A stretch of 64,000 bases of DNA from Incurvaria masculella (taxonomy: Eukaryota; Arthropoda; Insecta; Lepidoptera; Incurvariidae): assembly GCA_946894095.1 (NCBI GenBank), contig OX335644.1:11451595-11515594 (forward strand). Reading direction: 5' to 3'. Within the stretch, counting starts at the first letter, position 1. Each line of letters begins with the position of its first letter. Positions 1 to 64,000 of the stretch are shown piece by piece. A program made the position numbers and the translations under genes. Under the pieces are notes generated by a model. The model did not search any database. It was given only the letters and a program-made list of their open reading frames with translations, and had not been told where the DNA came from.

Positions 1-557
1 ATTTGTCGACTATAAGTTAATCGATCTTGGTCTCTGTACGTTTACATTTTATAAAAAAAATATATTACGGCTTAAATTAAATCTATAAATGTCTTATGTA
101 CGGAGCCCATCACCTCGGCGCCACAGTAGGTGGCATTGCCAAGAAAACATATCTGGGTCAAAATCTAATGTGTGGCATCTAGGTTGAATCTTTTTTGTTG
201 AAAATTTACACCTTAGATCTTATTCTTTCTGGCCCAGGATATATTTAAGAAAAAACAAAAAACATGTAAATTAATAAACTGTTTCCAAACGTTTTCCAAA
301 TTACGCTCATATATTGGGAAAAATTTTTAAATCAAAATATTTTTTCAAATATAAACTATTTCAATTTGATTCTGTTAATCTTTTGAGGGGAGAAGTATAT
401 TGTGCGCTGATGAAATACCACAGCATGTTGCAAGTGGAGTAACGTTGATTATCGTCCTACAAGCAATCGGTAATTATCTACACGATGTTGTCGTGGTCAA
501 GATACGTGAAACAATTAGAAACTAAACAATAACTGCAAAAATATAAAGGTTCCTGAG
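1..557. other. AT-rich intergenic stretch, nothing recognised
   Basis: I see no gene or recognisable repeat here. The stretch ends at the CCTGAG target duplication (552-557) of the transposon that follows. Confidence 0.5.
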
Positions 558-583
558 GGTGATTCCGCCGTTTCGTGCATATT
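558..583 (+). repeat. left 26-bp terminal inverted repeat
   Basis: Perfect inverted match to 5558-5583. Preceded by the CCTGAG target duplication at 552-557. Confidence 0.9.
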
Positions 584-891
584 GCATAAAAAGCAAAATA
601 ACTTTGAAACTAAACAATTTCGATTATACTGTTCTAAGGGAATCATGAGCCTATTGAGCTACTACATAAAGGCCTGATAGCATTTTCTGGAAGAGTAGTG
701 AAAGTTAGATTTTGTGGTTAAAAATACACTCAAAATGTCCAAAACCTCCAACGTTTTTCCTTACTGTCATATATTTAAATAATATATTTCAAAAAAGAGT
801 AAAAGATATTATGAATACTTCGAACTCGTAAACTGACACAGATGTTACCAAATAACTTGAATTATTGTAGAATTTTACTTGAACAGAAACC

Positions 892-1161
892 ATGTTCTTT
901 TATAGGTTAAACTTTTGCCGAGAAAAATTTGGTCATTTACCTCCAAAATTTCGTCGACTTTTTTTCTTCATTAAATTGCATTATACTGAGCTAACACCGA
1001 TTAAAATAATAGCACGTATCATTGTTCTATGCGCGCGCAATGCTAAGGAAGCACGATTGTCGCTGGATTTTACAAAAGAACGTATTACGTGTTCGAAACT
1101 GGAGTTTGCGGCGAAATTGTCCTTTACCTCCAATGAGAAAAGTGGGAAGCAGTTAAGGTAA
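892..1161 (+). other. short ORF (89 codons) inside the 5.0-kb transposon, unrecognised
   Basis: The ORF is basic and Arg/Lys/Phe-rich and resembles no family I know. Two CCTTTACCTCC-like motifs fall inside it, which argues that the stretch is subterminal transposon DNA rather than a protein gene. Listed only because it is the longest ORF in the left arm. Confidence 0.15.
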
Positions 1162-1462
1162 TTTGTTAAAATTTGCGTATCAAACTACACATGAATAAGG
1201 CTTGCAGTTAGAATTATTTCATAATTTATGTGTTAGTACTTTTGGTGTTATCGAATTTTGTTTTTTCCCACAAAGTCCTTTACCTCCGGACTGACTGTGG
1301 AGGTGAAGGACTGGAGGTTAAGGACAGTTTGATTTGAAATAACCATACAAATGAAAGAAATTTGTTTTTTTTATTAGAAAATTTCACTTTTAAGACATTG
1401 TAAGTTTTATTACCTTTATTGTTTAGGATACATCGCACTAGACACCCATTTTTGGGTTGTTT

Positions 1463-2085
1463 TTAACCGACTTCAAAAAAGGATGAGGTTCTCAATTCGA
1501 CTGCATTTTTTTATGTTTTTTACTTCAAAACTTTGACCTGCGAAAGCGATAGTTAAAAGCTGGTGCTTCCCATATGGTTCCATTTCAATTTGGTTTCGAT
1601 CTGACAATGATATCCATGAGAAAATCATATAAGTCTTAAATTTGTATTAAGTATGTGCGCGACAGATGGACGAATAACTCATTATCACGCCAATCGATTT
1701 AGATGATTCTTTTTTTATTGGAAAAGACGTATACAAATTAGTTAGTGTACTTTAGATTCGCTAAAAATAAACAAAACAACAAACATTTTAACAAAAAAAA
1801 CCGCCTTCAAAGAAAAAGTATTCCAAAACCAATCAATATGCACTAAAAAGTAAAAAAATATTGTTATTTTTGTAGTTACGATTATAGTTATTTTTTTAGT
1901 CGGTGTCAGCCAAGGTAGCCAAGATTTTCTTGACTGGCGCAGGGCGTGCCCGGCTGACGCCGACTCAAAAAACAAACAATCATCGTAACTACAAACAAGG
2001 CAATTATTTTTTTAACTTTTTAGTGCATGATAATTGGTTTTGGAATACTTTTCTTTGAAGTCGGTGTTTTTTTGTTGAAATTTTT
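1463..2085. repeat. hairpin element, TAACCGACTTC family (copy A)
   Basis: The repeat begins TTAACCGACTTCAAAAAAGG and contains an imperfect inverted pair (about 1839-1911 against 1951-2025). Each arm carries GCACTAAAAAGTAAAAAA at its outer edge, GTAGTTACGAT in the middle and GTCGGTGTCAGCC or its partner at the inner edge. The far end has TTTGAAGTCGGTG, the complement of the start. A second copy in the opposite orientation lies at 29300-29816. It sits inside the 5.0-kb transposon, so it inserted later. Confidence 0.75.
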
Positions 2086-2408
2086 ATTTTTGTAAATAAT
2101 ACAATATTCGATAACATGTCATATTTAATGGATAAAACATTAACGTTATCTCATTTATGTGAGATCATCCAACTACATCTACATTGAAGATGTTGATATC
2201 GAATCTCATATTTTATTACAATGCTTCAATGTAGATTTTGTTGCATAACCAAAAATCAATATAATAATCAAATTGTAAAAATGTTACTAGAACATTTTGA
2301 TGTTGTTGTTGTTAACTTGGCACATAATATATATGCTTTCTATAACGATTTCAGTAACTACCTCGTTATGTAGAGAAAGGTTGGGAAAAATAAAGACAAG
2401 GTTCTGGC

Positions 2409-2789
2409 GTTAGAAAAGGATAGAAACCGAAAAAGGGAAGAACATGCAAGGATAAAATCGGTTCCTCGAAAAAATGCCAAGTTTCAAAGAAAACAACAAC
2501 AAAAATACCTGCAAAGAAAATATGAAAAAAAAAAGAACTGTCCATAACCTAAATGTCTTCAACATCGCAAAAACACATCCACGGCTATGATCCACGGTTG
2601 AAATCGAAGCTGCTTAAGAGAAAAACTAAAATAATTGTGAAGGGTTCAGAGACTGAATCTGAATCAAAAGAGGAGCAAGAGGATCCTCTTAAAATAATGT
2701 ATACTCAAAATACAAATGACAATATAGACGAAAAACACATAAAGTGGAACATAGAAAGGAGGAGGCCTTTTGTAAAGTCGGTAAGCTAA
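2409..2789 (+). pseudogene. degenerate charged coding remnant between transposon arm and RTE
   Basis: One frame from about 2400 to 2548 reads a Lys/Arg/Gln-rich chain ending in a stop at 2546-2548. A second, overlapping frame (2553-2789) reads 78 codons from an ATG, acidic and lysine-rich, before the RTE insertion. This resembles a broken, low-complexity portion of a transposon-encoded protein. GTCG|GTAAGC at about 2778 looks like a splice donor just before the RTE. No family is recognised. Confidence 0.25.
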
Positions 2790-2804
2790 TTAGCTTAAGC
2801 AAAT

Positions 2805-4643
2805 GTCAGTCAGCGTGTTTGCGTCCACTGCTGGACATACGCCTCTCCAATCCTTCTCCAGTCCTCCCGGCCCTAAGCGGTACGGAACCACTGCTTTCCG
2901 CCGACGCACTTGATGTCGTCTTCCCACCTGGCGGGTGGTCTTCCCACACTCCGTTTGCCTGTCCACGGCCGCCAGTGTAGGACACGGTTACTCCAACGGT
3001 CGTCGTCTCTTCGGCTGACGTGACCAGCCCACTGCCATTTTAGCTTAGCCACCCGGTGTCCAATATCGACTACTTTGGTACGTTGGCGGATTGCCTCGTT
3101 ACGCACCATATCCCGTAGCGATATTCCCAGCATGGCTCGCTCCATTGCTCGCTGGGCAACTTTCAACCTTTGGACAACGGCGACCGTCAGAGTCCACGTT
3201 TCACACCCGTACGTCATAACCGGGAGGACGCACTGGTCATATATTCGGGTCTTTAAATTTTGCGGAAGGTCAGACCTCAGAGCGAACTTAAGCTTTCCGA
3301 AGGCAGCCCAACCCAGTTGAATCCGTCGCTCAACCTCCCTAGACAGTCCTTGTCTACCAAGCCGCAGGATTTGACCGAGATATACGTACTCTTCAACCTG
3401 TTCGATCACTTCTCCGTCGATAACGATTTGTCCTCCCGTCATACCCTCGGTCGCCATGACCTTGGTTTTGTCCCGGTTCATCTTCAGACCTACCTTTATC
3501 GATGCTTCATAAAGGTCTTCCAGCATGGTCTGAAGCTGAACTCGGGAATTCGACAGAAGAACAATGTCATCGGCGAAGCGAAGATGACTGAGAAAATCTC
3601 CATTTACGTTGATACCCATGTTGTCCCATTCAAGCGTCTTGAACACATCTTCCAATGCGTTTGTGAAGAGCTTGGGTGAGATCACATCCCCCTGCCTTAC
3701 GCCTTTACCAAGGAGGATGGGTTGGGTATTTTCATGGAGCCTCACAGTCATCGTCGCGGACGGATACAGATTTTGGAGTACCTCGATGTAGCGGTGGTCG
3801 ATTCTACTTCTCAGAAGGGAGTTTTCGACGGCCCATTTTTCAACTGAGTCGAACGCCTTCTCGTAGTCCACGAAGGCTAGGAAGAGCGGCTTATTGTACT
3901 CCTCGCACTTCTGCACCACTTGTCTCACAGTAAATATGTGATCCATTGTGCCGTATCCTTTTCTGAACCCAGCTTGCTCACCAGGCTGGTACTGATCCAG
4001 CCTCTGTGTCAGCCGACTCGTGATGACTCTTGAAAAGACCTTATACACGTGGCTTAGAAGTGAGATAGGTCGATAGTTTTTCAACTTCGCCCTATCCCCC
4101 TTCTTGTGAAACAGGACAACGACACTATTTCGCCATGCAGCCGGAACGACACCATTTTCGAGAACTGCATTGAACAGTGTTTGCAGTTCCTTCAAGATGG
4201 GTCTCCCGCCAGCCTTTAGCAGTTCCGTCGTTATCCCGTCCTCACCTGGAGCCTTGCATTTTTTAAGTCCTTTCAAAGCAGCCTTTTTCTCATAGACACT
4301 AATCTCCGGTAGGTCCTCGGTGTAGTGTCTAGTGAGCGGCGCACGCCTATCAGAGTCGACTGGTTTGCTTGGGCTCGGGGCAGGAATTGCTGAGGAGTAC
4401 ATTTTGCCATAAAATTCTTCCACCGCCTCAAGTATATCCGGTTTTCTTGCAGTGACAACCCCATCCGCTCGCTCGAGTTTCGAAATGTGGTTAGCGCCGG
4501 TAGAGAAGGCACGGGCAAACACTTTACTGCCTCGATTTTCCTCTATAACGCGCTCAACCAACTTCATGTTCTCTCGGCGAATATCACGGCGAATGGACTT
4601 GCTGATGTTCTTGTTGAGGTTCCTGTGTACTACACTACTCCGG
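2805..4643 (-). mobile_element. RTE-clade non-LTR retrotransposon, 5'-truncated
   Basis: The insertion is 1,839 bp, read on the minus strand, and flanked on both sides by AAGCAAAT (2797-2804 and 4644-4651), an 8-bp target duplication. The 3' end (low coordinates) has a short CTGACTGAC tail instead of poly(A), as is usual for RTE elements. The apurinic endonuclease half is missing because the copy is 5'-truncated. A 136-bp fragment of the same 3' end sits in the integrin gene at 40046-40181. Confidence 0.9.
2873..4643 (-). pseudogene. RTE reverse transcriptase, N-terminally truncated ORF
   Basis: The open frame runs about 590 codons and encodes an RNA-dependent DNA polymerase that would copy the element RNA at a nicked target. 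Visible motifs in order are YRPISLLSHVYKV, AGFRKGYGTMDH, FVDYEKAFDSV, KGVRQGDVISPKLF and the catalytic box LRFADDIVLLSN. These are followed by an RTE-type C-terminal region with YGCETWTL and WAGHVSRR. The stop is TAG at 2873-2875. The endonuclease domain is missing, so it cannot be autonomous. The RT frame itself is uninterrupted, which suggests a fairly recent insertion. An ATG at 4711 lies upstream of the target duplication in older flanking DNA and is not the element's own start. Confidence 0.9.
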
Positions 4644-4651
4644 AAGCAAAT

Positions 4652-5557
4652 AGCAGATCTAAAAATACAAAACAAACATATAAAGTCACACCACGAATGT
4701 AGCACATCCAATAGGACTGAAACCCCCTTCCTACATCAATATGCACAATAGAAAATTAAACGAGCATACCAAAGTGGAGACGATTTTGGCAGATGTATAG
4801 TAACTGACAGGAAGAAATAAATAAAAAATGAACTTATTTTTTATCAGTAATAGTGAAATAATAAAAGAACACATTCAAAACTACACCTTAAGCGGAAACC
4901 GTATTTTTTTAGATAAAATTGATAACATTTCATTTAAAAATACAAAAATAACCTTACAAAAAGACCTTTTTGGTATATTTTAAATACTTTTTTTATTGTG
5001 TTTCGAAGCACAAAATGGTAAGAATACACGTGAATGGTAATAATCATGGCGGTGAAGAAATAGTAATAAGTCCATTGTATTCTGAAAGCAGTAATTTAAA
5101 TATTCCTGTTAGATATACTTATTCCTTTAACTATTGGTAATTTGTTACGAACACAAGCAATCTCAATAATAATCAAGCATTTACGGTATTCCAGTAAGTA
5201 GTAAAATTGTTTTTTTTTTAACATTAATCTTGACCCTAATTATTTTTTTTTATTTTCCGATCAGTGATATCGAAATATTGTTGATATTTTTAAATTTTAA
5301 GATAAACTTAAACAAAGTAACTATCTAAGATTTGTATGTTTTAATGTCTTTCACCTCCGACGGAATGGCTTTTTCTGTCACGGAATGTCCTTTATCTCCT
5401 TGGCTCCAATATTTCGAAATCGTGAACGAATTTTGCATGTTCTGCTAGTCCCAAAGTGACGCAATTTTCATGGTTTGGTCCATATTTTCCGCTCTTTAAT
5501 ATAAGCTAATAAAAACTGATAAATTCCCAAATTTTTTTTGATTCCGCCAAATCTCCA
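4652..5557. other. right part of the 5.0-kb transposon, no coding signal
   Basis: AT-rich DNA between the RTE insertion and the right TIR. Only very short ORFs are present. Changed copies of the CCTTTACCTCC motif occur near 5345 and 5386. Confidence 0.5.
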
Positions 5558-5583
5558 AATATGCACGAAACGGCGGAATCACC
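5558..5583 (-). repeat. right 26-bp terminal inverted repeat
   Basis: Perfect inverted match to 558-583. Followed by the CCTGAG target duplication at 5584-5589. Confidence 0.9.
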
Positions 5584-5599
5584 CCTGAGCGAAACGTGG

Positions 5600-5990
5600 A
5601 TGACCGCAGCCGTTTTATAAGTTGGCTGATAAAACGTGGCCACTAGAAAGTAAAATGTCTATAACTGTCATCAGAGTCACGGGTTCAAATCCTCGTTCTG
5701 GTCTTGCACCACTTTCTTTCTCTTTCCGAGTTGGTTAAGTGAATTTTGTTACGAATGCGAGCTACTTCATTGTTCGGAGCCCATGTTTAACTTTAGTTCC
5801 CCTTCCCCTACTAGGTGGTAAGGTTAAGCCCGCGATGGTTGGTACCACCGCATTGGATGATACTATAGTTGAAGTGGCTATGCAACATTGTTTGTATTTT
5901 CCATCCAGTTCGGGAATGTGGTGTATTGGAGTAATATAATGACGGTAGTTGTGTGGTAATAGCCATCCATGTCAGGTTCCATAAAAAAAG
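5600..5990 (+). mobile_element. tRNA-derived SINE, copy 1
   Basis: The head has a pol III B box GGTTCAAATCC at 5682-5692. The body contains TTCGTTACGAA-like, CTACTAGGTGGTAAGGTTAA and GATGGTTGGTACCA blocks. The 3' end is TAGCCATCCATGTCAGGTT. At least seven other long copies share this order in the window. It lies immediately outside the right end of the 5.0-kb transposon. The exact 5' end is unsure. Confidence 0.8.
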
Positions 5991-6014
5991 GAATCTCGAA
6001 CAAAGATAAGTCCT

Positions 6015-6530
6015 TCAAAGGATCCCGCTCATCTCCCCAAACAAAAGTGGGAATATGATCACGCATAAATTTCTTACCAGAGATCGAAAATTACTATTAA
6101 ACACAGCTTTATAAAATCTAATTAGATGCTTTACCATTCGCATGGTCGAATTATGATTGGTTTCTAAACTATATGGTCCGAAACTTCGAATTTTTTGAGC
6201 GCTTTATGCTATAATTTAGGACGTAGATTACTCAACGATAAAACAAAACAATATAAATATCAATCATCTTTTTCCATGAAGATTGAAAATCCATTTTTTT
6301 TACTACAGCGTTCATGATTTAATTTTAGCTATAAGTCGTTTTGTAGTTTTGACGAAACGGTTTTCGGTCAAAATTATCGCATATCTCAAGTTAGTTGGCG
6401 TAGACATGTTATAACCTTTCCCCCATGGAGCCTGTCTTTTTTTTAACCAGGGCCACGGCTAAATAACACGATTTTGTCCTGCGCCCGCCAATATGTTAAT
6501 ACCTCGGGTAGGACACTCTTAAAGAAAATA
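6015..6530 (+). repeat. partial copy of the fold-back element found at 20318-21575
   Basis: Similarity to 21060-21560 runs in the same order: a GATCACGC block, CCAGAGATC, GGTCCGAAACTTCGAATTTTT, TAGCTATAAGTCGTTTTG, GGAGCCTGTCTT and TGCCCGC-like blocks. It is the interior and right arm only. Confidence 0.6.
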
Positions 6531-7300
6531 TTCTGGAGCAAAAAAAATATTTCAATGACTTGCGAATTTAAAAAAATATACATATTGTTGTTTATTGTTT
6601 ATTGTTTATACATCATCCATAGACAGTACACTGCACTCGGATTTGTCATATTTTATCATTAGCCAGTTCGGGGAAATCCCAGCGAAGAAGAACTGGAAAG
6701 AAACTCCGCTGGTTTTTTTTTTTCAACGTCCACTTAGTCTAAATTTACAAAAGTATTTAGACTCACAGATAAACACGCTAAATTAATATGAATTGACGAG
6801 AATCAGCAATTCATGTCATATGCAACAGTTCATGACAAATATCAGTTTATTAGTAAAGATGTCATGTTGCACGCCAGGACCTCACTAAAAAGGGGCCCGA
6901 AGACGCTTATGGGCTTTTTGACTTTCGCAGGGGCTGCGAAAACCATTCCGGCCGGTCAGATAATTTTCACCACTTGTTTGAAGGACCCCAGGTAGTACTT
7001 TGAGGGAAAACCTCGACAGGGAGTCGATTCCATAGTTTACGAAACTTATATATAAAAGATCTAGAGGATCGGTGGGTTTCTTATTTTGTGAATTTCGACA
7101 GTGAAAGGGTGCATTCTGTGCCTGTTTCGCATTGTGCGGTGGTAGAAAGGGGACGGAGATACAGCGTTCTGCAGCTTCTAAGAGTAAAGACGATAGAATA
7201 CAGCCCTTCGCAGTTGGATGGTTTCTAAATTAAATGAAAAAATCCATATATTTTTTTGTTACGTTCTTAACTACATATAATAAATAGGGTTTTTTCGAGT
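6531..7300. other. intergenic, scattered repeat pieces
   Basis: Bases 6588-6640 (ATTGTTTATTGTTTA then CATCATCCATAGAC) recur at about 51262-51306. Bases 6662-6710 carry a GGGGAAATCCCAGCGAAGA block typical of a dispersed repeat. No gene is seen. Confidence 0.4.
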
Positions 7301-7339
7301 TGTATGCAGGAGCAATTGGCAATATTCTCGGGACGTGCT

Positions 7340-7510
7340 TGTTTGGCCTCACTTTGGAGTCCCGGAAGCGACGCCGCCGCAGCCTCCGCCGGCCACGTCA
7401 CGAGTTGCGCGCGCGCATCCACTGGCCCACATAAAGTTTGCGTAACCATGACAACCGACCGCGACACCAAGATTCACTCGCGCTCGAGCTGCGTAATGGT
7501 ACGTCTGGGA
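7340..7510. promoter_or_regulatory. short CpG-rich island in AT-rich DNA, function unknown
   Basis: This block is strikingly GC- and CpG-rich compared with its flanks. ORFs cross it on both strands with no recognisable domain. It could be a promoter or unannotated first exon, or a repeat fragment. No TATA, initiator or clear splice donor supports a gene here. Confidence 0.2.
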
Positions 7511-7857
7511 GCACTTGATTGTTGATAACCACATACTGAGGTTGACCAGCGATTCAGTGAGCGCATTTTTTCAAAGGAATCCGTTCTTTTTTATGTAGCT
7601 GGGTTAATTAGTTCTCAGAGATGTGACACAACACAATTTGAACGTGGCAGAAAGTAAGATCTCGATTAAATCTTTCATTTTGAGGGGTCTAGGACCAAAA
7701 GTTGCAGAGATATGTGGACTTTGCAACATTCACGGCAATATATACAGAAATACTATTTCACACACACATAAACAAAGAATAAACAAAGAAGTAAAACTAT
7801 TCAAAAAAAAAAAAGTTGGCAATGGCTGCCAGCTTTAGGGATCCAACCCTAACTATT

Positions 7858-7990
7858 ACTAATCCTCCGCTGTCTGTCCGTCCGTACGCCTGCTCGTCTG
7901 TCACAGGGCTGTATTTCATGAGCCGCAATAGATAGGCAGCTAAAATGTTTTACAAATAGTAAAAACTAAAAAATAATAAAAATTCAATGG
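7858..7990 (+). repeat. partial AGGGTTCCG-family repeat
   Basis: Contains the TCTGTCCGTCCGTACG and TCTGTCACAGGGCTGTAT blocks also found in the fuller copies at 8214-8510 and 55610-55892. Confidence 0.5.
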
Positions 7991-8213
7991 GGATCCCATA
8001 CAAAAAACGTGATTGTTTTCAAGAACAAAATGGCTACAATTTTTTTTTTCAAATTTGGGGCACTGGTAGTTATTATTGATGTCTCACTTTATTACGTCCG
8101 CTGAGAATCTTCGCTTCAAATACATCACAAAATGATTTGAGTGCCATAATAATGTTTTCAAGTGCGAATACTGCTCCATTTTGTCTTTGAAACATTTTTT
8201 CCAATAAAAAAAA

Positions 8214-8510
8214 TAGGGTTCCGCACCCAAATGGTGAAAACAGAACCCTATTACTAAGCTTCCGGTGTCCGTCCGTCCGTCCGTCCGTCTGTCACAGGGC
8301 GGTATCTCATGAACCGTAATAGGTAGGCAGCTGAATTTTTCACAGAGTGTGTATTTATTTTGCCGCTATAACAACAAATAGGTAAAATTAAAAAAATATA
8401 AAAATTAAAGGGACCCCTTACAAAGAACTTGATTTTTTGTTTTAAATCTTGTACGATGGTACGGAACCCTTCGTGCGCGAGTCCGACTCGCACTTGGCCG
8501 TTTTTTTTGT
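8214..8510 (+). repeat. AGGGTTCCG-family MITE-like repeat, copy 1
   Basis: Begins AGGGTTCCG (8214-8222) and carries its complement ACGGAACCCT at 8461-8470, followed by CGAGTCCGACTCGCAC. The middle contains a (TCCG)n microsatellite and TCTGTCACAGGGCGGTATCTCATGAACCG split over two blocks. The second full copy is at 55610-55892. Short inverted ends suggest a non-autonomous DNA element. Confidence 0.65.
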
Positions 8511-8566
8511 AAAACATGGTCTTTTGCTCTATTGCCATTTCAACCTTTTCATTTAATGCGATGATA

Positions 8567-8640
8567 TATCAACCCCGGCGGGGCTAAAACTGTACCACCA
8601 GCACGTATGTTTTACATGGAATCAGAACAATGAACATTGA
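8567..8640 (-). repeat. SINE fragment
   Basis: Carries the CCCCGGCGGGGCTAAA...TACCACC and TTTTACATGGAATC blocks of the SINE body in reverse orientation. Confidence 0.4.
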
Positions 8641-9797
8641 GGATTTAAAAATCATGTGTTTCAAAGTAAAACAATGGTAATATCATATCGTTTGCTTGAA
8701 ATTACATTTCGCAATATTTAATCAATCTTAGGGCCTTTTTCACCTACTGCTGATTAGCTCAATCGCCACACATTAAGAGCCTTTATTAACAGCTTGCAAT
8801 CAATACCAGCACAAGATAATCAGCACTTTAGTAATAAAGGCCCTTCGAAAGTGTCGATGGTTTATTGATCCAGGCTTATTGTAATAACAATTGTAAAAAT
8901 ATACTTCAAATTTATTACTTTAAAAAAGTAGAGTTGTTTAAATGTTGGCCCTAAAAATATATTTTTAAAATGTTTAAATAATATGAACGCATTAAAAAAG
9001 CAGTATACTAATTAAGGTATGAGCGCAATATAAATCTCAGCAAGATTATACCAAGTTTTATTTCCAAAAAAATATGTTAGTCGTACATAATCCTTTGTTG
9101 ATTATCAAGACATATTCAAGTTTTAGCTCGAACCATAGAGTAGCAGTATAGCAGTAACCCTTATATCCAGATCCACGCATATTACCCCAAATCCCTCATT
9201 TTCCTAGGCGAAAAATAGTATTCGATCTTCTATGTCGATTCGACGTCGACCTTTCTGCTTGAATTAACCCTAGCCTATATGATCGAGGGTCGAGTTGAGT
9301 TCGTTAATGGTGTGACCATACAATATTATACTATGAAAGTGACCCTCTGTCGCGATTTTTCTGGTGGCGGCGGTAGGCGGCGCCAGTAGCCGAGCAGCCA
9401 GACAGATTGCAACATTTTAATTGTTCTAAGAGTGAACATAGAAATGCCGGTAGCAAAATTTATTTAAAAGTAACTGCCAGTAACCTTCGCCGTCGTTTAA
9501 TAAGGTTCTTGAGGCACGAATTGTCAAGGTAATCTTAAGACTCCTTTCCTGTTGGGTCGTTGACATAAACTTACGTATGTAAGTAGCCGAAATTTGTCGG
9601 CAGATACCTACATTTTTTTACATAAAAATAATTTAGAGTAATTATAAATAGTGCACAAGAAAAAAAATTAGGTTACTTTTCTTTTGTTGCTACTTGTATA
9701 TTTTTGTCCCATTGATATTGACTTTAGGCAATAAGTCCTCCCTTGCATGTACCTATGTGTATGGCAGCAATAAAGCATATTATTATTATTAAGTATG
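8641..9797. other. intergenic, nothing recognised
   Basis: AT-rich apart from a short GC-rich patch at about 9360-9410. No ORF with recognisable content. Confidence 0.4.
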
Positions 9798-9848
9798 TGT
9801 AGGTACTGAAAGAGGTTACTGATATAGTAACCTCTTTCAGTACCTACA
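9798..9848. repeat. perfect 23-bp hairpin, 5-nt loop
   Basis: Bases 9798-9820 and 9826-9848 are perfect reverse complements around the loop GATAT. It could be a transposon footprint or a small hairpin RNA. The sequence alone does not decide. Confidence 0.7.
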
Positions 9849-9954
9849 GTACCATCATTTAAAAAAAATGCGTATTATAGGTGAAAATTTCATATTCTAG
9901 GGAATAAATTTATTTTTATTCTCCCAAGAAACCAAAAAAATCATTTATAAAATT

Positions 9955-10135
9955 AGCTTTTTTATATCTTTATCATCTTTATATCTTCTACATTCTTCAC
10001 AAATATCTGACTATAATTTTACTAACAATCGTATGGACTGAATACATCGGATGGATAAGCAGACGCGTAAATAAATCCTTCGGATAGTTATCTGGCTGTT
10101 TATCAGGCTATTGAAAAATCAGCCCTAAGAAAAAT
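9955..10135 (+). repeat. dispersed repeat, inverted relative to 41093-41265
   Basis: Shared blocks include CATCGGATGGATAAGCAGA, AATAAATCC, TATCTGGCTGTTTATCAG and a CCCT(A)AG end. The second copy is in an integrin intron. Confidence 0.6.
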
Positions 10136-11754
10136 AGTACTCGTAGTTCGTAGCGACTTGAACAAGATTGCATAATGGGAGAAAAGGAAATTTGCTCAGC
10201 GATAGTGCTCTCGACTAACTTCAAGGCCACTGGTTTTCAGCGACGACCTTGCTCAGAAATGGGAATACAAAAGGTTACGCACGAAATAATGGTTTTAATA
10301 AAATGATACATAATTAGATGTAGATTGAAACTGAGAACAAAAAATACTGTATTTGCAGCCACACGGAATAAAAAGGCGGAAATTAATGTTATAAGGCATT
10401 CTCTAACATTCAACCTTAGAGGTGTAGGATAGGTGCAGTGATCGGTGCAGTGAGGTTGGCATAAAATGTATGTAAAACAAAATAAATTAGAGAAAATATT
10501 AATAAACCTAAAAATATAGAATCATAATATAAAATAAATTAGATTAAAATAGATACATAAATTTAAACGTATTAATAGACATAATATACATAGATTAAGC
10601 ATAGTAAGTTAAAAAAATATACAAAAGGACTACTTACTTAACAATATACCTGTAACAGCGGGTATTTGCTTCGGCTTGCGCGTCGAATAAGTGACGTTAT
10701 TTAACTATATCGGTATCGAGTTGGAAAGGTTCTCTTGTAATTTTGTCACGTTCATTCTTCCGTTCGTCTGTATGTCGCAGTCTAGTAACTCATCGTTGAA
10801 AACTTTCAGGTATAATTTTACGATTCTTTTTCTAAACAACATTTCGGCAAGCTAATTGCAAAAAAGAAAAATAATAATGAAAACCAATGCATTACCAACC
10901 ATTTTTTTATTATTTTTGGACTGTCATTTTAAGAAAAAGAAAGTACAAGTTTGATTGATCCGAAATCAAATACCGTTTGTCTCAGTATCTTGTCTTGCAT
11001 ATTCATCTTTCCGAAAACGTTTGGCGAAATTCAAACTCTGATTGAATCAGACATTCTAGCATATTATAGTTTATGTGTATAGCATAGCTTATAGCATAAA
11101 TTTTTTAAGCATCGCAAGCCCTGCTGGCCACTACTTTTCAAGTAAAAGTAATATCTACGAGGGTCTTTTCAAGCAAAGCTCTAAGTAAATGCGAGTTCGA
11201 CTCGAAAATATGTAAATTTAAACTATTACTTATTCTGTGATTTCAATAGACATAAACAGTTTTCTTTGTTTGAACGCGTTATTCGTTTATTTAAATACAG
11301 CGTATTCAGGCAAGCCAATATGCGACTATATATCATAGTAGACATAAATGTTGTGGTCTCATCGCAAACTGTATTAGCCACAGGTATTCGTCAAGTAATG
11401 ACCTGCCTACACACGAACCACATTTGTTGCAACAAACCGATGGAAGTACGCGCGTGACCTTCGCACTCGCACTATCGTACCATCGTCGCTGGTTCATCTT
11501 GCGCCAGCGGCCAGCGTGCTGGGCTTGGAACTGATGCATCGAAGGGCGTCTAACGTATTGATACTGTACGTCGAACATATCGTGCCTTTTGAACAGCTAA
11601 TCCTCTACAGTGCCTAAATTTGTGGTATGGGTTACCTGCCTAGGTATAGGGACCATTGCATGAATCTGTTATCTAGTAATAAAAAGGTGGAGTTAAAATA
11701 CTGCAACATTATAATGGTGGCAACACGGAGGCACAGAAGCCGGGAAATGTTTGG
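10136..11754. other. intergenic, nothing recognised
   Basis: No coding region or strong repeat could be supported in this AT-rich stretch. Confidence 0.4.
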
Positions 11755-12546
11755 CGGTATAGACTAGGAGGTGGCGACAAAAATGGTAACGATAACGTAA
11801 ATGGCTGAAACTGGGTTCACAGGATAGAGACCAACCCTCTGAAGCTAAATGTGTCGGTCTGCTTGTGCCAAGTGGTTGCGTTACCTAGATAAGGCGCCTG
11901 AAAAAGTAGTTATAGTGACAAAAATATATATAGTAAGGTAAATGGCTGCAAATAACGAATCGTGAAAGTATCAGTACATACTTGCTTGGCAATGCTAAAA
12001 CTGAACATACACTGTATACATATACTGTAGCTTTGGTTGCATTTCGTAGTTATAGGCGATCTAGGATACAGATATAACTTTAGGTATAGTTAAGTATTTA
12101 ACTTAAAAAACCGACTGGTAATTGTTGCATAATTAATAGGTATCAATATTTCTAGACAATCAGTATATTACAATATTTAGTTTGACGGCTTACCGCGCGT
12201 GTGAGCCTACCTCCGTCGCGACAGGCACGTTCTCATGAAGATGGAGCCCATGTGAGGCTCCGAAACGTCGAGCAGCACGTCCTGCTCCTCACACGCGCGG
12301 TAAGCCGTCAAACTAAATATTGTAGTTATGTCCCGCGTAAGTTTTAAAATATTAATCAGTATATTCATCAGCAGGTACATACCAACATATATTTTATATA
12401 GCCAATCTAGATAACGCAACCACTTGGCACAGGCAGACCGACATGTTTAGCATCAGAGGGTTGGTCTCTAACATGTGAACCCAGATTCAACCATTTACCT
12501 TATCGTGACCAAAAATGTCGTGACCTCCCGGAATAGTAACCCATTG
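11755..12546. mobile_element. large fold-back element with nested palindrome
   Basis: Bases 11755-11897 pair with 12408-12546 as long imperfect inverted arms. Shared blocks are GGAGGT..CGACA, GAGACCAACCCTCTGA and TGTGCCAAGTGGTTGCGTTA. Between the arms sits a second, perfect palindromic unit (12169-12324). No coding region is seen. Confidence 0.75.
12169..12324. repeat. palindromic MITE-like unit with 37-bp perfect arms
   Basis: Bases 12169-12205 (TACAATATTTAGTTTGACGG...) and 12288-12324 are perfect reverse complements, including the GC-rich inner part CCGCGCGTGTGAG. The 82-bp spacer contains CTCCGAAACGTCGAG, a motif shared with other fold-back elements in this window. Confidence 0.85.
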
Positions 12547-13880
12547 TGGAACGTGGCAGGACGGTCGGGTTATGATATAATTCATACAATGAATCTGGTG
12601 TTTCATTATAATGCTAAGGATCAATCAATATAATAAACAATTAAATATGTATCCGTATCATTGATTAGCTAATTTCGTATTCAATGACTATTTGTATAGC
12701 TGCTTAATTTTAACGTTTGCTAACTTGTAATGTATGTAAATAAATATTACATAGTAAAAAAAAAATTAAATGCATAAAACAACCTATTGTCATGACTAGT
12801 ACAATAAATAAACAACAAAAATTATGATTAAAATAATTTTTTTTATGGATAGGGACAGGTTTGAGAAGATTTCTTGCAACTTTTGTTCCTTTTTTTTAGT
12901 TTTTTGGAAAAGAACTCTTTAAAAAGATAACTAACCATTTTAATTCTTAGAATCATCCATGTCCAGTTACATAAAAATATCTATTCGAAATTATAATTAA
13001 ATATAGCAATCATTTTGGTGAAAAGGTCGAAAGGTATTTTTGTACACACTTTTTTTATCTGGCGACTTCCAATATTTCGATGCCGATTAGTTACGCATTG
13101 AAATTTAATTGAAAGTCACCGAATACAGTCATTACCTACATAAAAATTCATAGCATAGGAATTTTAAGACGCCTTGGCGGAACGCTCATCTTACTTGTAC
13201 TTGTAATAGACAAAGAGAGTAGTTTTAGATTATTTACTAAGCAGAATCACACGCTTTCGTTTCGGTATTCATTTTCAAACAGTCCGTAAATGACCTGTAT
13301 GATGGGGAATTTCTTATCCAACTATCTACATAGAAATATTTCTCTTCCACTTTGAAGGGGATTGTCAAATCACATCGGTATGATCGAATCAGAAGCAACA
13401 TGTTAAAGTCTCTGTGCTGAAAGTTAGTTCGAAACATTTCACAAGAAGTTAAGGTTATATCTTATTTGTGGGTTCATTACGTAGTTCATTCCACATTTTA
13501 ACTTTTCTTTTACGATAAGTACCTAAACTAAGAAGAGGAAAAATGCTTTTTAAAAGTTTTACAATAGTAAAAGAGGTAAAATTGCTGTCCTCACCATTTA
13601 AATGAGCAAAGTCCGCATGACCATGCTGCAATCACGTCCCAATATTAGCAAAGCCGACACTCGATGTAGAACACCACAATAGCCCGCGAGTTAGTAGGCA
13701 GCGATGTAGGCAGTCCGAATTTGACACTCGCAATGTCTCAATCGATACCAAGAAAGATATTTATCCGAAATTATTCTCTAAATCCCGACAAATCACACAT
13801 TCAGCAACGCTAGGCCGAGTGACACTGCTCGTCGAAGCGAAAGTGCTGATATTTTGCGAGTTGGAATTAGCGAGCTAATC
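12547..13880. other. intergenic, nothing recognised
   Basis: No recognisable gene. A short ATCATCCATGTCCAG piece near 12953 resembles the SINE 3' end. Confidence 0.35.
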
Positions 13881-13894
13881 GGATCATAACCTCA

Positions 13895-14160
13895 CTTTTT
13901 GACAGTTCGAATGCGAGAGCGGAGCGCGCCAACGTCGAAGGCGGGCGACTAGCGCGCGGCTGCTACCGAGACTCATTCGCGTTCTCTCGGGGCTCGCTGG
14001 CCCGAGCCTACGTAGGTGTCGCGAAGAGAAAGTCTTCGGCCGTGGCGGCGGCGCAGCGACGCGCCGGTTGGCGGACGCGCGCAGGTGGAGGGGACGCGAT
14101 GCCAAAGCGGACGCGAATCTCCTCACGTCGAGACTAGCTGAGGCAGCAAGCGGGCTCTTG
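13895..14160. promoter_or_regulatory. CpG-rich island, candidate promoter or first exon
   Basis: Very CpG-rich in an otherwise AT-rich region, with possible plus-strand donors such as GCGCAG|GTGGAG near 14084. An ORF on the minus strand crosses it but has no domain and an Arg/Ala/Ser composition typical of GC-rich shadow frames. I cannot tie it to any exon downstream. Confidence 0.25.
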
Positions 14161-14452
14161 GAGAGGTCTGATGAAGTGGCATCATCGTGATGCTTCTCCT
14201 CCTTATGAATCACGTTGCAGGCATATTGCCATGTCAACACAAGGTCCTGTCGGCTTCCAGCGCTCTGACCTCTAGTCTAGGTGGAAGGACGGACTCACCA
14301 ATGACCATGGCATGATGAATGACACTAACTTGCTTAAGCTTCCTGTCTGTAACATACACCATGGAACTAGATCACTAATACGATCCGATTATGACGAATA
14401 TTGTCATGTAAAACACCTACATATTGCTGAACCTTTTCTTTCTATGAACAGG

Positions 14453-14730
14453 GCTACATTGAACTGGAAGGATATAACATACGATGCCAGGCTATTTCCG
14501 AGATTTAAATGCATGATATTGTTGATATCTATCATCACTTTATGGTTCTGCAGCAGTTTAAGATAATATGGGTGAACCGGAAATAAAAACGTATCTCAGC
14601 TTGTTTTTGATCCATTTATCCATTGATCCAAGAAAAGTCCTGGCATGGCATCTCATTGCTACGGGAATCCGGTGTTTTGGGCTTATATCATGACTGTGGA
14701 TGTGGTATTAGCCACACATGTACAGTTACA
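14453..14730. repeat. rearranged SINE fragments
   Basis: Bases 14453-14482 carry GGGCTACATTGAACTGGAAGG in reverse orientation. Bases 14635-14725 carry AAGTCCTGGCATGGCA and GTGGTATTAGCCA in forward orientation. The two pieces are not one collinear copy. Confidence 0.5.
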
Positions 14731-14982
14731 TTCATAAATCGTAAATGTTTCAGGCATACAGAAGAAGAACGTATAGAATGAGAAACATCCAATAATTCCC
14801 ATTTAGAGATTCGTTGACATTTGGTGGCTATTTAAAAAAAAAGCATTTGCCGCCAGAACCTTTCTGCACTTGCACTACTACATTGCATACTTAGTAAGTA
14901 AGTAACGTGTAACGTAGGTTTTGCGTGGACTCCAACTCACAGCCAGCCTCAACATTGAAAACGGTAACCCATCCTGAACCTG

Positions 14983-15590
14983 ACTGCTCCCAGAGATGCT
15001 ATACGTTGATAAAATACGCATATAAATCGGGTAAGTGGTTCGCAAGTTATAAGAATTTAACACTCACTACTCACCCCTCTGGTAATGAAGCTTTATATTA
15101 TGTAGCCTATAAGATTTAATTAGAATCAGGCTAGACGTAGGTACAATCCGCATCTAATACGAGTAATTATTGTGTTCCACTGGTCGCACCTCCGGCGATT
15201 TAGCGTGATGCCAAGTAGTCCTAAAGTTGCGGGAAATACTAAGCCATACTTCGGTACAATTAGTACAAGTGCCGCCGCCTCCCCCGCTCCCCTCCAGCCA
15301 CCGCCCTCCCGCCGAGCCGCGCGGAGCATTCATGTTTGTATGGCAGCCACATCTTAACGTAAGCGGAACTAAATGATATTTAAATGTACGTGTACTAAGT
15401 TTCATCTAATTCGGATGATCGGTTTAAGAGTTATGGAGGAACATACATACATACATACAGAACTGATTTCTAAAAATCGTCAATTTAGTTTTACTATCAT
15501 ACATAAAGTCTACAAACGAAGTATCTTAAAAAACAAAGGAACTTACTCCATGAACACTCCTTACAGATTTATTATTAGTATAGATATTGA
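14983..15590 (+). repeat. dispersed repeat with (CATA)n near its 3' end, copy 1
   Basis: Blocks GATAAAATACGCATATAAA, TCATCTAATTCGGATGATCG and GAGTTATGGAGGAACATACA are followed by a (CATA)n tract and TTATTAGTATAGAT. The same order occurs at 56325-57030. This is the pattern of a LINE or SINE 3' region common in Lepidoptera. A CCGCC-rich segment at 15270-15330 is peculiar to this copy. Confidence 0.6.
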
Positions 15591-15980
15591 GATATTATTT
15601 TTGAGCGCGACTTTTGTTCCTATTTAAACAACTCTTGTGGAGGGAAATACATGAATGTGTTGCCGACAAAGGGATGCATTACTTATCTGTAATTACCAGT
15701 AGGGGTGCATTGCTAAATACTAACACATGTGCACTCATTTAAGTTGATATATGATGGGAACTACTAAGGACGCCAACTCGTGAAAAAGTCGAGGAAAAAG
15801 TGCAAGAATGGGGAGATATAATTTTCAAATTAAAAAAAGCTGAAATAATAACTTCAGAGAAATAGTGCAGTTGAATAAGAATTTGGGGATGAATTTTTTT
15901 GTCATCGATACTTTCGACATGACAAAGTATGGTAATGTTAGGGTATTTGGAAATGTTACAACAAAGGGTCTATTAGTATT

Positions 15981-16322
15981 TTTGAGCGTCTCGTGGCTCA
16001 GGGACAGGAGGATTCGCCTGTCATTCCAGACGTCTAGGTTCAAATCCTCGCCCCGTTCGTGCATCACTATTGTTTTATTTTTCTCTTTCTGAGTTGTATA
16101 AATGCAATTCGTTACGAATGTGAGCTCTTTCATGGTTTAGAATGGTCCCCTAAATAGGTGGTAGGGTTAAGACAGCTCGGATAGGTACCATTGTGTTGGA
16201 TGAAGAGATGTTCGAAGTGGCAATGAAAAAAATCCATCCAGTTCAACGTGGCCGTGCTCAGTATTGGACTAATATCATTATACAGTAGTTGCGTGGAATT
16301 AGCCATCTATGTCAGGTTCCTT
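15981..16322 (+). mobile_element. tRNA-derived SINE, copy 2
   Basis: The A-box-like TGGCTCAGGG and the B box GGTTCAAATCC (about 16038) are both visible. The body has TTCGTTACGAATGTGAGCTC, AGGTGGTAGGGTTAAG and GGTACCA blocks. The 3' end is TAGCCATCTATGTCAGGTTCC. Confidence 0.85.
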
Positions 16323-16445
16323 TGAAAACATATAACATATACTTTTGCGTAGGATATGTTTTCCCATGTAAATACAGCGTGCCATTTTGATTACTGATAC
16401 CATTGCGGGGGTAATTTGCGAGGATCAAATCACCATGAATCATTA

Positions 16446-16753
16446 TTATTAAAATGTTTTCGGAAAGACAGTGTTATAAATCGCTTACTTGTTTAAGTCG
16501 ACGTTTCGTCCACCGCATTGTGGACTTCTTCAGGACTCGCGGCGCGACCTGGAGGACTTCCGACAAGTCGTCCAGTCAGAAGTCAACTGCAGGTCGCGGC
16601 TGCAAAGATTGTAGCTGTTAGTAGCTCTAGCCGCCGATGAGGGTAGTTCCACAGCACGTTGCTCAGCGATGCAGTCCACAATGTGGTGGACGAAACGTCG
16701 ACTTAAACAAGTAAGCGATTTATAACACTGTCTATCCGAAAACATTTTAATAA
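16446..16753. mobile_element. 308-bp element with about 81-bp terminal inverted repeats
   Basis: Bases 16446-16526 and 16673-16753 are near-perfect reverse complements, beginning TTATTAAAATGTTTTCGG. The inner edge of each arm carries GTCGACGTTTCGTCCACC or its complement. The 146-bp centre is GC-rich and non-coding. It is a MITE or fold-back element. Confidence 0.85.
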
Positions 16754-17889
16754 TCATGTGTAACAACAGTGAAAGTCTAAATAAACACACATGTGAATCG
16801 TTCTGAAATAGCGAAAAAACGAGAGATGTAGCGATGCCTTTGTTATGTTGCCATATTTTTAATAAAAGAATCTACACACATTTCGTCTAACACCTCTGAC
16901 CGCATATGTGCCCAATAGTAAATATGCAAATATATTTTATTTGCTCCATTATACGGGTTAATAATGCACTAATATATACATGAGTACACTGGGTGAATTT
17001 TTAAAGTGTGCCTTCATGGCGAAATCCGAAACTAAAAGAAATAGAGAACACTCCAAGAAGTCATGAGGCACAATTTGATAAAAACTAAAATTGCATGATT
17101 ATATTTCATATTTTCAAGTATTCATACAATATCCGTATCATTACTAATTAAATTTCAAAATTAAGCTCAACACACTTACATTCATCATCACAACTTTGTG
17201 TATTATGTCGTTGCGGTAAATATAATATAAGAAATAAACCAATACTTGAGACAATTTTGTTAGTGAAGGTACAAACGGCATCACCCCAGACAAATATCAA
17301 AGCCTACTATGGCACACTCTAATCTTACTCTGTTATGCACTCTCTAATTTTTAATGATGTGATAGTCGATACATCATCGACTATCACATGATTTATATTT
17401 TACATTAGGTATTTTATAATTTAAGTATTTTTCTATCCTTAGTATGTAAACTTGTTGCAGAATAATTGATTAGTAGCAAATTTGAAACTATTATATATAT
17501 TATATATATAAATAACCATAAATTCAAAAGATTTCGTTATTAATTTCCTATCGTTCATCTGCGATAGATGCATATAATCGATGTGGGACTGGAATTTGTG
17601 GGTCAAGTTATAAATTCGGATATGCATTTTCCGTAATATACAATTAAACATTTTTATAATATTAATGACGAGCATAGCTAAGCACAATAGCAAATGTTTC
17701 CGTTGTTTATATTTTTTGTATTTTTACTATCACTAAACATTCGCTCCAAACAAAGCCAGTTAAGTAGGTATCAGGGTTTACGTCACCATTTTGTCACGAG
17801 GACATTAAAACAAATCCTCCAACTGGTCCCAAACAAATTAGTCAAATCATCGCCCCAGAGACACTTTCAATATAATTTATAGTTAACTA
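16754..17889. other. AT-rich intergenic, one small hairpin
   Basis: Bases 17357-17389 form a 14-bp perfect hairpin (ATGTGATAGTCGAT, 5-nt loop, complement). No gene is seen. Confidence 0.45.
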
Positions 17890-17899
17890 AACAGTTCGT

Positions 17900-18086
17900 A
17901 GCGGGTCACACGGGGTCGGGGTGCGGGGAGCGGCGACAGCGGCGGAGGGAGGGGGGGGGCGGTTAGGGCGAGCCAGGATTTTACATTCTTGATGACAAAT
18001 GAGCCGTGCGCCGGCGCACAGGGCCGCACTCAGCGCGCCTCCACCGCACGCACGACGTATCCCAATCGACTACATTCATTCAGAGG
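17900..18086 (+). promoter_or_regulatory. GC-rich island ending in a good splice donor; candidate 5' UTR exon
   Basis: A GC- and CpG-rich block in AT-rich DNA ends at CATTCAGAG|GTAAGC, a strong plus-strand donor. It lies 1.7 kb upstream of the bHLH start codon, so it could be a promoter plus non-coding first exon of that gene. This is inference from position and composition. A candidate acceptor near 19740-19760 is not convincing. Confidence 0.3.
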
Positions 18087-18104
18087 TAAGCAAAAAAAGT
18101 GTGT

Positions 18105-18450
18105 AAACAGCTCGTCGTCTACGGGCTAGAGAACTTGCATTTTATGCGAGAGGTTATGGGTTAGAATCCGCCCCGGTCATTATTTTTCTTATTTAGTTGT
18201 AAAAGTACATTTCGTTACGAATACGAGCTGTTCCATGGATTGGAACCCATATAAAACTGTAGGTCCTCCTTCCCCTACTAAACTATGGTTGCAGGGGCAA
18301 TGAAAAATTGTGTTTGTTTTCCTGTGTAGCCGTTCTCATAAAGAGAAGGTCCTGGCTTGGCACAGCATTCCTACAGTAATTTTGTGTACCACGCTAATAT
18401 CATGACGATAGTTTTATTATTGTTTTATTAGCCATCCATGTCAGGTTTAA
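18105..18450 (+). mobile_element. tRNA-derived SINE, copy 3
   Basis: The B box is degenerate (GGTTAGAATCC). The body blocks TTTCGTTACGAATACGAGCT and TTCCCCTACTA are present, and the 3' end is TAGCCATCCATGTCAGGTTT. Confidence 0.75.
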
Positions 18451-18949
18451 CAAGCAAAAAAGACGAAATGCAAAGAAATTGTAACTGCGTTGGCACCTTG
18501 ACAGATTAGGACTTTAGGTGGGTGCAGGTGTGGTGGCGGCGCTCTTTACGTGACGACAGAAGCATACTTAGTGCCAAGAACGTTTAAACGGTCTTTCTTA
18601 GTAGGATGGATTGCGGTAATATACAATAGGCCGCCACCACCCCCATTTCGAAAAACCTGTAGGGCGAAGAAAATCAGTCCTTCTTTCGGAAGGTTGACCC
18701 ACTCGCATTATTTACCGTTCTTTGCTAACTATCCACATCGAATATAACCTTACCAATCAAGTAATGAATTATCCAAAATCAGGCCGTAAAGAACTATTTC
18801 TGTATTGTTTTTCGAAAAAACAGTCTAAGAAAAAAATCACATTTAAATGTGCATTGATTAAACACGTGTTTCAGGGTTCTTAGAATTATTAAAATATTAC
18901 ACCCGATTTGTTCTTAGAAATCCGAGCTCAGGAATCACGACGGAAAAAA

Positions 18950-19085
18950 AAAACATTGAACTACCGTGCTCTGTGTTCTTTCCGTCGATAAAATCTCTTT
19001 GGCAACAGCTATGAAATCGGGTTTCTCGACTGAAATATTCATGTTTCCTGAGCACGAAATTACAAGAATCGGCCTACAATACTTT
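18950..19085 (+). repeat. dispersed repeat shared with 26430-26565
   Basis: Shared order: TTTCCGTCGA.AAAATC, CTTTG.CAA.AGCTAT, CGGGTTTCT/CGGTTTTTT, then AGAATCGGCCTACA/GGAATAGGCCTTCAG. Family unknown. Confidence 0.45.
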
Positions 19086-19794
19086 TGTGATATTTAATTA
19101 TGTGTCTTAAAAAAGCCGGAAGTGTCACGTCGGGGTGTGGCGGCCCTGCGCGCGCAGAGCATGTGTTTATGTAATGAAGTCTGAAACAGCAAGTGCTCTG
19201 TGGCTTGTGCCTGATGTATCTAATGAGTCCACCAAGTAGCCCGGGGGATCGCGTGATCATTACCCCGAGTGACGCGTCCCGCGCCGGACAAGTGCGGAAC
19301 CCGTTTAATCCCGTTGTTATAAGTATAAAAAATCACGTAGAATTCGCATTAAGGGCGGGATAAAACCGGATTGCATTCAGCTCCATAAGGGCGTAAGACA
19401 TTTTTTTTTATATTTTAAAAATAACTAATACAATTATTTTGGTATTTAAAAAATATTAAAGTATGTATTTGGAATCTATAACGGTAAATATCTTTCGCTC
19501 ACATTCTATATTTAAACTTTTTTTATGAAAGTTCATGAATATTGTCCTTATTTAAGAACCCAAAGCACCAAACACTCACTTCTATTTTCTTGAATTATTT
19601 TCTTCTTTTATTTTTTGATTATCGAAATTATTTGTAGTTATTTTTAAATATAATTAAATATTGTTTTACTTACGGTTTTATAAAACTTAAAGCAATCGGG
19701 CTCTTATCACGCCCTTAACAGCCTACAAATCTCCAATAAGCAAGATCTTGTCAGAAGAAATAAACCAGTTCAAACTGAAAACCATAGCAACGTA

Positions 19795-19970
19795 ATGGAA
19801 AACTTCAACCATTTCGCTTATCCGTTGAGTGAGCACGACGGGTTCGCCAACTCTCCGGTCCAACTCTCCATCGTGAGTTTGCCGAGAGCGCAGGCGGCGG
19901 CGGCGGCGGAGGCGGGGGGCGGCAAGCAGCGGTGTCAAGCCAACGCACGCGAGCGGGACCGGACGCAGAG
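19795..19970 (+). CDS. bHLH gene exon 1
   Basis: Contains the start codon, a poly-Ala/Glu linker and the first part of the basic region. Donor GCAGAG|GTATGT, phase 2. Confidence 0.85.
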
Positions 19971-22900
19971 GTATGTAAGTTCCTCTTCAGCAGCCACGGC
20001 ATCAAGCTCCGAGCATGGAAGGACAGGAGTAGCGACATTCGTATTGCGGCAGCGCAGCAGCCACGAGTTAGTGGAAAACGTCTAACTGTAGTTAGTTCCC
20101 AGTCGCCGAAGCTGTCGCTATTGTATGTAAAAAAGTGGCTTCGCCGCCCCCATATTAACTAGTTTTCTTTGCTACTCCCGTCATTCAATGTTTACTGGCA
20201 TCAAGCCACGAGCACTGGCAGATTTGGTAGATTTTCTCGCTCGATGATTGTTTCGTAGTCAGCTCAAACAAGGGTCATATCAATTATAGTATAGCCGTGG
20301 TTTCATGTGATGTATTATTCCTAATATTAAGAAGACCCTTACCGACGGGACTAACTTATTCGCGGGCACGGTACAAGACCGTGCTATTGCTCTCTGGGAT
20401 CTTCTCTGTTTCAAAGACTAAGCCCCGGTTGCACGAAGAAACGACTGAGTTAATCAATATTCAAACACGTCATTTTTAGTGATCCGCATAGAGTTCCTTC
20501 CATACTGTCCACACAAAGTGACGTGTTTGATCACTCGTCCTTTCGTGCACTCGGCCTTAAGACAATATCTGTGATGAGGAAAATGAAATATGTCCACAAA
20601 GCAGACAATGCGCATTTTTTATTTTTATTTACATTTTATTAATTATATTTTTTATTACAAAATGACTTATGGCTAAAAGTAAATCACGACCGCCGTAGTA
20701 AAAATCAAACAAAAACATACTTGATTATAAATTTTCATGAAATAAGCGAGGTCTGATTTCAAATTTATGGAGAATTGAAGAGGGCGCGCAGTGAGCGTTA
20801 AGCGAACTAACATTTGCGACTCTGAATTTGATTTTATATCTAACGGATCGTGATGCCGTTCCGCCGTCAAAATACGTTGAAGTGGCCTACGCCGACTTCG
20901 CGGTTTGACAAAAATTGGGGTTAAATTTTGACAGGTTGAAGAAGTAAAACGTATTCTTTTATAGGATTTGACGTTTTTACGTAACTTCGAAGTTCCGTAA
21001 AAGTCCGACTGAGGGCTTTGCCCTCATGTCGCACTAAAACTCTCTATACCCCATACAAAAGGGGAAAGAAGATCACGCCCATATTTCTTGTCAGAGATCC
21101 AAAATTTTGCTCAAAATAGCTTTATTTGATCGAACTAGATGTCTGATGACCATTGGCATTGTAATATTGTGTTTGTTTCTAAGTTATAAGGTCCGAAAGT
21201 TCGAATTTTTCGCGCGTTTTATACAATAACTTTGGAGGTGGATTACGCAAAGATAAAGTAAGAACATCTTAAAACGATTAGTCATCAGACATAGCTTTTT
21301 TAATCAAGATTTATAATCTATTTGGGTTTTGTTACATTTTTGACTACAGCGGTCGTGGTTTACTTTTAGCTATAAGTCGTTTTGAAATTAAAATTTTCGT
21401 AAATCTTACCAAATCATGCACTATGCACATTGTCTTTATTGTGGACATGTTGCATCTTCCTCATCACGGAGCCTGTCTTATTCTTTGAAACCAGGGTCCC
21501 AGAGTGCAACAGCACGGTTTTGTACCGTGCCCGCGAATGAGTTAGGCCCGCCGGGTTGGGCCACCTTAAGGATACTAACATCAATGTAATGACCGTGTGG
21601 GTGTGGTTTTGTCTCCAAGCAGTGTCAACTCTGCGTTCAACACGCTGCGCCTGCTGATACCGACCGAGCCAGCCGACCGCAAGCTCAGCAAAATTGAGAT
21701 TCTGCGCTTGGCCGGCAGCTACATCGCGCATCTCGACAGACAGCTGACCGCCGGTACGTATGTCAAGTTGGTTATTGCCTATATTGCTCGTACACCATCG
21801 TTTTAATTAATATGTCGCTGCCGCTTATAACCAAAAAGGTAATATATTGCAACATAAAAATTGTACGATATAATATATTTCCACCAAACTTTCCACCAAT
21901 CTTCCTCAAAATCAATCACTCAATTTCAATTTTTGTTCCAAAAACACAAGAATATACACTAACTCGTAGGACATAATCCTACCTCGCGTTAGAGAGCCAA
22001 AACATATGTTCTTAGATTTACACCGTCGCTGTACATAATGTTTTGAAAACTTACTGTTTTCCGGTGTGCAATGCCGTGCTTGGCCGACATGTTTCGCCTC
22101 CAACGAGGGAAGCATCGTCAGGGCCACTTCGTTGCCCCGGAGTTACGTCTGACAGCCCGGCTCGTCAAACGGTAACTGGCGGGCGTCGGCTGCGAAGTTT
22201 GTAGGTGTGGGTAGGTTCGGGCTGCCACGTGGATGCGGGTAGGTTATCAATTATTTTTTTATGCAAACTGACATGGATGGCTAATACCACACAACTAACG
22301 TTATGATATTAGCCCAATACACCACATTCCCGAAGGAATTTAGTGCCATGCCAGGACCTTCCCTTTATGAGCACGGCTACATTGAACTGGATGGAAAACA
22401 CGGACAATTTTTCATTGCCGCTTCGACCATCTTTTCATCCGATGCGATGGTACCAACCCGGGCGGGCTTAAACCCTACCACCTAGTAGAGGAAGGAGACA
22501 TACAGTTTTACATGGATTCCGAACCATGGAGCAGCTCGCAAATGTGACGAAATGCATTTATCGAACTCGGAAAGAGAAAGATAGTGGTGCATGTCTGTAT
22601 TGAACCCAGGCCTCTGGTACGCTAGGCCAGTCACCGCACCACTAGGCTACGAGCCGCTCAAATTTGCTGCACCATAGACAAATAGGGTTCCGTGCACACA
22701 TAGCTAACGGTGTCAGCTGGTGCCGCTGTGACTTGTGTGCCCTCCGGGGCAACGAAGTGGCCCTGACGATGCTTCCGTCGTTGGAGGCGAAACATGTCGA
22801 CCAAGCACGGCATTGCACACCGGAAAGCGTAAGCAGCCGAAACATATCACACTGTCACATTGTCACTTCATTGAAGTGTGCAACGTGCAGGTGAGCTGGA

Positions 22901-23338
22901 GCGTCCGTGCCTTCGGGTCCAGGCGGAGACGACGGGTCAAGTGTGCACATTCTGCTGGTCCGCTGTCAAGAAAGAGGTGAGTTGAAGAAATCCAGGGTGC
23001 ATTATTATTCATTATTTAATTTCTTGACTATTTGATGAATGGCACTCCGGTATTTGATTGTATCTACCTAGCCAGCATGATTTCGGTATAAATATTATAA
23101 GAGGTGAACGGCGGAGGCGGCGCCCTTTTACAATTCATGTTTATGTTAGACTCCTCTCTGCCATATCGACGTCCATCTTAGAAAAGGGACTGTAACGACA
23201 TAAAACTAAATGTCTAAACTAAACGAATGTACTAAACTTATTATGGTCAGTAGCCTCAGCCACGTGATCAAAGAAAGCTTATTGTTTCAGAAATGTACGA
23301 GCTTGACCGGTGGAGCATACTTTCGCCGGCACTATTAA
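19795..23338 (+). CDS. bHLH transcription factor, paraxis/scleraxis (TCF15-like), four exons
   Basis: Exons 19795-19970, 21623-21753, 22891-22976 and 23291-23338 join in phase to 146 codons plus TAA. The product is a basic helix-loop-helix factor expected to bind E-box DNA as a heterodimer in the nucleus. The basic region [11 protein letters not shown] is split by intron 1. Helix 1 ([14 protein letters not shown]), the loop [10 protein letters not shown] and helix 2 ([18 protein letters not shown]) match the paraxis/scleraxis group, whose Drosophila member I take to be CG33557. After the bHLH comes [18 protein letters not shown] and a basic tail. The ATG at 19795 has a favourable context (G at -3, G at +4). 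Introns 1 and 2 are filled with fold-back elements and a SINE. It could be annotated as a twist-family member; the subfamily is the less certain part. Confidence 0.88.
20318..21575. mobile_element. fold-back element in bHLH intron 1, with nested small MITE
   Basis: Bases 20318-20422 and about 20570-20615 pair with 21416-21575 in inverted orientation. Shared blocks are CGCGGGCACGGTACAA, GTGCTATTGC/GTGCTGTTGC, TTTCAAAGA and a GATGAGGAAAATG..TGTCCACAAAG block. Bases 20427-20555 between the left arm parts look like a smaller inserted MITE (GTTGCACGAAGAAACGA against CGTCCTTTCGTGCAC). The interior 20870-21400 is non-coding and shared with 6015-6530. Confidence 0.65.
21623..21753 (+). CDS. bHLH gene exon 2 (helix-loop-helix)
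   Basis: Acceptor CCAAGCAG|TGTCAAC restores Ser after TQ. Donor GCCG|GTACGT, phase 1. Encodes both helices. Confidence 0.9.
22051..22834. mobile_element. fold-back element in bHLH intron 2, split by a SINE
   Basis: Bases 22051-22141 and 22743-22834 are near-perfect reverse complements (CCGGTGTGCAATGCCGTGCT..., CATGTTTCGCCTCCAACGA..., GGGCCACTTCGTTGCCCCGG). A SINE occupies 22268-22661 inside the loop. The right arm ends about 57 bases before exon 3. Confidence 0.85.
22268..22661 (-). mobile_element. tRNA-derived SINE, copy 4 (near full length)
   Basis: Reverse orientation. In SINE direction it starts GAGCGGCTCGTAGCCTAGTG (A box TAGCCTAGTGG), then B box GGGTTCAATAC, the GAGCTGCTCCATGGTTCGGA and CTACTAGGTGGTAGGGTTTA blocks, and ends TAGCCATCCATGTCAG. 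This is the best copy for defining the family, about 394 bp. Confidence 0.9.
22891..22976 (+). CDS. bHLH gene exon 3
   Basis: Acceptor AACGTGCAG|GTGAGC and donor AAAGAG|GTGAGT, entered in phase 1 and left in phase 0. Encodes [16 protein letters not shown] and then [12 protein letters not shown], a Cys-containing C-terminal block. Confidence 0.75.
23291..23338 (+). CDS. bHLH gene exon 4 with stop
   Basis: Acceptor ATTGTTTCAG|AAATG with a good pyrimidine tract. Fifteen codons ([15 protein letters not shown]) and TAA at 23336-23338. Confidence 0.7.
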   Translation, partial: KCTSLTGGAYFRRHY

Positions 23339-23872
23339 ACATTGGCTTAAATTAATTATTGTTAATGGTAAAGATAATCGTAACGGATATGGAGCCGAAT
23401 GCATAAAAGGACATCAACATCAAGTCATCGTTAATACGGTCCTTTTTATAGACGGTATGAAAGGGATACACCTCATATATTTTTTATATACTTTAGTGCA
23501 CTCGGCCCTTATATCAAGGAAGTAAATTATTTGAGACGAATGTATTAGTGTTATCAAATTCTCTAATTTAATCAGATGGGCACAATGAGTGAGAAAAGAC
23601 GGAAGTTGCGAGCGAAACTCATCCGTATAGCGGCTACGTAGCAACTTTTTAGTGACACCGACGGTAACGCCGTCCAGTCAGTTCGCTTACAAATTCGCTA
23701 ACTCCTGAAGTTCTCGAATTCGTAAGAACTCCACAGGATGCTATAGTGCAGCGAGCTTTCGATGTTGTACCTACTTACCAAATTATTCTACCATAAATGC
23801 TTTATCACTAACACGTGGCTTCTACCGATGAGTTTATTTATACCGTTGTACAAAAATACATTTATTTATGTA

Positions 23873-23878
23873 AATAAA
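23873..23878 (+). terminator. candidate polyadenylation signal for the bHLH gene
   Basis: AATAAA about 535 bases after the stop, in AT-rich DNA where chance matches are common. Confidence 0.25.
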
Positions 23879-25534
23879 ACCAAACATTTAATTTTATTAA
23901 AAAATGGCACTTTTTATTTTCCAGTTACGGCTGTACACATATGTAAATACGGTTTGAACACCTGACATCATGGTTCGATGCCGCAATTAGGAAGAGACAA
24001 TCTACAATAATACAGATAGCATTATCTGAAGACTTATGTATAAAGAAAAAAAAAACATTTTCGTTTGTTTTAACGCGTGTGTGCTTATGTAAGCTAATAA
24101 ATTAACTTAAAAATAAACGCTTTTGTAGATATTTAATGTTATTATATTTCTTTAAAATATGATTGAAATAAGTGATTGGAGATCTCAAGACCGTGCTAGC
24201 TAGCTACATTTATAGAGTATGCATAATGTAAAGTATTGACATGGTCCGGTGATTTCTTTGCAATTTATTAAAATTTAACCTAGACCTTCACAAAAGTGCT
24301 TCTCGAAATTTACTTTAACAGGATAAACTTTTATGCAGCTGTAAAAAATCTACTTTAATATTTACATTTATATTTTATCTAGATAGGATAAGCTTACGAT
24401 TAACTAATATTACGTCAAAGTAAATTTAAGCAACTTTAAATTATACACTAAAGCGATATTTCACGAGAAGATGCTTATTAAAAACCTCTTTACTTAATTG
24501 TTTTCATGACTTGATTTGGAAATAGAAGTTAAGTACAATTATTTACACGATATCCTACTAAACACAATGTGGCGAAATGAAATTCGAAATCGTGATTTAA
24601 TGAGCACCATCTTAAATTATATTTTATTTAAGGTCGTGTTAGCACCCAGATTTCTCATTGTAAAAAAAGAGTCAATCATTGCATATAAATCGATCGATGC
24701 CAAAGCCAATAATTAATTATAATATAATAATTATAATATTATAATATAATAATTACAATAATTAATGCACATACAATGGGAGTTGAAGAGGATATTTTTT
24801 TTCGTCGTGATTTGTATATTAAATGAAATGTTTGCCTCGATATTGGTGATTGATTTAGTGTCCCTTTGTTTTATTTTTCATCAGCAGCAGCGGGATCACA
24901 AACGAACGATACGGCTATATCGAGGCGATAAATATATACTTGTCTCGTTTCGCCTCGCACGATAAAAAAAACAAAACACATTTATCGCCCTCCCGCTACT
25001 TAGATAGTTAACACAATAGCTACACTTAAAAATTATGTGCAACAGTTTTTTGTTTTAGCACAGACAACATTCAGTCATGCATGGTAAAGTATTTCTCATT
25101 ACTATTAATATATTATGGTAAGTATCTATGAATGAGCCATGCCATAACAGTTAATATTAAACAGTTATTTTAATCGATGATTATACCCCTTGGTGCAAAT
25201 AACACAGTGTGATAGATCAGATTATTTTGACATATTACGTCTGACTACAAATCAGGCGTGCAACTGTCCAGTTTCAAAAGTTTCAGTAATTTTGGACAAA
25301 CTCATTTAATATAAGACGTAAGTAAGAATGGAAAAAATACTTAGGGTAGAAACAGTTTTCACACAGTTAGGTAAAGTAAGAGAGAACAGTAAAATATACA
25401 GTCACATTTAATGGTTAAGGTTAACTGTTTTCACTCATATGTGTTAACCAATTTACTTAGTTGGCTCTATTTTAGCGTTTCAAGATAGTTATTATCGCAA
25501 TTACAGTTAGATTCACTGATTTTTTTCAGTGTAC

Positions 25535-25680
25535 TATCATAATATTAGCCCAACACACTACATAAGGAAGGTCATGTCCCATGCCAGGACATTCCTTATA
25601 TTTTACGGATCTATTATACTGGGTGGTAAACACAAACAATTCACCAATCCGGGCGGGATCAACCCTACCACCTAGTCACT
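25535..25680 (-). repeat. partial SINE
   Basis: Has TAATATTAGCCCAACACACTA, CCATGCCAGGAC and CCGGGCGGGATCAACCCTACC blocks in reverse orientation. The head is missing. Confidence 0.7.
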
Positions 25681-26429
25681 AAAAAGTTTTCTATGTATTC
25701 TACTATATGTACTTTACCATTAGTCTGTCTACTTATTGTAATGTCATTATTATATTGTTAATTAAATAAATTTACATATCTACATCATCACGTCAAACTG
25801 AACGCATCTCTTTGCTAACACGGGTACTGTCAATATCGCTTGAGCAACATATAACTGGTTAGGTAATATTTTTATAATACTGGTATCTTCCAATGGAAAT
25901 ACGCAGTATTATTAATAAATAGCCAGCGAAAATAATTATTAATTCTCAATTTCTAAGGAGCTAATAATTGATCGCACAAATGTTTTGACTAGCGTTTGAC
26001 CCAAATCCTAGCCCATCATAAATTGGTACTTAGTACTTTCTTCAGACAATTTCTGGATATACTTACTGCAAAAACCATTTGCATAATGTGAAATAAAGAC
26101 CAATCCCCATACAAATCGGTCAGATGATTTCATCTGTCAAAATTTAGTACTAATTAAACCTGAGTAGAGGGGTTTTATAGGTGATCCGTAAGGTCTTTAG
26201 AAATCAAAGATAACAATTATTCAATAATTTGTCTCTAATTTCCGCAATAAAAATGCATTACCCTACTTGGGTACAAATACTTTTATGACTTTTCCATTCG
26301 CTTTTAACATCGTTTGGCAAGGAACATAGACAGTAACTGAGTCCCATACAAGAAATATTCACTATTGTATAGTATGGACACATCTATATTATCTTATAGT
26401 CGCACCTCGCGTAGTGCAGAATAACCGCG

Positions 26430-26565
26430 GTTTTCTTGACGAAAAGATTCCGCAGGTTTTCCGTCGAAAAAATCGCTTTGCAAAAGCTATAAAAGCGGTT
26501 TTTTAGACTTAGGATACCTGATTCCTCATTACGGAATTCCAGGAATAGGCCTTCAGTACCTATTT
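26430..26565 (+). repeat. dispersed repeat shared with 18950-19085
   Basis: Same block order as the copy at 18950. Family unknown. Confidence 0.45.
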
Positions 26566-28874
26566 ACTTTATATTTTACATTACAACGTAAATGTACACG
26601 GGTGGATTCATTTAACAGGTACATCGATACCATATTGATAAATCCACTCCATATATACCAGTTGATAAAACCAGAATCAATGTACAGTCAACAAAAGATT
26701 AAAGGATACACTTCCGGTTCAAGGAAAAGGTGAACAGTCAGCCTTTAGCCAAGAAATATAGGGATGACATAAAAAGGGAACTGAGAAAGTGTACTATTTA
26801 TCGTGTAAATAAAAAACTAGAAAAAATACAAGTTAGGTTGTATTTTAACATCTTAATCATCATCATCATCATAATATCTCTGGAACTTTGGTTGACTGTA
26901 CATCCAAGCGGTATTAATTTACTACATTGCAATTACGACTTCTTTACATATTTTCATTGTGGGGTGAGATGTGAGGTCTGGGCTATAACGACTCCATACA
27001 ACAGAATAAGTAATATGACCATATAACTAGAGAGTATTGATTAAATTGATTTTCACTTGTATTATTTTAATGTTACCTGAACTATTATGAAATAAGTGCT
27101 TTTGTGCGTCTCATGAAAAACGTAAAGGTGTCGTGCATATTTTTAAAAAGGGAAATCAGTGCAATTTTTAATCAATATTTTTTTTTAAACTTACTAAGTG
27201 AGAATGATTTAAAGTTTCCGGAATATGGTCACCACCTGATATTAATCAATACAGCTTATGTATGTACCTATGACTTGCTACCATCTACCCATGTGCAGAC
27301 TTTTTTAATGGAATATTTATAGTGAAAAAGTAAGTTTGTTTTCAAAAGCCAAATCGACCTCACCTCGCGAAACCATGCTCGGCGAGGCGACATATCAGCG
27401 GATTTGCGGACTGTCGCTGAGCTATCGGCGTTTTCATACTCCCAGGTTATAGGTTTGAGGAACAACACCCGCCGTCCGCAGTTACTTTTGGGCTAAATTT
27501 TATTCGACTTCTGCATTACTTTCTGTAAACATTGTGGTGAAGAATTTGGTGGTTATTTTATTACTTTTTGGACAACCATAGAACTTATAAAATACATAAT
27601 ATAACTACGCTGCTTACTATCTTAAGCTTAATATACCTGTGCTTAGAGCACACCTAAATGATTTTAACCATAGGGAAGTAAGTACCCACCTATTTACAGC
27701 CTATGAGAGATATTTACAATGTATTATTGCCTTTCGCAAATTCGTTTCTCACCATTATTTAATTTTATATAAGTTTTGATCCATACAATTATTTTTTTAT
27801 GCTAAATTCATAAATGTACTCTACACCCAGAGAAACTTATTTTCTAAATGTATGGACAAGTTCGTGCAAAATAGGATCGCAACTTTGTGTAAAAAGCCTT
27901 GTGAAAATTAGGTACAAATTTATATTATTTCTCATAGCAAGGCAAATTCCTTACTACACTTGATAAAAATAATTTTCTGATCTCGGTTCAAGTAAGTACA
28001 TGAGAAGTACCTATTCTAATTATTTAGGAAATTATTTTTCAATTCGCTGCAGTGCAAATGTAGATACCTACTAATATTAGGTAAAACTATTCAGATTACA
28101 AAATATTAACTTTTCGATTAAACTCTGTGTAAAAACTCGAGGGAAATTACACTACTTTAGGTACTTATGTTTTATATAGACAATTATCTTAGCCTTAAAT
28201 CATGAATAAAATCTATTCATTAAATGCATATGTAGGTGTTCTTATGTATATTAGATGGACTATTATAGATCATTTAGTTTTTTAATAGTAATAACAAAAA
28301 TTACCGGTAGATACTATTGACATACATAATTTGGCTATTTAATGGACCGTTATCTCATAAATTAGAAGTTATACAATGACATGAAGCATTGTAATCAGAT
28401 AATAAAAAAATATATCTGAACATTCGTCTGAAGCAGGACTAACTGCATTTCAAAATATGATTACAATGATTTCATGCATTATGATTTCATTACACAAATA
28501 GATTCACACAGATATATTCTATATCAGATAGGTAGGTGCGAAACAATGTACTTGCGGTCGTTTAAATCCTGTATAAAATACAACGTAAATACTAAATCTG
28601 ATAACTTCGCTTAGCTCAGTCAAATCAAAGGCTTATAAGTAAAGATTAATATATCGCATACTTAACAACAAACTATACATATGATAAGTCTTACTCATCA
28701 TGCAGGTAAAACACTCGCTTTAAGCAAACAAGATGGCGCCACTCAACACTTAGTATTTACAAGTCATGTCCAAAGATGGCGCCCCCGCATCTAGTTCTCG
28801 ACACACTGGATAGGTGGCGTCACAAAGTTTCACAAGGCCACTTCACCGTGTGGGCACCACACACCGATACAGCA

Positions 28875-29111
28875 CTATTGAACACTGTTCCTGTCCTTCA
28901 CTATGAACGGGCTGCCCTCGTGGTTGTTCTTCTCGAGGTTGCCCGAGAGCGTGGGGTCGGGCCTGCTCCGCTTGAAGAAGCCGAACTTCCACAGCGCGAG
29001 GATCAGCAGGATGAGAACCAACAGTCCGGCGACCACCGCCACGATGATCACCCACAGCGGCACCTCCGAGCTATCCGTGCTCTTCAGGTCTGGATACACT
29101 ACTGTCTTCAC
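28875..29111 (-). CDS. integrin alpha exon 15 (transmembrane, GFFKR tail)
   Basis: Acceptor GCTTTTCAG|GTGAAG, phase 0, stop TAG at 28875-28877. Encodes VPLWVIIVAVVAGLLVLILL plus LILALWK as membrane helix, then GFFKRSRPDPTLSGN and a 30-residue cytoplasmic tail. Confidence 0.95.
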   Translation of the reverse strand: MKTVVYPDLKSTDSSEVPLWVIIVAVVAGLLVLILLILALWKFGFFKRSRPDPTLSGNLEKNNHEGSPFIVKDRNSVQ

Positions 29112-32100
29112 CTGAAAAGCGAGATCCAATTAACATTAGATTTGAGAAAATATATTTTGTTTTCGTTGCTTTGGGCAACATTTCATCACAAGCATGGGTA
29201 AGATAAGACTGTTACTGCTTATTAAAAAATAAAAATAAATAAGGTATACATTTTCATGAAGGCGTTTGAAAACCACGTTTGACAATCTCCATGAGAACAA
29301 TTTTAACAAAAAAAATAACCGAGATCAAAGAAAAAGCACTAAAAAGTAAAAAATAATTTCCATTTTTGTAGTTACGATTTTTGTTATTTTTTGAGTCGGC
29401 GTCAGCCGGGCACGCGCTGCGCCAATCAAAAGGACCTTGGCTACCTTGGCTGACACCGTCTCAAAAAATAACAAAAATCGTAACTACAAAAATGGAAATT
29501 ATTTTTTACTTTTTAGTGCTTTTTCTTTGAAGTCGGTTATTTTTTTGGTAACATTTTTTTTATTTGTTTATTTTTAGTGAATCTGAAGTACACTTACTAA
29601 TTTGTACACGTCCTTTCCGATAAAAAAAGAATCACCGAAATCGGTTGGCGTTATATTGAGTTATTCGTCCATTTGTCGCGCACATCTTAATACAAATTTA
29701 AGACTTACATGATTTTCTCATGGATATCATTGTCAGAACTTAACCAAATTAAAATGGGACCACTTGGGAATCACTAGACGAATTGATAACCTCCTCGTTT
29801 TTTGAAGTCGGTTAAAAAGACGAAATAACGCATAGGTGCTGCATCTACCCCTAACCGACAGCGGACAACGGACAGTTTTGGATACGAAACCTGTCAGTTT
29901 ACTGTTAGTTTGTAGTAAGTGCAACACCGGCACCGCGCACCGTAAGCTCGACAAATATCCCGCCTTACTAATAAACATTTGCCCTTACCATCGCCAATAC
30001 TCCGTTATTTCTAGCTAGAAGTACCAGACAGTAAGAAACACCGCAGTAATAGCGATGGTATACATGATTATTAATAAGGCAGATTATGTTAAGCATCGGT
30101 GTAAACCTAAGTAAAGCTGCATCGGTTATAGTAAACGATCGAAGATCGGTTGGACTGGCGCAGAGATACTGACAATAAACGATCGAACATTGGTTGGACT
30201 AGCGCAGAGATACTGACAGTAAACGATCGAACATCGGTTGGACTAGAGCAGAGATACTGACACTAAACGAGTCGTCATAGAGGCGCTCCTGGTGTATGTT
30301 GTAGTGGTCGGGCAGGACGATGCGCCCGAAGGAGGCGATGTTGACGTGCCCCACGTGCGGGTAGTCCTCCACCAGCGTCGAGTTCCAGAGGCGCGCGAGC
30401 ACGTTGATGTTCGCGACCTGACCGCGGCCCAGCTTGTACACGACGCACTGGATCTTTATGCACTTTGCTGTGCCGTTTTGGCAGTTCTGAAATATTATCA
30501 ATTAACTTTACTAAGGCCCGATTTTTCAATCATCAGATAGTACTTATCGGATGGATAGTACAAGTTTACCTGTGTCAAAAGACTAAATAAAAAGTAAATT
30601 GGAAAAATTTCGTTTGACAGAGTCGAACCTCCGGGATTGACTTTGGGGTTTATTTTCTTTATAGAATTCAAGAAAAAAGAACTAGCGATATTAAGTAACC
30701 TGACTTCTACAACCCCCATTTTTTTTATTAAAATGATGAAAGATCAAATTTATTTATATTTTTAATAATATTATTTACATAAAATTTTAATTTTCTTTTT
30801 CTAAATTTGTTTTCTTGTAAATTTTGCTGTAAATAATTTCCCGATCAATGGGTTTTTTTTTTTTTCATGCGGTAACTCTTAAAAGACGTTGGTGCCCTCA
30901 GCCAGGTGCAAAATAACGTATGTGAGACTCTACCTTATATCGTTTTCACATATCTCGTCCGGTTACATGGCAACTGTAAGATGGCTACCGTTCGAGTATG
31001 TGTGGCTGTAAGAAGGGATATCTAAGACTCTCAGAAAGACATTATGTTATAACGATTGACGTAACTAAATTAAATGTGTACTAAATGATTATGGTGATGG
31101 GTTTGGTAACTGTTGGCCTTCATATAAATAAACAAGTACATATGATAATACTTATTTAAAAATATGTACACAAAATGTTAATAACAACCTGATCTAGAAT
31201 TTATTTGCGTACTCACCAAGTTCACGCCTAATCTTCTTTGCCCATCCTTGTTAGTGTAGGCCTCGGGTTTGACGACCATCTCACTATCTCTTTTTCTCCT
31301 AACTCTGTTTCCCTCGGCGCTGCTTAGGCCCTTGACAGTGTTATTGTTGTCGTTTTCCTCTTTGCTGTTTCCCCACTTCCCGTTTCTCTCCAGCATGGTA
31401 TCTAACTTTATGAGGTTCTCTAGTGGGATTTCCACAACTCCCTCCCGCTTCTTTAAAGACAGGGGGTTGATGTATTTGTCGTTGATGAAGCATTCTCCTC
31501 CGCCAGCAGCTGCAGATGTAGGTTACAAATTAAAAAGTACACAAAGTTAAAATGAATGAGGAAATAACTGAACCGCTGCCTAATAAGATGGTGGAACTAT
31601 GAGTAAATATACTATTTCGTACTAAGCAAGTAATTAATTCGCTTTTTTCAATGAATGTGATATGTATGTAAAATCGACCGTATATCAAGGACACACTAAT
31701 TAAAGAAAGAGTGCTATAAGTTTATGACTGCTAGGCTGGACCCGAACCAGAAAACCATACCATTCGCGGGAATTGTTCTACTAATATCGCCATCTTCTTT
31801 ATACCCACAATTTGGAATTCCCCTACAGTCCCTCCTCCTGTAATTAATCCTCCGCCAAACACAGTGCTCAAGATTATACATACTTTTTGTTAACGCATTA
31901 CATTGCGGACATTGACTGCAAATATTGAACATTCAAACCCACGAAAGGTGTTTTGCTGGTTCGGGTTCAGACTTACAGCATTCATAAAGTCGTTGTTTTT
32001 ACAGAAATTGTTTTAATTAATTTGTCGTTGCTACACGCTGAATTCTACACACAAATCACATTTGGTGATACAATGATAGTCCGCAACTCAGGATAGAACC

Positions 32101-35100
32101 TTTTAAAATAGACACTGACCGTTGACATAAGGCTTGTCGTCGAGGTAGAGCAGCCACTTGCCCTGTGGCTTGTCGTTGGCGACCTGGTGTGGCCACCACA
32201 CTTCCACCTGCACCGAGGTCACCCGCCAAGGCCCATCGTTAAATACCTGCAAAATATCAGTCATTTCATATAAACATATGGTATCCGAGGTCCATAGTGA
32301 TCTTGCCATTCTCGTTTTAAAATTATATGCAGAAATTTAGATACAGATTAGTTACTAATTAAAAACCCACACATACCTGATATGTGTGCATGACTCTAGA
32401 GCCGACTTCATCCAAATATTGCATCGCTGATTCTCCTTTGACTTCTCCACCACATGAAACTTGCTCCGGAGTCGGAATGCTGAAACAGATCATCACACAG
32501 TATGACATCTATGATAGTGTAACTACACCGGAGTCGGAATGCTGAAACAGACCATCACACAGCATGACATCTGTGATAGTGTAACATCAATATAGCTTAC
32601 AGTATTTTTTATGAAATTATAAAAAAAATAATTGAGAGGTGTCGTGGAACACCCGTCGCTAAATACCTCAAGAGACTCTTCAAAGTTGGACGGAATAACA
32701 TTTCACAAGTCTTCAAGTTAAACACGAGATTAAGCTTAAAGTACTAGATGCCTATGAAATGGACGCACACTGTTGGAGAGCGTTTCGTTTTCAATTCGGT
32801 CCCAACGCTGGAAGGTTGACATTAATGCCAATCTTCTTTTTCACGAAGAAAAAGACAAACGAATAAAACACAGGTAACGGTTTTATCATTTCGGCCCTTG
32901 AGAAACCTTTGGAGCCACAGGTCTATGACAATAAAAGTGTCGCTCGGACATTTTTTCGCGTCTAGCTCCCATCCGCAAAACAAGCGATAAGTAACATAGT
33001 TCCAATAATAATGTTCCTTCCTTGCTCATGAAAAGTGAATTAGGTTAAATAAATATTTCCCTACATCTTCTGGCAAATCGATTGATAAAAAGTCTTCATC
33101 AAACTATTGAATTGTTTGATCAATACCTACCCAGTTTATGAAATAAAGTAATAAAACAAAAAAAAAATATTAATGGACCACGTGCCTGTTCTAGTAGGTG
33201 TTCATTATTGCTCTAGCGCACAGCGAAACAAAATACGCCACCTACCCTTTCATGTACAGCTCAGCATTCTTGACGACGAGCGCCTCCACCTTGAGGGGCC
33301 TCCAGCCGGGCGTGCGCTCCTGCGACGTGGAGTTGATCCACACCAGGAAGTCCACCGACAGCTCGTGGTCCTCCAACGCCTTGGGGTCGAAGCGCAGCGT
33401 GACCGGCGACGGCGCCGGCAGCTGCTTCTTGAAGGGGTTGCCCAGCGAGCACACAACCACCGACGCGTTGTGGATGTTGCAGATCACGTGCTTGTCCTGC
33501 GTCGGGATACATTTTTGGATCCACTGGACATGGATGGCTAATACCGAACTGGCCTAACACACTACATGGGAAAATCTGTCTTGTGTGTGATGTGACACAA
33601 TGAGCTATATTTCCTATTCATTATATACGTCGCTGTATACTGTACCAGGGGTACAGGTCGGCTGCTTATTAATGCTTGCCCAACCATATTTATTGTTATT
33701 CAACCTGATATGTATGGCTAATACCACACAACTACCGTTATGATATTAGCCCAATACACCACATTCCGGAAATAATAAGGTGCCATGCGAGCACCTTTCC
33801 ATTATGAGCACAGCTACACTGAACTGGAAGGAGAACGTTTTTTTACTGCCGCTTCAAACATAACTAGTTTCAACCAATACGGTGGCTTAACCCTACCACC
33901 TAATAGGGGAAGGGGATCTACAGATTTACATGGGTTTTAAACCATGGTAAAGCTCACATTCGTAATTAATTAATTCGAATTCGAATTCTTAAAAACTCAG
34001 CAAGAGAAAAAAAGTGGTGCACGACCGGGCGAGGATTTGAACCCATAACCTGTCACATGAAAGGCAAGTCCTATAGCCCCTACACCACGAACTGCGGAAA
34101 CTCGGTCTTATCTTGGAAGTGATATTGGCCTCTATATCCAGTACTATACAAAAGGTACAGTACATTCGGCTAAACTTAAACTTACGGTGACATTAGCAGC
34201 GATATAGTGTAGGCCCTCGTGATGATATATGTAGAGGTGGGTCTCGTAGGCCGATTCTCCTTCGTTGTCTGCCATCACCACCAGTCGGATCTCGTCTTCA
34301 CGGCCCAGAGTCAGTGTGTATGCTTTCTTGTCTGCAGCTGTAATATATGAAATAAACGAACATTTATAGTTATACGCTTTTTCTTTTTTAATAGTATATA
34401 TTTGGATTGACTTAAATGGATCAATTAGGTTTAACAACAAATAACTAGCATTATTTAAAAGTACTAGCCAACCCCCAAGATGGACTTTTTCTTGCCACAT
34501 ACCTCGTCAAAAGCGCCACCTACCGGCTCCAAATATATCTAAAAAAAATCTTCAAGTGACCCTATAAGTACAAAAAAAACATCAAAATCTGATTCTGAAT
34601 TTGATAATTTTTTTTTAAAATTCATTATGGATGCTACGAGTATTATACACATGAATTGATATTGCAGTGTAGCGCAGTTGCGACTCGAGAAACGATTAGT
34701 GCTAACGTGGCTTAACTTACCATTTGGCAAGTCGAGGTGGTCTTAACTTACCCATTGGCAAGTCGAGGTCGGCTTGGAGGCGCAGGTCGCTGATGCAGAT
34801 CGAGTCGGAGCCGCAGTCGTTGAGGAAGGTGGCGGCGAAGGCATTCGTGGCGGTGGCGTTAAGCACCGGGTACTCGTCCATGTTAGGCAGCGGCCCGAGA
34901 GCGCTGTAGCGTGGCTGTGACAGCACCAGCGAGTAGTTTAGCTGGAACTGGAAACGTTCGTGGAGTTTACTTCTTTATCTCTCAACTTTTATTACTTTGC
35001 TTTTAGTGTGGGTAACCCACAATCACAATCGATCTCATTACAAATATGGTTGTGAAGTAGAAAATGTTCAGAAAAAGTTGGCTTATATAATATGCACTTT

Positions 35101-38100
35101 GTATTGACTTGAACAATGTCCCACCATTTCTTCCTACCACTTAACTGTTACACCCTTGTGAAACTAATTTCCCGAGGACACGCGATTTACCAAACTACCT
35201 TCATTCGCGCCGAGCGAATGAAAAACTGTGGGTCCTCAGAGACCCGTGGCAAATGTCGATGCCGGCGGACGCTCTGCTGGCTTCGCACATCCTCAACAGC
35301 TCCAAGATCCATGACAACGATCGCATCCTGCCGTGGATCCAACTCGCGTAGCGTCTAAGCACCACAAAAAGTGAAAGACCTTAAGTGCCGTGCACGGAAC
35401 CCTGGTGGAGACGGAATCCAAGGATTCAGGAGGACTGCAGACCACACTACGCCACTGGTGAGTCCTCTTCTATCCTGCCTCTAGTCCGTTCGAGTCAGGG
35501 TTAAATTGGTCAGATTATGTTCTATACAGACCACTACTCGAAGTAGGTATGTGGGTAGCGACCCATTTACGGCTGTCGCCCCAGACCATACACACTTTAC
35601 CATCACAGCTTGCATGGGCCAATCATACCGAATCAACCAGGTGACGTTTCGTCTTTGATGAATCTTCTCCTGACACCACTGTAATTCTATCCTTCCGTAC
35701 TGGGTCGTGGGATCACTGCCTGGTGAGGTTAACTAAGTCCGAGAAACGTGTGTCTTGAAACGGGTCGGCAGATTGAGGAATGAGAAAAAAAAGGCGTCCT
35801 TTCCTTGGAGACAACTCTTTCAGCATTCTGGGTACGGCTGTACCAGTGACATTTTCAAGGTGGTCTAGGGAGCTTCGCTTCTTCCGCCAAACTTTATTTC
35901 TTGTATTTTTACCTTACGATCAAAATTTCTCATATATTCCAGGGTCTCTCAGAATTATCTTCGGAGATATCGCTCCCTCCTCATTTTACCAACACTCAAT
36001 GCGAAACAGACAGAAATTGCACCCATTCACTGTCCATACTCCTAATATCCTAACCGATTCTGTAGATTATTTATTTTTAGAGTCGGTTGTCTGGGAATGC
36101 ACTGAATGCCGGATTATTCCCCGAAACTTTATGCAAACTGTAGCCCTTGAAACATTATGTGAAAAAAGCACCTGGCTGGCCGCCTTGATTTTCCTAGCCC
36201 CCATAAAAGTTCGAAAGCTCATGGGCGTGGTCTGGCGCCTCTAAATTTGAAGTTTGGCGCACGTCATAATAAGTCGCATCTTACATAAAAAAGGTAAATT
36301 TGTTTTCAGGTAGAAACAATGGGAAACCCAAGGACGTTTAAAGAGTTACCATTTCCTCTTTAAACGTTCTTGGTGAAAAGTGAATCAGTCTATGAAACTA
36401 AAAATTAACGCTTACCCTGATAGGACTCTGTATGTCCCTAGTATTTTCCTTCAGATAGACAATATGCTCCCGACACTCCAACTCCTCTTTCGTCACTTGA
36501 ATTGTCGTATTGATGATATTCGATTTGTGAGAGCTCGGACTCGCACCGAAAAACACTCTAGAAAACTTCCTTCCCCCAGGAAAGGTCTCTGCCTCGATCA
36601 CGTAGTTGAGAGTGTGAGTGTTGTTCTTGGATCCCTTCACGAGGGACTCAATCTTGCAGCAAGCCTCGAAGTGAAAGCAGGTGTAGTTGGCACCCGGGTC
36701 TTTCTCGCAGCCGTGCCTGCTCGGGTCGATATTCCTGATGCTTGCGGGCTGTATCAGGGTCTTGATATCGATAATTGGCTTCGCCCGGAGTAGGGCTACG
36801 GCATTCTGTAAATTGACGATTTGATATGAAACAGGATCTACCAGTAACTATGTTCCGTTCGGTCTGTATTGACCAATATTATAGCGATAAAATAGCCTTT
36901 TTACAAAGTATAGGATATTGTAGTCTAAGTATAGGCTTAAAATTTTGTGCGGTTCCGGCACTTAATAAACAACTGGGCCGACTTAAGTTCTTCCAGTGCA
37001 TGTTCTAAGCGCCGACTAAGATATTCGTCGTTCCTACCACGGAATATTAAGGAGGCAGGAAGTGAAAAGTTTGTAAATTTGTTCCAGGACCGCTGTTAAC
37101 GTTTTACTTAAGATCTTTTTGCTTCGCGGATGTATAACCGTCGCAATTGGCTATCCCTTCTTAAATAATAACCAAACAACAAATCCACATTTGTTCAGTT
37201 AACATGAACCTTAACTTAATGGATCTATGTTGGAATTCCAATACTGTTTGCAATCAAATGTTACGTGACTTTCGAACACGGCCGAGCGCCTCACACGCAC
37301 GCAGTCACTAACAGAGTAGCGAGACATGACCCGGCGAGCAAAGCGACGCCGCGACGCCAAATTTTTTCGTAGTGTTTTTGTTGTAAGTTTTATCGCTATA
37401 CATGTAAATGAAACTAACCGGTGATATGAAACTCCGCCATTATGAAGGTTGTGCACCCGGCTTTCGCGTTTACACGTTATTATGGCACAGTACGGCATTA
37501 CTCCTTTTCAATTTTAGATTGTATCATGGATAAGTTAATGCACAGGAACGCCGCAGAGGAGTGAATCATGCGCGTATGAAGTGCGCGGGTCCCCGCTAAA
37601 GACCGGCGCGCGAGTTCCGCCCACTTCACAATTCTTACCTCCTAATTGTTCTGTGGTTCCTACTTCGGATTTCATGTAAAACTGTTCCTTACTTACTAGA
37701 TAATTCCATCCGGGTTAAAAAGATGGTTATACTAGCCAATTCGAATGGTTTGATTGCGTTAAGTTCCTGATCTCTATGGAATGAGAACATGAAAAAAAAC
37801 ATGTATAATTCCAGGTAACGTTCTACCAAAACAGAAAGAAAAATGTTTTAGTAATTGATATTTTATGCATGGAAAATTGTTTTTAAGTCAGGTCTCAAAT
37901 GTAATCTTTTCAAGTTTGCGGCTTATATTGATATTAACTAATATTTATTTTAATACAATTTCAAAGTTTAATTTCTCCCATTCAGCGAAGAACATGTTTA
38001 ATTTTTCCCAATTTATTTAACGAAACAATAAAAAAACCGGTTTCGCGCGTTATGCGGGTTGGTAACATTTAGAAAGAATTATTTCGAACTACTCTAACTA

Positions 38101-41100
38101 AGCGACGTAGGGCTCTGGCTATCTCGTTTTAATCGCAAAAATTGGTCCAAAATGTTTAGGTATGAGGATGCTCTTAATATGGCATTGAATGAACGATAGT
38201 CGAAACCGTAATGGAAATCGGCCTTGTTTTTCATCCCGTTCAATGTAGCCGTCACGTGACATATGAGGAAGATCCTAGAATGGCACCTATTTCCCATGTG
38301 TTGTGTTCGAGTAATATCATAAAATGTATACTAGTATATTTTTAAAACATTTCTAAATTGTACATAATGGTTGTTTTTGTTGCTATTTAAAGTATTAGAA
38401 TTTGAATTTAATTTGAATCAGTTGATGTGGTATTCGCAATAAAGAAACACGCTATGAAATGGAAAATTAAACAAACCCCAACTCAGTCCTGCCCATACAG
38501 GATTATTTTTTTTCTGGTGTTTGAGTCACTTAATGCACCCTTTAGACTAGATCACTCTAGATCAATCACACTCAATGCTACTGTATAAAATACGACTACA
38601 TAAATATCGCCAATGTATTTGGTAAAATAATTTAAACTACAGATTATGAAAATATGCTGCCTGAGACTCGTGATCAGTGGTTTGTGAAATTGACCACGCT
38701 AAAGTCGTGGAAAAAATAGAATGTATTCTACTTACACTATCATAGGCACCAATCAGCAGATCCGGGTATCCGTTGGAATCCAGATCGATCCCGCCAGACA
38801 GCGAGTAGCCGAAAGTCTTCAGAGCGACCGGCATCGCCTCGGCCGTGATGATCTGCTTGGGGTCCTTGAGGAGGCCTTCCGTCCGGTGGCCGAGGTATAT
38901 GAAGACGACGCCGGCGCCGTCGTAGGGGCTGCCGACGGCGACGTCGTCGCAGCCGTCGCGGTTGAGGTCGCCGGCGTTGACGATGGCGATGCCGAACTGC
39001 GACTCGGGCCGTCCGGTCAGCCGCAGGTCGTGCTGCGGCCGCAGCGAGTGCTGCCGGTTCAGGTACAGGTACACCGCGCCGCCGGAGTCGCGGGTGAAGA
39101 AGAACGGCGCTCCGACCAGTAGGTCGGGCAGGCTGGAAGTAAGGAGACACGACATTGTAACCATTATCTTGACGGAGAGCACGAGTAATTTTAAAATTAT
39201 TGAATACCCTAGGCATGTCGACGAAGCTTTAGTTTTCATTCAGGAATAAAAGCCAACTAAACACCATGTAGCGGCGATGGCAACAATGTTTCTGTATTGA
39301 GCTCTAATCGCGTACCTATATGCCATCTTGCTTCTTTAAGTTTATCAACGATTGATGATCGATACATCAGCATATTTTGTTTAGTTTAAATAATTTTCTG
39401 ATTTTCTTACGGACATATCCTTGTGAACATGCAGTCCAACTCCAGGACGAGAGTGTGCGCTCAGCACAGCTCGTTCGTGGAAAATGATTTATATTGGATT
39501 ATAAAATAATCCCTTTACACGTTCGTAGTTGTAACATTTTAATTTCTATAAATGCGGCAAAAAAATGAGCCACCAAAATAATTCTTCACGATGTTCTGTC
39601 TGGTGTGAGCAGCAAGAGCTGCAACAGTAACTTTTGCATTATGCAAACCCCTTACCAATAAACCTAGATCATCGTCTGAATTGTTTTAAAATGTTTTGTC
39701 CCTTTCTCTCCAATTCGAAACTGCATGTCAATGCAAAGGACAAAACATTCCGATGATGATCTGGGTTTATTAGTAACAGGCCTTTAGTTTAAGGTAAAGA
39801 AGCACGGACCCGTCCCCGTTGACGTCGGCGGTGGCGAGCTCGTAGCCGTAGCTAGAGCCGAGCTGCTCGCCGTCGAGCACGAGCGTCACGTTGAGGATGT
39901 TCCGCGGGCCGGCCGTCTCGGGCGCGCGCTTCGTGAACAGCACCACTTGGCCGACATCGAGCGCGCGCGGCGCGCCCGCGGCGTACGACATCTGCGCCGA
40001 GAAGAACGGCGCGCCCACCACGGACATGCCTGCGACGCCAGACACAATCAGTCAGTCAGTCAGCGTGTTTGTGTCCACTGCTGGATATACGCCTCTCCAA
40101 TTTTTCTCCAGTTCTCCCGGCTCTCAGCGGTACGGAACCACTGCTTTCCGCCGACGCACTTGATATATGATGTCGTCGTCGGACGCCAGACACGCTTCGT
40201 TGAAATCAGAACCATGCTGTAAAGCTCGAATTGGTTCAGGATCAAACGAGGGTACATGAAACGTAGCAGATTATTTGAAGATTACGACTGGTACACAACG
40301 GGTATGTGCTCCAAAAGTAGAAACTTCTACATCGGTTTTCTCAGAAATCTAGATTCACGGGTGTTCCAAGTAAAGTTCGAAATCAATAGGAGGTTTCATC
40401 AGTTAAAGCAGACATAGTCTAGGGTCTCGTTCCAAAACCTCATAGCAAACATGAACGTAACTGCGAACTGAACGTGCAGTGAGATTAATAGACTGTCCAA
40501 CAATTTATTAAAATTTTGACAGCTCGGGTAATAATCGATTTGTAATGTCCTAATGCTTAACCGTTTCGATGTCGTATAACAACCGATTTTTATTAAAGAG
40601 GATAGTTTAAAGCAGTGATATTTTGTTTTTGCTCTTATATTGTCTAATCTAAAGTAAATAATTATGGAACTTAATAGGCGTGCTCGTGTCATAAGGAAAA
40701 AAAATGATCAGACCGACTATAGAATTAAAATATAATTGGAAGCTGCTCCGTAACCTGGAGGAAATACCTACAAAACCCCAAAATTACATAATGGTACATG
40801 AACAAAACCTTAATGCAGTAACACAATCGTAATATTATTATGGAGACTTGGGGTTACCATAATAAGTTAAGGGTGAATAGTAGGTGAACAGGAAGGGGAG
40901 TTTTTAAATCTGACGTTTAGTTTCATTTCGTACCATGCTAACTGTCAACTGACGTGTAATTCGGCAAAGTGACCAGAAATTTACCAGTTGGCATGGTACG
41001 AAATGCAACGAAACGTCAGACTTAATCATTATTTTGACTGTTCACCTGCTATTCACCTGGCGACTTATGTACTATGGTGACTTATGTACTATGGTAAAGA

Positions 41101-44100
41101 AATCTTGCAGGACTAAGGGATGATTTTGCAATAGTCTGATAAACAGCCAGATAACAATCTGACGGATTTATTACGCTTCTGCTTATCCATCCGATATAGA
41201 AAGTCAATATGTTTATTAGTAAAATTATCGTCTGATAATTATGATAGAAGATATAATCCTCCGGCAATGACTATACGTTTTTAGGAAAACGTGAATTAGT
41301 CTTAATTAGCCCGATAAATACTCGCTGGGGATTGAAAAAACGGCCCTTAAAGTATTGTGCGAGATGTAGGTACCTAAGTTGCTGTACTTGGGCACGGGAC
41401 TGGCTTCGTCGAGTGGCGCGTAGTAAACCTGCTTGTCTCGCGCGAGGTAGCTCTCCCTGTTGTCCATGGTGAAGATGGTGCCCCGCCAGGTGTAGGGGCC
41501 CGGGCTCCCCACCAGCAGCGTGCCGTCGGCCAGCAGGGAGCTGCTCGTGCCCGCCTGGCAGTAGCCGAACTCTTCGTGCTCCCTGGTCGTGCATGCACGG
41601 TTACGAGAAACTCTCTGATGTTGTCCAGTAGATAAGGAGGTTTGTTCGTAGCAATTTCTGATGTAACTTCTTGAAAGTATGAAGTTACAAAATATAACTG
41701 TAGTGGCGATTACATTTAAATCGTTTAAAAAAAGCTGCAATTAATATGATAATTCGAAGGATTTACTTTAGAGGAATAGCGCAAGAAGAACCATGTCGCT
41801 ATGCCTCATAATTAATTCACAAATGCCATATTTGTTTATACATTGTTTTATTGACTCGCCGATTCAGTTATAGTAGTAACAAGAAAGCTGAACTCAATCA
41901 TTAGCAGGATGGCCGTCTACGCAAGAGACCAACGAGCATTTTCACTCGGCGAAGGGCCGCTAATGCTATATTTAATAAATTTTCTTACGGAAACCTTCAA
42001 TTATATTCAGAAACAGGAAACGTATTCCACGACTATTGTCATTAATTACGTCCATTCTGAATGTGGGTCACAATAAAGTTTACAAATGAGGTCAGATGAT
42101 GAGGACATTGAGGTGTGGTGCCTACAATAGCGTGTGAATTAGCAGGCAGGTTAGTAGGCGTATTCATTACATACATATATTTTCATTTATTATCCATTAA
42201 AAGGTAAAAAGCCAGTCCGAGAAATACTTTACTGTGGTACTGATTATGATGAAACCAAACAACGGATATGAGTGGATAAGAAAAGCAGTTTCTCACCTTT
42301 TGACAGGGCGTCCCTTGCACGGTTCCCATATATTGTCGTAACTCAACTCATTGTTGAGCGTATAGCACAGTCCTTGCCCGTACTGGGACTCGCCCATTTT
42401 TCGAATATATCTGGAAAAAATAAAGGGATCTTAGGGCCATCGTTGCTTAAGAACTTGGCACATTTAATTATTTATGATCTATAAAAAAAGAGATTGGTTT
42501 ACATATGCGGTTATTAGATTTTATGGTCTGTGACCTTTCGGAACTGAACACGGTTTATATCTGAGGAACCTTCTAAAGAGCGCTGCGTACCCGCGCCTTG
42601 GCAAGGCATTACCGTCCTGTCATGGTGCGCGTGGAGGGACCCTTTAAGAAGCTCAAGATAAGACCAACCTGTGCACGCACACGATGACCATGCCCGCGCC
42701 CTGGCTGCGCACGGACACGCCCAGCCACTGCCCCTCCTTGATCTCTTCCTTTCACGGTCTGCGTAGAGGGGCCCTCTAAGAGGCTCAAGATAAGACCGAC
42801 CTGTGCACACACACGATGACCATGCCCGCGCCCTGGCTGCGCACGGACACGCCCAGCCACTGCCCCTCCTTGATCTCTTCCTTTCACGGTCTGCGTAGAG
42901 GGGCCCTCTAAGAGGCTCAAGATGAGACCGACCTGTGCGCGCACACGACGACCATGCTCTCGCTCTGGCTGCGCACGGACACGCCCAGCCACCTCCCTTC
43001 CTTGATCTCGTCCTTTCACGGTCCGCGTAGAGGGGCCCTCTAAGAGGCTCAAGATAAGACCGACCTGTGCACACACACGATGACCATGCCCGCGCCCTGG
43101 CTGCGCACGGACACGCCCAGCCACTGCCCCTCCTTGATCTCTTCCTTTCACGGTCTGCGTAGAGGGGCCCTCTAAGAGGCTCAAGATGAGACCGACCTGT
43201 GCGCGCACACGACGACCATGCTCTCGCTCTGGCTGCGCACGGACACGCCCAGCCACCTCCCTTCCTTGATCTCGTCCTTTCACGGTCCGCGTAGAGGGGC
43301 CCTCTAAGAGGCTCAAGATAAGACCGACCTGTGCACACACACGATGACCATGCCCGCGCCCTGGCTGCGCACGGACACGCCCAGCCACTGCCCCTCCTTG
43401 ATCTCTTCCTTTCACGGTCTGCGTAGAGGGGCCCTCTAAGAGGCTCAAGATGAGACCGACCTGTGCGCGCACACGACGACCATGCTCTCGCTCTGGCTGC
43501 GCACGGACACGCCCAGCCACCTCCCTTCCTTGATCTCGTCCTTTCACGGTCCGCGTAGAGGGGCCCTCTAAGAGGCTCAAGATAAGACCGACCTGTGCAC
43601 ACACACGATGACCATGCCCGCGCCCTGGCTGCGCACGGACACGCCCAGCCACTGCCCCTCCTTGATCTCTTCCTTTCACGGTCTGCGTAGAGGGGCCCTC
43701 TAAGAGGCTCAAGATGAGACCGACCTGTGCGCGCACACGACGACCATGCTCTCGCTCTGGCTGCGCACGGACACGCCCAGCCACCTCCCTTCCTTGATCT
43801 CGTCCTTTCACGGTCCGCGTAGAGGGGCCCTCTAAGAGGCTCAAGATAAGACCGACCTGTGCACACACACGATGACCATGCCCGCGCCCTGGCTGCGCAC
43901 GGACACGCCCAGCCACTGCCCCTCCTTGATCTCTTCCTTTCACGGTCTGCGTAGAGGGGCCCTCTAAGAGGCTCAAGATGAGACCGACCTGTGCGCGCAC
44001 ACGACGACCATGCTCTCGCTCTGGCTGCGCACGGACACGCCCAGCCACCTCCCTTCCTTGATCTCGTCCTTTCACGGTCCGCGTAGAGGGGCCCTCTAAG

Positions 44101-47100
44101 AGGCTCAAGATAAGACCGACCTGTGCACACACACGATGACCATGCCCGCGCCCTGGCTGCGCACGGACACGCCCAGCCACTGCCCCTCCTTGATCTCTTC
44201 CTTTCACGGTCTGCGTAGAGGGGCCCTCTAAGAGGCTCAAGATGAGACCGACCTGTGCGCGCACACGACGACCATGCTCTCGCTCTGGCTGCGCACGGAC
44301 ACGCCCAGCCACCTCCCTTCCTTGATCTCGTCCTTTCACGGTCCGCGTAGAGGGGCCCTCTAAGAGGCTCAAGATGAGACCGACCTGTGCGCGCACACGA
44401 CGACCATGCCCGCGCCCTGGCTGCGCACGGACACGCTCAGCCACTGCCCCTCCTTGATCTCGTCCCTGCGCACGAACTCGCCCAGCCACTTCCCCTCCTA
44501 GATCTCGTCCTTAAACAGTCCGCGTAGAGGGGCCCTCTAAGAGGCTCAAGATGAGACCGACCTGTGCGCGCACACGAAGACCATGCCCGCGCCCTGGCTG
44601 CGCACGGACACGCTCAGCCACTGCCCTTCCTTGATCTCGTCCCTGCGCACGAACACGCCCAGCCACTTCCCCTCCTAGATCTCGTCCTTAAACAGTCCGC
44701 GTAGAGGGGCCCTCTAAGAGGCTCAAGATGAGACCGACCTGTGCGCGCACACGAAGACCATGCCCGCGCCCTGGCTGCGCACGGACACGCTCAGCCACTG
44801 CCCCTCCTTGATCTCGTCCCTGCGCACGAACACGCCCAGCCACTTCCCCTCCTAGATCTCGTCCTTAAACAGTCCGCGTAGAGGGGCCCTCTAAGAGGCT
44901 CAAGATGAGACCGACCTGTGCGCGCACACGACGACCATGCCCGCGCCCTGGCTGCGCACGGACACGCTCAGCCACTGCCCCTCCTTGATCTCGTCCCTGC
45001 GCACGAACACGCCCAGCCACTTCCCCTCCTAGATCTCGTCCTTAAACAGTCCGCGTAGAGGGGCCCTCTAAGAGGCTCAAGATGAGACCGACCTGTGCGC
45101 GCACACGACGACCATGCCCGCGCCCTGGCTCCGCACGGACACGCCCAGCCACTGCCCCTCCTTGATCTCGTCCCGCCGCGGCGCGCGCAGCTCGTCAGTC
45201 TCGATCCCTGCGTACACACATTTCGTACACACTACTTCTTGAACTCATACTCATTTACCACCTACCAATTTAATAATCGTATTCAACAAATATATTACAA
45301 AAAGGATTAAGAAAACAAAAAAAAATCTAAATCGATTAGCACTGTAAAATTAGTACACAAAACAAAAAAAATATCATACTCCCGGCACACGCCTATGAAA
45401 AATAAGTAATTATATGTTATGAACTCACAAACCAAACTTCAGTGGGCGGTATTTCGACGAAGGGATAAATGGTAGGTAGTACAGGTGAGTGTTTATTCAG
45501 CAGAACTTAAAGGCAGCATCTATAATTATTATGCAAGCCTTTGTGCTTGGTGAAGCGTGAATTTTTTAAGTTTTCGATTGTAATTGTGTAGATATTTGAA
45601 GTGAAATAAAGTGGTATGAAAGTGAAACCTTACATTTAGAAATCCTTGAGCATGAATTTAAGTCAAATTTTAAACCAACGTGATTAGGATTACATAGTTT
45701 CCATATGTAAGGTATTCAAACAAAATGCACAGGCGTATGTTCAAGGCGTGAAGATGCGATGCTATATGTGTATGTAGAAATAGATGATATCAAAGGAAAA
45801 CAATGAGATGAAACAAACGAATGCATAGGTATGCTCACCCAAATATCATGAGATTGCATACACGGCGCTTCATAAACGCAATTTTAATAAAATAATTGCA
45901 TGCATAACATTTATTCCTACTTATAAATTATTAATTCTTTATCGTTGTTTCCGAAATAACTGTCCACCTAAAATCGTAGCATCAAACAAAAAGCTGCACC
46001 TAACTGGGCTGAAAAAGACAATGAAACTTTTGTAAACACGTAGTGTGGTCTCAGGTTAAAGGAAAATTATGAAGTAAGTCTACGGTTTGTTAATCGTATG
46101 AGACGTTCACGATGTTGGTATGTGGCGTTAGTTACCATCACGTACAACACCTAATATTAAGTTGTTATTGGTGATAATGGTGTCGGCTCGCGACTCTCGA
46201 TGGATCAGCAAAATTATATTTGTTATTTGGTTACACTACGAGTTTTATGACCTTTGAACCAGATATACTGTGGGTTTAATATTTCGTAGAGATGTTATAA
46301 GTATTATTATGATTAAATTCATTAATAGAATAAAATAATCGTCTATGGATTTGTAAAAAAAATCAAGAATGAAAATTAAAATAGTGAGACGTGTATTTTT
46401 TTCACGAATCCATGACAATTAGTATACGTATTTTATTTTAAATATTAAAAGTTCAAGGACCTTCAGTCTGTATTTTCATCACAAAAAACAAGTTTGAGCT
46501 ATATATGTGTACTTAAATTCCTTATATTCGTAGATAATTGTGACGGGGTTACCGAATATTAAGAAAAAAGTCCTTGATTTCTTAATTAGTGGCTCTAAAA
46601 AAATACGGAACCAAATATGCAATGCGCCAATAACCGTTAAGTCTTACCCACTGTCCTATAATGTCAAATGTTAAATACTACTGATTTACTTAATTTTGGA
46701 ACATCGTTACATCTAAAAAACAAAACTAAACTATGCAATAAATCAATTATGAACTTAATAGGTAATTGTTAAATAAGCATCTATATAAATATGAAATATT
46801 GTTTAACTTATTTATCGGTGACCAGGTTTGACCGAGAAAATAAATATGCGCTGCTATAACCAATCAAAAATGAAAAGAAAAGAAACATTTGCAAGCTCTG
46901 ACTCAAGCAATGACTACGAATAGGTTTTTACGCTTTAACCGACCAGTGAATTATTGACAAATACACCCAGAAAATGTGCGTGGATTTCTTCTATTTCGTA
47001 TCGTTTGAGACGCAGATCCTAGCTTGAATGTGAGCACCTTCGTTGGAACTTGAATTAACTTAATCGAAGACAAAACGGTCGGTTAAAACATATCAAAAAA

Positions 47101-49275
47101 AGGAGTTGTTGTTATATCAATAGAGAATCAGTTGACTATCTTCCTGTAATTAATACCTATTTTAACTTTACTGTGTTTGATAGATTTTATCTATTTCTAG
47201 CAGCAGCGCGTAACAGACTGGTGGCTAAGAGAACAGCGATATAAAATAAAAGAGACTACGCTCTACAAGCCAATTATACGAATCATTAAACACTATAATT
47301 ATACTCTATCTGCGACATAATTATATTGAGAGATATACGTATCTAAAAATAAAACACAAATGTAAAACTAGGAAATTACGTTTTCATGGTAAATGCAAAT
47401 TAAAATGCAGGCTGCTAAGTGCTTGTGAGTGCGGAGTGCTTAAGCCTAGTGCAATACAAGTATTGAATAAAGAGCCAGGCGTGTTAGAATGCAATGTTTT
47501 CACTTGAGCACATAAAAAAATCGCGTTATATTAACAATATTTACATTAGTGTATTTCTGATGAAAAATTGTGTGCAGAAGTGACAAACATAGACATATTC
47601 ATAGTTAGAAACGTTCATACAGCATGCGTCGAGTCAGTTTTAGTAAGTAGATGAGAGCACATCGCAAAACGAGTCTCCATGGCAGCATAGAGCAAAAATC
47701 ACATTAGTCATCATAGACAAGTAGAGTGGTTTAGTTGAGATTAGTTGAGAAGCAAACAAATGGTAAATATTGAAGATTCGAGACCACAACTCACTTACTG
47801 TTTCTCATCTTTTCGATCTCCGCTGTACCGACACCACCGACAACAGACAATTTTCACTTTATTCAACATCACAGTTAGATGGTTCTTTTCACAAGGCTTA
47901 TTCTGTAATATCTTGAAAATGTGTGGCGCAAGGGACCGAGCAGGCCCCGCCAGTCATGTCATTTTCCTTCAGGTAGCTCAATGTCAATTGGACGAACAGT
48001 GTTTTGGCTAAATTTTATACTTCTACTACTATATTCTACTGTGAATGTAACATTTGTAGGTTTTAACACTATTTCAAAATATTTGTGTACCATCTAATCT
48101 ATCGGTGCAATGGACGCATGTTCAAATTCTTCTGACAAATGTTATATCTAATGGTGCTTTTTATGTACACAAACATCCTGTTGTAACTACGTGCTTTGTA
48201 TATATAAGAATTGACTACATTTAAATACAAGTATACACAGTAAGTAACTGCCCTACAGCTAATTTAACTTAGCTAATGAATTTCATAAAAAATACATTTT
48301 GTATCGTAATGAAAAATTTTGGCATTCGATGGAAAGAGTGATATGGCATCCCAATGTAGATGAATTTTTTTCTTGCAATTGAGATAATAAAACTGACAAG
48401 TGATGACTCTTTAGAGATGAGACGAGAATAAAATGACATAAGACATAAGATATTTTATTAGCCACAGCATATGAGTAAAAAAGAGTAATGAACATAAAAA
48501 AACTAACCTAAATTAAAAACACTTAAACATTGCATTCTCTTGTAGGCTTCTTAAAGTTTGTGACAAATGGGATCAATCTTAACTCTCTCGCAGAAAACTA
48601 CGAAGCTGGAAAATGACGATATCGTCAGATGCAGGACAGTACAGGCTCATGACAAAAGAGGTTGATATTCATCCTAAACACATACAGCAGAAATGTCTAG
48701 CTGCTTAATAAAATATTTGATAACCCGTTACATTAAAACAAACTAATCCTCTCTAATAAACAAATTATTTTTGATCATAAGATTTATTCTTAATGATCTC
48801 ATTGGCAAATTGCTGCAATCACCCGTAGACTGAAAGGTAAGGGACTGGTCCTATAAAGTATAAAGGTAAAAGGTAACAGAAGTTGCAGGTGTAAGGCCCG
48901 TTTCAGAGTGATACTCTGAGTGAGCAAGCAGCGCCACAGAGTGTGGCAGAAGAGAAAGGAAACCCGGAAGCAAGAAATAAAGGAATAAGATACATAATAT
49001 CGAAGAGATCAAGGACGTAGAAAAGGAAACCGAATGTGAGGGCGACCCTTTAGATCTCACAGAGATTGTAAAGCCGGAAATATTAGGGACAGTTCGGAAG
49101 TTAAGGTGGAGGGTTGAGCGTTTGGGTGGTGAGAACTGATCACTCACTCAGCTTGCCGTCGGTGATGACCTGCTCGCAGTCGCGCGCGGCAGAGGTGAGT
49201 GGGCACTTCCACAGCGCGCCCGAGCGCGTCGTGTTGGGCTGCCGGTTCTGGTCCAGCGGCGCGCCCACCAGAAGC
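28875..49275 (-). CDS. integrin alpha subunit (non-I-domain, furin-cleaved), 15 exons, 5' end outside or unseen
   Basis: Fifteen exons join in consistent phase to 1,051 codons plus TAG. The product is the alpha chain of a heterodimeric matrix receptor in the plasma membrane. Exons 1-6 build the beta-propeller, with FG-GAP repeats and three Ca-binding loops (DVNGDGLPD, DLNRDGCDD, DLDSNGYPD). Exons 7-13 are the Cys-rich leg, with a furin site RVRRKR|D in exon 13. Exon 15 has a membrane helix and the hallmark GFFKR. No I-domain is present. Cleavage, propeller order and the exon 3-4 region resemble the laminin-binding group (PS1, alpha-3/6/7), but I cannot exclude the PS3 group. Only the signal peptide and first blade (about 60 residues) are missing; the first visible exon needs a phase-2 donor upstream. 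No start exon was found up to 64,000. Confidence 0.93.
29300..29816. repeat. hairpin element, TAACCGACTTC family (copy B)
   Basis: Lies in the last integrin intron, opposite in orientation to copy A at 1463-2085. The hairpin arms are 29336-29407 and 29446-29520, longer and better matched than in copy A. It ends CTCCTCGTTTTTTGAAGTCG then GTTAAAAA. Confidence 0.8.
30131..30262. repeat. three 44-bp tandem repeats at the exon 14 donor
   Basis: Units are 30131-30174, 30175-30218 and 30219-30262, more than 90% alike (GTAAACGATCGAACATCGGT...GATACTGACA). Each unit carries GTCAGT on the minus strand at the same place as the exon 14 donor. Confidence 0.9.
30262..30486 (-). CDS. integrin alpha exon 14
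   Basis: Acceptor ATATTTCAG|AACTGC and donor TTTAGT|GTCAGT, phase 0 at both ends. Encodes NCQNGTAKCIKIQCVV and LWNSTLVEDYP. The chosen donor GTCAGT is the same hexamer used by exon 12 and gives a clean join to VKTVVYPD. The donor region is triplicated. Confidence 0.85.
31217..31509 (-). CDS. integrin alpha exon 13 (furin site)
   Basis: Acceptor ATCTGCAG|CTGCTG and donor AACTTG|GTGAGT, phases 1 to 0. Starts AGGGECFINDKYINPL and contains the basic RVRRKRDSE cleavage site that would separate heavy and light chains. Confidence 0.88.
32120..32246 (-). CDS. integrin alpha exon 12
   Basis: Acceptor TTTTGCAG|GTATTT and donor AACG|GTCAGT, phases 0 to 1. Encodes VFNDGPWRVTSVQVEVWWP and GKWLLYLDD, the membrane-proximal calf block. 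Confidence 0.92.
32377..32479 (-). CDS. integrin alpha exon 11
   Basis: Acceptor CTGTTTCAG|CATTCC and donor TATCAG|GTATGT, phases 2 to 0. Encodes IPTPEQVSCGGEVKGESAMQ and the following 14 residues. The acceptor region is duplicated upstream (62-nt spacing). Confidence 0.88.
32466..32585. repeat. 62-bp tandem duplication across the exon 11 acceptor
   Basis: CCGGAGTCGGAATGCTGAAA begins at 32466 and again at 32528, each followed by the same CATCACACAG...GATAGTGTAAC. Both copies hold TTTCAG|CATTCC on the minus strand. Confidence 0.92.
33246..33496 (-). CDS. integrin alpha exon 10
   Basis: Acceptor CCCGACGCAG|GACAAG and donor AAAGG|GTAGGT, phases 0 to 2. Encodes CSLGNPFKK and LRFDPKALEDHELSVDF. 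A SINE fragment begins about 30 nt upstream of the acceptor. Confidence 0.9.
33526..33572 (-). repeat. SINE fragment next to the exon 10 acceptor
   Basis: GACATGGATGGCTAATACC followed by CCTAACACACTACATGGGAA, the SINE 3' end in reverse orientation, about 30 nt upstream of exon 10. Confidence 0.75.
33702..34097 (-). mobile_element. tRNA-derived SINE, copy 5
   Basis: Near-full copy in the intron between exons 9 and 10. Read in SINE direction it has the GGGTTCAAATCCTCG B box, CCATGGTTTAAAACCC, AGGTGGTAGGGTTAAG and the TAGCCATACATATCAGG 3' end. It makes up more than half of the intron. Confidence 0.85.
34186..34337 (-). CDS. integrin alpha exon 9
   Basis: Acceptor ATATTACAG|CTGCAG and donor GTCACC|GTAAGT, phases 1 to 0. 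Encodes LVVMADNEGESAYETHLYIY, the xNxGExAYxAxLxxx integrin block. Confidence 0.93.
34711..34769. repeat. 31-bp spaced duplication of the exon 8 donor
   Basis: CTTAACTTACC..TTGGCAAGTCGAGGT occurs at 34711-34738 and 34742-34769 with two mismatches. Each copy has G|GTAAGT on the minus strand. Confidence 0.9.
34752..34947 (-). CDS. integrin alpha exon 8
   Basis: Acceptor TTTCCAG|TTCCAG, with a possible second acceptor 6 nt later, and donor ATGG|GTAAGT; phases 0 to 1. Contains NDCGSDSICISDLRLQADLDL, split here as NDCGSDSICISD and LRLQADLDL, typical of integrin legs. The donor region is duplicated downstream. Confidence 0.92.
35240..35352 (+). other. short unrecognised coding-like segment in an integrin intron
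   Basis: On the plus strand 35 codons read DPWQMSMPADALLASHIL then NSSKIHDNDRILPWIQLA and stop, with balanced amino-acid composition unlike neighbouring intronic DNA. It may be the end of a processed copy or a transposon protein. No family is recognised. Confidence 0.2.
35780..36244 (+). other. 154-codon ORF in an integrin intron, unrecognised
   Basis: An uninterrupted plus-strand ORF with no domain I recognise, antisense to the host gene. It could be chance or an old repeat. The rest of this intron (34948-36415) shows no other feature. Confidence 0.15.
36328..36373. repeat. hairpin just downstream of exon 7 donor
   Basis: Arms 36328-36345 and 36356-36373 (CCAAGGACGTTTAAAGAG and complement, one mismatch), 10-nt loop, 43 nt past the exon end. 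Confidence 0.7.
36416..36805 (-). CDS. integrin alpha exon 7
   Basis: Acceptor AATTTACAG|AATGCC and donor ATCAGG|GTAAGC, phase 0 at both ends. Starts with NAVALLRAKPIIDI, the usual VVxLRxRPVI strand, then a Cys-rich thigh segment (CEKDPG...YTCFHFEACC). Confidence 0.93.
37650..37725 (+). repeat. SINE fragment in integrin intron
   Basis: TGTAAAACTGTTCC then TACTAGATAATTCCATCCGGGTT resembles the SINE body. The remainder of the intron 36806-38735 shows nothing recognisable. Confidence 0.35.
38736..39132 (-). CDS. integrin alpha exon 6
   Basis: Acceptor TACTTCCAG|CCTGC and donor GATAGT|GTAAGT, phases 2 to 0. Encodes two full FG-GAP blades with Ca loops DLNRDGCDDVAVGSP and DLDSNGYPDLLIGAYDS. Confidence 0.95.
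39655..39782. repeat. small inverted-repeat element beside the exon 5 donor
   Basis: ACCAATAAACCTAGATCATCG and AAATGTTTTGTCC on the left pair with GGACAAAACATT and CGATGATGATCTGGGTTTAT on the right. The right end is about 22 nt past the donor of exon 5. Confidence 0.65.
39810..40029 (-). CDS. integrin alpha exon 5
   Basis: Acceptor GGCGTCGCAG|GCATG and weak donor GACGG|GTCCGT, phases 1 to 2. Encodes GMSVVGAPFFSAQM and YGYELATADVNGDG; the Ca loop is completed by LPD from exon 6. An RTE fragment lies 16 nt upstream of the acceptor. Confidence 0.9.
40046..40181 (-). mobile_element. 136-bp RTE 3'-end insertion at the exon 5 acceptor
   Basis: About 90% alike to 2805-2930 of the RTE copy and flanked on both sides by GACGCCAGACAC (40034-40045, 40182-40193), a 12-bp target duplication. 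The element lies in the same strand sense as the integrin gene. Its (CTGA)n tail faces the exon. Confidence 0.92.
40869..41069. mobile_element. MITE with about 70-bp inverted ends in integrin intron 4
   Basis: GGTGAATAGTAGGTGAACAG, TCTGACGTTTAGTTTCATTT and CGTACCATGCTAACTG on the left are matched in reverse order by CAGTTGGCATGGTACG, GAAACGTCAGA and CTGTTCACCTGCTATTCACC on the right. Confidence 0.8.
41093..41265 (-). repeat. dispersed repeat, inverted relative to 9955-10135
   Basis: Carries the complement of the AATAAATCC, TATCTGGCTGTTTATCAG and GGATGGATAAGCAGA blocks seen at 9955-10135. Confidence 0.6.
41374..41582 (-). CDS. integrin alpha exon 4
   Basis: Acceptor CACGACCAG|GGAGC and donor TTAG|GTACCT, phases 2 to 1. 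Encodes EFGYCQAGTSSSLL and VGSPGPYTWRGTIF, matching the propeller blade with GAPGTYNWKG in vertebrate integrins. Confidence 0.9.
42297..42410 (-). CDS. integrin alpha exon 3
   Basis: Acceptor TTTTTTCCAG|ATATATTC and donor AAAAG|GTGAGA, phases 2 to 2. Joins to exon 2 as CAHR|YIRKMGESQYGQGLCYTL. Confidence 0.9.
42617..45172 (-). repeat. minisatellite made of 18 copies of integrin exon 2 end plus donor
   Basis: The marker CTGTGC...CACACGA (donor boundary) recurs exactly every 132 bp from 42669 to 44385 (14 copies) and then every 177 bp to 45093 (4 more). In the 132-bp zone an A type (CACACACACGATGACCATGC) and a B type (GCGCGCACACGACGACCATG) alternate for most of the array, giving 264-bp dimers. 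The 177-bp units contain an extra 45-bp partial copy of the same exon piece. Each unit holds about 80 bp of exon, the donor AG|GTCGGT and about 52 bp of intron. In the integrin frame each has a TGA shortly after the donor, so none extends the protein. Confidence 0.95.
45093..45207 (-). CDS. integrin alpha exon 2 (template of the tandem array)
   Basis: Acceptor TGTGTACGCAG|GGATC and donor CACAG|GTCGGT, phases 1 to 2. Encodes EIKEGQWLGVSVRSQGAG then MVVVCAHR, the classic DxxxWLGVxVxSQGPG...CAHRY integrin blade. Only this copy has a proper acceptor and the extra 5' codons IETDELRAPRR. Seventeen further copies of its 3' part and donor follow downstream in the intron. Confidence 0.9.
45208..49147. 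other. integrin intron 1-2, AT-rich, nothing recognised
   Basis: About 3.9 kb of AT-rich DNA. A few ORFs of 70-98 codons occur on both strands without domains. Confidence 0.5.
49148..49275 (-). CDS. integrin alpha exon 1 (first visible)
   Basis: Encodes LLVGAPLDQNRQPNTTRSGA, then LWKCPL and CEQVITDGKL, a first-blade FG-GAP motif. Acceptor CCCGCAG|GCTTC (phase 2 in) and donor CTGA|GTGAGT (phase 1 out). Confidence 0.9.
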
Positions 49276-52200
49276 CTGCGGGACAACGAAACAAACTTCT
49301 TTCAGAAGGTCCTTCATTATATAAAATGATCATTGCATAAAGCATGCGAATTTTTTAAACTTTTGTATGTTATAACTTAGAAATCAAACATATTTTTACT
49401 ATGCCAATGGTCAACAAGCATCTTGTTTGATTAAGGAAAGCTGTTTTGAGCATAAATTTGGATCTCCGTCAAGAAATATGAGCATGATCTTCTTTCCACG
49501 GGGAGTTGAGCGAGAAGGCCCACCTTAATCACACTTTCCTATTATTTAGCTGTTTCTACGTTTGCTACTTAATCACGTCTGAAGGTCTGAACCAATTTTG
49601 ATGGAACTTTGGGGATTAATAACGTTAGTTATGAACAACATCATAAAGTCGTGGTTCTCGTTTGTATATCAAGTGGTCAGGAACTTCCCTTCAATGACCA
49701 AACTGAATCCACATTCAATATTTCTAGCAAATACGGTGAATCAAACTGCTTGTCAATTATAACTGCGACTTCTTATGACATTCATGATTTAAACGCACGG
49801 ACGAAAAAAATGCCTTAGATTCAACGGGCATTATATAGAATATATTTTGAAGTACTATAAGTAATTAACATTCGTATATGATTTTCACATCGAAAAATGA
49901 GGTTTATGTAAGTTAATTGCTAGTTACTAACACGGGAGCGAGGGCCAGTGTTTGTGACAGAAATGGAATTCGCGATGACTTTTTTTAGAAGTTTAGATTA
50001 TTATTAGAGTATTTTACTTTGCACACTTTTATGTTCCCCACGCCATGGGACAATCGAATGCAGCGGTCGTGACATTAACGAATCTGTGCCGCTATTATGC
50101 CGACATCAAATCCACTAAATTGGGGGACAAATTATGTTTTTCTGTCGCTTCCCCGCATGTGCGTAATTATTTTATGGAGATTGGGACGTGCAGCGCAGCG
50201 ACGATACGTAATTATGTCGTCACAAATGCATCTCGTATTATTATTATGTGCAGAGCGCATCACAGCAAACTCCACAGTAGGCATTGGTACTTGTAAGTAA
50301 AATTAATGTTGGGCAAAGTCTAATTGTTGCGGTTCAAACAATTAAAAGGATTAGTAATGTGGTTCATATGATTTGTAGGTAACATTACAGGTATAGATAG
50401 ATAGAAAAGCGCAGTCAACATAAATTATTTGTTTTAAGGATTCACTTACATACTTCACTTCGATAATATTGTTCTAATTTGGAGTAGAACCTACACATTA
50501 GAAGAAAATCTAGATTAAATTTCAAATTCAATTCAAATTCAATGTTTTTTCCAAAAAACACACGTATATACATAATTAACTAAAAAAAACAATAGGTTAC
50601 AACAATACATTTTACAAAAATCTACGAGTAGTTAATAAAAATATACGTTGCAGCCTACAGAAGAACTAAATTCTGTGTAGTAGGTCGCATTAGGCATAGC
50701 ACATAAAAGTACATTTCAAAGTGGAAACATGGTTTAGTCGCTGTTTAATTTTTAAAATAAAGTCACATTATAATATTTTATTATATTTTCTCTAACGTGT
50801 ACAGATAATTTAATTTCTCCATTTTACCGTCTTATCTCACGCAGCTTTTGCCCGTCGACCTGAATTGAGCGCACCAGTAACTTTAGTTTGTATTCTTATA
50901 TCAATATAAAGGTTCTCTTTAGCATCGACTCCCTCGAATGAACCCTCGTCTGCTGAGCGTCAGGTTCAAATATTGACTTAGGCTTCCCTCTTCAGACTGC
51001 TATCAAAATGTTGACGACGTCAAGTTGCTACATAGCCACAATCAAGATAAAAATGACCGCTTCACCCTGAATGTAGCCGATTTTTATTGATTCTAATCCA
51101 AAATGGAAATGTGCATTTTCGTTGCAAATTTTCTTCTGTAAAACCTTCCCTACTTACTAGGCAGTAGAACTTAGTTCGCCCGGTAGCTACTATCGGATCT
51201 AATCAAATCTGTTTGTGCAATGAAAAGTTAAATTCATTTCATAAATTTGTTCCATTAAATTCAATTGTTTATTGTTTATTCATCATCCATAGACCGTACA
51301 CTATCTTTTTCATTATTAGAATGTAGGTCATATAATAAAGAAGCATAGCACCTAGTGCATTGCAGACTTTTGGGGACTTCCGTCACTTACTTACTAGGTG
51401 GTAGCGTTAATACCGCCAGTGTTGGTTTTGTATCATTTCTACGTAGCAGTGCCAGTGCAGAAAAAGTCAGGCGGCACATGCTTTTCAAATGTTTACAAAT
51501 CACTAAATGGGAATGTTTGGATGTTTCTCATTAAATCATGCCATATTGGCTCAAACAGTTTTGATTACATTTGATAGATGGAAACATTGTCCTGGACCAG
51601 CCTTTTGAACTTTATTGATTTAGGCTACTTTTTATCCAGGAAACAACTCAGACCAAAACGACATTGACCCGAGCGGAACCCGGTAACACATAACAATAAT
51701 AGCTAATATTATAAACAATATAGCTTTTATTCTTAAGCTTGAAAAAAATGCTAACAATAGCACTGAAAAAAAATTTTTTTAAGAAATCATAAACATGGTC
51801 CTATAATTAACACTGACGAAATATAGCTCCATTAAAAAAAGGTTAAGTAGTGACTATAGTATCTGATCTGTGGTGGATAGGGGTCGAAGTCACACAAAAA
51901 TTATGTCAACAGATGTTAATTGCTCGACCACACTATTATTAGAACGCCTTGGGGGCATGTTAAAATATCTGTTTACTTATTTATGTTTTTTTTATATTTG
52001 TTTACTAATTTTATCAAACAGCCATCGATCGAATAGTTTCCTAATTATTTCCTGTATTTAAAGTCTGGTAAAAAAGCCAAGGGTTTTAAGGTGTAACGTA
52101 AACATGTGTTCCTAAACAAAAACGATTATAATACGCCCACATTTCCTCAATAACTCTCCAAATGATTAAAATAAGTTGATATACTCTAACCTGGAGTATC

Positions 52201-53380
52201 CCCTGGAAGGTAATCAATCATTCGAAAGTAAAAGTAGCTTGTCACGGTCGTCTGCGCCCACATAATTATGGGGGCAAAATATAGACCCCCCGCTTCTACC
52301 AGCCAGCCCCAGGGGGGGCGTTTCATCCTACCGCAAGTCGCTGGTGTTGCTGTCACACCGCTGATGCTGTCACACCGCTGTCGCTGCCACGATGACAGCG
52401 CCGCCTCCTCGATGCGTCGATACGGTGATTTACCACTTAACCAAATTGAAAATGTCAAACGAGAAAGCTCTACCGCAATGCTCCGATCTATTAAAAGGTC
52501 TGGTACCCGAGAGTATAAATGTTTGAAAAATAGCAGTTTTATTACATACTTATTTATGTTATTCTATTTTACTTTTTTCCTAACTACAGATTAAACCTGT
52601 TTGTGCACAGGTATAAAATTAACAGCTGTAGTACGCCGAATACCGCAAATAGTAGAAATATTTCACGACTGCTATCTGTGATTGAAGTTTAGATTTTGCA
52701 CAATATCCCCAAGATGCCAAGATGGCACTTCTACTTCCTTTCCCTTTCTGTGGTCCACTCTAATTTCTGCCAACTCATACTATCTTTGACGTCTAGAGAC
52801 CCATGCTAGGGGCCGCTTGTCAACGGCAATGTATAGCTTTTGAACATCTTACCATCTAAGAAGATACAAAATGGTTACAGTTTTTTTAATGTAACTGGAT
52901 ATGGATGACTAAAACTGACAGTCAGATATTATCCTAACACACCAAATGGGAACTAGGTGCAATGCCAGGACCTTCCTTATATTTCTCGGTTACATTGAAC
53001 TGGATGGAAAAAACAGACAATTTTCATTGCCGATTCGACCATCATTCAATGTGATGGTACCAACCCGGGCGGGATTAACCTAGTAAGTAAGGAAAGGGAC
53101 CTACAGTTTTACGTGGTATCCAAACCACGGCCAACATCAACGGTTGAATGTTGTCACCCATCCAGAACCCAACCGCGCTCACCTTATAGAATCGCAAGGC
53201 GTGGCAACACTGGAATACCGAGACTGACAAAGCTTATGAACATCTTACTGTTGAAGATACAGATTGGGTGGCATGTCTCATATATGCTTTTCACTAATTG
53301 GAAAGTTCTACATAGAGACGTTGCACGTACATACTTTACTTTTTTTTTGAGCAGTATATCCTCAAAACTTACTGGCGTCA
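49276..53380. other. region upstream of first visible integrin exon; no start exon found
   Basis: I looked on the minus strand for a first exon with FG-GAP residues such as YFGYSV and a phase-2 donor and found none. The stretch holds SINE pieces (51150-51225, 51383-51460 forward; 52892-53129 reverse), a repeat shared with 6588-6640 (51262-51306) and a short GC-rich patch at 52250-52420. Confidence 0.4.
52892..53129 (-). repeat. partial SINE
   Basis: Reverse orientation: GGATATGGATGAC, ATGCCAGGACCTTCC, TTACATTGAACTGGATGG and GGTACCAACCCGGGCGGGAT blocks, ending in ATCCAAACCACGG. The head is missing. Confidence 0.8.
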
Positions 53381-53605
53381 TCTTTTAATGACTCAACGTT
53401 CTTGAAGCGTATAATAACTGCCCTATCAAAGAGCTTTGTCTCAGATCTTTTGTTTACCCTCAAATTGCCCATTATCTGGACAGCGGTTTCATAATACATA
53501 ATTACTGGGCCGTCCACCCACACCTCTGGCGGGGAGCGCGTGATGGGATCTGGGCACCGCGCGTCTCCCACGCACCATCCATCTGTACCGACTGCACACC
53601 GAGAT
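53381..53605 (-). CDS. exon-like segment of an unrecognised protein
   Basis: An open minus-strand frame reads CAVGTDGWCVGDARCPDP, ITRSPPEVWVDGPVIMYYET and then about 43 more residues to FKNVESLKDDAS. It ends at a good donor GACGCCA|GTAAGT, phase 1. A possible acceptor is CGGTGTGCAG|TCGG near 53595. Composition and donor suggest a genuine host exon. It has no integrin FG-GAP motif, and its phase does not fit the first visible integrin exon, so it probably belongs to a different minus-strand gene or to an undetected intermediate. The Cys pattern (C-x7-C-x5-C) suggests a secreted or extracellular protein, but that is a guess. Confidence 0.45.
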
Positions 53606-54085
53606 TCGTGCTTGGGAAATAAAAGCCTCAAGATAAGTGCTTAAGAACGGCCCGTAAGCTATGCTCCCCATACAAACGTAGTTTACTAATCATTTGTAAA
53701 CCGCTATTCCAATTGAATTGATATTTAATATATAATATCAGGTAACAAATATCTGTGTCTGCATGCTTTTGTTTTTAAATTCACTTTTTAACAAATGTAA
53801 TAATATGTAGTGAAACTCTTCAGCAAATCCAAATAGAACTCCAGACTGATAATGGATTGTTAATATTTTTTTATTCCATCATTTATTTAAATAATAATAA
53901 AAATAAAAAAGTTGATTTTTCTCATTAGAAATCTGAAAGTAATTCGATTTCTAGATATAAGCAAAAACAGCATATATCCATAAACAAAAAATTCTATTTG
54001 CTTTTAGATTTCTACATTTAGTCAAAAAAGTTCGGAAATGGACACCGTTTCCGCAATGTATTTTGTATAGAAAAAGGTAACATAA

Positions 54086-55370
54086 TAGGTCGGGGAAAAA
54101 GACTTTTCGCATTATAGTATGTATGAACTTGTAATAAAATCTCTTTGGCTATACTATTTGTATCTGGCTGGTTTTGGTATCATTGAAAGTTTAAATTTTA
54201 AAGAACATAATTCCAAATTCAAATTAGGAAAATGTGTGATTCTCATTTGTTTTTCGTACTGTCAAAATGAGTGAATCTAATGAAGAAATTCGATACATTT
54301 TAAAATTTTACTACAAAAAAGGTAAAAATGCAACGCAAGCCGCGAAAAAAATTTGCGATGTTTATGGACCTAGTGCAGTGTCTGTGAGAGTAGCACAAAT
54401 TTGGTTTAAGCGTTTTCAATCCGGAAATTTTGATGTCAAAGATGCACGTCGCTCTGGTCGCCCTATTACGGATAAAATGGATGCCATTTTTGAAAAAGTG
54501 GAGCAAGATCGGCATATCAGTAGTTACGACGTAGCTGAAGAACTAGGAATTGACCACAAAACAGTTTTGGCGCATTTGAAAAAAACTGGGTACACAAAAA
54601 AGCTCGATATTTGGGTACCTCACGAGCTCACTGAAAGAAACCTAATGAACCGTGTACTCATTTGTGATTCTTTATTACGACGTAATGAAACCGAACCATT
54701 TTTGAAGAAGCTGATAACTGGTGATGAAAAGTGGATCACGTACGACAAGAACGTGCGAAAAAGGTCGTGGTCAAAGGCCGGTCAAGCTTCACAGACTGTG
54801 GCGAAACCCGGGTTAACTCGCAACAAGGTGATGCTGTGTGTGTGGTGGGATTGGAAGGGCATTATTCATTATGAGCTGTTACCACCAGGCAGGACCATCG
54901 ATTCTGAACTCTACTGCGAACAACTGATGAGATTAAAGCAAGAAGTTGAGAGAAAGCGGCCGGAATTAATCAACAGAAGGGGTGTGGTTTTTCATCATGA
55001 TAACGCTAGACCTCACACATCTTTAGCCACTCAGCAAAAACTAAGAGAGTTTGGCTGGGAGGTGTTAATGCATCCGCCGTATAGTCCTGACCTTGCACCT
55101 TCAGATTTCCACCTGTTTAGGTCTCTTCAGAATTCTTTAGGCAGTGTCAGGTTAACATCACGAGAGGACTGCCAAAACCACTTGTCGCGGTATATTGATC
55201 AGAAGTCCCACTATTTCTATAGCAATGGGATCATGTCCCTACCTACAAGATGGCAAAAAGTTATCGAACAAAATGGTACCTACATACTTTAGTTAAATGT
55301 AAATAAACCATATTAAAAAATGTTTTGAATTTTCTTAAAAAATGCGAAGAAACTTTTTCCCCAACCAATA
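54086..55370 (+). mobile_element. mariner transposon, apparently intact
   Basis: The ends TAGGTCGGGGAAAAAGACTT (from 54086/54087) and the complement of TTGGTTGGGGAAAAAGTTTC (to about 55368) form about 28-bp inverted repeats with 23 matches. A TA follows the right end. The length of about 1.28 kb is standard for mariner. The exact left boundary, and a TA there, is uncertain by one or two bases. Confidence 0.9.
54267..55292 (+). CDS. mariner transposase (DD34D, cecropia-like), full length
   Basis: A 341-residue cut-and-paste transposase that would bind the inverted ends and move the element into TA sites. Residues 1-110 form the two helix-turn-helix DNA-binding units. WVPHEL at 116-121 is the mariner interdomain signature. 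Catalytic Asp residues are in TGDEKW (D153), HHDNARPH (D245) and YSPDLAPSD (D280), with exactly 34 residues between the last two. Length is normal for the family and there is no stop or frameshift. Sequence resemblance to SETMAR/Hsmar1-like proteins suggests the cecropia group. All visible catalytic residues are present, so it may be active or only recently silenced. Confidence 0.95.
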   Translation: MSESNEEIRYILKFYYKKGKNATQAAKKICDVYGPSAVSVRVAQIWFKRFQSGNFDVKDARRSGRPITDKMDAIFEKVEQDRHISSYDVAEELGIDHKTVLAHLKKTGYTKKLDIWVPHELTERNLMNRVLICDSLLRRNETEPFLKKLITGDEKWITYDKNVRKRSWSKAGQASQTVAKPGLTRNKVMLCVWWDWKGIIHYELLPPGRTIDSELYCEQLMRLKQEVERKRPELINRRGVVFHHDNARPHTSLATQQKLREFGWEVLMHPPYSPDLAPSDFHLFRSLQNSLGSVRLTSREDCQNHLSRYIDQKSHYFYSNGIMSLPTRWQKVIEQNGTYIL

Positions 55371-55609
55371 CATTAACAAAAATAATTCGATTCCTAGACA
55401 AGGAATCATATATTGTAAAAATGACACTTATAATCGTCAGACTTAGTTAGTTAACTTGGGGTGCCTCGTCTAACTTTGCGATTTGGCTAGTACCAAGGCC
55501 TTAAGTCGTGTTATGACGCTGCACCTGGCCCTCGGCTAGATATTGACATAAAACATATTTTTTTGTGAAACTTTTACTAAAAGCAAGTAAGTACCTAAGC
55601 TCTTTTTTT

Positions 55610-55892
55610 AGGGTTCCGTAACCAAAGGGTGAAAGCGGAACCCTATTACTAAGCCTCCGCTGTCCGTCCGTCCGTCCGTCCGTCCGTCTGTCACAGGGCT
55701 GTATCTCAGTAACCGTAACAGATAGAAAGCTGAAATTTTCACAGAGTGTGTATTTATTTTGCCGCTATAACAACAAAGATAAGATTAAGAAATAATTAAA
55801 ATTAAAGGGGGTCCCTATACAAAAAATGTGATTTTTTTGTATAAATTTTTTACGATGGTACGGAACCCTTCGTGTGCGAGTCCGACTCGTTT
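55610..55892 (+). repeat. AGGGTTCCG-family MITE-like repeat, copy 2
   Basis: Starts AGGGTTCCGTAACC, has a (TCCG)n run and TCTGTCACAGGGCTGTATCT, and ends ACGGAACCCTTCGTG then CGAGTCCGACTCG. Same order as 8214-8510. Confidence 0.7.
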
Positions 55893-56324
55893 CAATTTAG
55901 GAACATTTTGGCGTCTGTGGTTCTACATTGGTGTCTGAATTAGCCGCCAATCTATAATGTATAATGTAAATTTATTAATTTAAAAATAATGTATAATGTA
56001 AAACATTCCTGTTATTTATATATTATTCCAATATGTTAGTAATTTGTATCATATGATGACGAATATAAGTATAGTGCCAGCAGATTCAGTGCAAGCAATT
56101 ATGTAATTTACGTCTATTGACTTCTTCATAGGTACTTTAGATGCCCCATAATTTTACAAGTATTTTGCGACTAATGTGCAAGGCTCGACTTAAAAGCAAC
56201 TCCTTTCATGTACTAGTTTCTTAATAGGTACTCTAGATCAGGAACCCATTATTTTCTAATATTTTGGGCCTTTCCTTGCTCCGCTTGTTCCTCCTGTTAA
56301 TATATGTACATAAACATTCATTTC

Positions 56325-57030
56325 GTTACTAGCTGTGGTACCCGGCTCCGCTCGGGTCAATGTCGTTTTGAACTGATTTCGGTCTGAATTATTTCCTGGA
56401 TAGAAAGTAACCCACGCGCCCAGAGTTGCTAGACATTGATAAAATACGCATTTAAATCGGGTGAGTGGTTCGCAGTTATCGCTGTACATAATATCGTGGA
56501 ACTTTCTGTAGGCCTTTTAACACCTACAATTTTCAAGTTCATAGAATTAACTGTTCTCTTAAAGTTTGTATTAAATATTAAAAAAAAATATGCACAACCG
56601 TTGCTCGGGGATTGATCCCCATCGCTGTTTATATTAATGAACACGGTATCAAAAAAATCGTTGCGTGGCTTAGAATAAGTAAACGGAATAACAAAGGCAG
56701 ATAGCGATTACCCCCCCAAGCCGCCGCCTCGGGGCATTTCGGTTTGTATGACAGCTACATCTTAGCGTGAGCGAAACTGATATATAGCCTATCCTGCGTC
56801 CCATGTAATCAAATATACGTGTAGTAGGTTTCATCGAATTCGGATGATCGGTTTAAGAGTTATGGAGGAACATACATACATACATACATACATACATACA
56901 TACATGACTGATTTTAAAAAATGTGAATTTAATTTTAGTATCATACATAAAGTCTTCAAACGAAGTATCTAAGAAAACAAAGCAACTTACTCCATGAAAA
57001 CCACTTACAGATATATTATTAGTATAGATT
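56325..57030 (+). repeat. dispersed repeat with (CATA)n near its 3' end, copy 2
   Basis: Starts CTAGCTGTGGTACCCGGCTC and carries GATAAAATACGCATTTAAAT, CATCGAATTCGGATGATCGG, GAGTTATGGAGGAACATACA, a long (CATA)n run (56870-56906) and TTATTAGTATAGATT at the end. Confidence 0.65.
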
Positions 57031-57589
57031 ATAATTCTTTAGTGCCATAAATAAATATTATTATATTTTAGTCTCTACACTAAGAAAAAAACATTGTTGG
57101 TCCAACAAAGAAACTTTAACCCTGGAGAGCCGTCAGAGTGAATTAGTTGCAGCTACAATCTTTATTATTTTTGTTAATCTGAAAAAATAAAAGCTGTCCT
57201 AGGAAATAAGCTCGATTCGTTATAGTAACAACTTATTTTGATGATTCAACCATTTTTTTCTAACAACGTGATTTTGGTCACTTTGTCGGCCTATTTTTTT
57301 CTCAGTGTACCACAGAGATCATGTCATGTGAGGTCATGTCAAACCTCAGAACATTAACGACGGTACGTTTAACCGAATCAACAGGATGGGCTGGGAGATT
57401 GGCCGTATCTAACGAAATTATTTCTTTATCACTTCTAATAATATAATCCTTTAATTTTATTTCCCTGCCGGACAAGGGGCCCGCATCGATGCCTATTAAC
57501 TATTAACGTTCACCCTCGGAGTGTGATAGCGACAATTCAACAACATTACTGTTAATCCGATATTACACATCTACATTGGATCGATAAAA

Positions 57590-57672
57590 GTCCTTTCCCA
57601 CAGGCCAAATTGAAGGAACAAAAAAAGATTCCGACGAATTGAGAACTTCCTCCTTTTTTTGAAGTCGGTTAA
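57590..57672. repeat. truncated TAACCGACTTC-family piece
   Basis: Ends ACTTCCTCCTTTTTTTGAAG then TCGGTTAAAAA, the same end as 29797-29816. Confidence 0.5.
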
Positions 57673-57837
57673 AAAGGCCAAGATATTTTGATATTCCTGG
57701 TTTTGTTTTTCAGTATGATTTGTTTAATTAACACAGTAATCATTTTGTTTCATTTTAAGTATATTAAAAGAAATAGAACCAAACAAAATAAAAATTATTG
57801 AGATTAATGTTGATAAAAAAAGTGCCAGTGAGTCGAA

Positions 57838-58278
57838 GTGTGCGCTTTTTGCCAAAAGCGCCAATTTTATCTATTAGCACGTACCTACCACGTACCAAAT
57901 AAAAATATTGTGATGTACACATCGCAATGTGTGCATCACAATGTAACAGCGTGGCACCCAAATCGGGCATCAACTGCAAAGTCATCATGTGGGAGATGGT
58001 TCCACCACAAGTGTGTGAACCTGAGCGCCGCCGGTCTGGAGACGTTGCGGGACACCGCAAGCCGCTGGGTGTGCTCCTCCTGCGCGGTCATTGACCGCCA
58101 AAACAATACGTGCGAGAGCAACGCCACCATCAGCTCCGACGCGTCCTCCTCCTCGCCGCACCACCAGCCCTCCAGCATTTTCCCTGTCTCCACGGACTAC
58201 TCCAATGCGTTGTCCGCGCTGCAGAAGAATGTCGAGCAGCTCGTCAGGGTTCAAAAGCAGCTGATAAAGAGTGTCTAG
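57838..58278 (+). pseudogene. PHD-finger ORF remnant, probably retrotransposon ORF1
   Basis: A 146-codon ORF with the second half of a PHD zinc finger: CGRWFHHKCVNLS, a spacer with LETLRDTASR, then WVCSSC, followed by a Ser-rich linker and a short heptad-like stretch (ALSALQKNVEQLVRVQKQL). The first Cys pairs of the finger are absent; unrelated sequence precedes it from about 57960 leftwards. PHD fingers of this type occur in ORF1 of CR1-like non-LTR elements, and no RT follows. I infer a 5' and 3' truncated retrotransposon ORF1, but a chromatin protein fragment cannot be excluded. Confidence 0.5.
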
Positions 58279-58875
58279 TATCAGTCCGGCCGGCTCGACG
58301 ACTTCGAGAAGACTATGTTTATTTAACGTGAAAGTCTATTTATATGAATTAAGCAATTTTTTATTTTTATTGTTTAAATTAAATAATTTTATCAGCTCCT
58401 TTGTGCATAGGATGACATTTTTCGGAAACAACAGAACAACGCCTACACACGTCGCTGATACTCGGAAGTCGACATGATTGCATTGTATTCCGTCCAACGG
58501 AACTTTCTAGCACTCGTTCGCATCTCTTCTGAAAGCATTCTAGAAAGTGTCTCGTTGTCTTTCGGACATTCAGTTTATTGCTCGCAATCACATTACCTAC
58601 TTCTGTCGATAAAATAATTTGTTATGTTTAAATATTTCCTATCTTTATTAACCGAGACACATTCAGGAATATGTGCGTACGAGAATTTTTTTTATGTTAT
58701 CATTTCTAGCAAGCACATTTAATTTGGGCGTTTCTATTTCTATGCTCTCTTTGAATATGTTTACAATCAAGGGGCGATTTATGCCCTGCAAACAAAAATG
58801 AAAAAGCAAGATTCAAAAGACAAATCCAATTCCCCTCTTTTCTCAAGTGTAAGAAAAAAAAAATCTTGTCTATAT
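58279..58875. other. intergenic, nothing recognised
   Basis: AT-rich DNA after the PHD ORF. No domain-bearing ORF. Confidence 0.4.
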
Positions 58876-58879
58876 GGTT

Positions 58880-59238
58880 GGCTAATCTCATATTATTAGT
58901 CCAACACATCGCATTCCTAAATGAATTAGGACATTCAGGAATTAATCAGGCCCTTCCCTTTACGAGCACAGCTACATTTAACTTGATATAAAACACGAAC
59001 CATTTCACCTTTTAATCAAATGCGACGGTACCAGCCTGCGCGGGCTAAGCCCTACCACCTAGAAGGGTACAGTTTTACATGAATTCCGAACCATGGAACA
59101 GCTTTCATTAGTGACGAAGTGCACTTATTTAAATAAGAAAGAGAAAGAGAGTGGTGCATGAACGGGGCGGGGCTAGAACCCATGACATCTGGCACCCCCC
59201 CTCTGGTCCCCGCACCTACGAGCTACGAGCCGCTCAAA
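58880..59238 (-). mobile_element. tRNA-derived SINE, copy 6
   Basis: Reverse orientation. In SINE direction: GAGCGGCTCGTAGCTCGTAG, a GGTTCTAGCC B box, CTCTCTTTCTCTTTCTTATT, CCATGGTTCGGAATTC, TAGGTGGTAGGGCTTAG and ATTAGCCAAC near the 3' end. Confidence 0.8.
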
Positions 59239-59520
59239 GAATCGCATTATAAAATCAGAAACTCTGCGTAAATATGAATACGATGTAGGTTCATATCAAT
59301 TCCGCAGCCCACGTAGGCAATTTTCTTTGCCTCTATCTGCTAGGACCATCAGTGCAGCGTATCAATACGCCTCGTTAGGCGTGCCACTTCCTACTACCCA
59401 CAACCCTCGGCTTGCCTCGTCCTACCACAGTATTGCAAATGAACCGTTTCACCAACGACTAAATCGCTCTTATACTGACTGCTTCCGATCCGTCAAAAAT
59501 TGCTAAATAATACAAGGGAG
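59239..59520. other. intergenic up to the retrotransposon tail
   Basis: No gene is seen. Ends at GGGAG directly before the poly(T) that marks the element's 3' end. Confidence 0.4.
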
Positions 59521-59622
59521 TTTTTTTTTTTTTTTTATCTAGTTGTTTATTTGGGACTTAAGCCGTCACCGACTATGCCAGCCCCATAGTGACTTTATAA
59601 GTATAATAATTACTTCAAGCTA

Positions 59623-60100
59623 TCAGCTACTCCTTAGAGCCAATGACAGCTTGAAAAAATATACAACTTCTCTGAACTCGTTTGACCAGGGCTTTCCCAA
59701 TGATTCGTGTATCTTAAAAAATAAATTCATTCTATCCGTAGACAATATTTTTTCAAGACCCAGTCGAAGCCTCTCGTTCAGAACACACTCCATAAACAGG
59801 TGAAATTGATCTTCTGGCTTGTCACAGGCAGAACAATTTGGAGAGTCCAGTTTCTTCATCATATGTCCCATTATATTTAGAGAAGTGTGTCCTGATCTGA
59901 GTCTTAAGCCAATAGTAATGATTTCTCTAGGCAGATGGACACTGCTAAACCAAGGGATACAGAGTGGTTCAGATACAATCGTTTTGTACCAAATTCCCCT
60001 CTCCACAGACCTCCTGTCAAAGTGTTCTTTCCACATTTGTCTACATATTCCTTTGGCTTTCGGCAGAACGTCAGTGAAGAAAGGCTTGGTGGTGTAGATT
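59623..60100 (-). pseudogene. C-terminal part of ORF2 after a frameshift
   Basis: A shifted frame continues beyond the ORF2 stop. It contains LRLRSGHTSLN and the Cys/His cluster CSACDKPEDQFHLFMECVLN, the typical C-terminal zinc-binding region after RNase H, and stops at 59623. The shift lies near 60110-60130, just after the RNase H GNEKAD motif, in or near a run of A. The copy is therefore no longer fully coding. Confidence 0.85.
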
Positions 60101-63100
60101 ACATTTGAGCACGTAGCTCTTTTTGCTTCGGCTTTGCATCGTCGGCTTTTTCATTGCCTTCTATGCCTACATGGGATGGAATCCATTGAAATTTAACATT
60201 TTTTCCGATTGATATCAGTTCCATAAATATTTTTAAGATTGTGTAAGCAATAGGCCTTCCCCGAGTCCCCTTCGTACAATAAACCAAGTGTTGAAGTGCA
60301 CTTTTAGAGTCGGTCAAAATGACTATATTTTTTGCATTTAGAGATAAGCTGTACGAAAGGGCTTCGGAAATTGCTATGAGTTCGGCCGCCATTATTGGTA
60401 CTTGTCCATCTATCTTTAGTTCCAATCCAATGCCAGAATTGGGATCCCACCACGAAGATCCTTTACCATTTACATCAATAGATCCATCAGTATATAACTT
60501 GTAGTACTTTTTGTAGCATGTTTCAATTATAATCTTGGTCTTATTTTTTAATACAGTGGTGCTAAATTCCTTTTTTGACTTATTAATAAATTCTAAATTA
60601 AAATTCACACATTTTCTAATTGGAATTCTGGTTACCCATGTTTCTAGCGAGAACATTGGTAGGACAGGACTGTTTTCTATGTCAATATTCTTCAATTTAG
60701 CAAAGCTTGACGCCAGTATCGGAAAGTTATGGTTATTCCAATACTGAGAATCTAGAGTCGACGCTAACTTTTCCAATAACTTATTTAGAGGGCTGTTCGT
60801 ACACGCTTTATTCTTGAGTAAATACTTCATTGCCAAATAACTGCATCTTACATGTAGTGGTTGCACGCACAAATCACTCTCCATCACATGAATTGGAGTA
60901 CTTTTAACATAACCGCCAACTATTCGTAAGGCTCTGTTTTGTAGGACAGATAATTTCCTGAGGTTTGACTGCGCACAGTTTCCATACAGAAAGCATCCAT
61001 AGTCAAGACGGCTACGTATAAGAGCTATATATAATCTTCTTAAATGTGTTTGATGTATTCCCCACGAAGACCCAGCTAGTACTTTAAGAATATCCAAATA
61101 TTTTCCTGTTCTTAAAATGTTTTCTTTTACATTATTTTTCCAATTTAAACTTTGATCTAACCATAATCCTAAAGCTCTAATACAGGTGTTCCGTGCCAAA
61201 TCGTTTCCATTAACAGTGATTTTAATTGGTTTTCTCCGGATTCCCCTTACAAAAACGCAAAATTCAGTTTTTGTTTCAGACAGTCGTAGTCCTATTTTAT
61301 TTAACAAACATGACATGGTATTAAGAGCCTGTTCTATACATTCGGCTGCAAATTGTAAATTTTGAGAGGTGATAAAAAATATAAAATCGTCGGCATATTG
61401 AACTATACCTACATCGACAATATGTTTGCAAATACAGATGGTAACAATATTAAATAGGATCGGGGACATAGGGTCCCCTTGGGCAAGGCCATTGTGACAT
61501 TTTCTTTTAAAACAAATATCTTCAGACTCAATTTGAAGATATCGAACACTTAAAAAATTCCAAATATATTGGCATATCAGTTTTCCAAACTTAAATTCAT
61601 TCAAGCAACTAATCAAAGAATTTACATTAACATTATTATAAGCATTGTCGATATCAACAAAACAGGCTAGTGTGGGTTCATTTTTGACTTGTCCTAGATT
61701 AATAGTGGTCACTATTCGAGAGAGATTATCTAGACAAGATTGTCCTCGTCGAAAGCCATGTGTGGAATTACTTAATAATTTATTGTGTTCTGCAAACCAC
61801 TCTAACCTTTTTGCAATCATCGCATTGAATATTTTGCAGGGACATGACATAAGAGAGATCGGGCGAAAGGATGATGTCAGAGCTGGGTCTCTACCAGGTT
61901 TAGGAATCGCAATCACTTTTATGTTCCTCCATTGCAAGGGCACAATTCCAGTAGAAAAAATTAGATTAAATAATCGGAGTAATACAACCTTACCAGATGG
62001 CGGCATGTTTCTGAGCATTGAATAAGTAATACCATCGATGCCCGGGGCCGTGTCCTTTGACTTCAGAACACTCTCCAACTCGTCTTCTGTAAATGCGGCG
62101 TCCAGTAGGCTGTGTCCAAAATGTACAAAAGATATTGGTGATTCTTCAGCAGTATCGGGGGCCAGGCTGCAGAGGAGTTCTTCGGCTCGCTTGTCTTCGA
62201 TGTTCGTGCTGTTTTGACGGATGCCCTTCATCCACCTCATCTTGCGCCCCATATCGGCTGCAGATGTTTGACTATTTATATTGTCGCAGAAATCATTCCA
62301 ACCCTTATCTCTGGCTTTTCGTGTTTCTTTTCTCGCATTATTAATCCTATTATGCAAAAAATTGTAAGCTTGCGGAGTGCCAGTTCTCCTAAATTGTGAG
62401 AGCGCTAATCTTCTTTCGGCGATGGCTTTACTAATGGTAATGTTCCACCATGGTTTGGGGTGAAATGTCTCTTGTGAATTAGGGTTAATATGGATCCATG
62501 GGATACATTCTTCCGCGGCTGTGTCAAGATTTTTTACGAACCATTCATAAGCCTTTTGAAGATTTTCTGGGCGATTGGAGGCGCCAAAACTTAAATTTAA
62601 TTTTTCTCCATATTTATGCCAATCAGCTAACTTCATATTCCTTTTTTTCTCTCTGACCATGATGTTGTCTATCCCGAAACGAATTTGAATAATAATGTGA
62701 TCACTGCCTAAATTTTCTTGAGTCGTTTTCCAACTGCTGATTAGGGATATATCTGGAGTACAAAATGTTATATCTGGGGAAGTTTCCTGGAGCATATTAC
62801 TTCTTAATTTGACTCTGGTATGGCTGCCATCATTCAGTGCAATGAGATTATTGTCCATACATGCGTTGAAAATGTCTTCCCCTCTTGTGTCTATTTTGCA
62901 CGACCAGTGAGTGTGATGTCCATTAAAATCTCCTCCGATGACAGTGCTTTGGTCAAATTGAGAAAATAAGTGATTCCAATCTTCCTGTGTGGTGTGTACT
63001 GATGGAGAGCAGTAAACGGCTAATATATTGCGTATCGGAGAGCAGTTCAACACCTCTACGCCTATAACTTCGATGCTTGGGTTCTGATTGCATATTGGCA

Positions 63101-63338
63101 GATTCCTTAGCTTGATAGACTTGTGAGTTAAGATGCAGACTCCTCCGTAACCATCTTCCCTATCACGCCTGATAATATTGTATCCACTTACTTTTATCTG
63201 TGTTTTCTCATTAAGCCAGGATTCCGATATTAGACACACATGTACTTTAAATTGATATAACACACTTTCCAGATCAAGTTTCTTTGGCATTAAGCTTCGG
63301 GCGTTCCATTGAATTAAATTAATATTTTTACAAGCCAT
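60099..63338 (-). CDS. non-LTR ORF2: endonuclease, reverse transcriptase, RNase H
   Basis: A 1,079-codon frame. Residues about 1-225 form an apurinic-type endonuclease (IQWNARSL, ISESWL, GGDFNGHHTHW, GSDHIIIQ) that nicks the target. Residues about 430-720 are the reverse transcriptase (FRPISLMSCPCKIFN, HGFRRGQSCLDNL, FVDIDNAYNNV, LAQGDPMSPILFN and the catalytic VQYADDFIFFI). Residues about 945-1065 are RNase H (LYTDGSID, AELIAISEAL, LTDSKSALQHL, QWIPSHVGIEGNEKAD). The start ATG overlaps the ORF1 stop as TAATG, a coupled termination/reinitiation layout known from other non-LTR elements. The frame ends early at 60099 owing to a frameshift; the usual C-terminal region continues in another frame. 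Confidence 0.93.
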   Translation of the reverse strand: MACKNINLIQWNARSLMPKKLDLESVLYQFKVHVCLISESWLNEKTQIKVSGYNIIRRDREDGYGGVCILTHKSIKLRNLPICNQNPSIEVIGVEVLNCSPIRNILAVYCSPSVHTTQEDWNHLFSQFDQSTVIGGDFNGHHTHWSCKIDTRGEDIFNACMDNNLIALNDGSHTRVKLRSNMLQETSPDITFCTPDISLISSWKTTQENLGSDHIIIQIRFGIDNIMVREKKRNMKLADWHKYGEKLNLSFGASNRPENLQKAYEWFVKNLDTAAEECIPWIHINPNSQETFHPKPWWNITISKAIAERRLALSQFRRTGTPQAYNFLHNRINNARKETRKARDKGWNDFCDNINSQTSAADMGRKMRWMKGIRQNSTNIEDKRAEELLCSLAPDTAEESPISFVHFGHSLLDAAFTEDELESVLKSKDTAPGIDGITYSMLRNMPPSGKVVLLRLFNLIFSTGIVPLQWRNIKVIAIPKPGRDPALTSSFRPISLMSCPCKIFNAMIAKRLEWFAEHNKLLSNSTHGFRRGQSCLDNLSRIVTTINLGQVKNEPTLACFVDIDNAYNNVNVNSLISCLNEFKFGKLICQYIWNFLSVRYLQIESEDICFKRKCHNGLAQGDPMSPILFNIVTICICKHIVDVGIVQYADDFIFFITSQNLQFAAECIEQALNTMSCLLNKIGLRLSETKTEFCVFVRGIRRKPIKITVNGNDLARNTCIRALGLWLDQSLNWKNNVKENILRTGKYLDILKVLAGSSWGIHQTHLRRLYIALIRSRLDYGCFLYGNCAQSNLRKLSVLQNRALRIVGGYVKSTPIHVMESDLCVQPLHVRCSYLAMKYLLKNKACTNSPLNKLLEKLASTLDSQYWNNHNFPILASSFAKLKNIDIENSPVLPMFSLETWVTRIPIRKCVNFNLEFINKSKKEFSTTVLKNKTKIIIETCYKKYYKLYTDGSIDVNGKGSSWWDPNSGIGLELKIDGQVPIMAAELIAISEALSYSLSLNAKNIVILTDSKSALQHLVYCTKGTRGRPIAYTILKIFMELISIGKNVKFQWIPSHVGIEGNEKADDAKPKQKELRAQM

Positions 63339-64000
63339 TACTTTAAGAATATTCCAAGAGAGCTTTCCAAAATAAGCTTTTTAAGAAAGGTTATAATCTC
63401 ACTCATAATAAATTGTGCCATTTTGGTGATTTTGTCCCCCCAGCTCTGTCCGTCACTTCCTGCAATATCTTTTAGGCCATCAAATATTTCTCGCAGTGCA
63501 CTTGGGCTTTCTTCTTCCGTGTCACGTGAGGTATAGACTGGTATCGTTTTCTCTCTGGGTTCGTTGCTGGTTGTCGGTATATTTTTCGCTTGTACACGTT
63601 GTGGGCTTTGGGATTTCCGTACAAAGTCACAACGTCGGGGTCTTGCTGGTGAAGCTAAGGTCTCGTGAGGGTGGCTCGACGACGCAGTCTTCCACAAGAC
63701 ATCTTCTTTTGGCCTCTCTGAGGCGCATGCAGCGGCATACGACCTCGACAGAGAGGCAAAAGGAATGCTTGCAGGTTGAGCGGGCGGCTGTCTGTCTGGT
63801 ACAACTTCTGAACTTGTCGTTGCTAATTCTGGTGTTCTCTGTTTGCCATACATTTGTAATGCCATTTTATATGTCACATTGTTTTGTGACATAATGTGAC
63901 GAAGCTGCTTCTCTTTTAAGAATATGGGGCATATTTTGTCAAGTGCCATATGTTCGCCCTTGCAGTTGACACATTTGAACACGGTAGTAACACAATTTTC
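63338..64000 (-). CDS. non-LTR ORF1 (gag-like), C-terminal part only
   Basis: Visible are a zinc-knuckle-like CVNCKGEH then MALDKICPIF (C-x2-C-x4-H-x6-C), a Pro/Ser-rich middle and a C-terminal amphipathic segment. The protein is expected to bind element RNA. The frame is open to the right edge, so the true start lies outside the window. The last bases TAATG couple it to ORF2. Confidence 0.8.
   Translation of the reverse strand, partial: ENCVTTVFKCVNCKGEHMALDKICPIFLKEKQLRHIMSQNNVTYKMALQMYGKQRTPELATTSSEVVPDRQPPAQPASIPFASLSRSYAAACASERPKEDVLWKTASSSHPHETLASPARPRRCDFVRKSQSPQRVQAKNIPTTSNEPREKTIPVYTSRDTEEESPSALREIFDGLKDIAGSDGQSWGDKITKMAQFIMSEIITFLKKLILESSLGIFLK

Follow-up and report, generated by a model that had tools for sequence, protein, structure and literature searches.

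In the integrin alpha-PS1 gene of Incurvaria masculella, the last 80 nt of one coding exon (exon B), its splice donor and 52 nt of the adjoining intron form a unit that is present 18 times in tandem. We interpret this array as a young and unstable minisatellite that is tolerated since the donor closest to the exon would be the one in use, and we put the probability of this reading at roughly 0.7. The stretch of DNA that was analysed, hereafter the window, comprises 64,000 nt and carries the gene on its minus strand.

The donor array and its origin

The original prediction had placed an 18-copy array of exon end, donor and about 52 bp of intron in an integrin gene. All 18 donors could be located, and comparison with relatives specified the gene as alpha-PS1. 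Exon B joins exons A, C and D in frame, the peptide CAHRYI spans the B/C junction in all 32 aligned insect relatives, and the acceptor of the next exon lies where it had been predicted (Table 1). The label 'exon 2' proved too low: another coding exon is present upstream (49275-49148), and neither the window nor the next 40 kb yielded a match to the ~58 N-terminal residues of the Plutella orthologue. Exon B is thus probably the third coding exon or a later one. A simple motif search of the interval between exons A and B found no match to the microexon of lepidopteran isoforms. Exon B is without one residue that 31 of the 32 aligned relatives possess and, as this gap is common to all array units, the array is younger than the gap.

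Table 1. Positions of the features in the window (a slash marks a splice boundary)
Feature	Position	Strand	Remarks
Exon B, integrin alpha-PS1	45093..45207	-	115 nt; phase 1 in, phase 2 out; supported as array source
Exon C	42297..42410	-	next after exon B; acceptor at 42410
18-unit donor array	42613..45174 (TRF extent)	-	177-nt and 132-nt spacing, 264-nt higher-order dimers
Exon-proximal donor GT	45091..45092	-	CAG/GTCGGT; sole donor of 18 leaving the reading frame open
GGACG microhomology, exonic copy	45169..45173	-	81 nt before the donor
GGACG microhomology, intronic copy	42613..42617	-	51 nt after the last donor
Four 45-nt partial exon copies	44465..45040	-	45040-44996, 44863-44819, 44686-44642, 44509-44465; one per 177-nt interval
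Seven 90-nt pseudo-exons	42669..44210	-	ACGCAG/ACCGTG ... CACAG/GT; 44210-44121, 43946-43857, 43682-43593, 43418-43329, 43154-43065, 42890-42801, 42758-42669
Second duplication, exon H end and donor GTAAGT	34707..34775	-	31-nt unit; donors 34751, 34720; TRF and sequence
Third duplication, exon N end (about 9 nt) and donor GTCAGT	30132..30270	-	44-nt unit; TRF and sequence
Fourth duplication, exon K acceptor	32466..32585	-	62-nt unit, CTGTTTCAG/CATTCCGACTCCGG twice; TRF and sequence

The first bases of the donor GTs lie at 45092, 44915, 44738, 44561, 44384 and 44252, and then at every 132 nt down to 42668. In transcription order, this amounts to four intervals of 177 nt followed by 13 of 132 nt; both sizes had been foreseen, with the 177-nt part wrongly placed last. 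TRF reported periods of 132 bp (14 copies), 264 bp (7 copies) and 177 bp (5 copies). The donors are near-identical, as had been claimed, with GTCGGT in 17 units and GTTGGT in one. Nine distinct 132-nt units were found, of which type B occurs in six identical copies and type A in five, plus an A variant that is 1 nt off. Their expected alternation yields five identical 264-nt dimers in a row and a sixth with 1 nt different, while the seventh 264-nt stretch is without the dimer form (149/264 equal). As the dimers are identical, whereas 12 of the 132 positions distinguish type A from type B, the array represents a higher-order minisatellite. Divergence is greatest in the last unit (up to 19 differences) and the inner dimers are identical, which fits the expectation for an array edge. 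The 45-bp partial exon copy, likewise anticipated, occurs in all four 177-nt intervals, each time with GATCTAG in place of the exon's GATCAAG. The intron between exons B and C now measures 2,682 nt, compared to 258 nt without array growth. Of the differences among the copied exon parts, 12 of 32 are silent (not independent events) versus 23.5% of the possible single changes, a share somewhat above the no-constraint expectation. The exon-like part may hence be under constraint, which would speak against the minisatellite view.

One could suspect that the assembler inflated or even created the copy number, given that identical 264-nt dimers in tandem pose a difficulty for assembly. Yet the assembly has no more than 31 contigs and the locus resides inside one of 27.35 Mb, the window is without N, the nine distinct unit types follow an ordered pattern, and comparable arrays exist at unrelated loci (integrin-beta and myosin, see below). 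From our point of view, an assembly artefact is hence extremely improbable.

The claim that the exon was the source of the array is supported, since a 301-base query from the array, in a search of the 552-Mb assembly that skipped very common words and scored only the best candidates, gave 11 matches that all fall within the array, and since the array passes at its edges into exon and intron with a 5-bp microhomology. The two GGACG copies lie 132 nt apart in the presumed pre-array sequence, where a microhomology of at least 5 is reached by 0.7% of position pairs, and likely mark the founding duplication. As the matches scored in this search included none outside the array, a satellite inserted from elsewhere is not supported. 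An exon B paralogue as source was also dismissed, as the 21 matches of a genome protein search all lie in the alpha-PS1 gene or its array, and so was a duplicated exon in relatives, as among the 120 matches listed of 2,015 one QWLGVSV-type motif was seen in 114, none in six and two in zero. Likewise, DNA or RNA hairpins were discarded as a driver because the predicted folding of the units does not surpass that of shuffled sequences (z 0.32 and 0.73). G-quadruplexes were set aside too: the four-run G3 motif is absent and the G2 motif has 31 starts.

We envisage a 132-bp tandem duplication between the two pentamers as the founding step, which would have taken along the 80 nt at the end of exon B together with the donor and the adjoining 52 nt of intron. 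A later 45-nt internal duplication together with repeated exchange could then have produced the 18 units with their 177-nt and 264-nt higher-order periods.

Predicted consequences for splicing

In the integrin frame, all 18 units have a TGA after the donor, as stated in the original prediction, with its position at +13, and translation of the predicted joins leads to the same premature stop for each of the 17 distal donors, so that their use would indeed truncate the receptor. As the protein across the junction is kept in 32/32 relatives, alpha-PS1 function would need donor 45092. The notion of a single acceptor holds for the exon, but in the array an AG directly precedes the GT of every unit and seven pseudo-exons follow an acceptor-like ACGCAG; inclusion of any of the seven would again introduce a stop. 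Since every unit contains in-frame stops, unit lengths in multiples of three need no coding explanation. The array was also rejected as coding sequence: its two open frames (633 and 640 aa) are both outside the integrin frame, and their four Pfam matches (E up to 0.01) are weak and were attributed to chance. This includes Helic-prim_T7_N (E 1e-6), which is just above its cut-off in a repetitive translation of which no stretch passes by itself.

All 18 donors retain GT, and modelling of the U1 pairing gave the same value for each (-8.5 kcal/mol). Both features could be read as a sign of maintenance, and recent homogenisation would explain them as well. GTCGGT may itself be a weak donor. In published minigene work, the upstream of two equal strong donors is used exclusively in exon-defined minigenes, weak equal donors mostly result in exon skipping in larger exons, and the downstream donor is preferred in the LS class, which we take as a long upstream and a short downstream intron (PMC9225289). 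The last two findings are counterpoints to the minisatellite view, and another is that the pre-expansion intron of 258 nt is near the limit of 200-250 nt quoted in that source.

With long introns on both sides, exon B would be recognised by cross-exon definition, the donor nearest to its acceptor (45092) would be used, and all array copies would be removed together with the intron. As such, the array would be nearly invisible in the mRNA, which could account for its spread and persistence, and the occasional use of a distal donor or pseudo-exon would lead to premature stops and decay, at a small cost and to no purpose. The same process may be behind tandem copies at other donors and acceptors: since duplications that straddle a junction would be spliced away and those within exons selected against, copies at splice sites would be the ones left in the genome.

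Alternatively, the number of units could determine how many alpha-PS1 transcripts are spliced from a distal donor, include a pseudo-exon or skip exon B and thereby, through decay, the receptor dose. The stops behind 17/17 distal donors and in 7/7 pseudo-exons, the equal U1 pairing and the human ABCA7 precedent of a VNTR whose length affects splicing (PMC5954066) would be in line with such tuning. However, the retained-unit event of ABCA7 involves a single unit (PMC5954066), the exclusive use of the upstream donor in minigenes (PMC9225289) argues against it, and three of the four copied donors of the integrin-beta array are weakened or lost, which is why we consider this explanation doubtful.

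A further idea is that the AG/GT-bounded units are spliced out singly or stepwise, such that the normal mRNA is restored whichever donor is used. It draws on the GT...AG arrangement of 17/17 units (lengths 132 or 177), on introns known to arise from AGGT duplications (PMC2891723, PMC4974935), and on Drosophila ratchet points, in which acceptor and donor are juxtaposed (PMC8605326). The units nevertheless have only 9-10 pyrimidines among the 16 positions before AG, versus 9-15 at five real acceptors and 7 at that of exon B itself, and are without a CTNA branch-like motif 45 to 15 nt before AG in 17/17 cases; of the six real acceptors, those of exons B, D and F are likewise without CTNA in the stretch checked. 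We regard self-removal as very unlikely.

Splice-site arrays at other junctions and loci

The array had been viewed as a lone oddity, but related arrays are present at three other splice sites of alpha-PS1, in an integrin-beta gene and in an unconventional myosin gene; splice-junction arrays thus recur in the I. masculella genome. Within alpha-PS1, the duplication at exon N comprises three donors (30261, 30217 and 30173), and that at exon K provides exon starts at 32541 and 32479, the upstream copy of which runs into a TAG in the exon frame (the coordinates at exons H, N and K and the frame of exon K were determined by hand). The clustering of four arrays at the splice sites of this gene has a post hoc P of about 0.001 to 0.003, obtained with the arrays seen beforehand and with exon boundaries of which several deviate by 1-5 nt. 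Such clustering goes beyond what survivorship alone would lead one to expect, and it is not shared by the myosin sample (1/8).

In the integrin-beta gene, the first coding exon bears a donor array of five exon-end units, the four downstream copies of which have GTGAGT kept in one, GTGACT in one and GT lost in two. The myosin gene contains 14 repeated acceptors. Arrays with a period of at least 30 were found at 8 of 30 myosin loci and one of the eight straddles a splice site, while chance alone would place arrays, chiefly the long ones, over about 2 to 3 exon-match ends (arithmetic estimate); with no excess there, a general targeting of splice sites is unsupported. One could tentatively speculate that the 18 alpha-PS1 donors, the five integrin-beta units and the 14 myosin acceptors form a recurrent class in which copy number sets a premature-stop background in important genes, although we think this unlikely. 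In such a class, ordinary introns would become long strings of near-identical splice sites.

Known systems and significance

New here are the further alpha-PS1 duplications (two donors, one acceptor), the integrin-beta donor array and the 14 myosin acceptors. A human minisatellite with a 12-bp unit in the interferon-induced gene 6-16 (IFI6/G1P3) was reportedly described by Turri, Cuin and Porter in 1995. The alpha-PS1 array adjoins the exon and has the authentic donor within its units, as expected of a donor-containing intronic VNTR. In human ABCA7, the exon 18 donor sits in a 25-bp VNTR of which one unit can be retained and whose length effects include exon 19 skipping (PMC5954066). In both genes the repeat directly follows the exon, the authentic donor is part of the unit, donor copies lie downstream, and use of the next donor leads to a premature stop (predicted for alpha-PS1). 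They differ in that the ABCA7 unit starts at the donor, numbers about 12 to 427 copies and has a reported splicing effect (PMC5954066), whereas the alpha-PS1 array has units of 132/177 bp including 80 nt of exon, and a higher-order structure.

Intron gain by AGGT duplication resembles alpha-PS1 in that a splice junction is tandemly copied, the copies are spliced away (presumably so in alpha-PS1) and premature stops arise (PMC2891723, PMC4974935), and all 17 alpha-PS1 units have the corresponding GT and AG boundaries. There, however, an exon acquires an intron, whereas here an existing one is enlarged; the copies are confined to the intron that separates exon B from exon C, with no new intron found within former exon sequence. 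Among the cases considered here, the nearest multi-copy one is that of the 24-bp AGGT duplications in fission yeast, with introns across four and two duplicates (PMC4974935). The unit junctions further share the juxtaposed AG/GT of recursive-splicing ratchet points (PMC8605326). A strong pyrimidine tract and, in the stretch checked, a branch-like CTNA were not found at these junctions, the latter being absent from three real acceptors too.

Overall, the choice among equal splice sites is usually studied in two-site minigenes, and I. masculella offers a natural test in which 18 near-equal donors follow one exon and 14 near-equal acceptors come before another. The genes concerned would be expected to depend on a single correct mRNA, and smaller versions are present at other junctions. 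It is possible that the alpha-PS1 array tunes splicing. Exon-like intronic repeats of this kind can also mislead gene prediction. The arrays bear on whether cross-exon proximity suffices for splice-site choice, and illustrate how minisatellites can arise and be tolerated at exon edges, and how an intron can expand tenfold.

The alpha-PS1 gene and its array

The assembly comprises 552,006,686 bases in 31 contigs, and the window (G000:C4:11451595-11515594) lies on a contig of 27.35 Mb and contains no N. Its minus-strand gene is integrin alpha-PS1, as the top matches (among the best 120 of 2,015) of a rough 928-aa query, an approximate join of the open pieces of the gene, are lepidopteran alpha-PS1 proteins. 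The Plutella protein (1,118 aa) is collinear with it from residue 59 at 49274 to the last residue at 28878. Since the first ~58 residues of this protein have no match in the window or in the 40 kb further upstream, exon B, the source of the array (coding exons are lettered A to N in transcription order), is probably the third coding exon or one further along, and the original prediction, which called it exon 2, would then be too low. C, an uncommon base at donor position +3, is found there in four of the 14 donors read in the gene (B GTCGGT, E GTCCGT, L GTCAGT, N GTCAGT). The window further holds open frames for a mariner-type transposase (350 aa, 54240-55292, plus strand) and for two retroelement reverse transcriptases (1,093 aa, 60099-63380, and 620 aa, 2873-4735, both minus strand).

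From the start of exon B onwards, 18 donors were counted between 45092 and 42668, at four intervals of 177 nt and 13 of 132 nt, the number and spacing that had been predicted. There are nine distinct unit types, with the last unit the most divergent. The predicted alternation of A and B types, which differ at 12 of 132 positions, is likewise seen, with five consecutive 264-nt dimers identical and a sixth one base off; the expected 45-nt partial exon copy is present in all four 177-nt intervals, with 5 or 6 differences from the exon. Exon sequence within an unrelated satellite elsewhere, named beforehand as counter-evidence, was not found, as all 11 genome matches of a 301-base array query fall inside the main array, within the limits of that search.

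In the presumed pre-array state, made up of exon B and the tail end of the final unit, GGACG stands 81 nt before and 51 nt after the donor. The separation of exactly 132 nt is one period, which fits a single microhomology-mediated tandem duplication between the two copies as the putative founding event. The microhomology is 5 bp long, and matches of at least 5 occur in 0.7% of position pairs at least 60 nt apart in the same sequence. Subsequent growth may, given the higher-order pattern, have proceeded via unequal exchange or conversion. Judged from the alignment, the array is recent compared with the gene, because 31 of the 32 aligned relatives have a residue that is missing from exon B, and all array units have the same gap. 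If the six dimers are taken as free of differences, the history as star-like and the mutation rate as 2.9e-9, the last spread would fall within roughly 0.65 million generations, a bound that is rough since the sixth dimer carries one difference.

Predicted consequences for splicing

All 32 aligned relatives keep CAHRYI across the B/C junction, and this conservation of the protein implies that donor 45092 must be functional. Each of the other 17 donors is predicted to lead to an identical stop four codons past CAHR, so that distal donor use would truncate the receptor, as originally proposed; the seven candidate 90-nt pseudo-exons also all give stops. GT and AG bound all 17 units, with a weak acceptor side. 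Modelled U1 pairing is -8.5 kcal/mol in all 18 donors, compared with -5.7 to -9.6 in five other donors of the gene.

According to PMC9225289, the upstream of two equal strong donors is used exclusively in an exon-defined minigene; with equal weak donors this preference is kept in small exons and larger exons are mostly skipped. For near-equal donors in transcriptome data, the upstream one is preferred under strict exon definition (class LL) and the downstream one in classes SS and LS, labels which we take to denote long or short flanking introns. By coordinates, the B-C intron now measures 2,682 nt (45092 to 42411) versus 258 nt without the array (42668 to 42411), and the intron upstream of exon B about 3.9 kb. 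From this upstream preference under exon definition and the present intron lengths, the first donor should win at present, while real uncertainty concerns exon skipping and the early small-array stage.

That the alpha-PS1 array acts in dosage seems unlikely to us. In its favour, the human ABCA7 VNTR, a 25-bp tandem repeat containing the exon 18 donor, has the same layout, albeit a smaller unit, and splicing changes with its length (PMC5954066).

Splice-site arrays and other repeats in the gene and genome

Coding exons A to D and repeat arrays other than the main one (plain coordinates, window; L-numbers, genomic stretches with local coordinates; slash, splice junction)
Feature	Location	Strand	Basis
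Exon A	49275-49148	-	open frame, phases match neighbours
Exon B (array source)	45207-45093	-	open frame, phases match neighbours
Exon C	42410-42297	-	open frame, phases match neighbours
Exon D	41582-41374	-	open frame, phases match neighbours
Exon H end + donor GTAAGT, x2, 31 nt apart	34707-34775	-	TRF + sequence
Exon K acceptor, x2, 62 nt apart	32466-32585	-	TRF + sequence
Exon N end + donor GTCAGT, x3, 44 nt apart	30132-30270	-	TRF + sequence
Integrin-beta exon end/donor/intron, 185-202 nt, 5.5 copies	L039:6014-7052 (C7) with L026:1-399		repeat scan + sequence
Nearly whole integrin-beta exon per unit, 178 nt x 3.6	L034:2395-3029 (second C7 locus)		repeat scan
14 near-identical acceptors, 156 or 158 nt apart, last the myosin exon's own	L071:1634-3979 (C15)	-	
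75 nt x 14.8, begins about 13 nt past myosin exon donor, donor not inside	L063:1709-2816 (C19)		
38-nt duplication with donor-like TTCAG/GTGAGC	L044:3502-3575 (C5)		TRF, 100% matches
82-nt unit x 15, GCGCAGGTCCGA in every unit	L021:8731-9960		TRF, 100% matches
Further array	L022:9342-9683		
Further array	L039:1-1383		

All four TRF arrays of period at least 30 in the window, the main array included, cross splice sites of alpha-PS1. A separate scan (offsets 20-400, main array and low-complexity matches excluded) recovered the same three smaller arrays and, besides these, only a single 48-nt pair, at 7894, with an offset of 391 nt. Under random placement within the gene, the probability that all four lie on splice sites would be 0.001 if the main array is counted as 264 nt and 0.0026 if it is taken at its whole length; for the smaller three by themselves it would be 0.003. 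The test is post hoc, and some of the exon boundaries used in it are 1-5 nt off.

A Pfam search of the genome gave 14 integrin-beta matches, all examined with flanks. In a cluster on contig C7, a first coding exon with a signal peptide-like start and a PSI domain (PF17205, E 1e-11) ends in AGGG/GTAAGT and is followed by an array whose units combine the final ~145 nt of the exon with the donor and intron sequence; among four further copies, GTGAGT and GTGACT occur once each and GT is lost twice, so that three of four donors are weakened or lost. Apart from this and the second C7 locus, 10 of the remaining 12 loci showed nothing in the repeat scan; two overlapping C5 loci have one small 24-nt pair in common, 40 nt apart. 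Elsewhere, the arrays at L021:8731-9960, L022:9342-9683 and L039:1-1383 carry no assigned splice site.

Of 77 Pfam matches to myosin heads, 30 were examined (102,570 bases), and eight of these loci carry arrays of period at least 30, one of which crosses a splice site. On the minus strand of C15 lies an exon of an unconventional myosin, whose best match among solved structures is myosin-XV (E 3e-23). Its acceptor and 5' part have been copied 13 times directly upstream, giving 14 acceptors in total. Besides L071, L063 and L044, the other myosin-locus arrays all lie away from the matched exon, and in this sample of 30 loci splice-site arrays show no excess above chance.

Mutation and survivorship as a probable explanation

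Splice-site arrays are recurrent in this genome, with donors and acceptors as mirror forms. Among the titles and abstract openings listed by searches of open-licence literature we found no report of them in Lepidoptera, which is weak evidence of absence, as most subscription papers fall outside that scope. Degeneration of three of four copied integrin-beta donors fits neutrality or selection against competition, and the intact alpha-PS1 donors fit recent homogenisation. From our point of view, mutation together with survivorship is the simplest account of the arrays: tandem duplications within exons would damage proteins, and those straddling a junction could be removed with the intron, provided that the outermost exon-side site is used. 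It does not explain why arrays crowd at the splice sites of alpha-PS1. The account does predict the two mirror forms that are seen, namely donor copies downstream and acceptor copies upstream of the exon.
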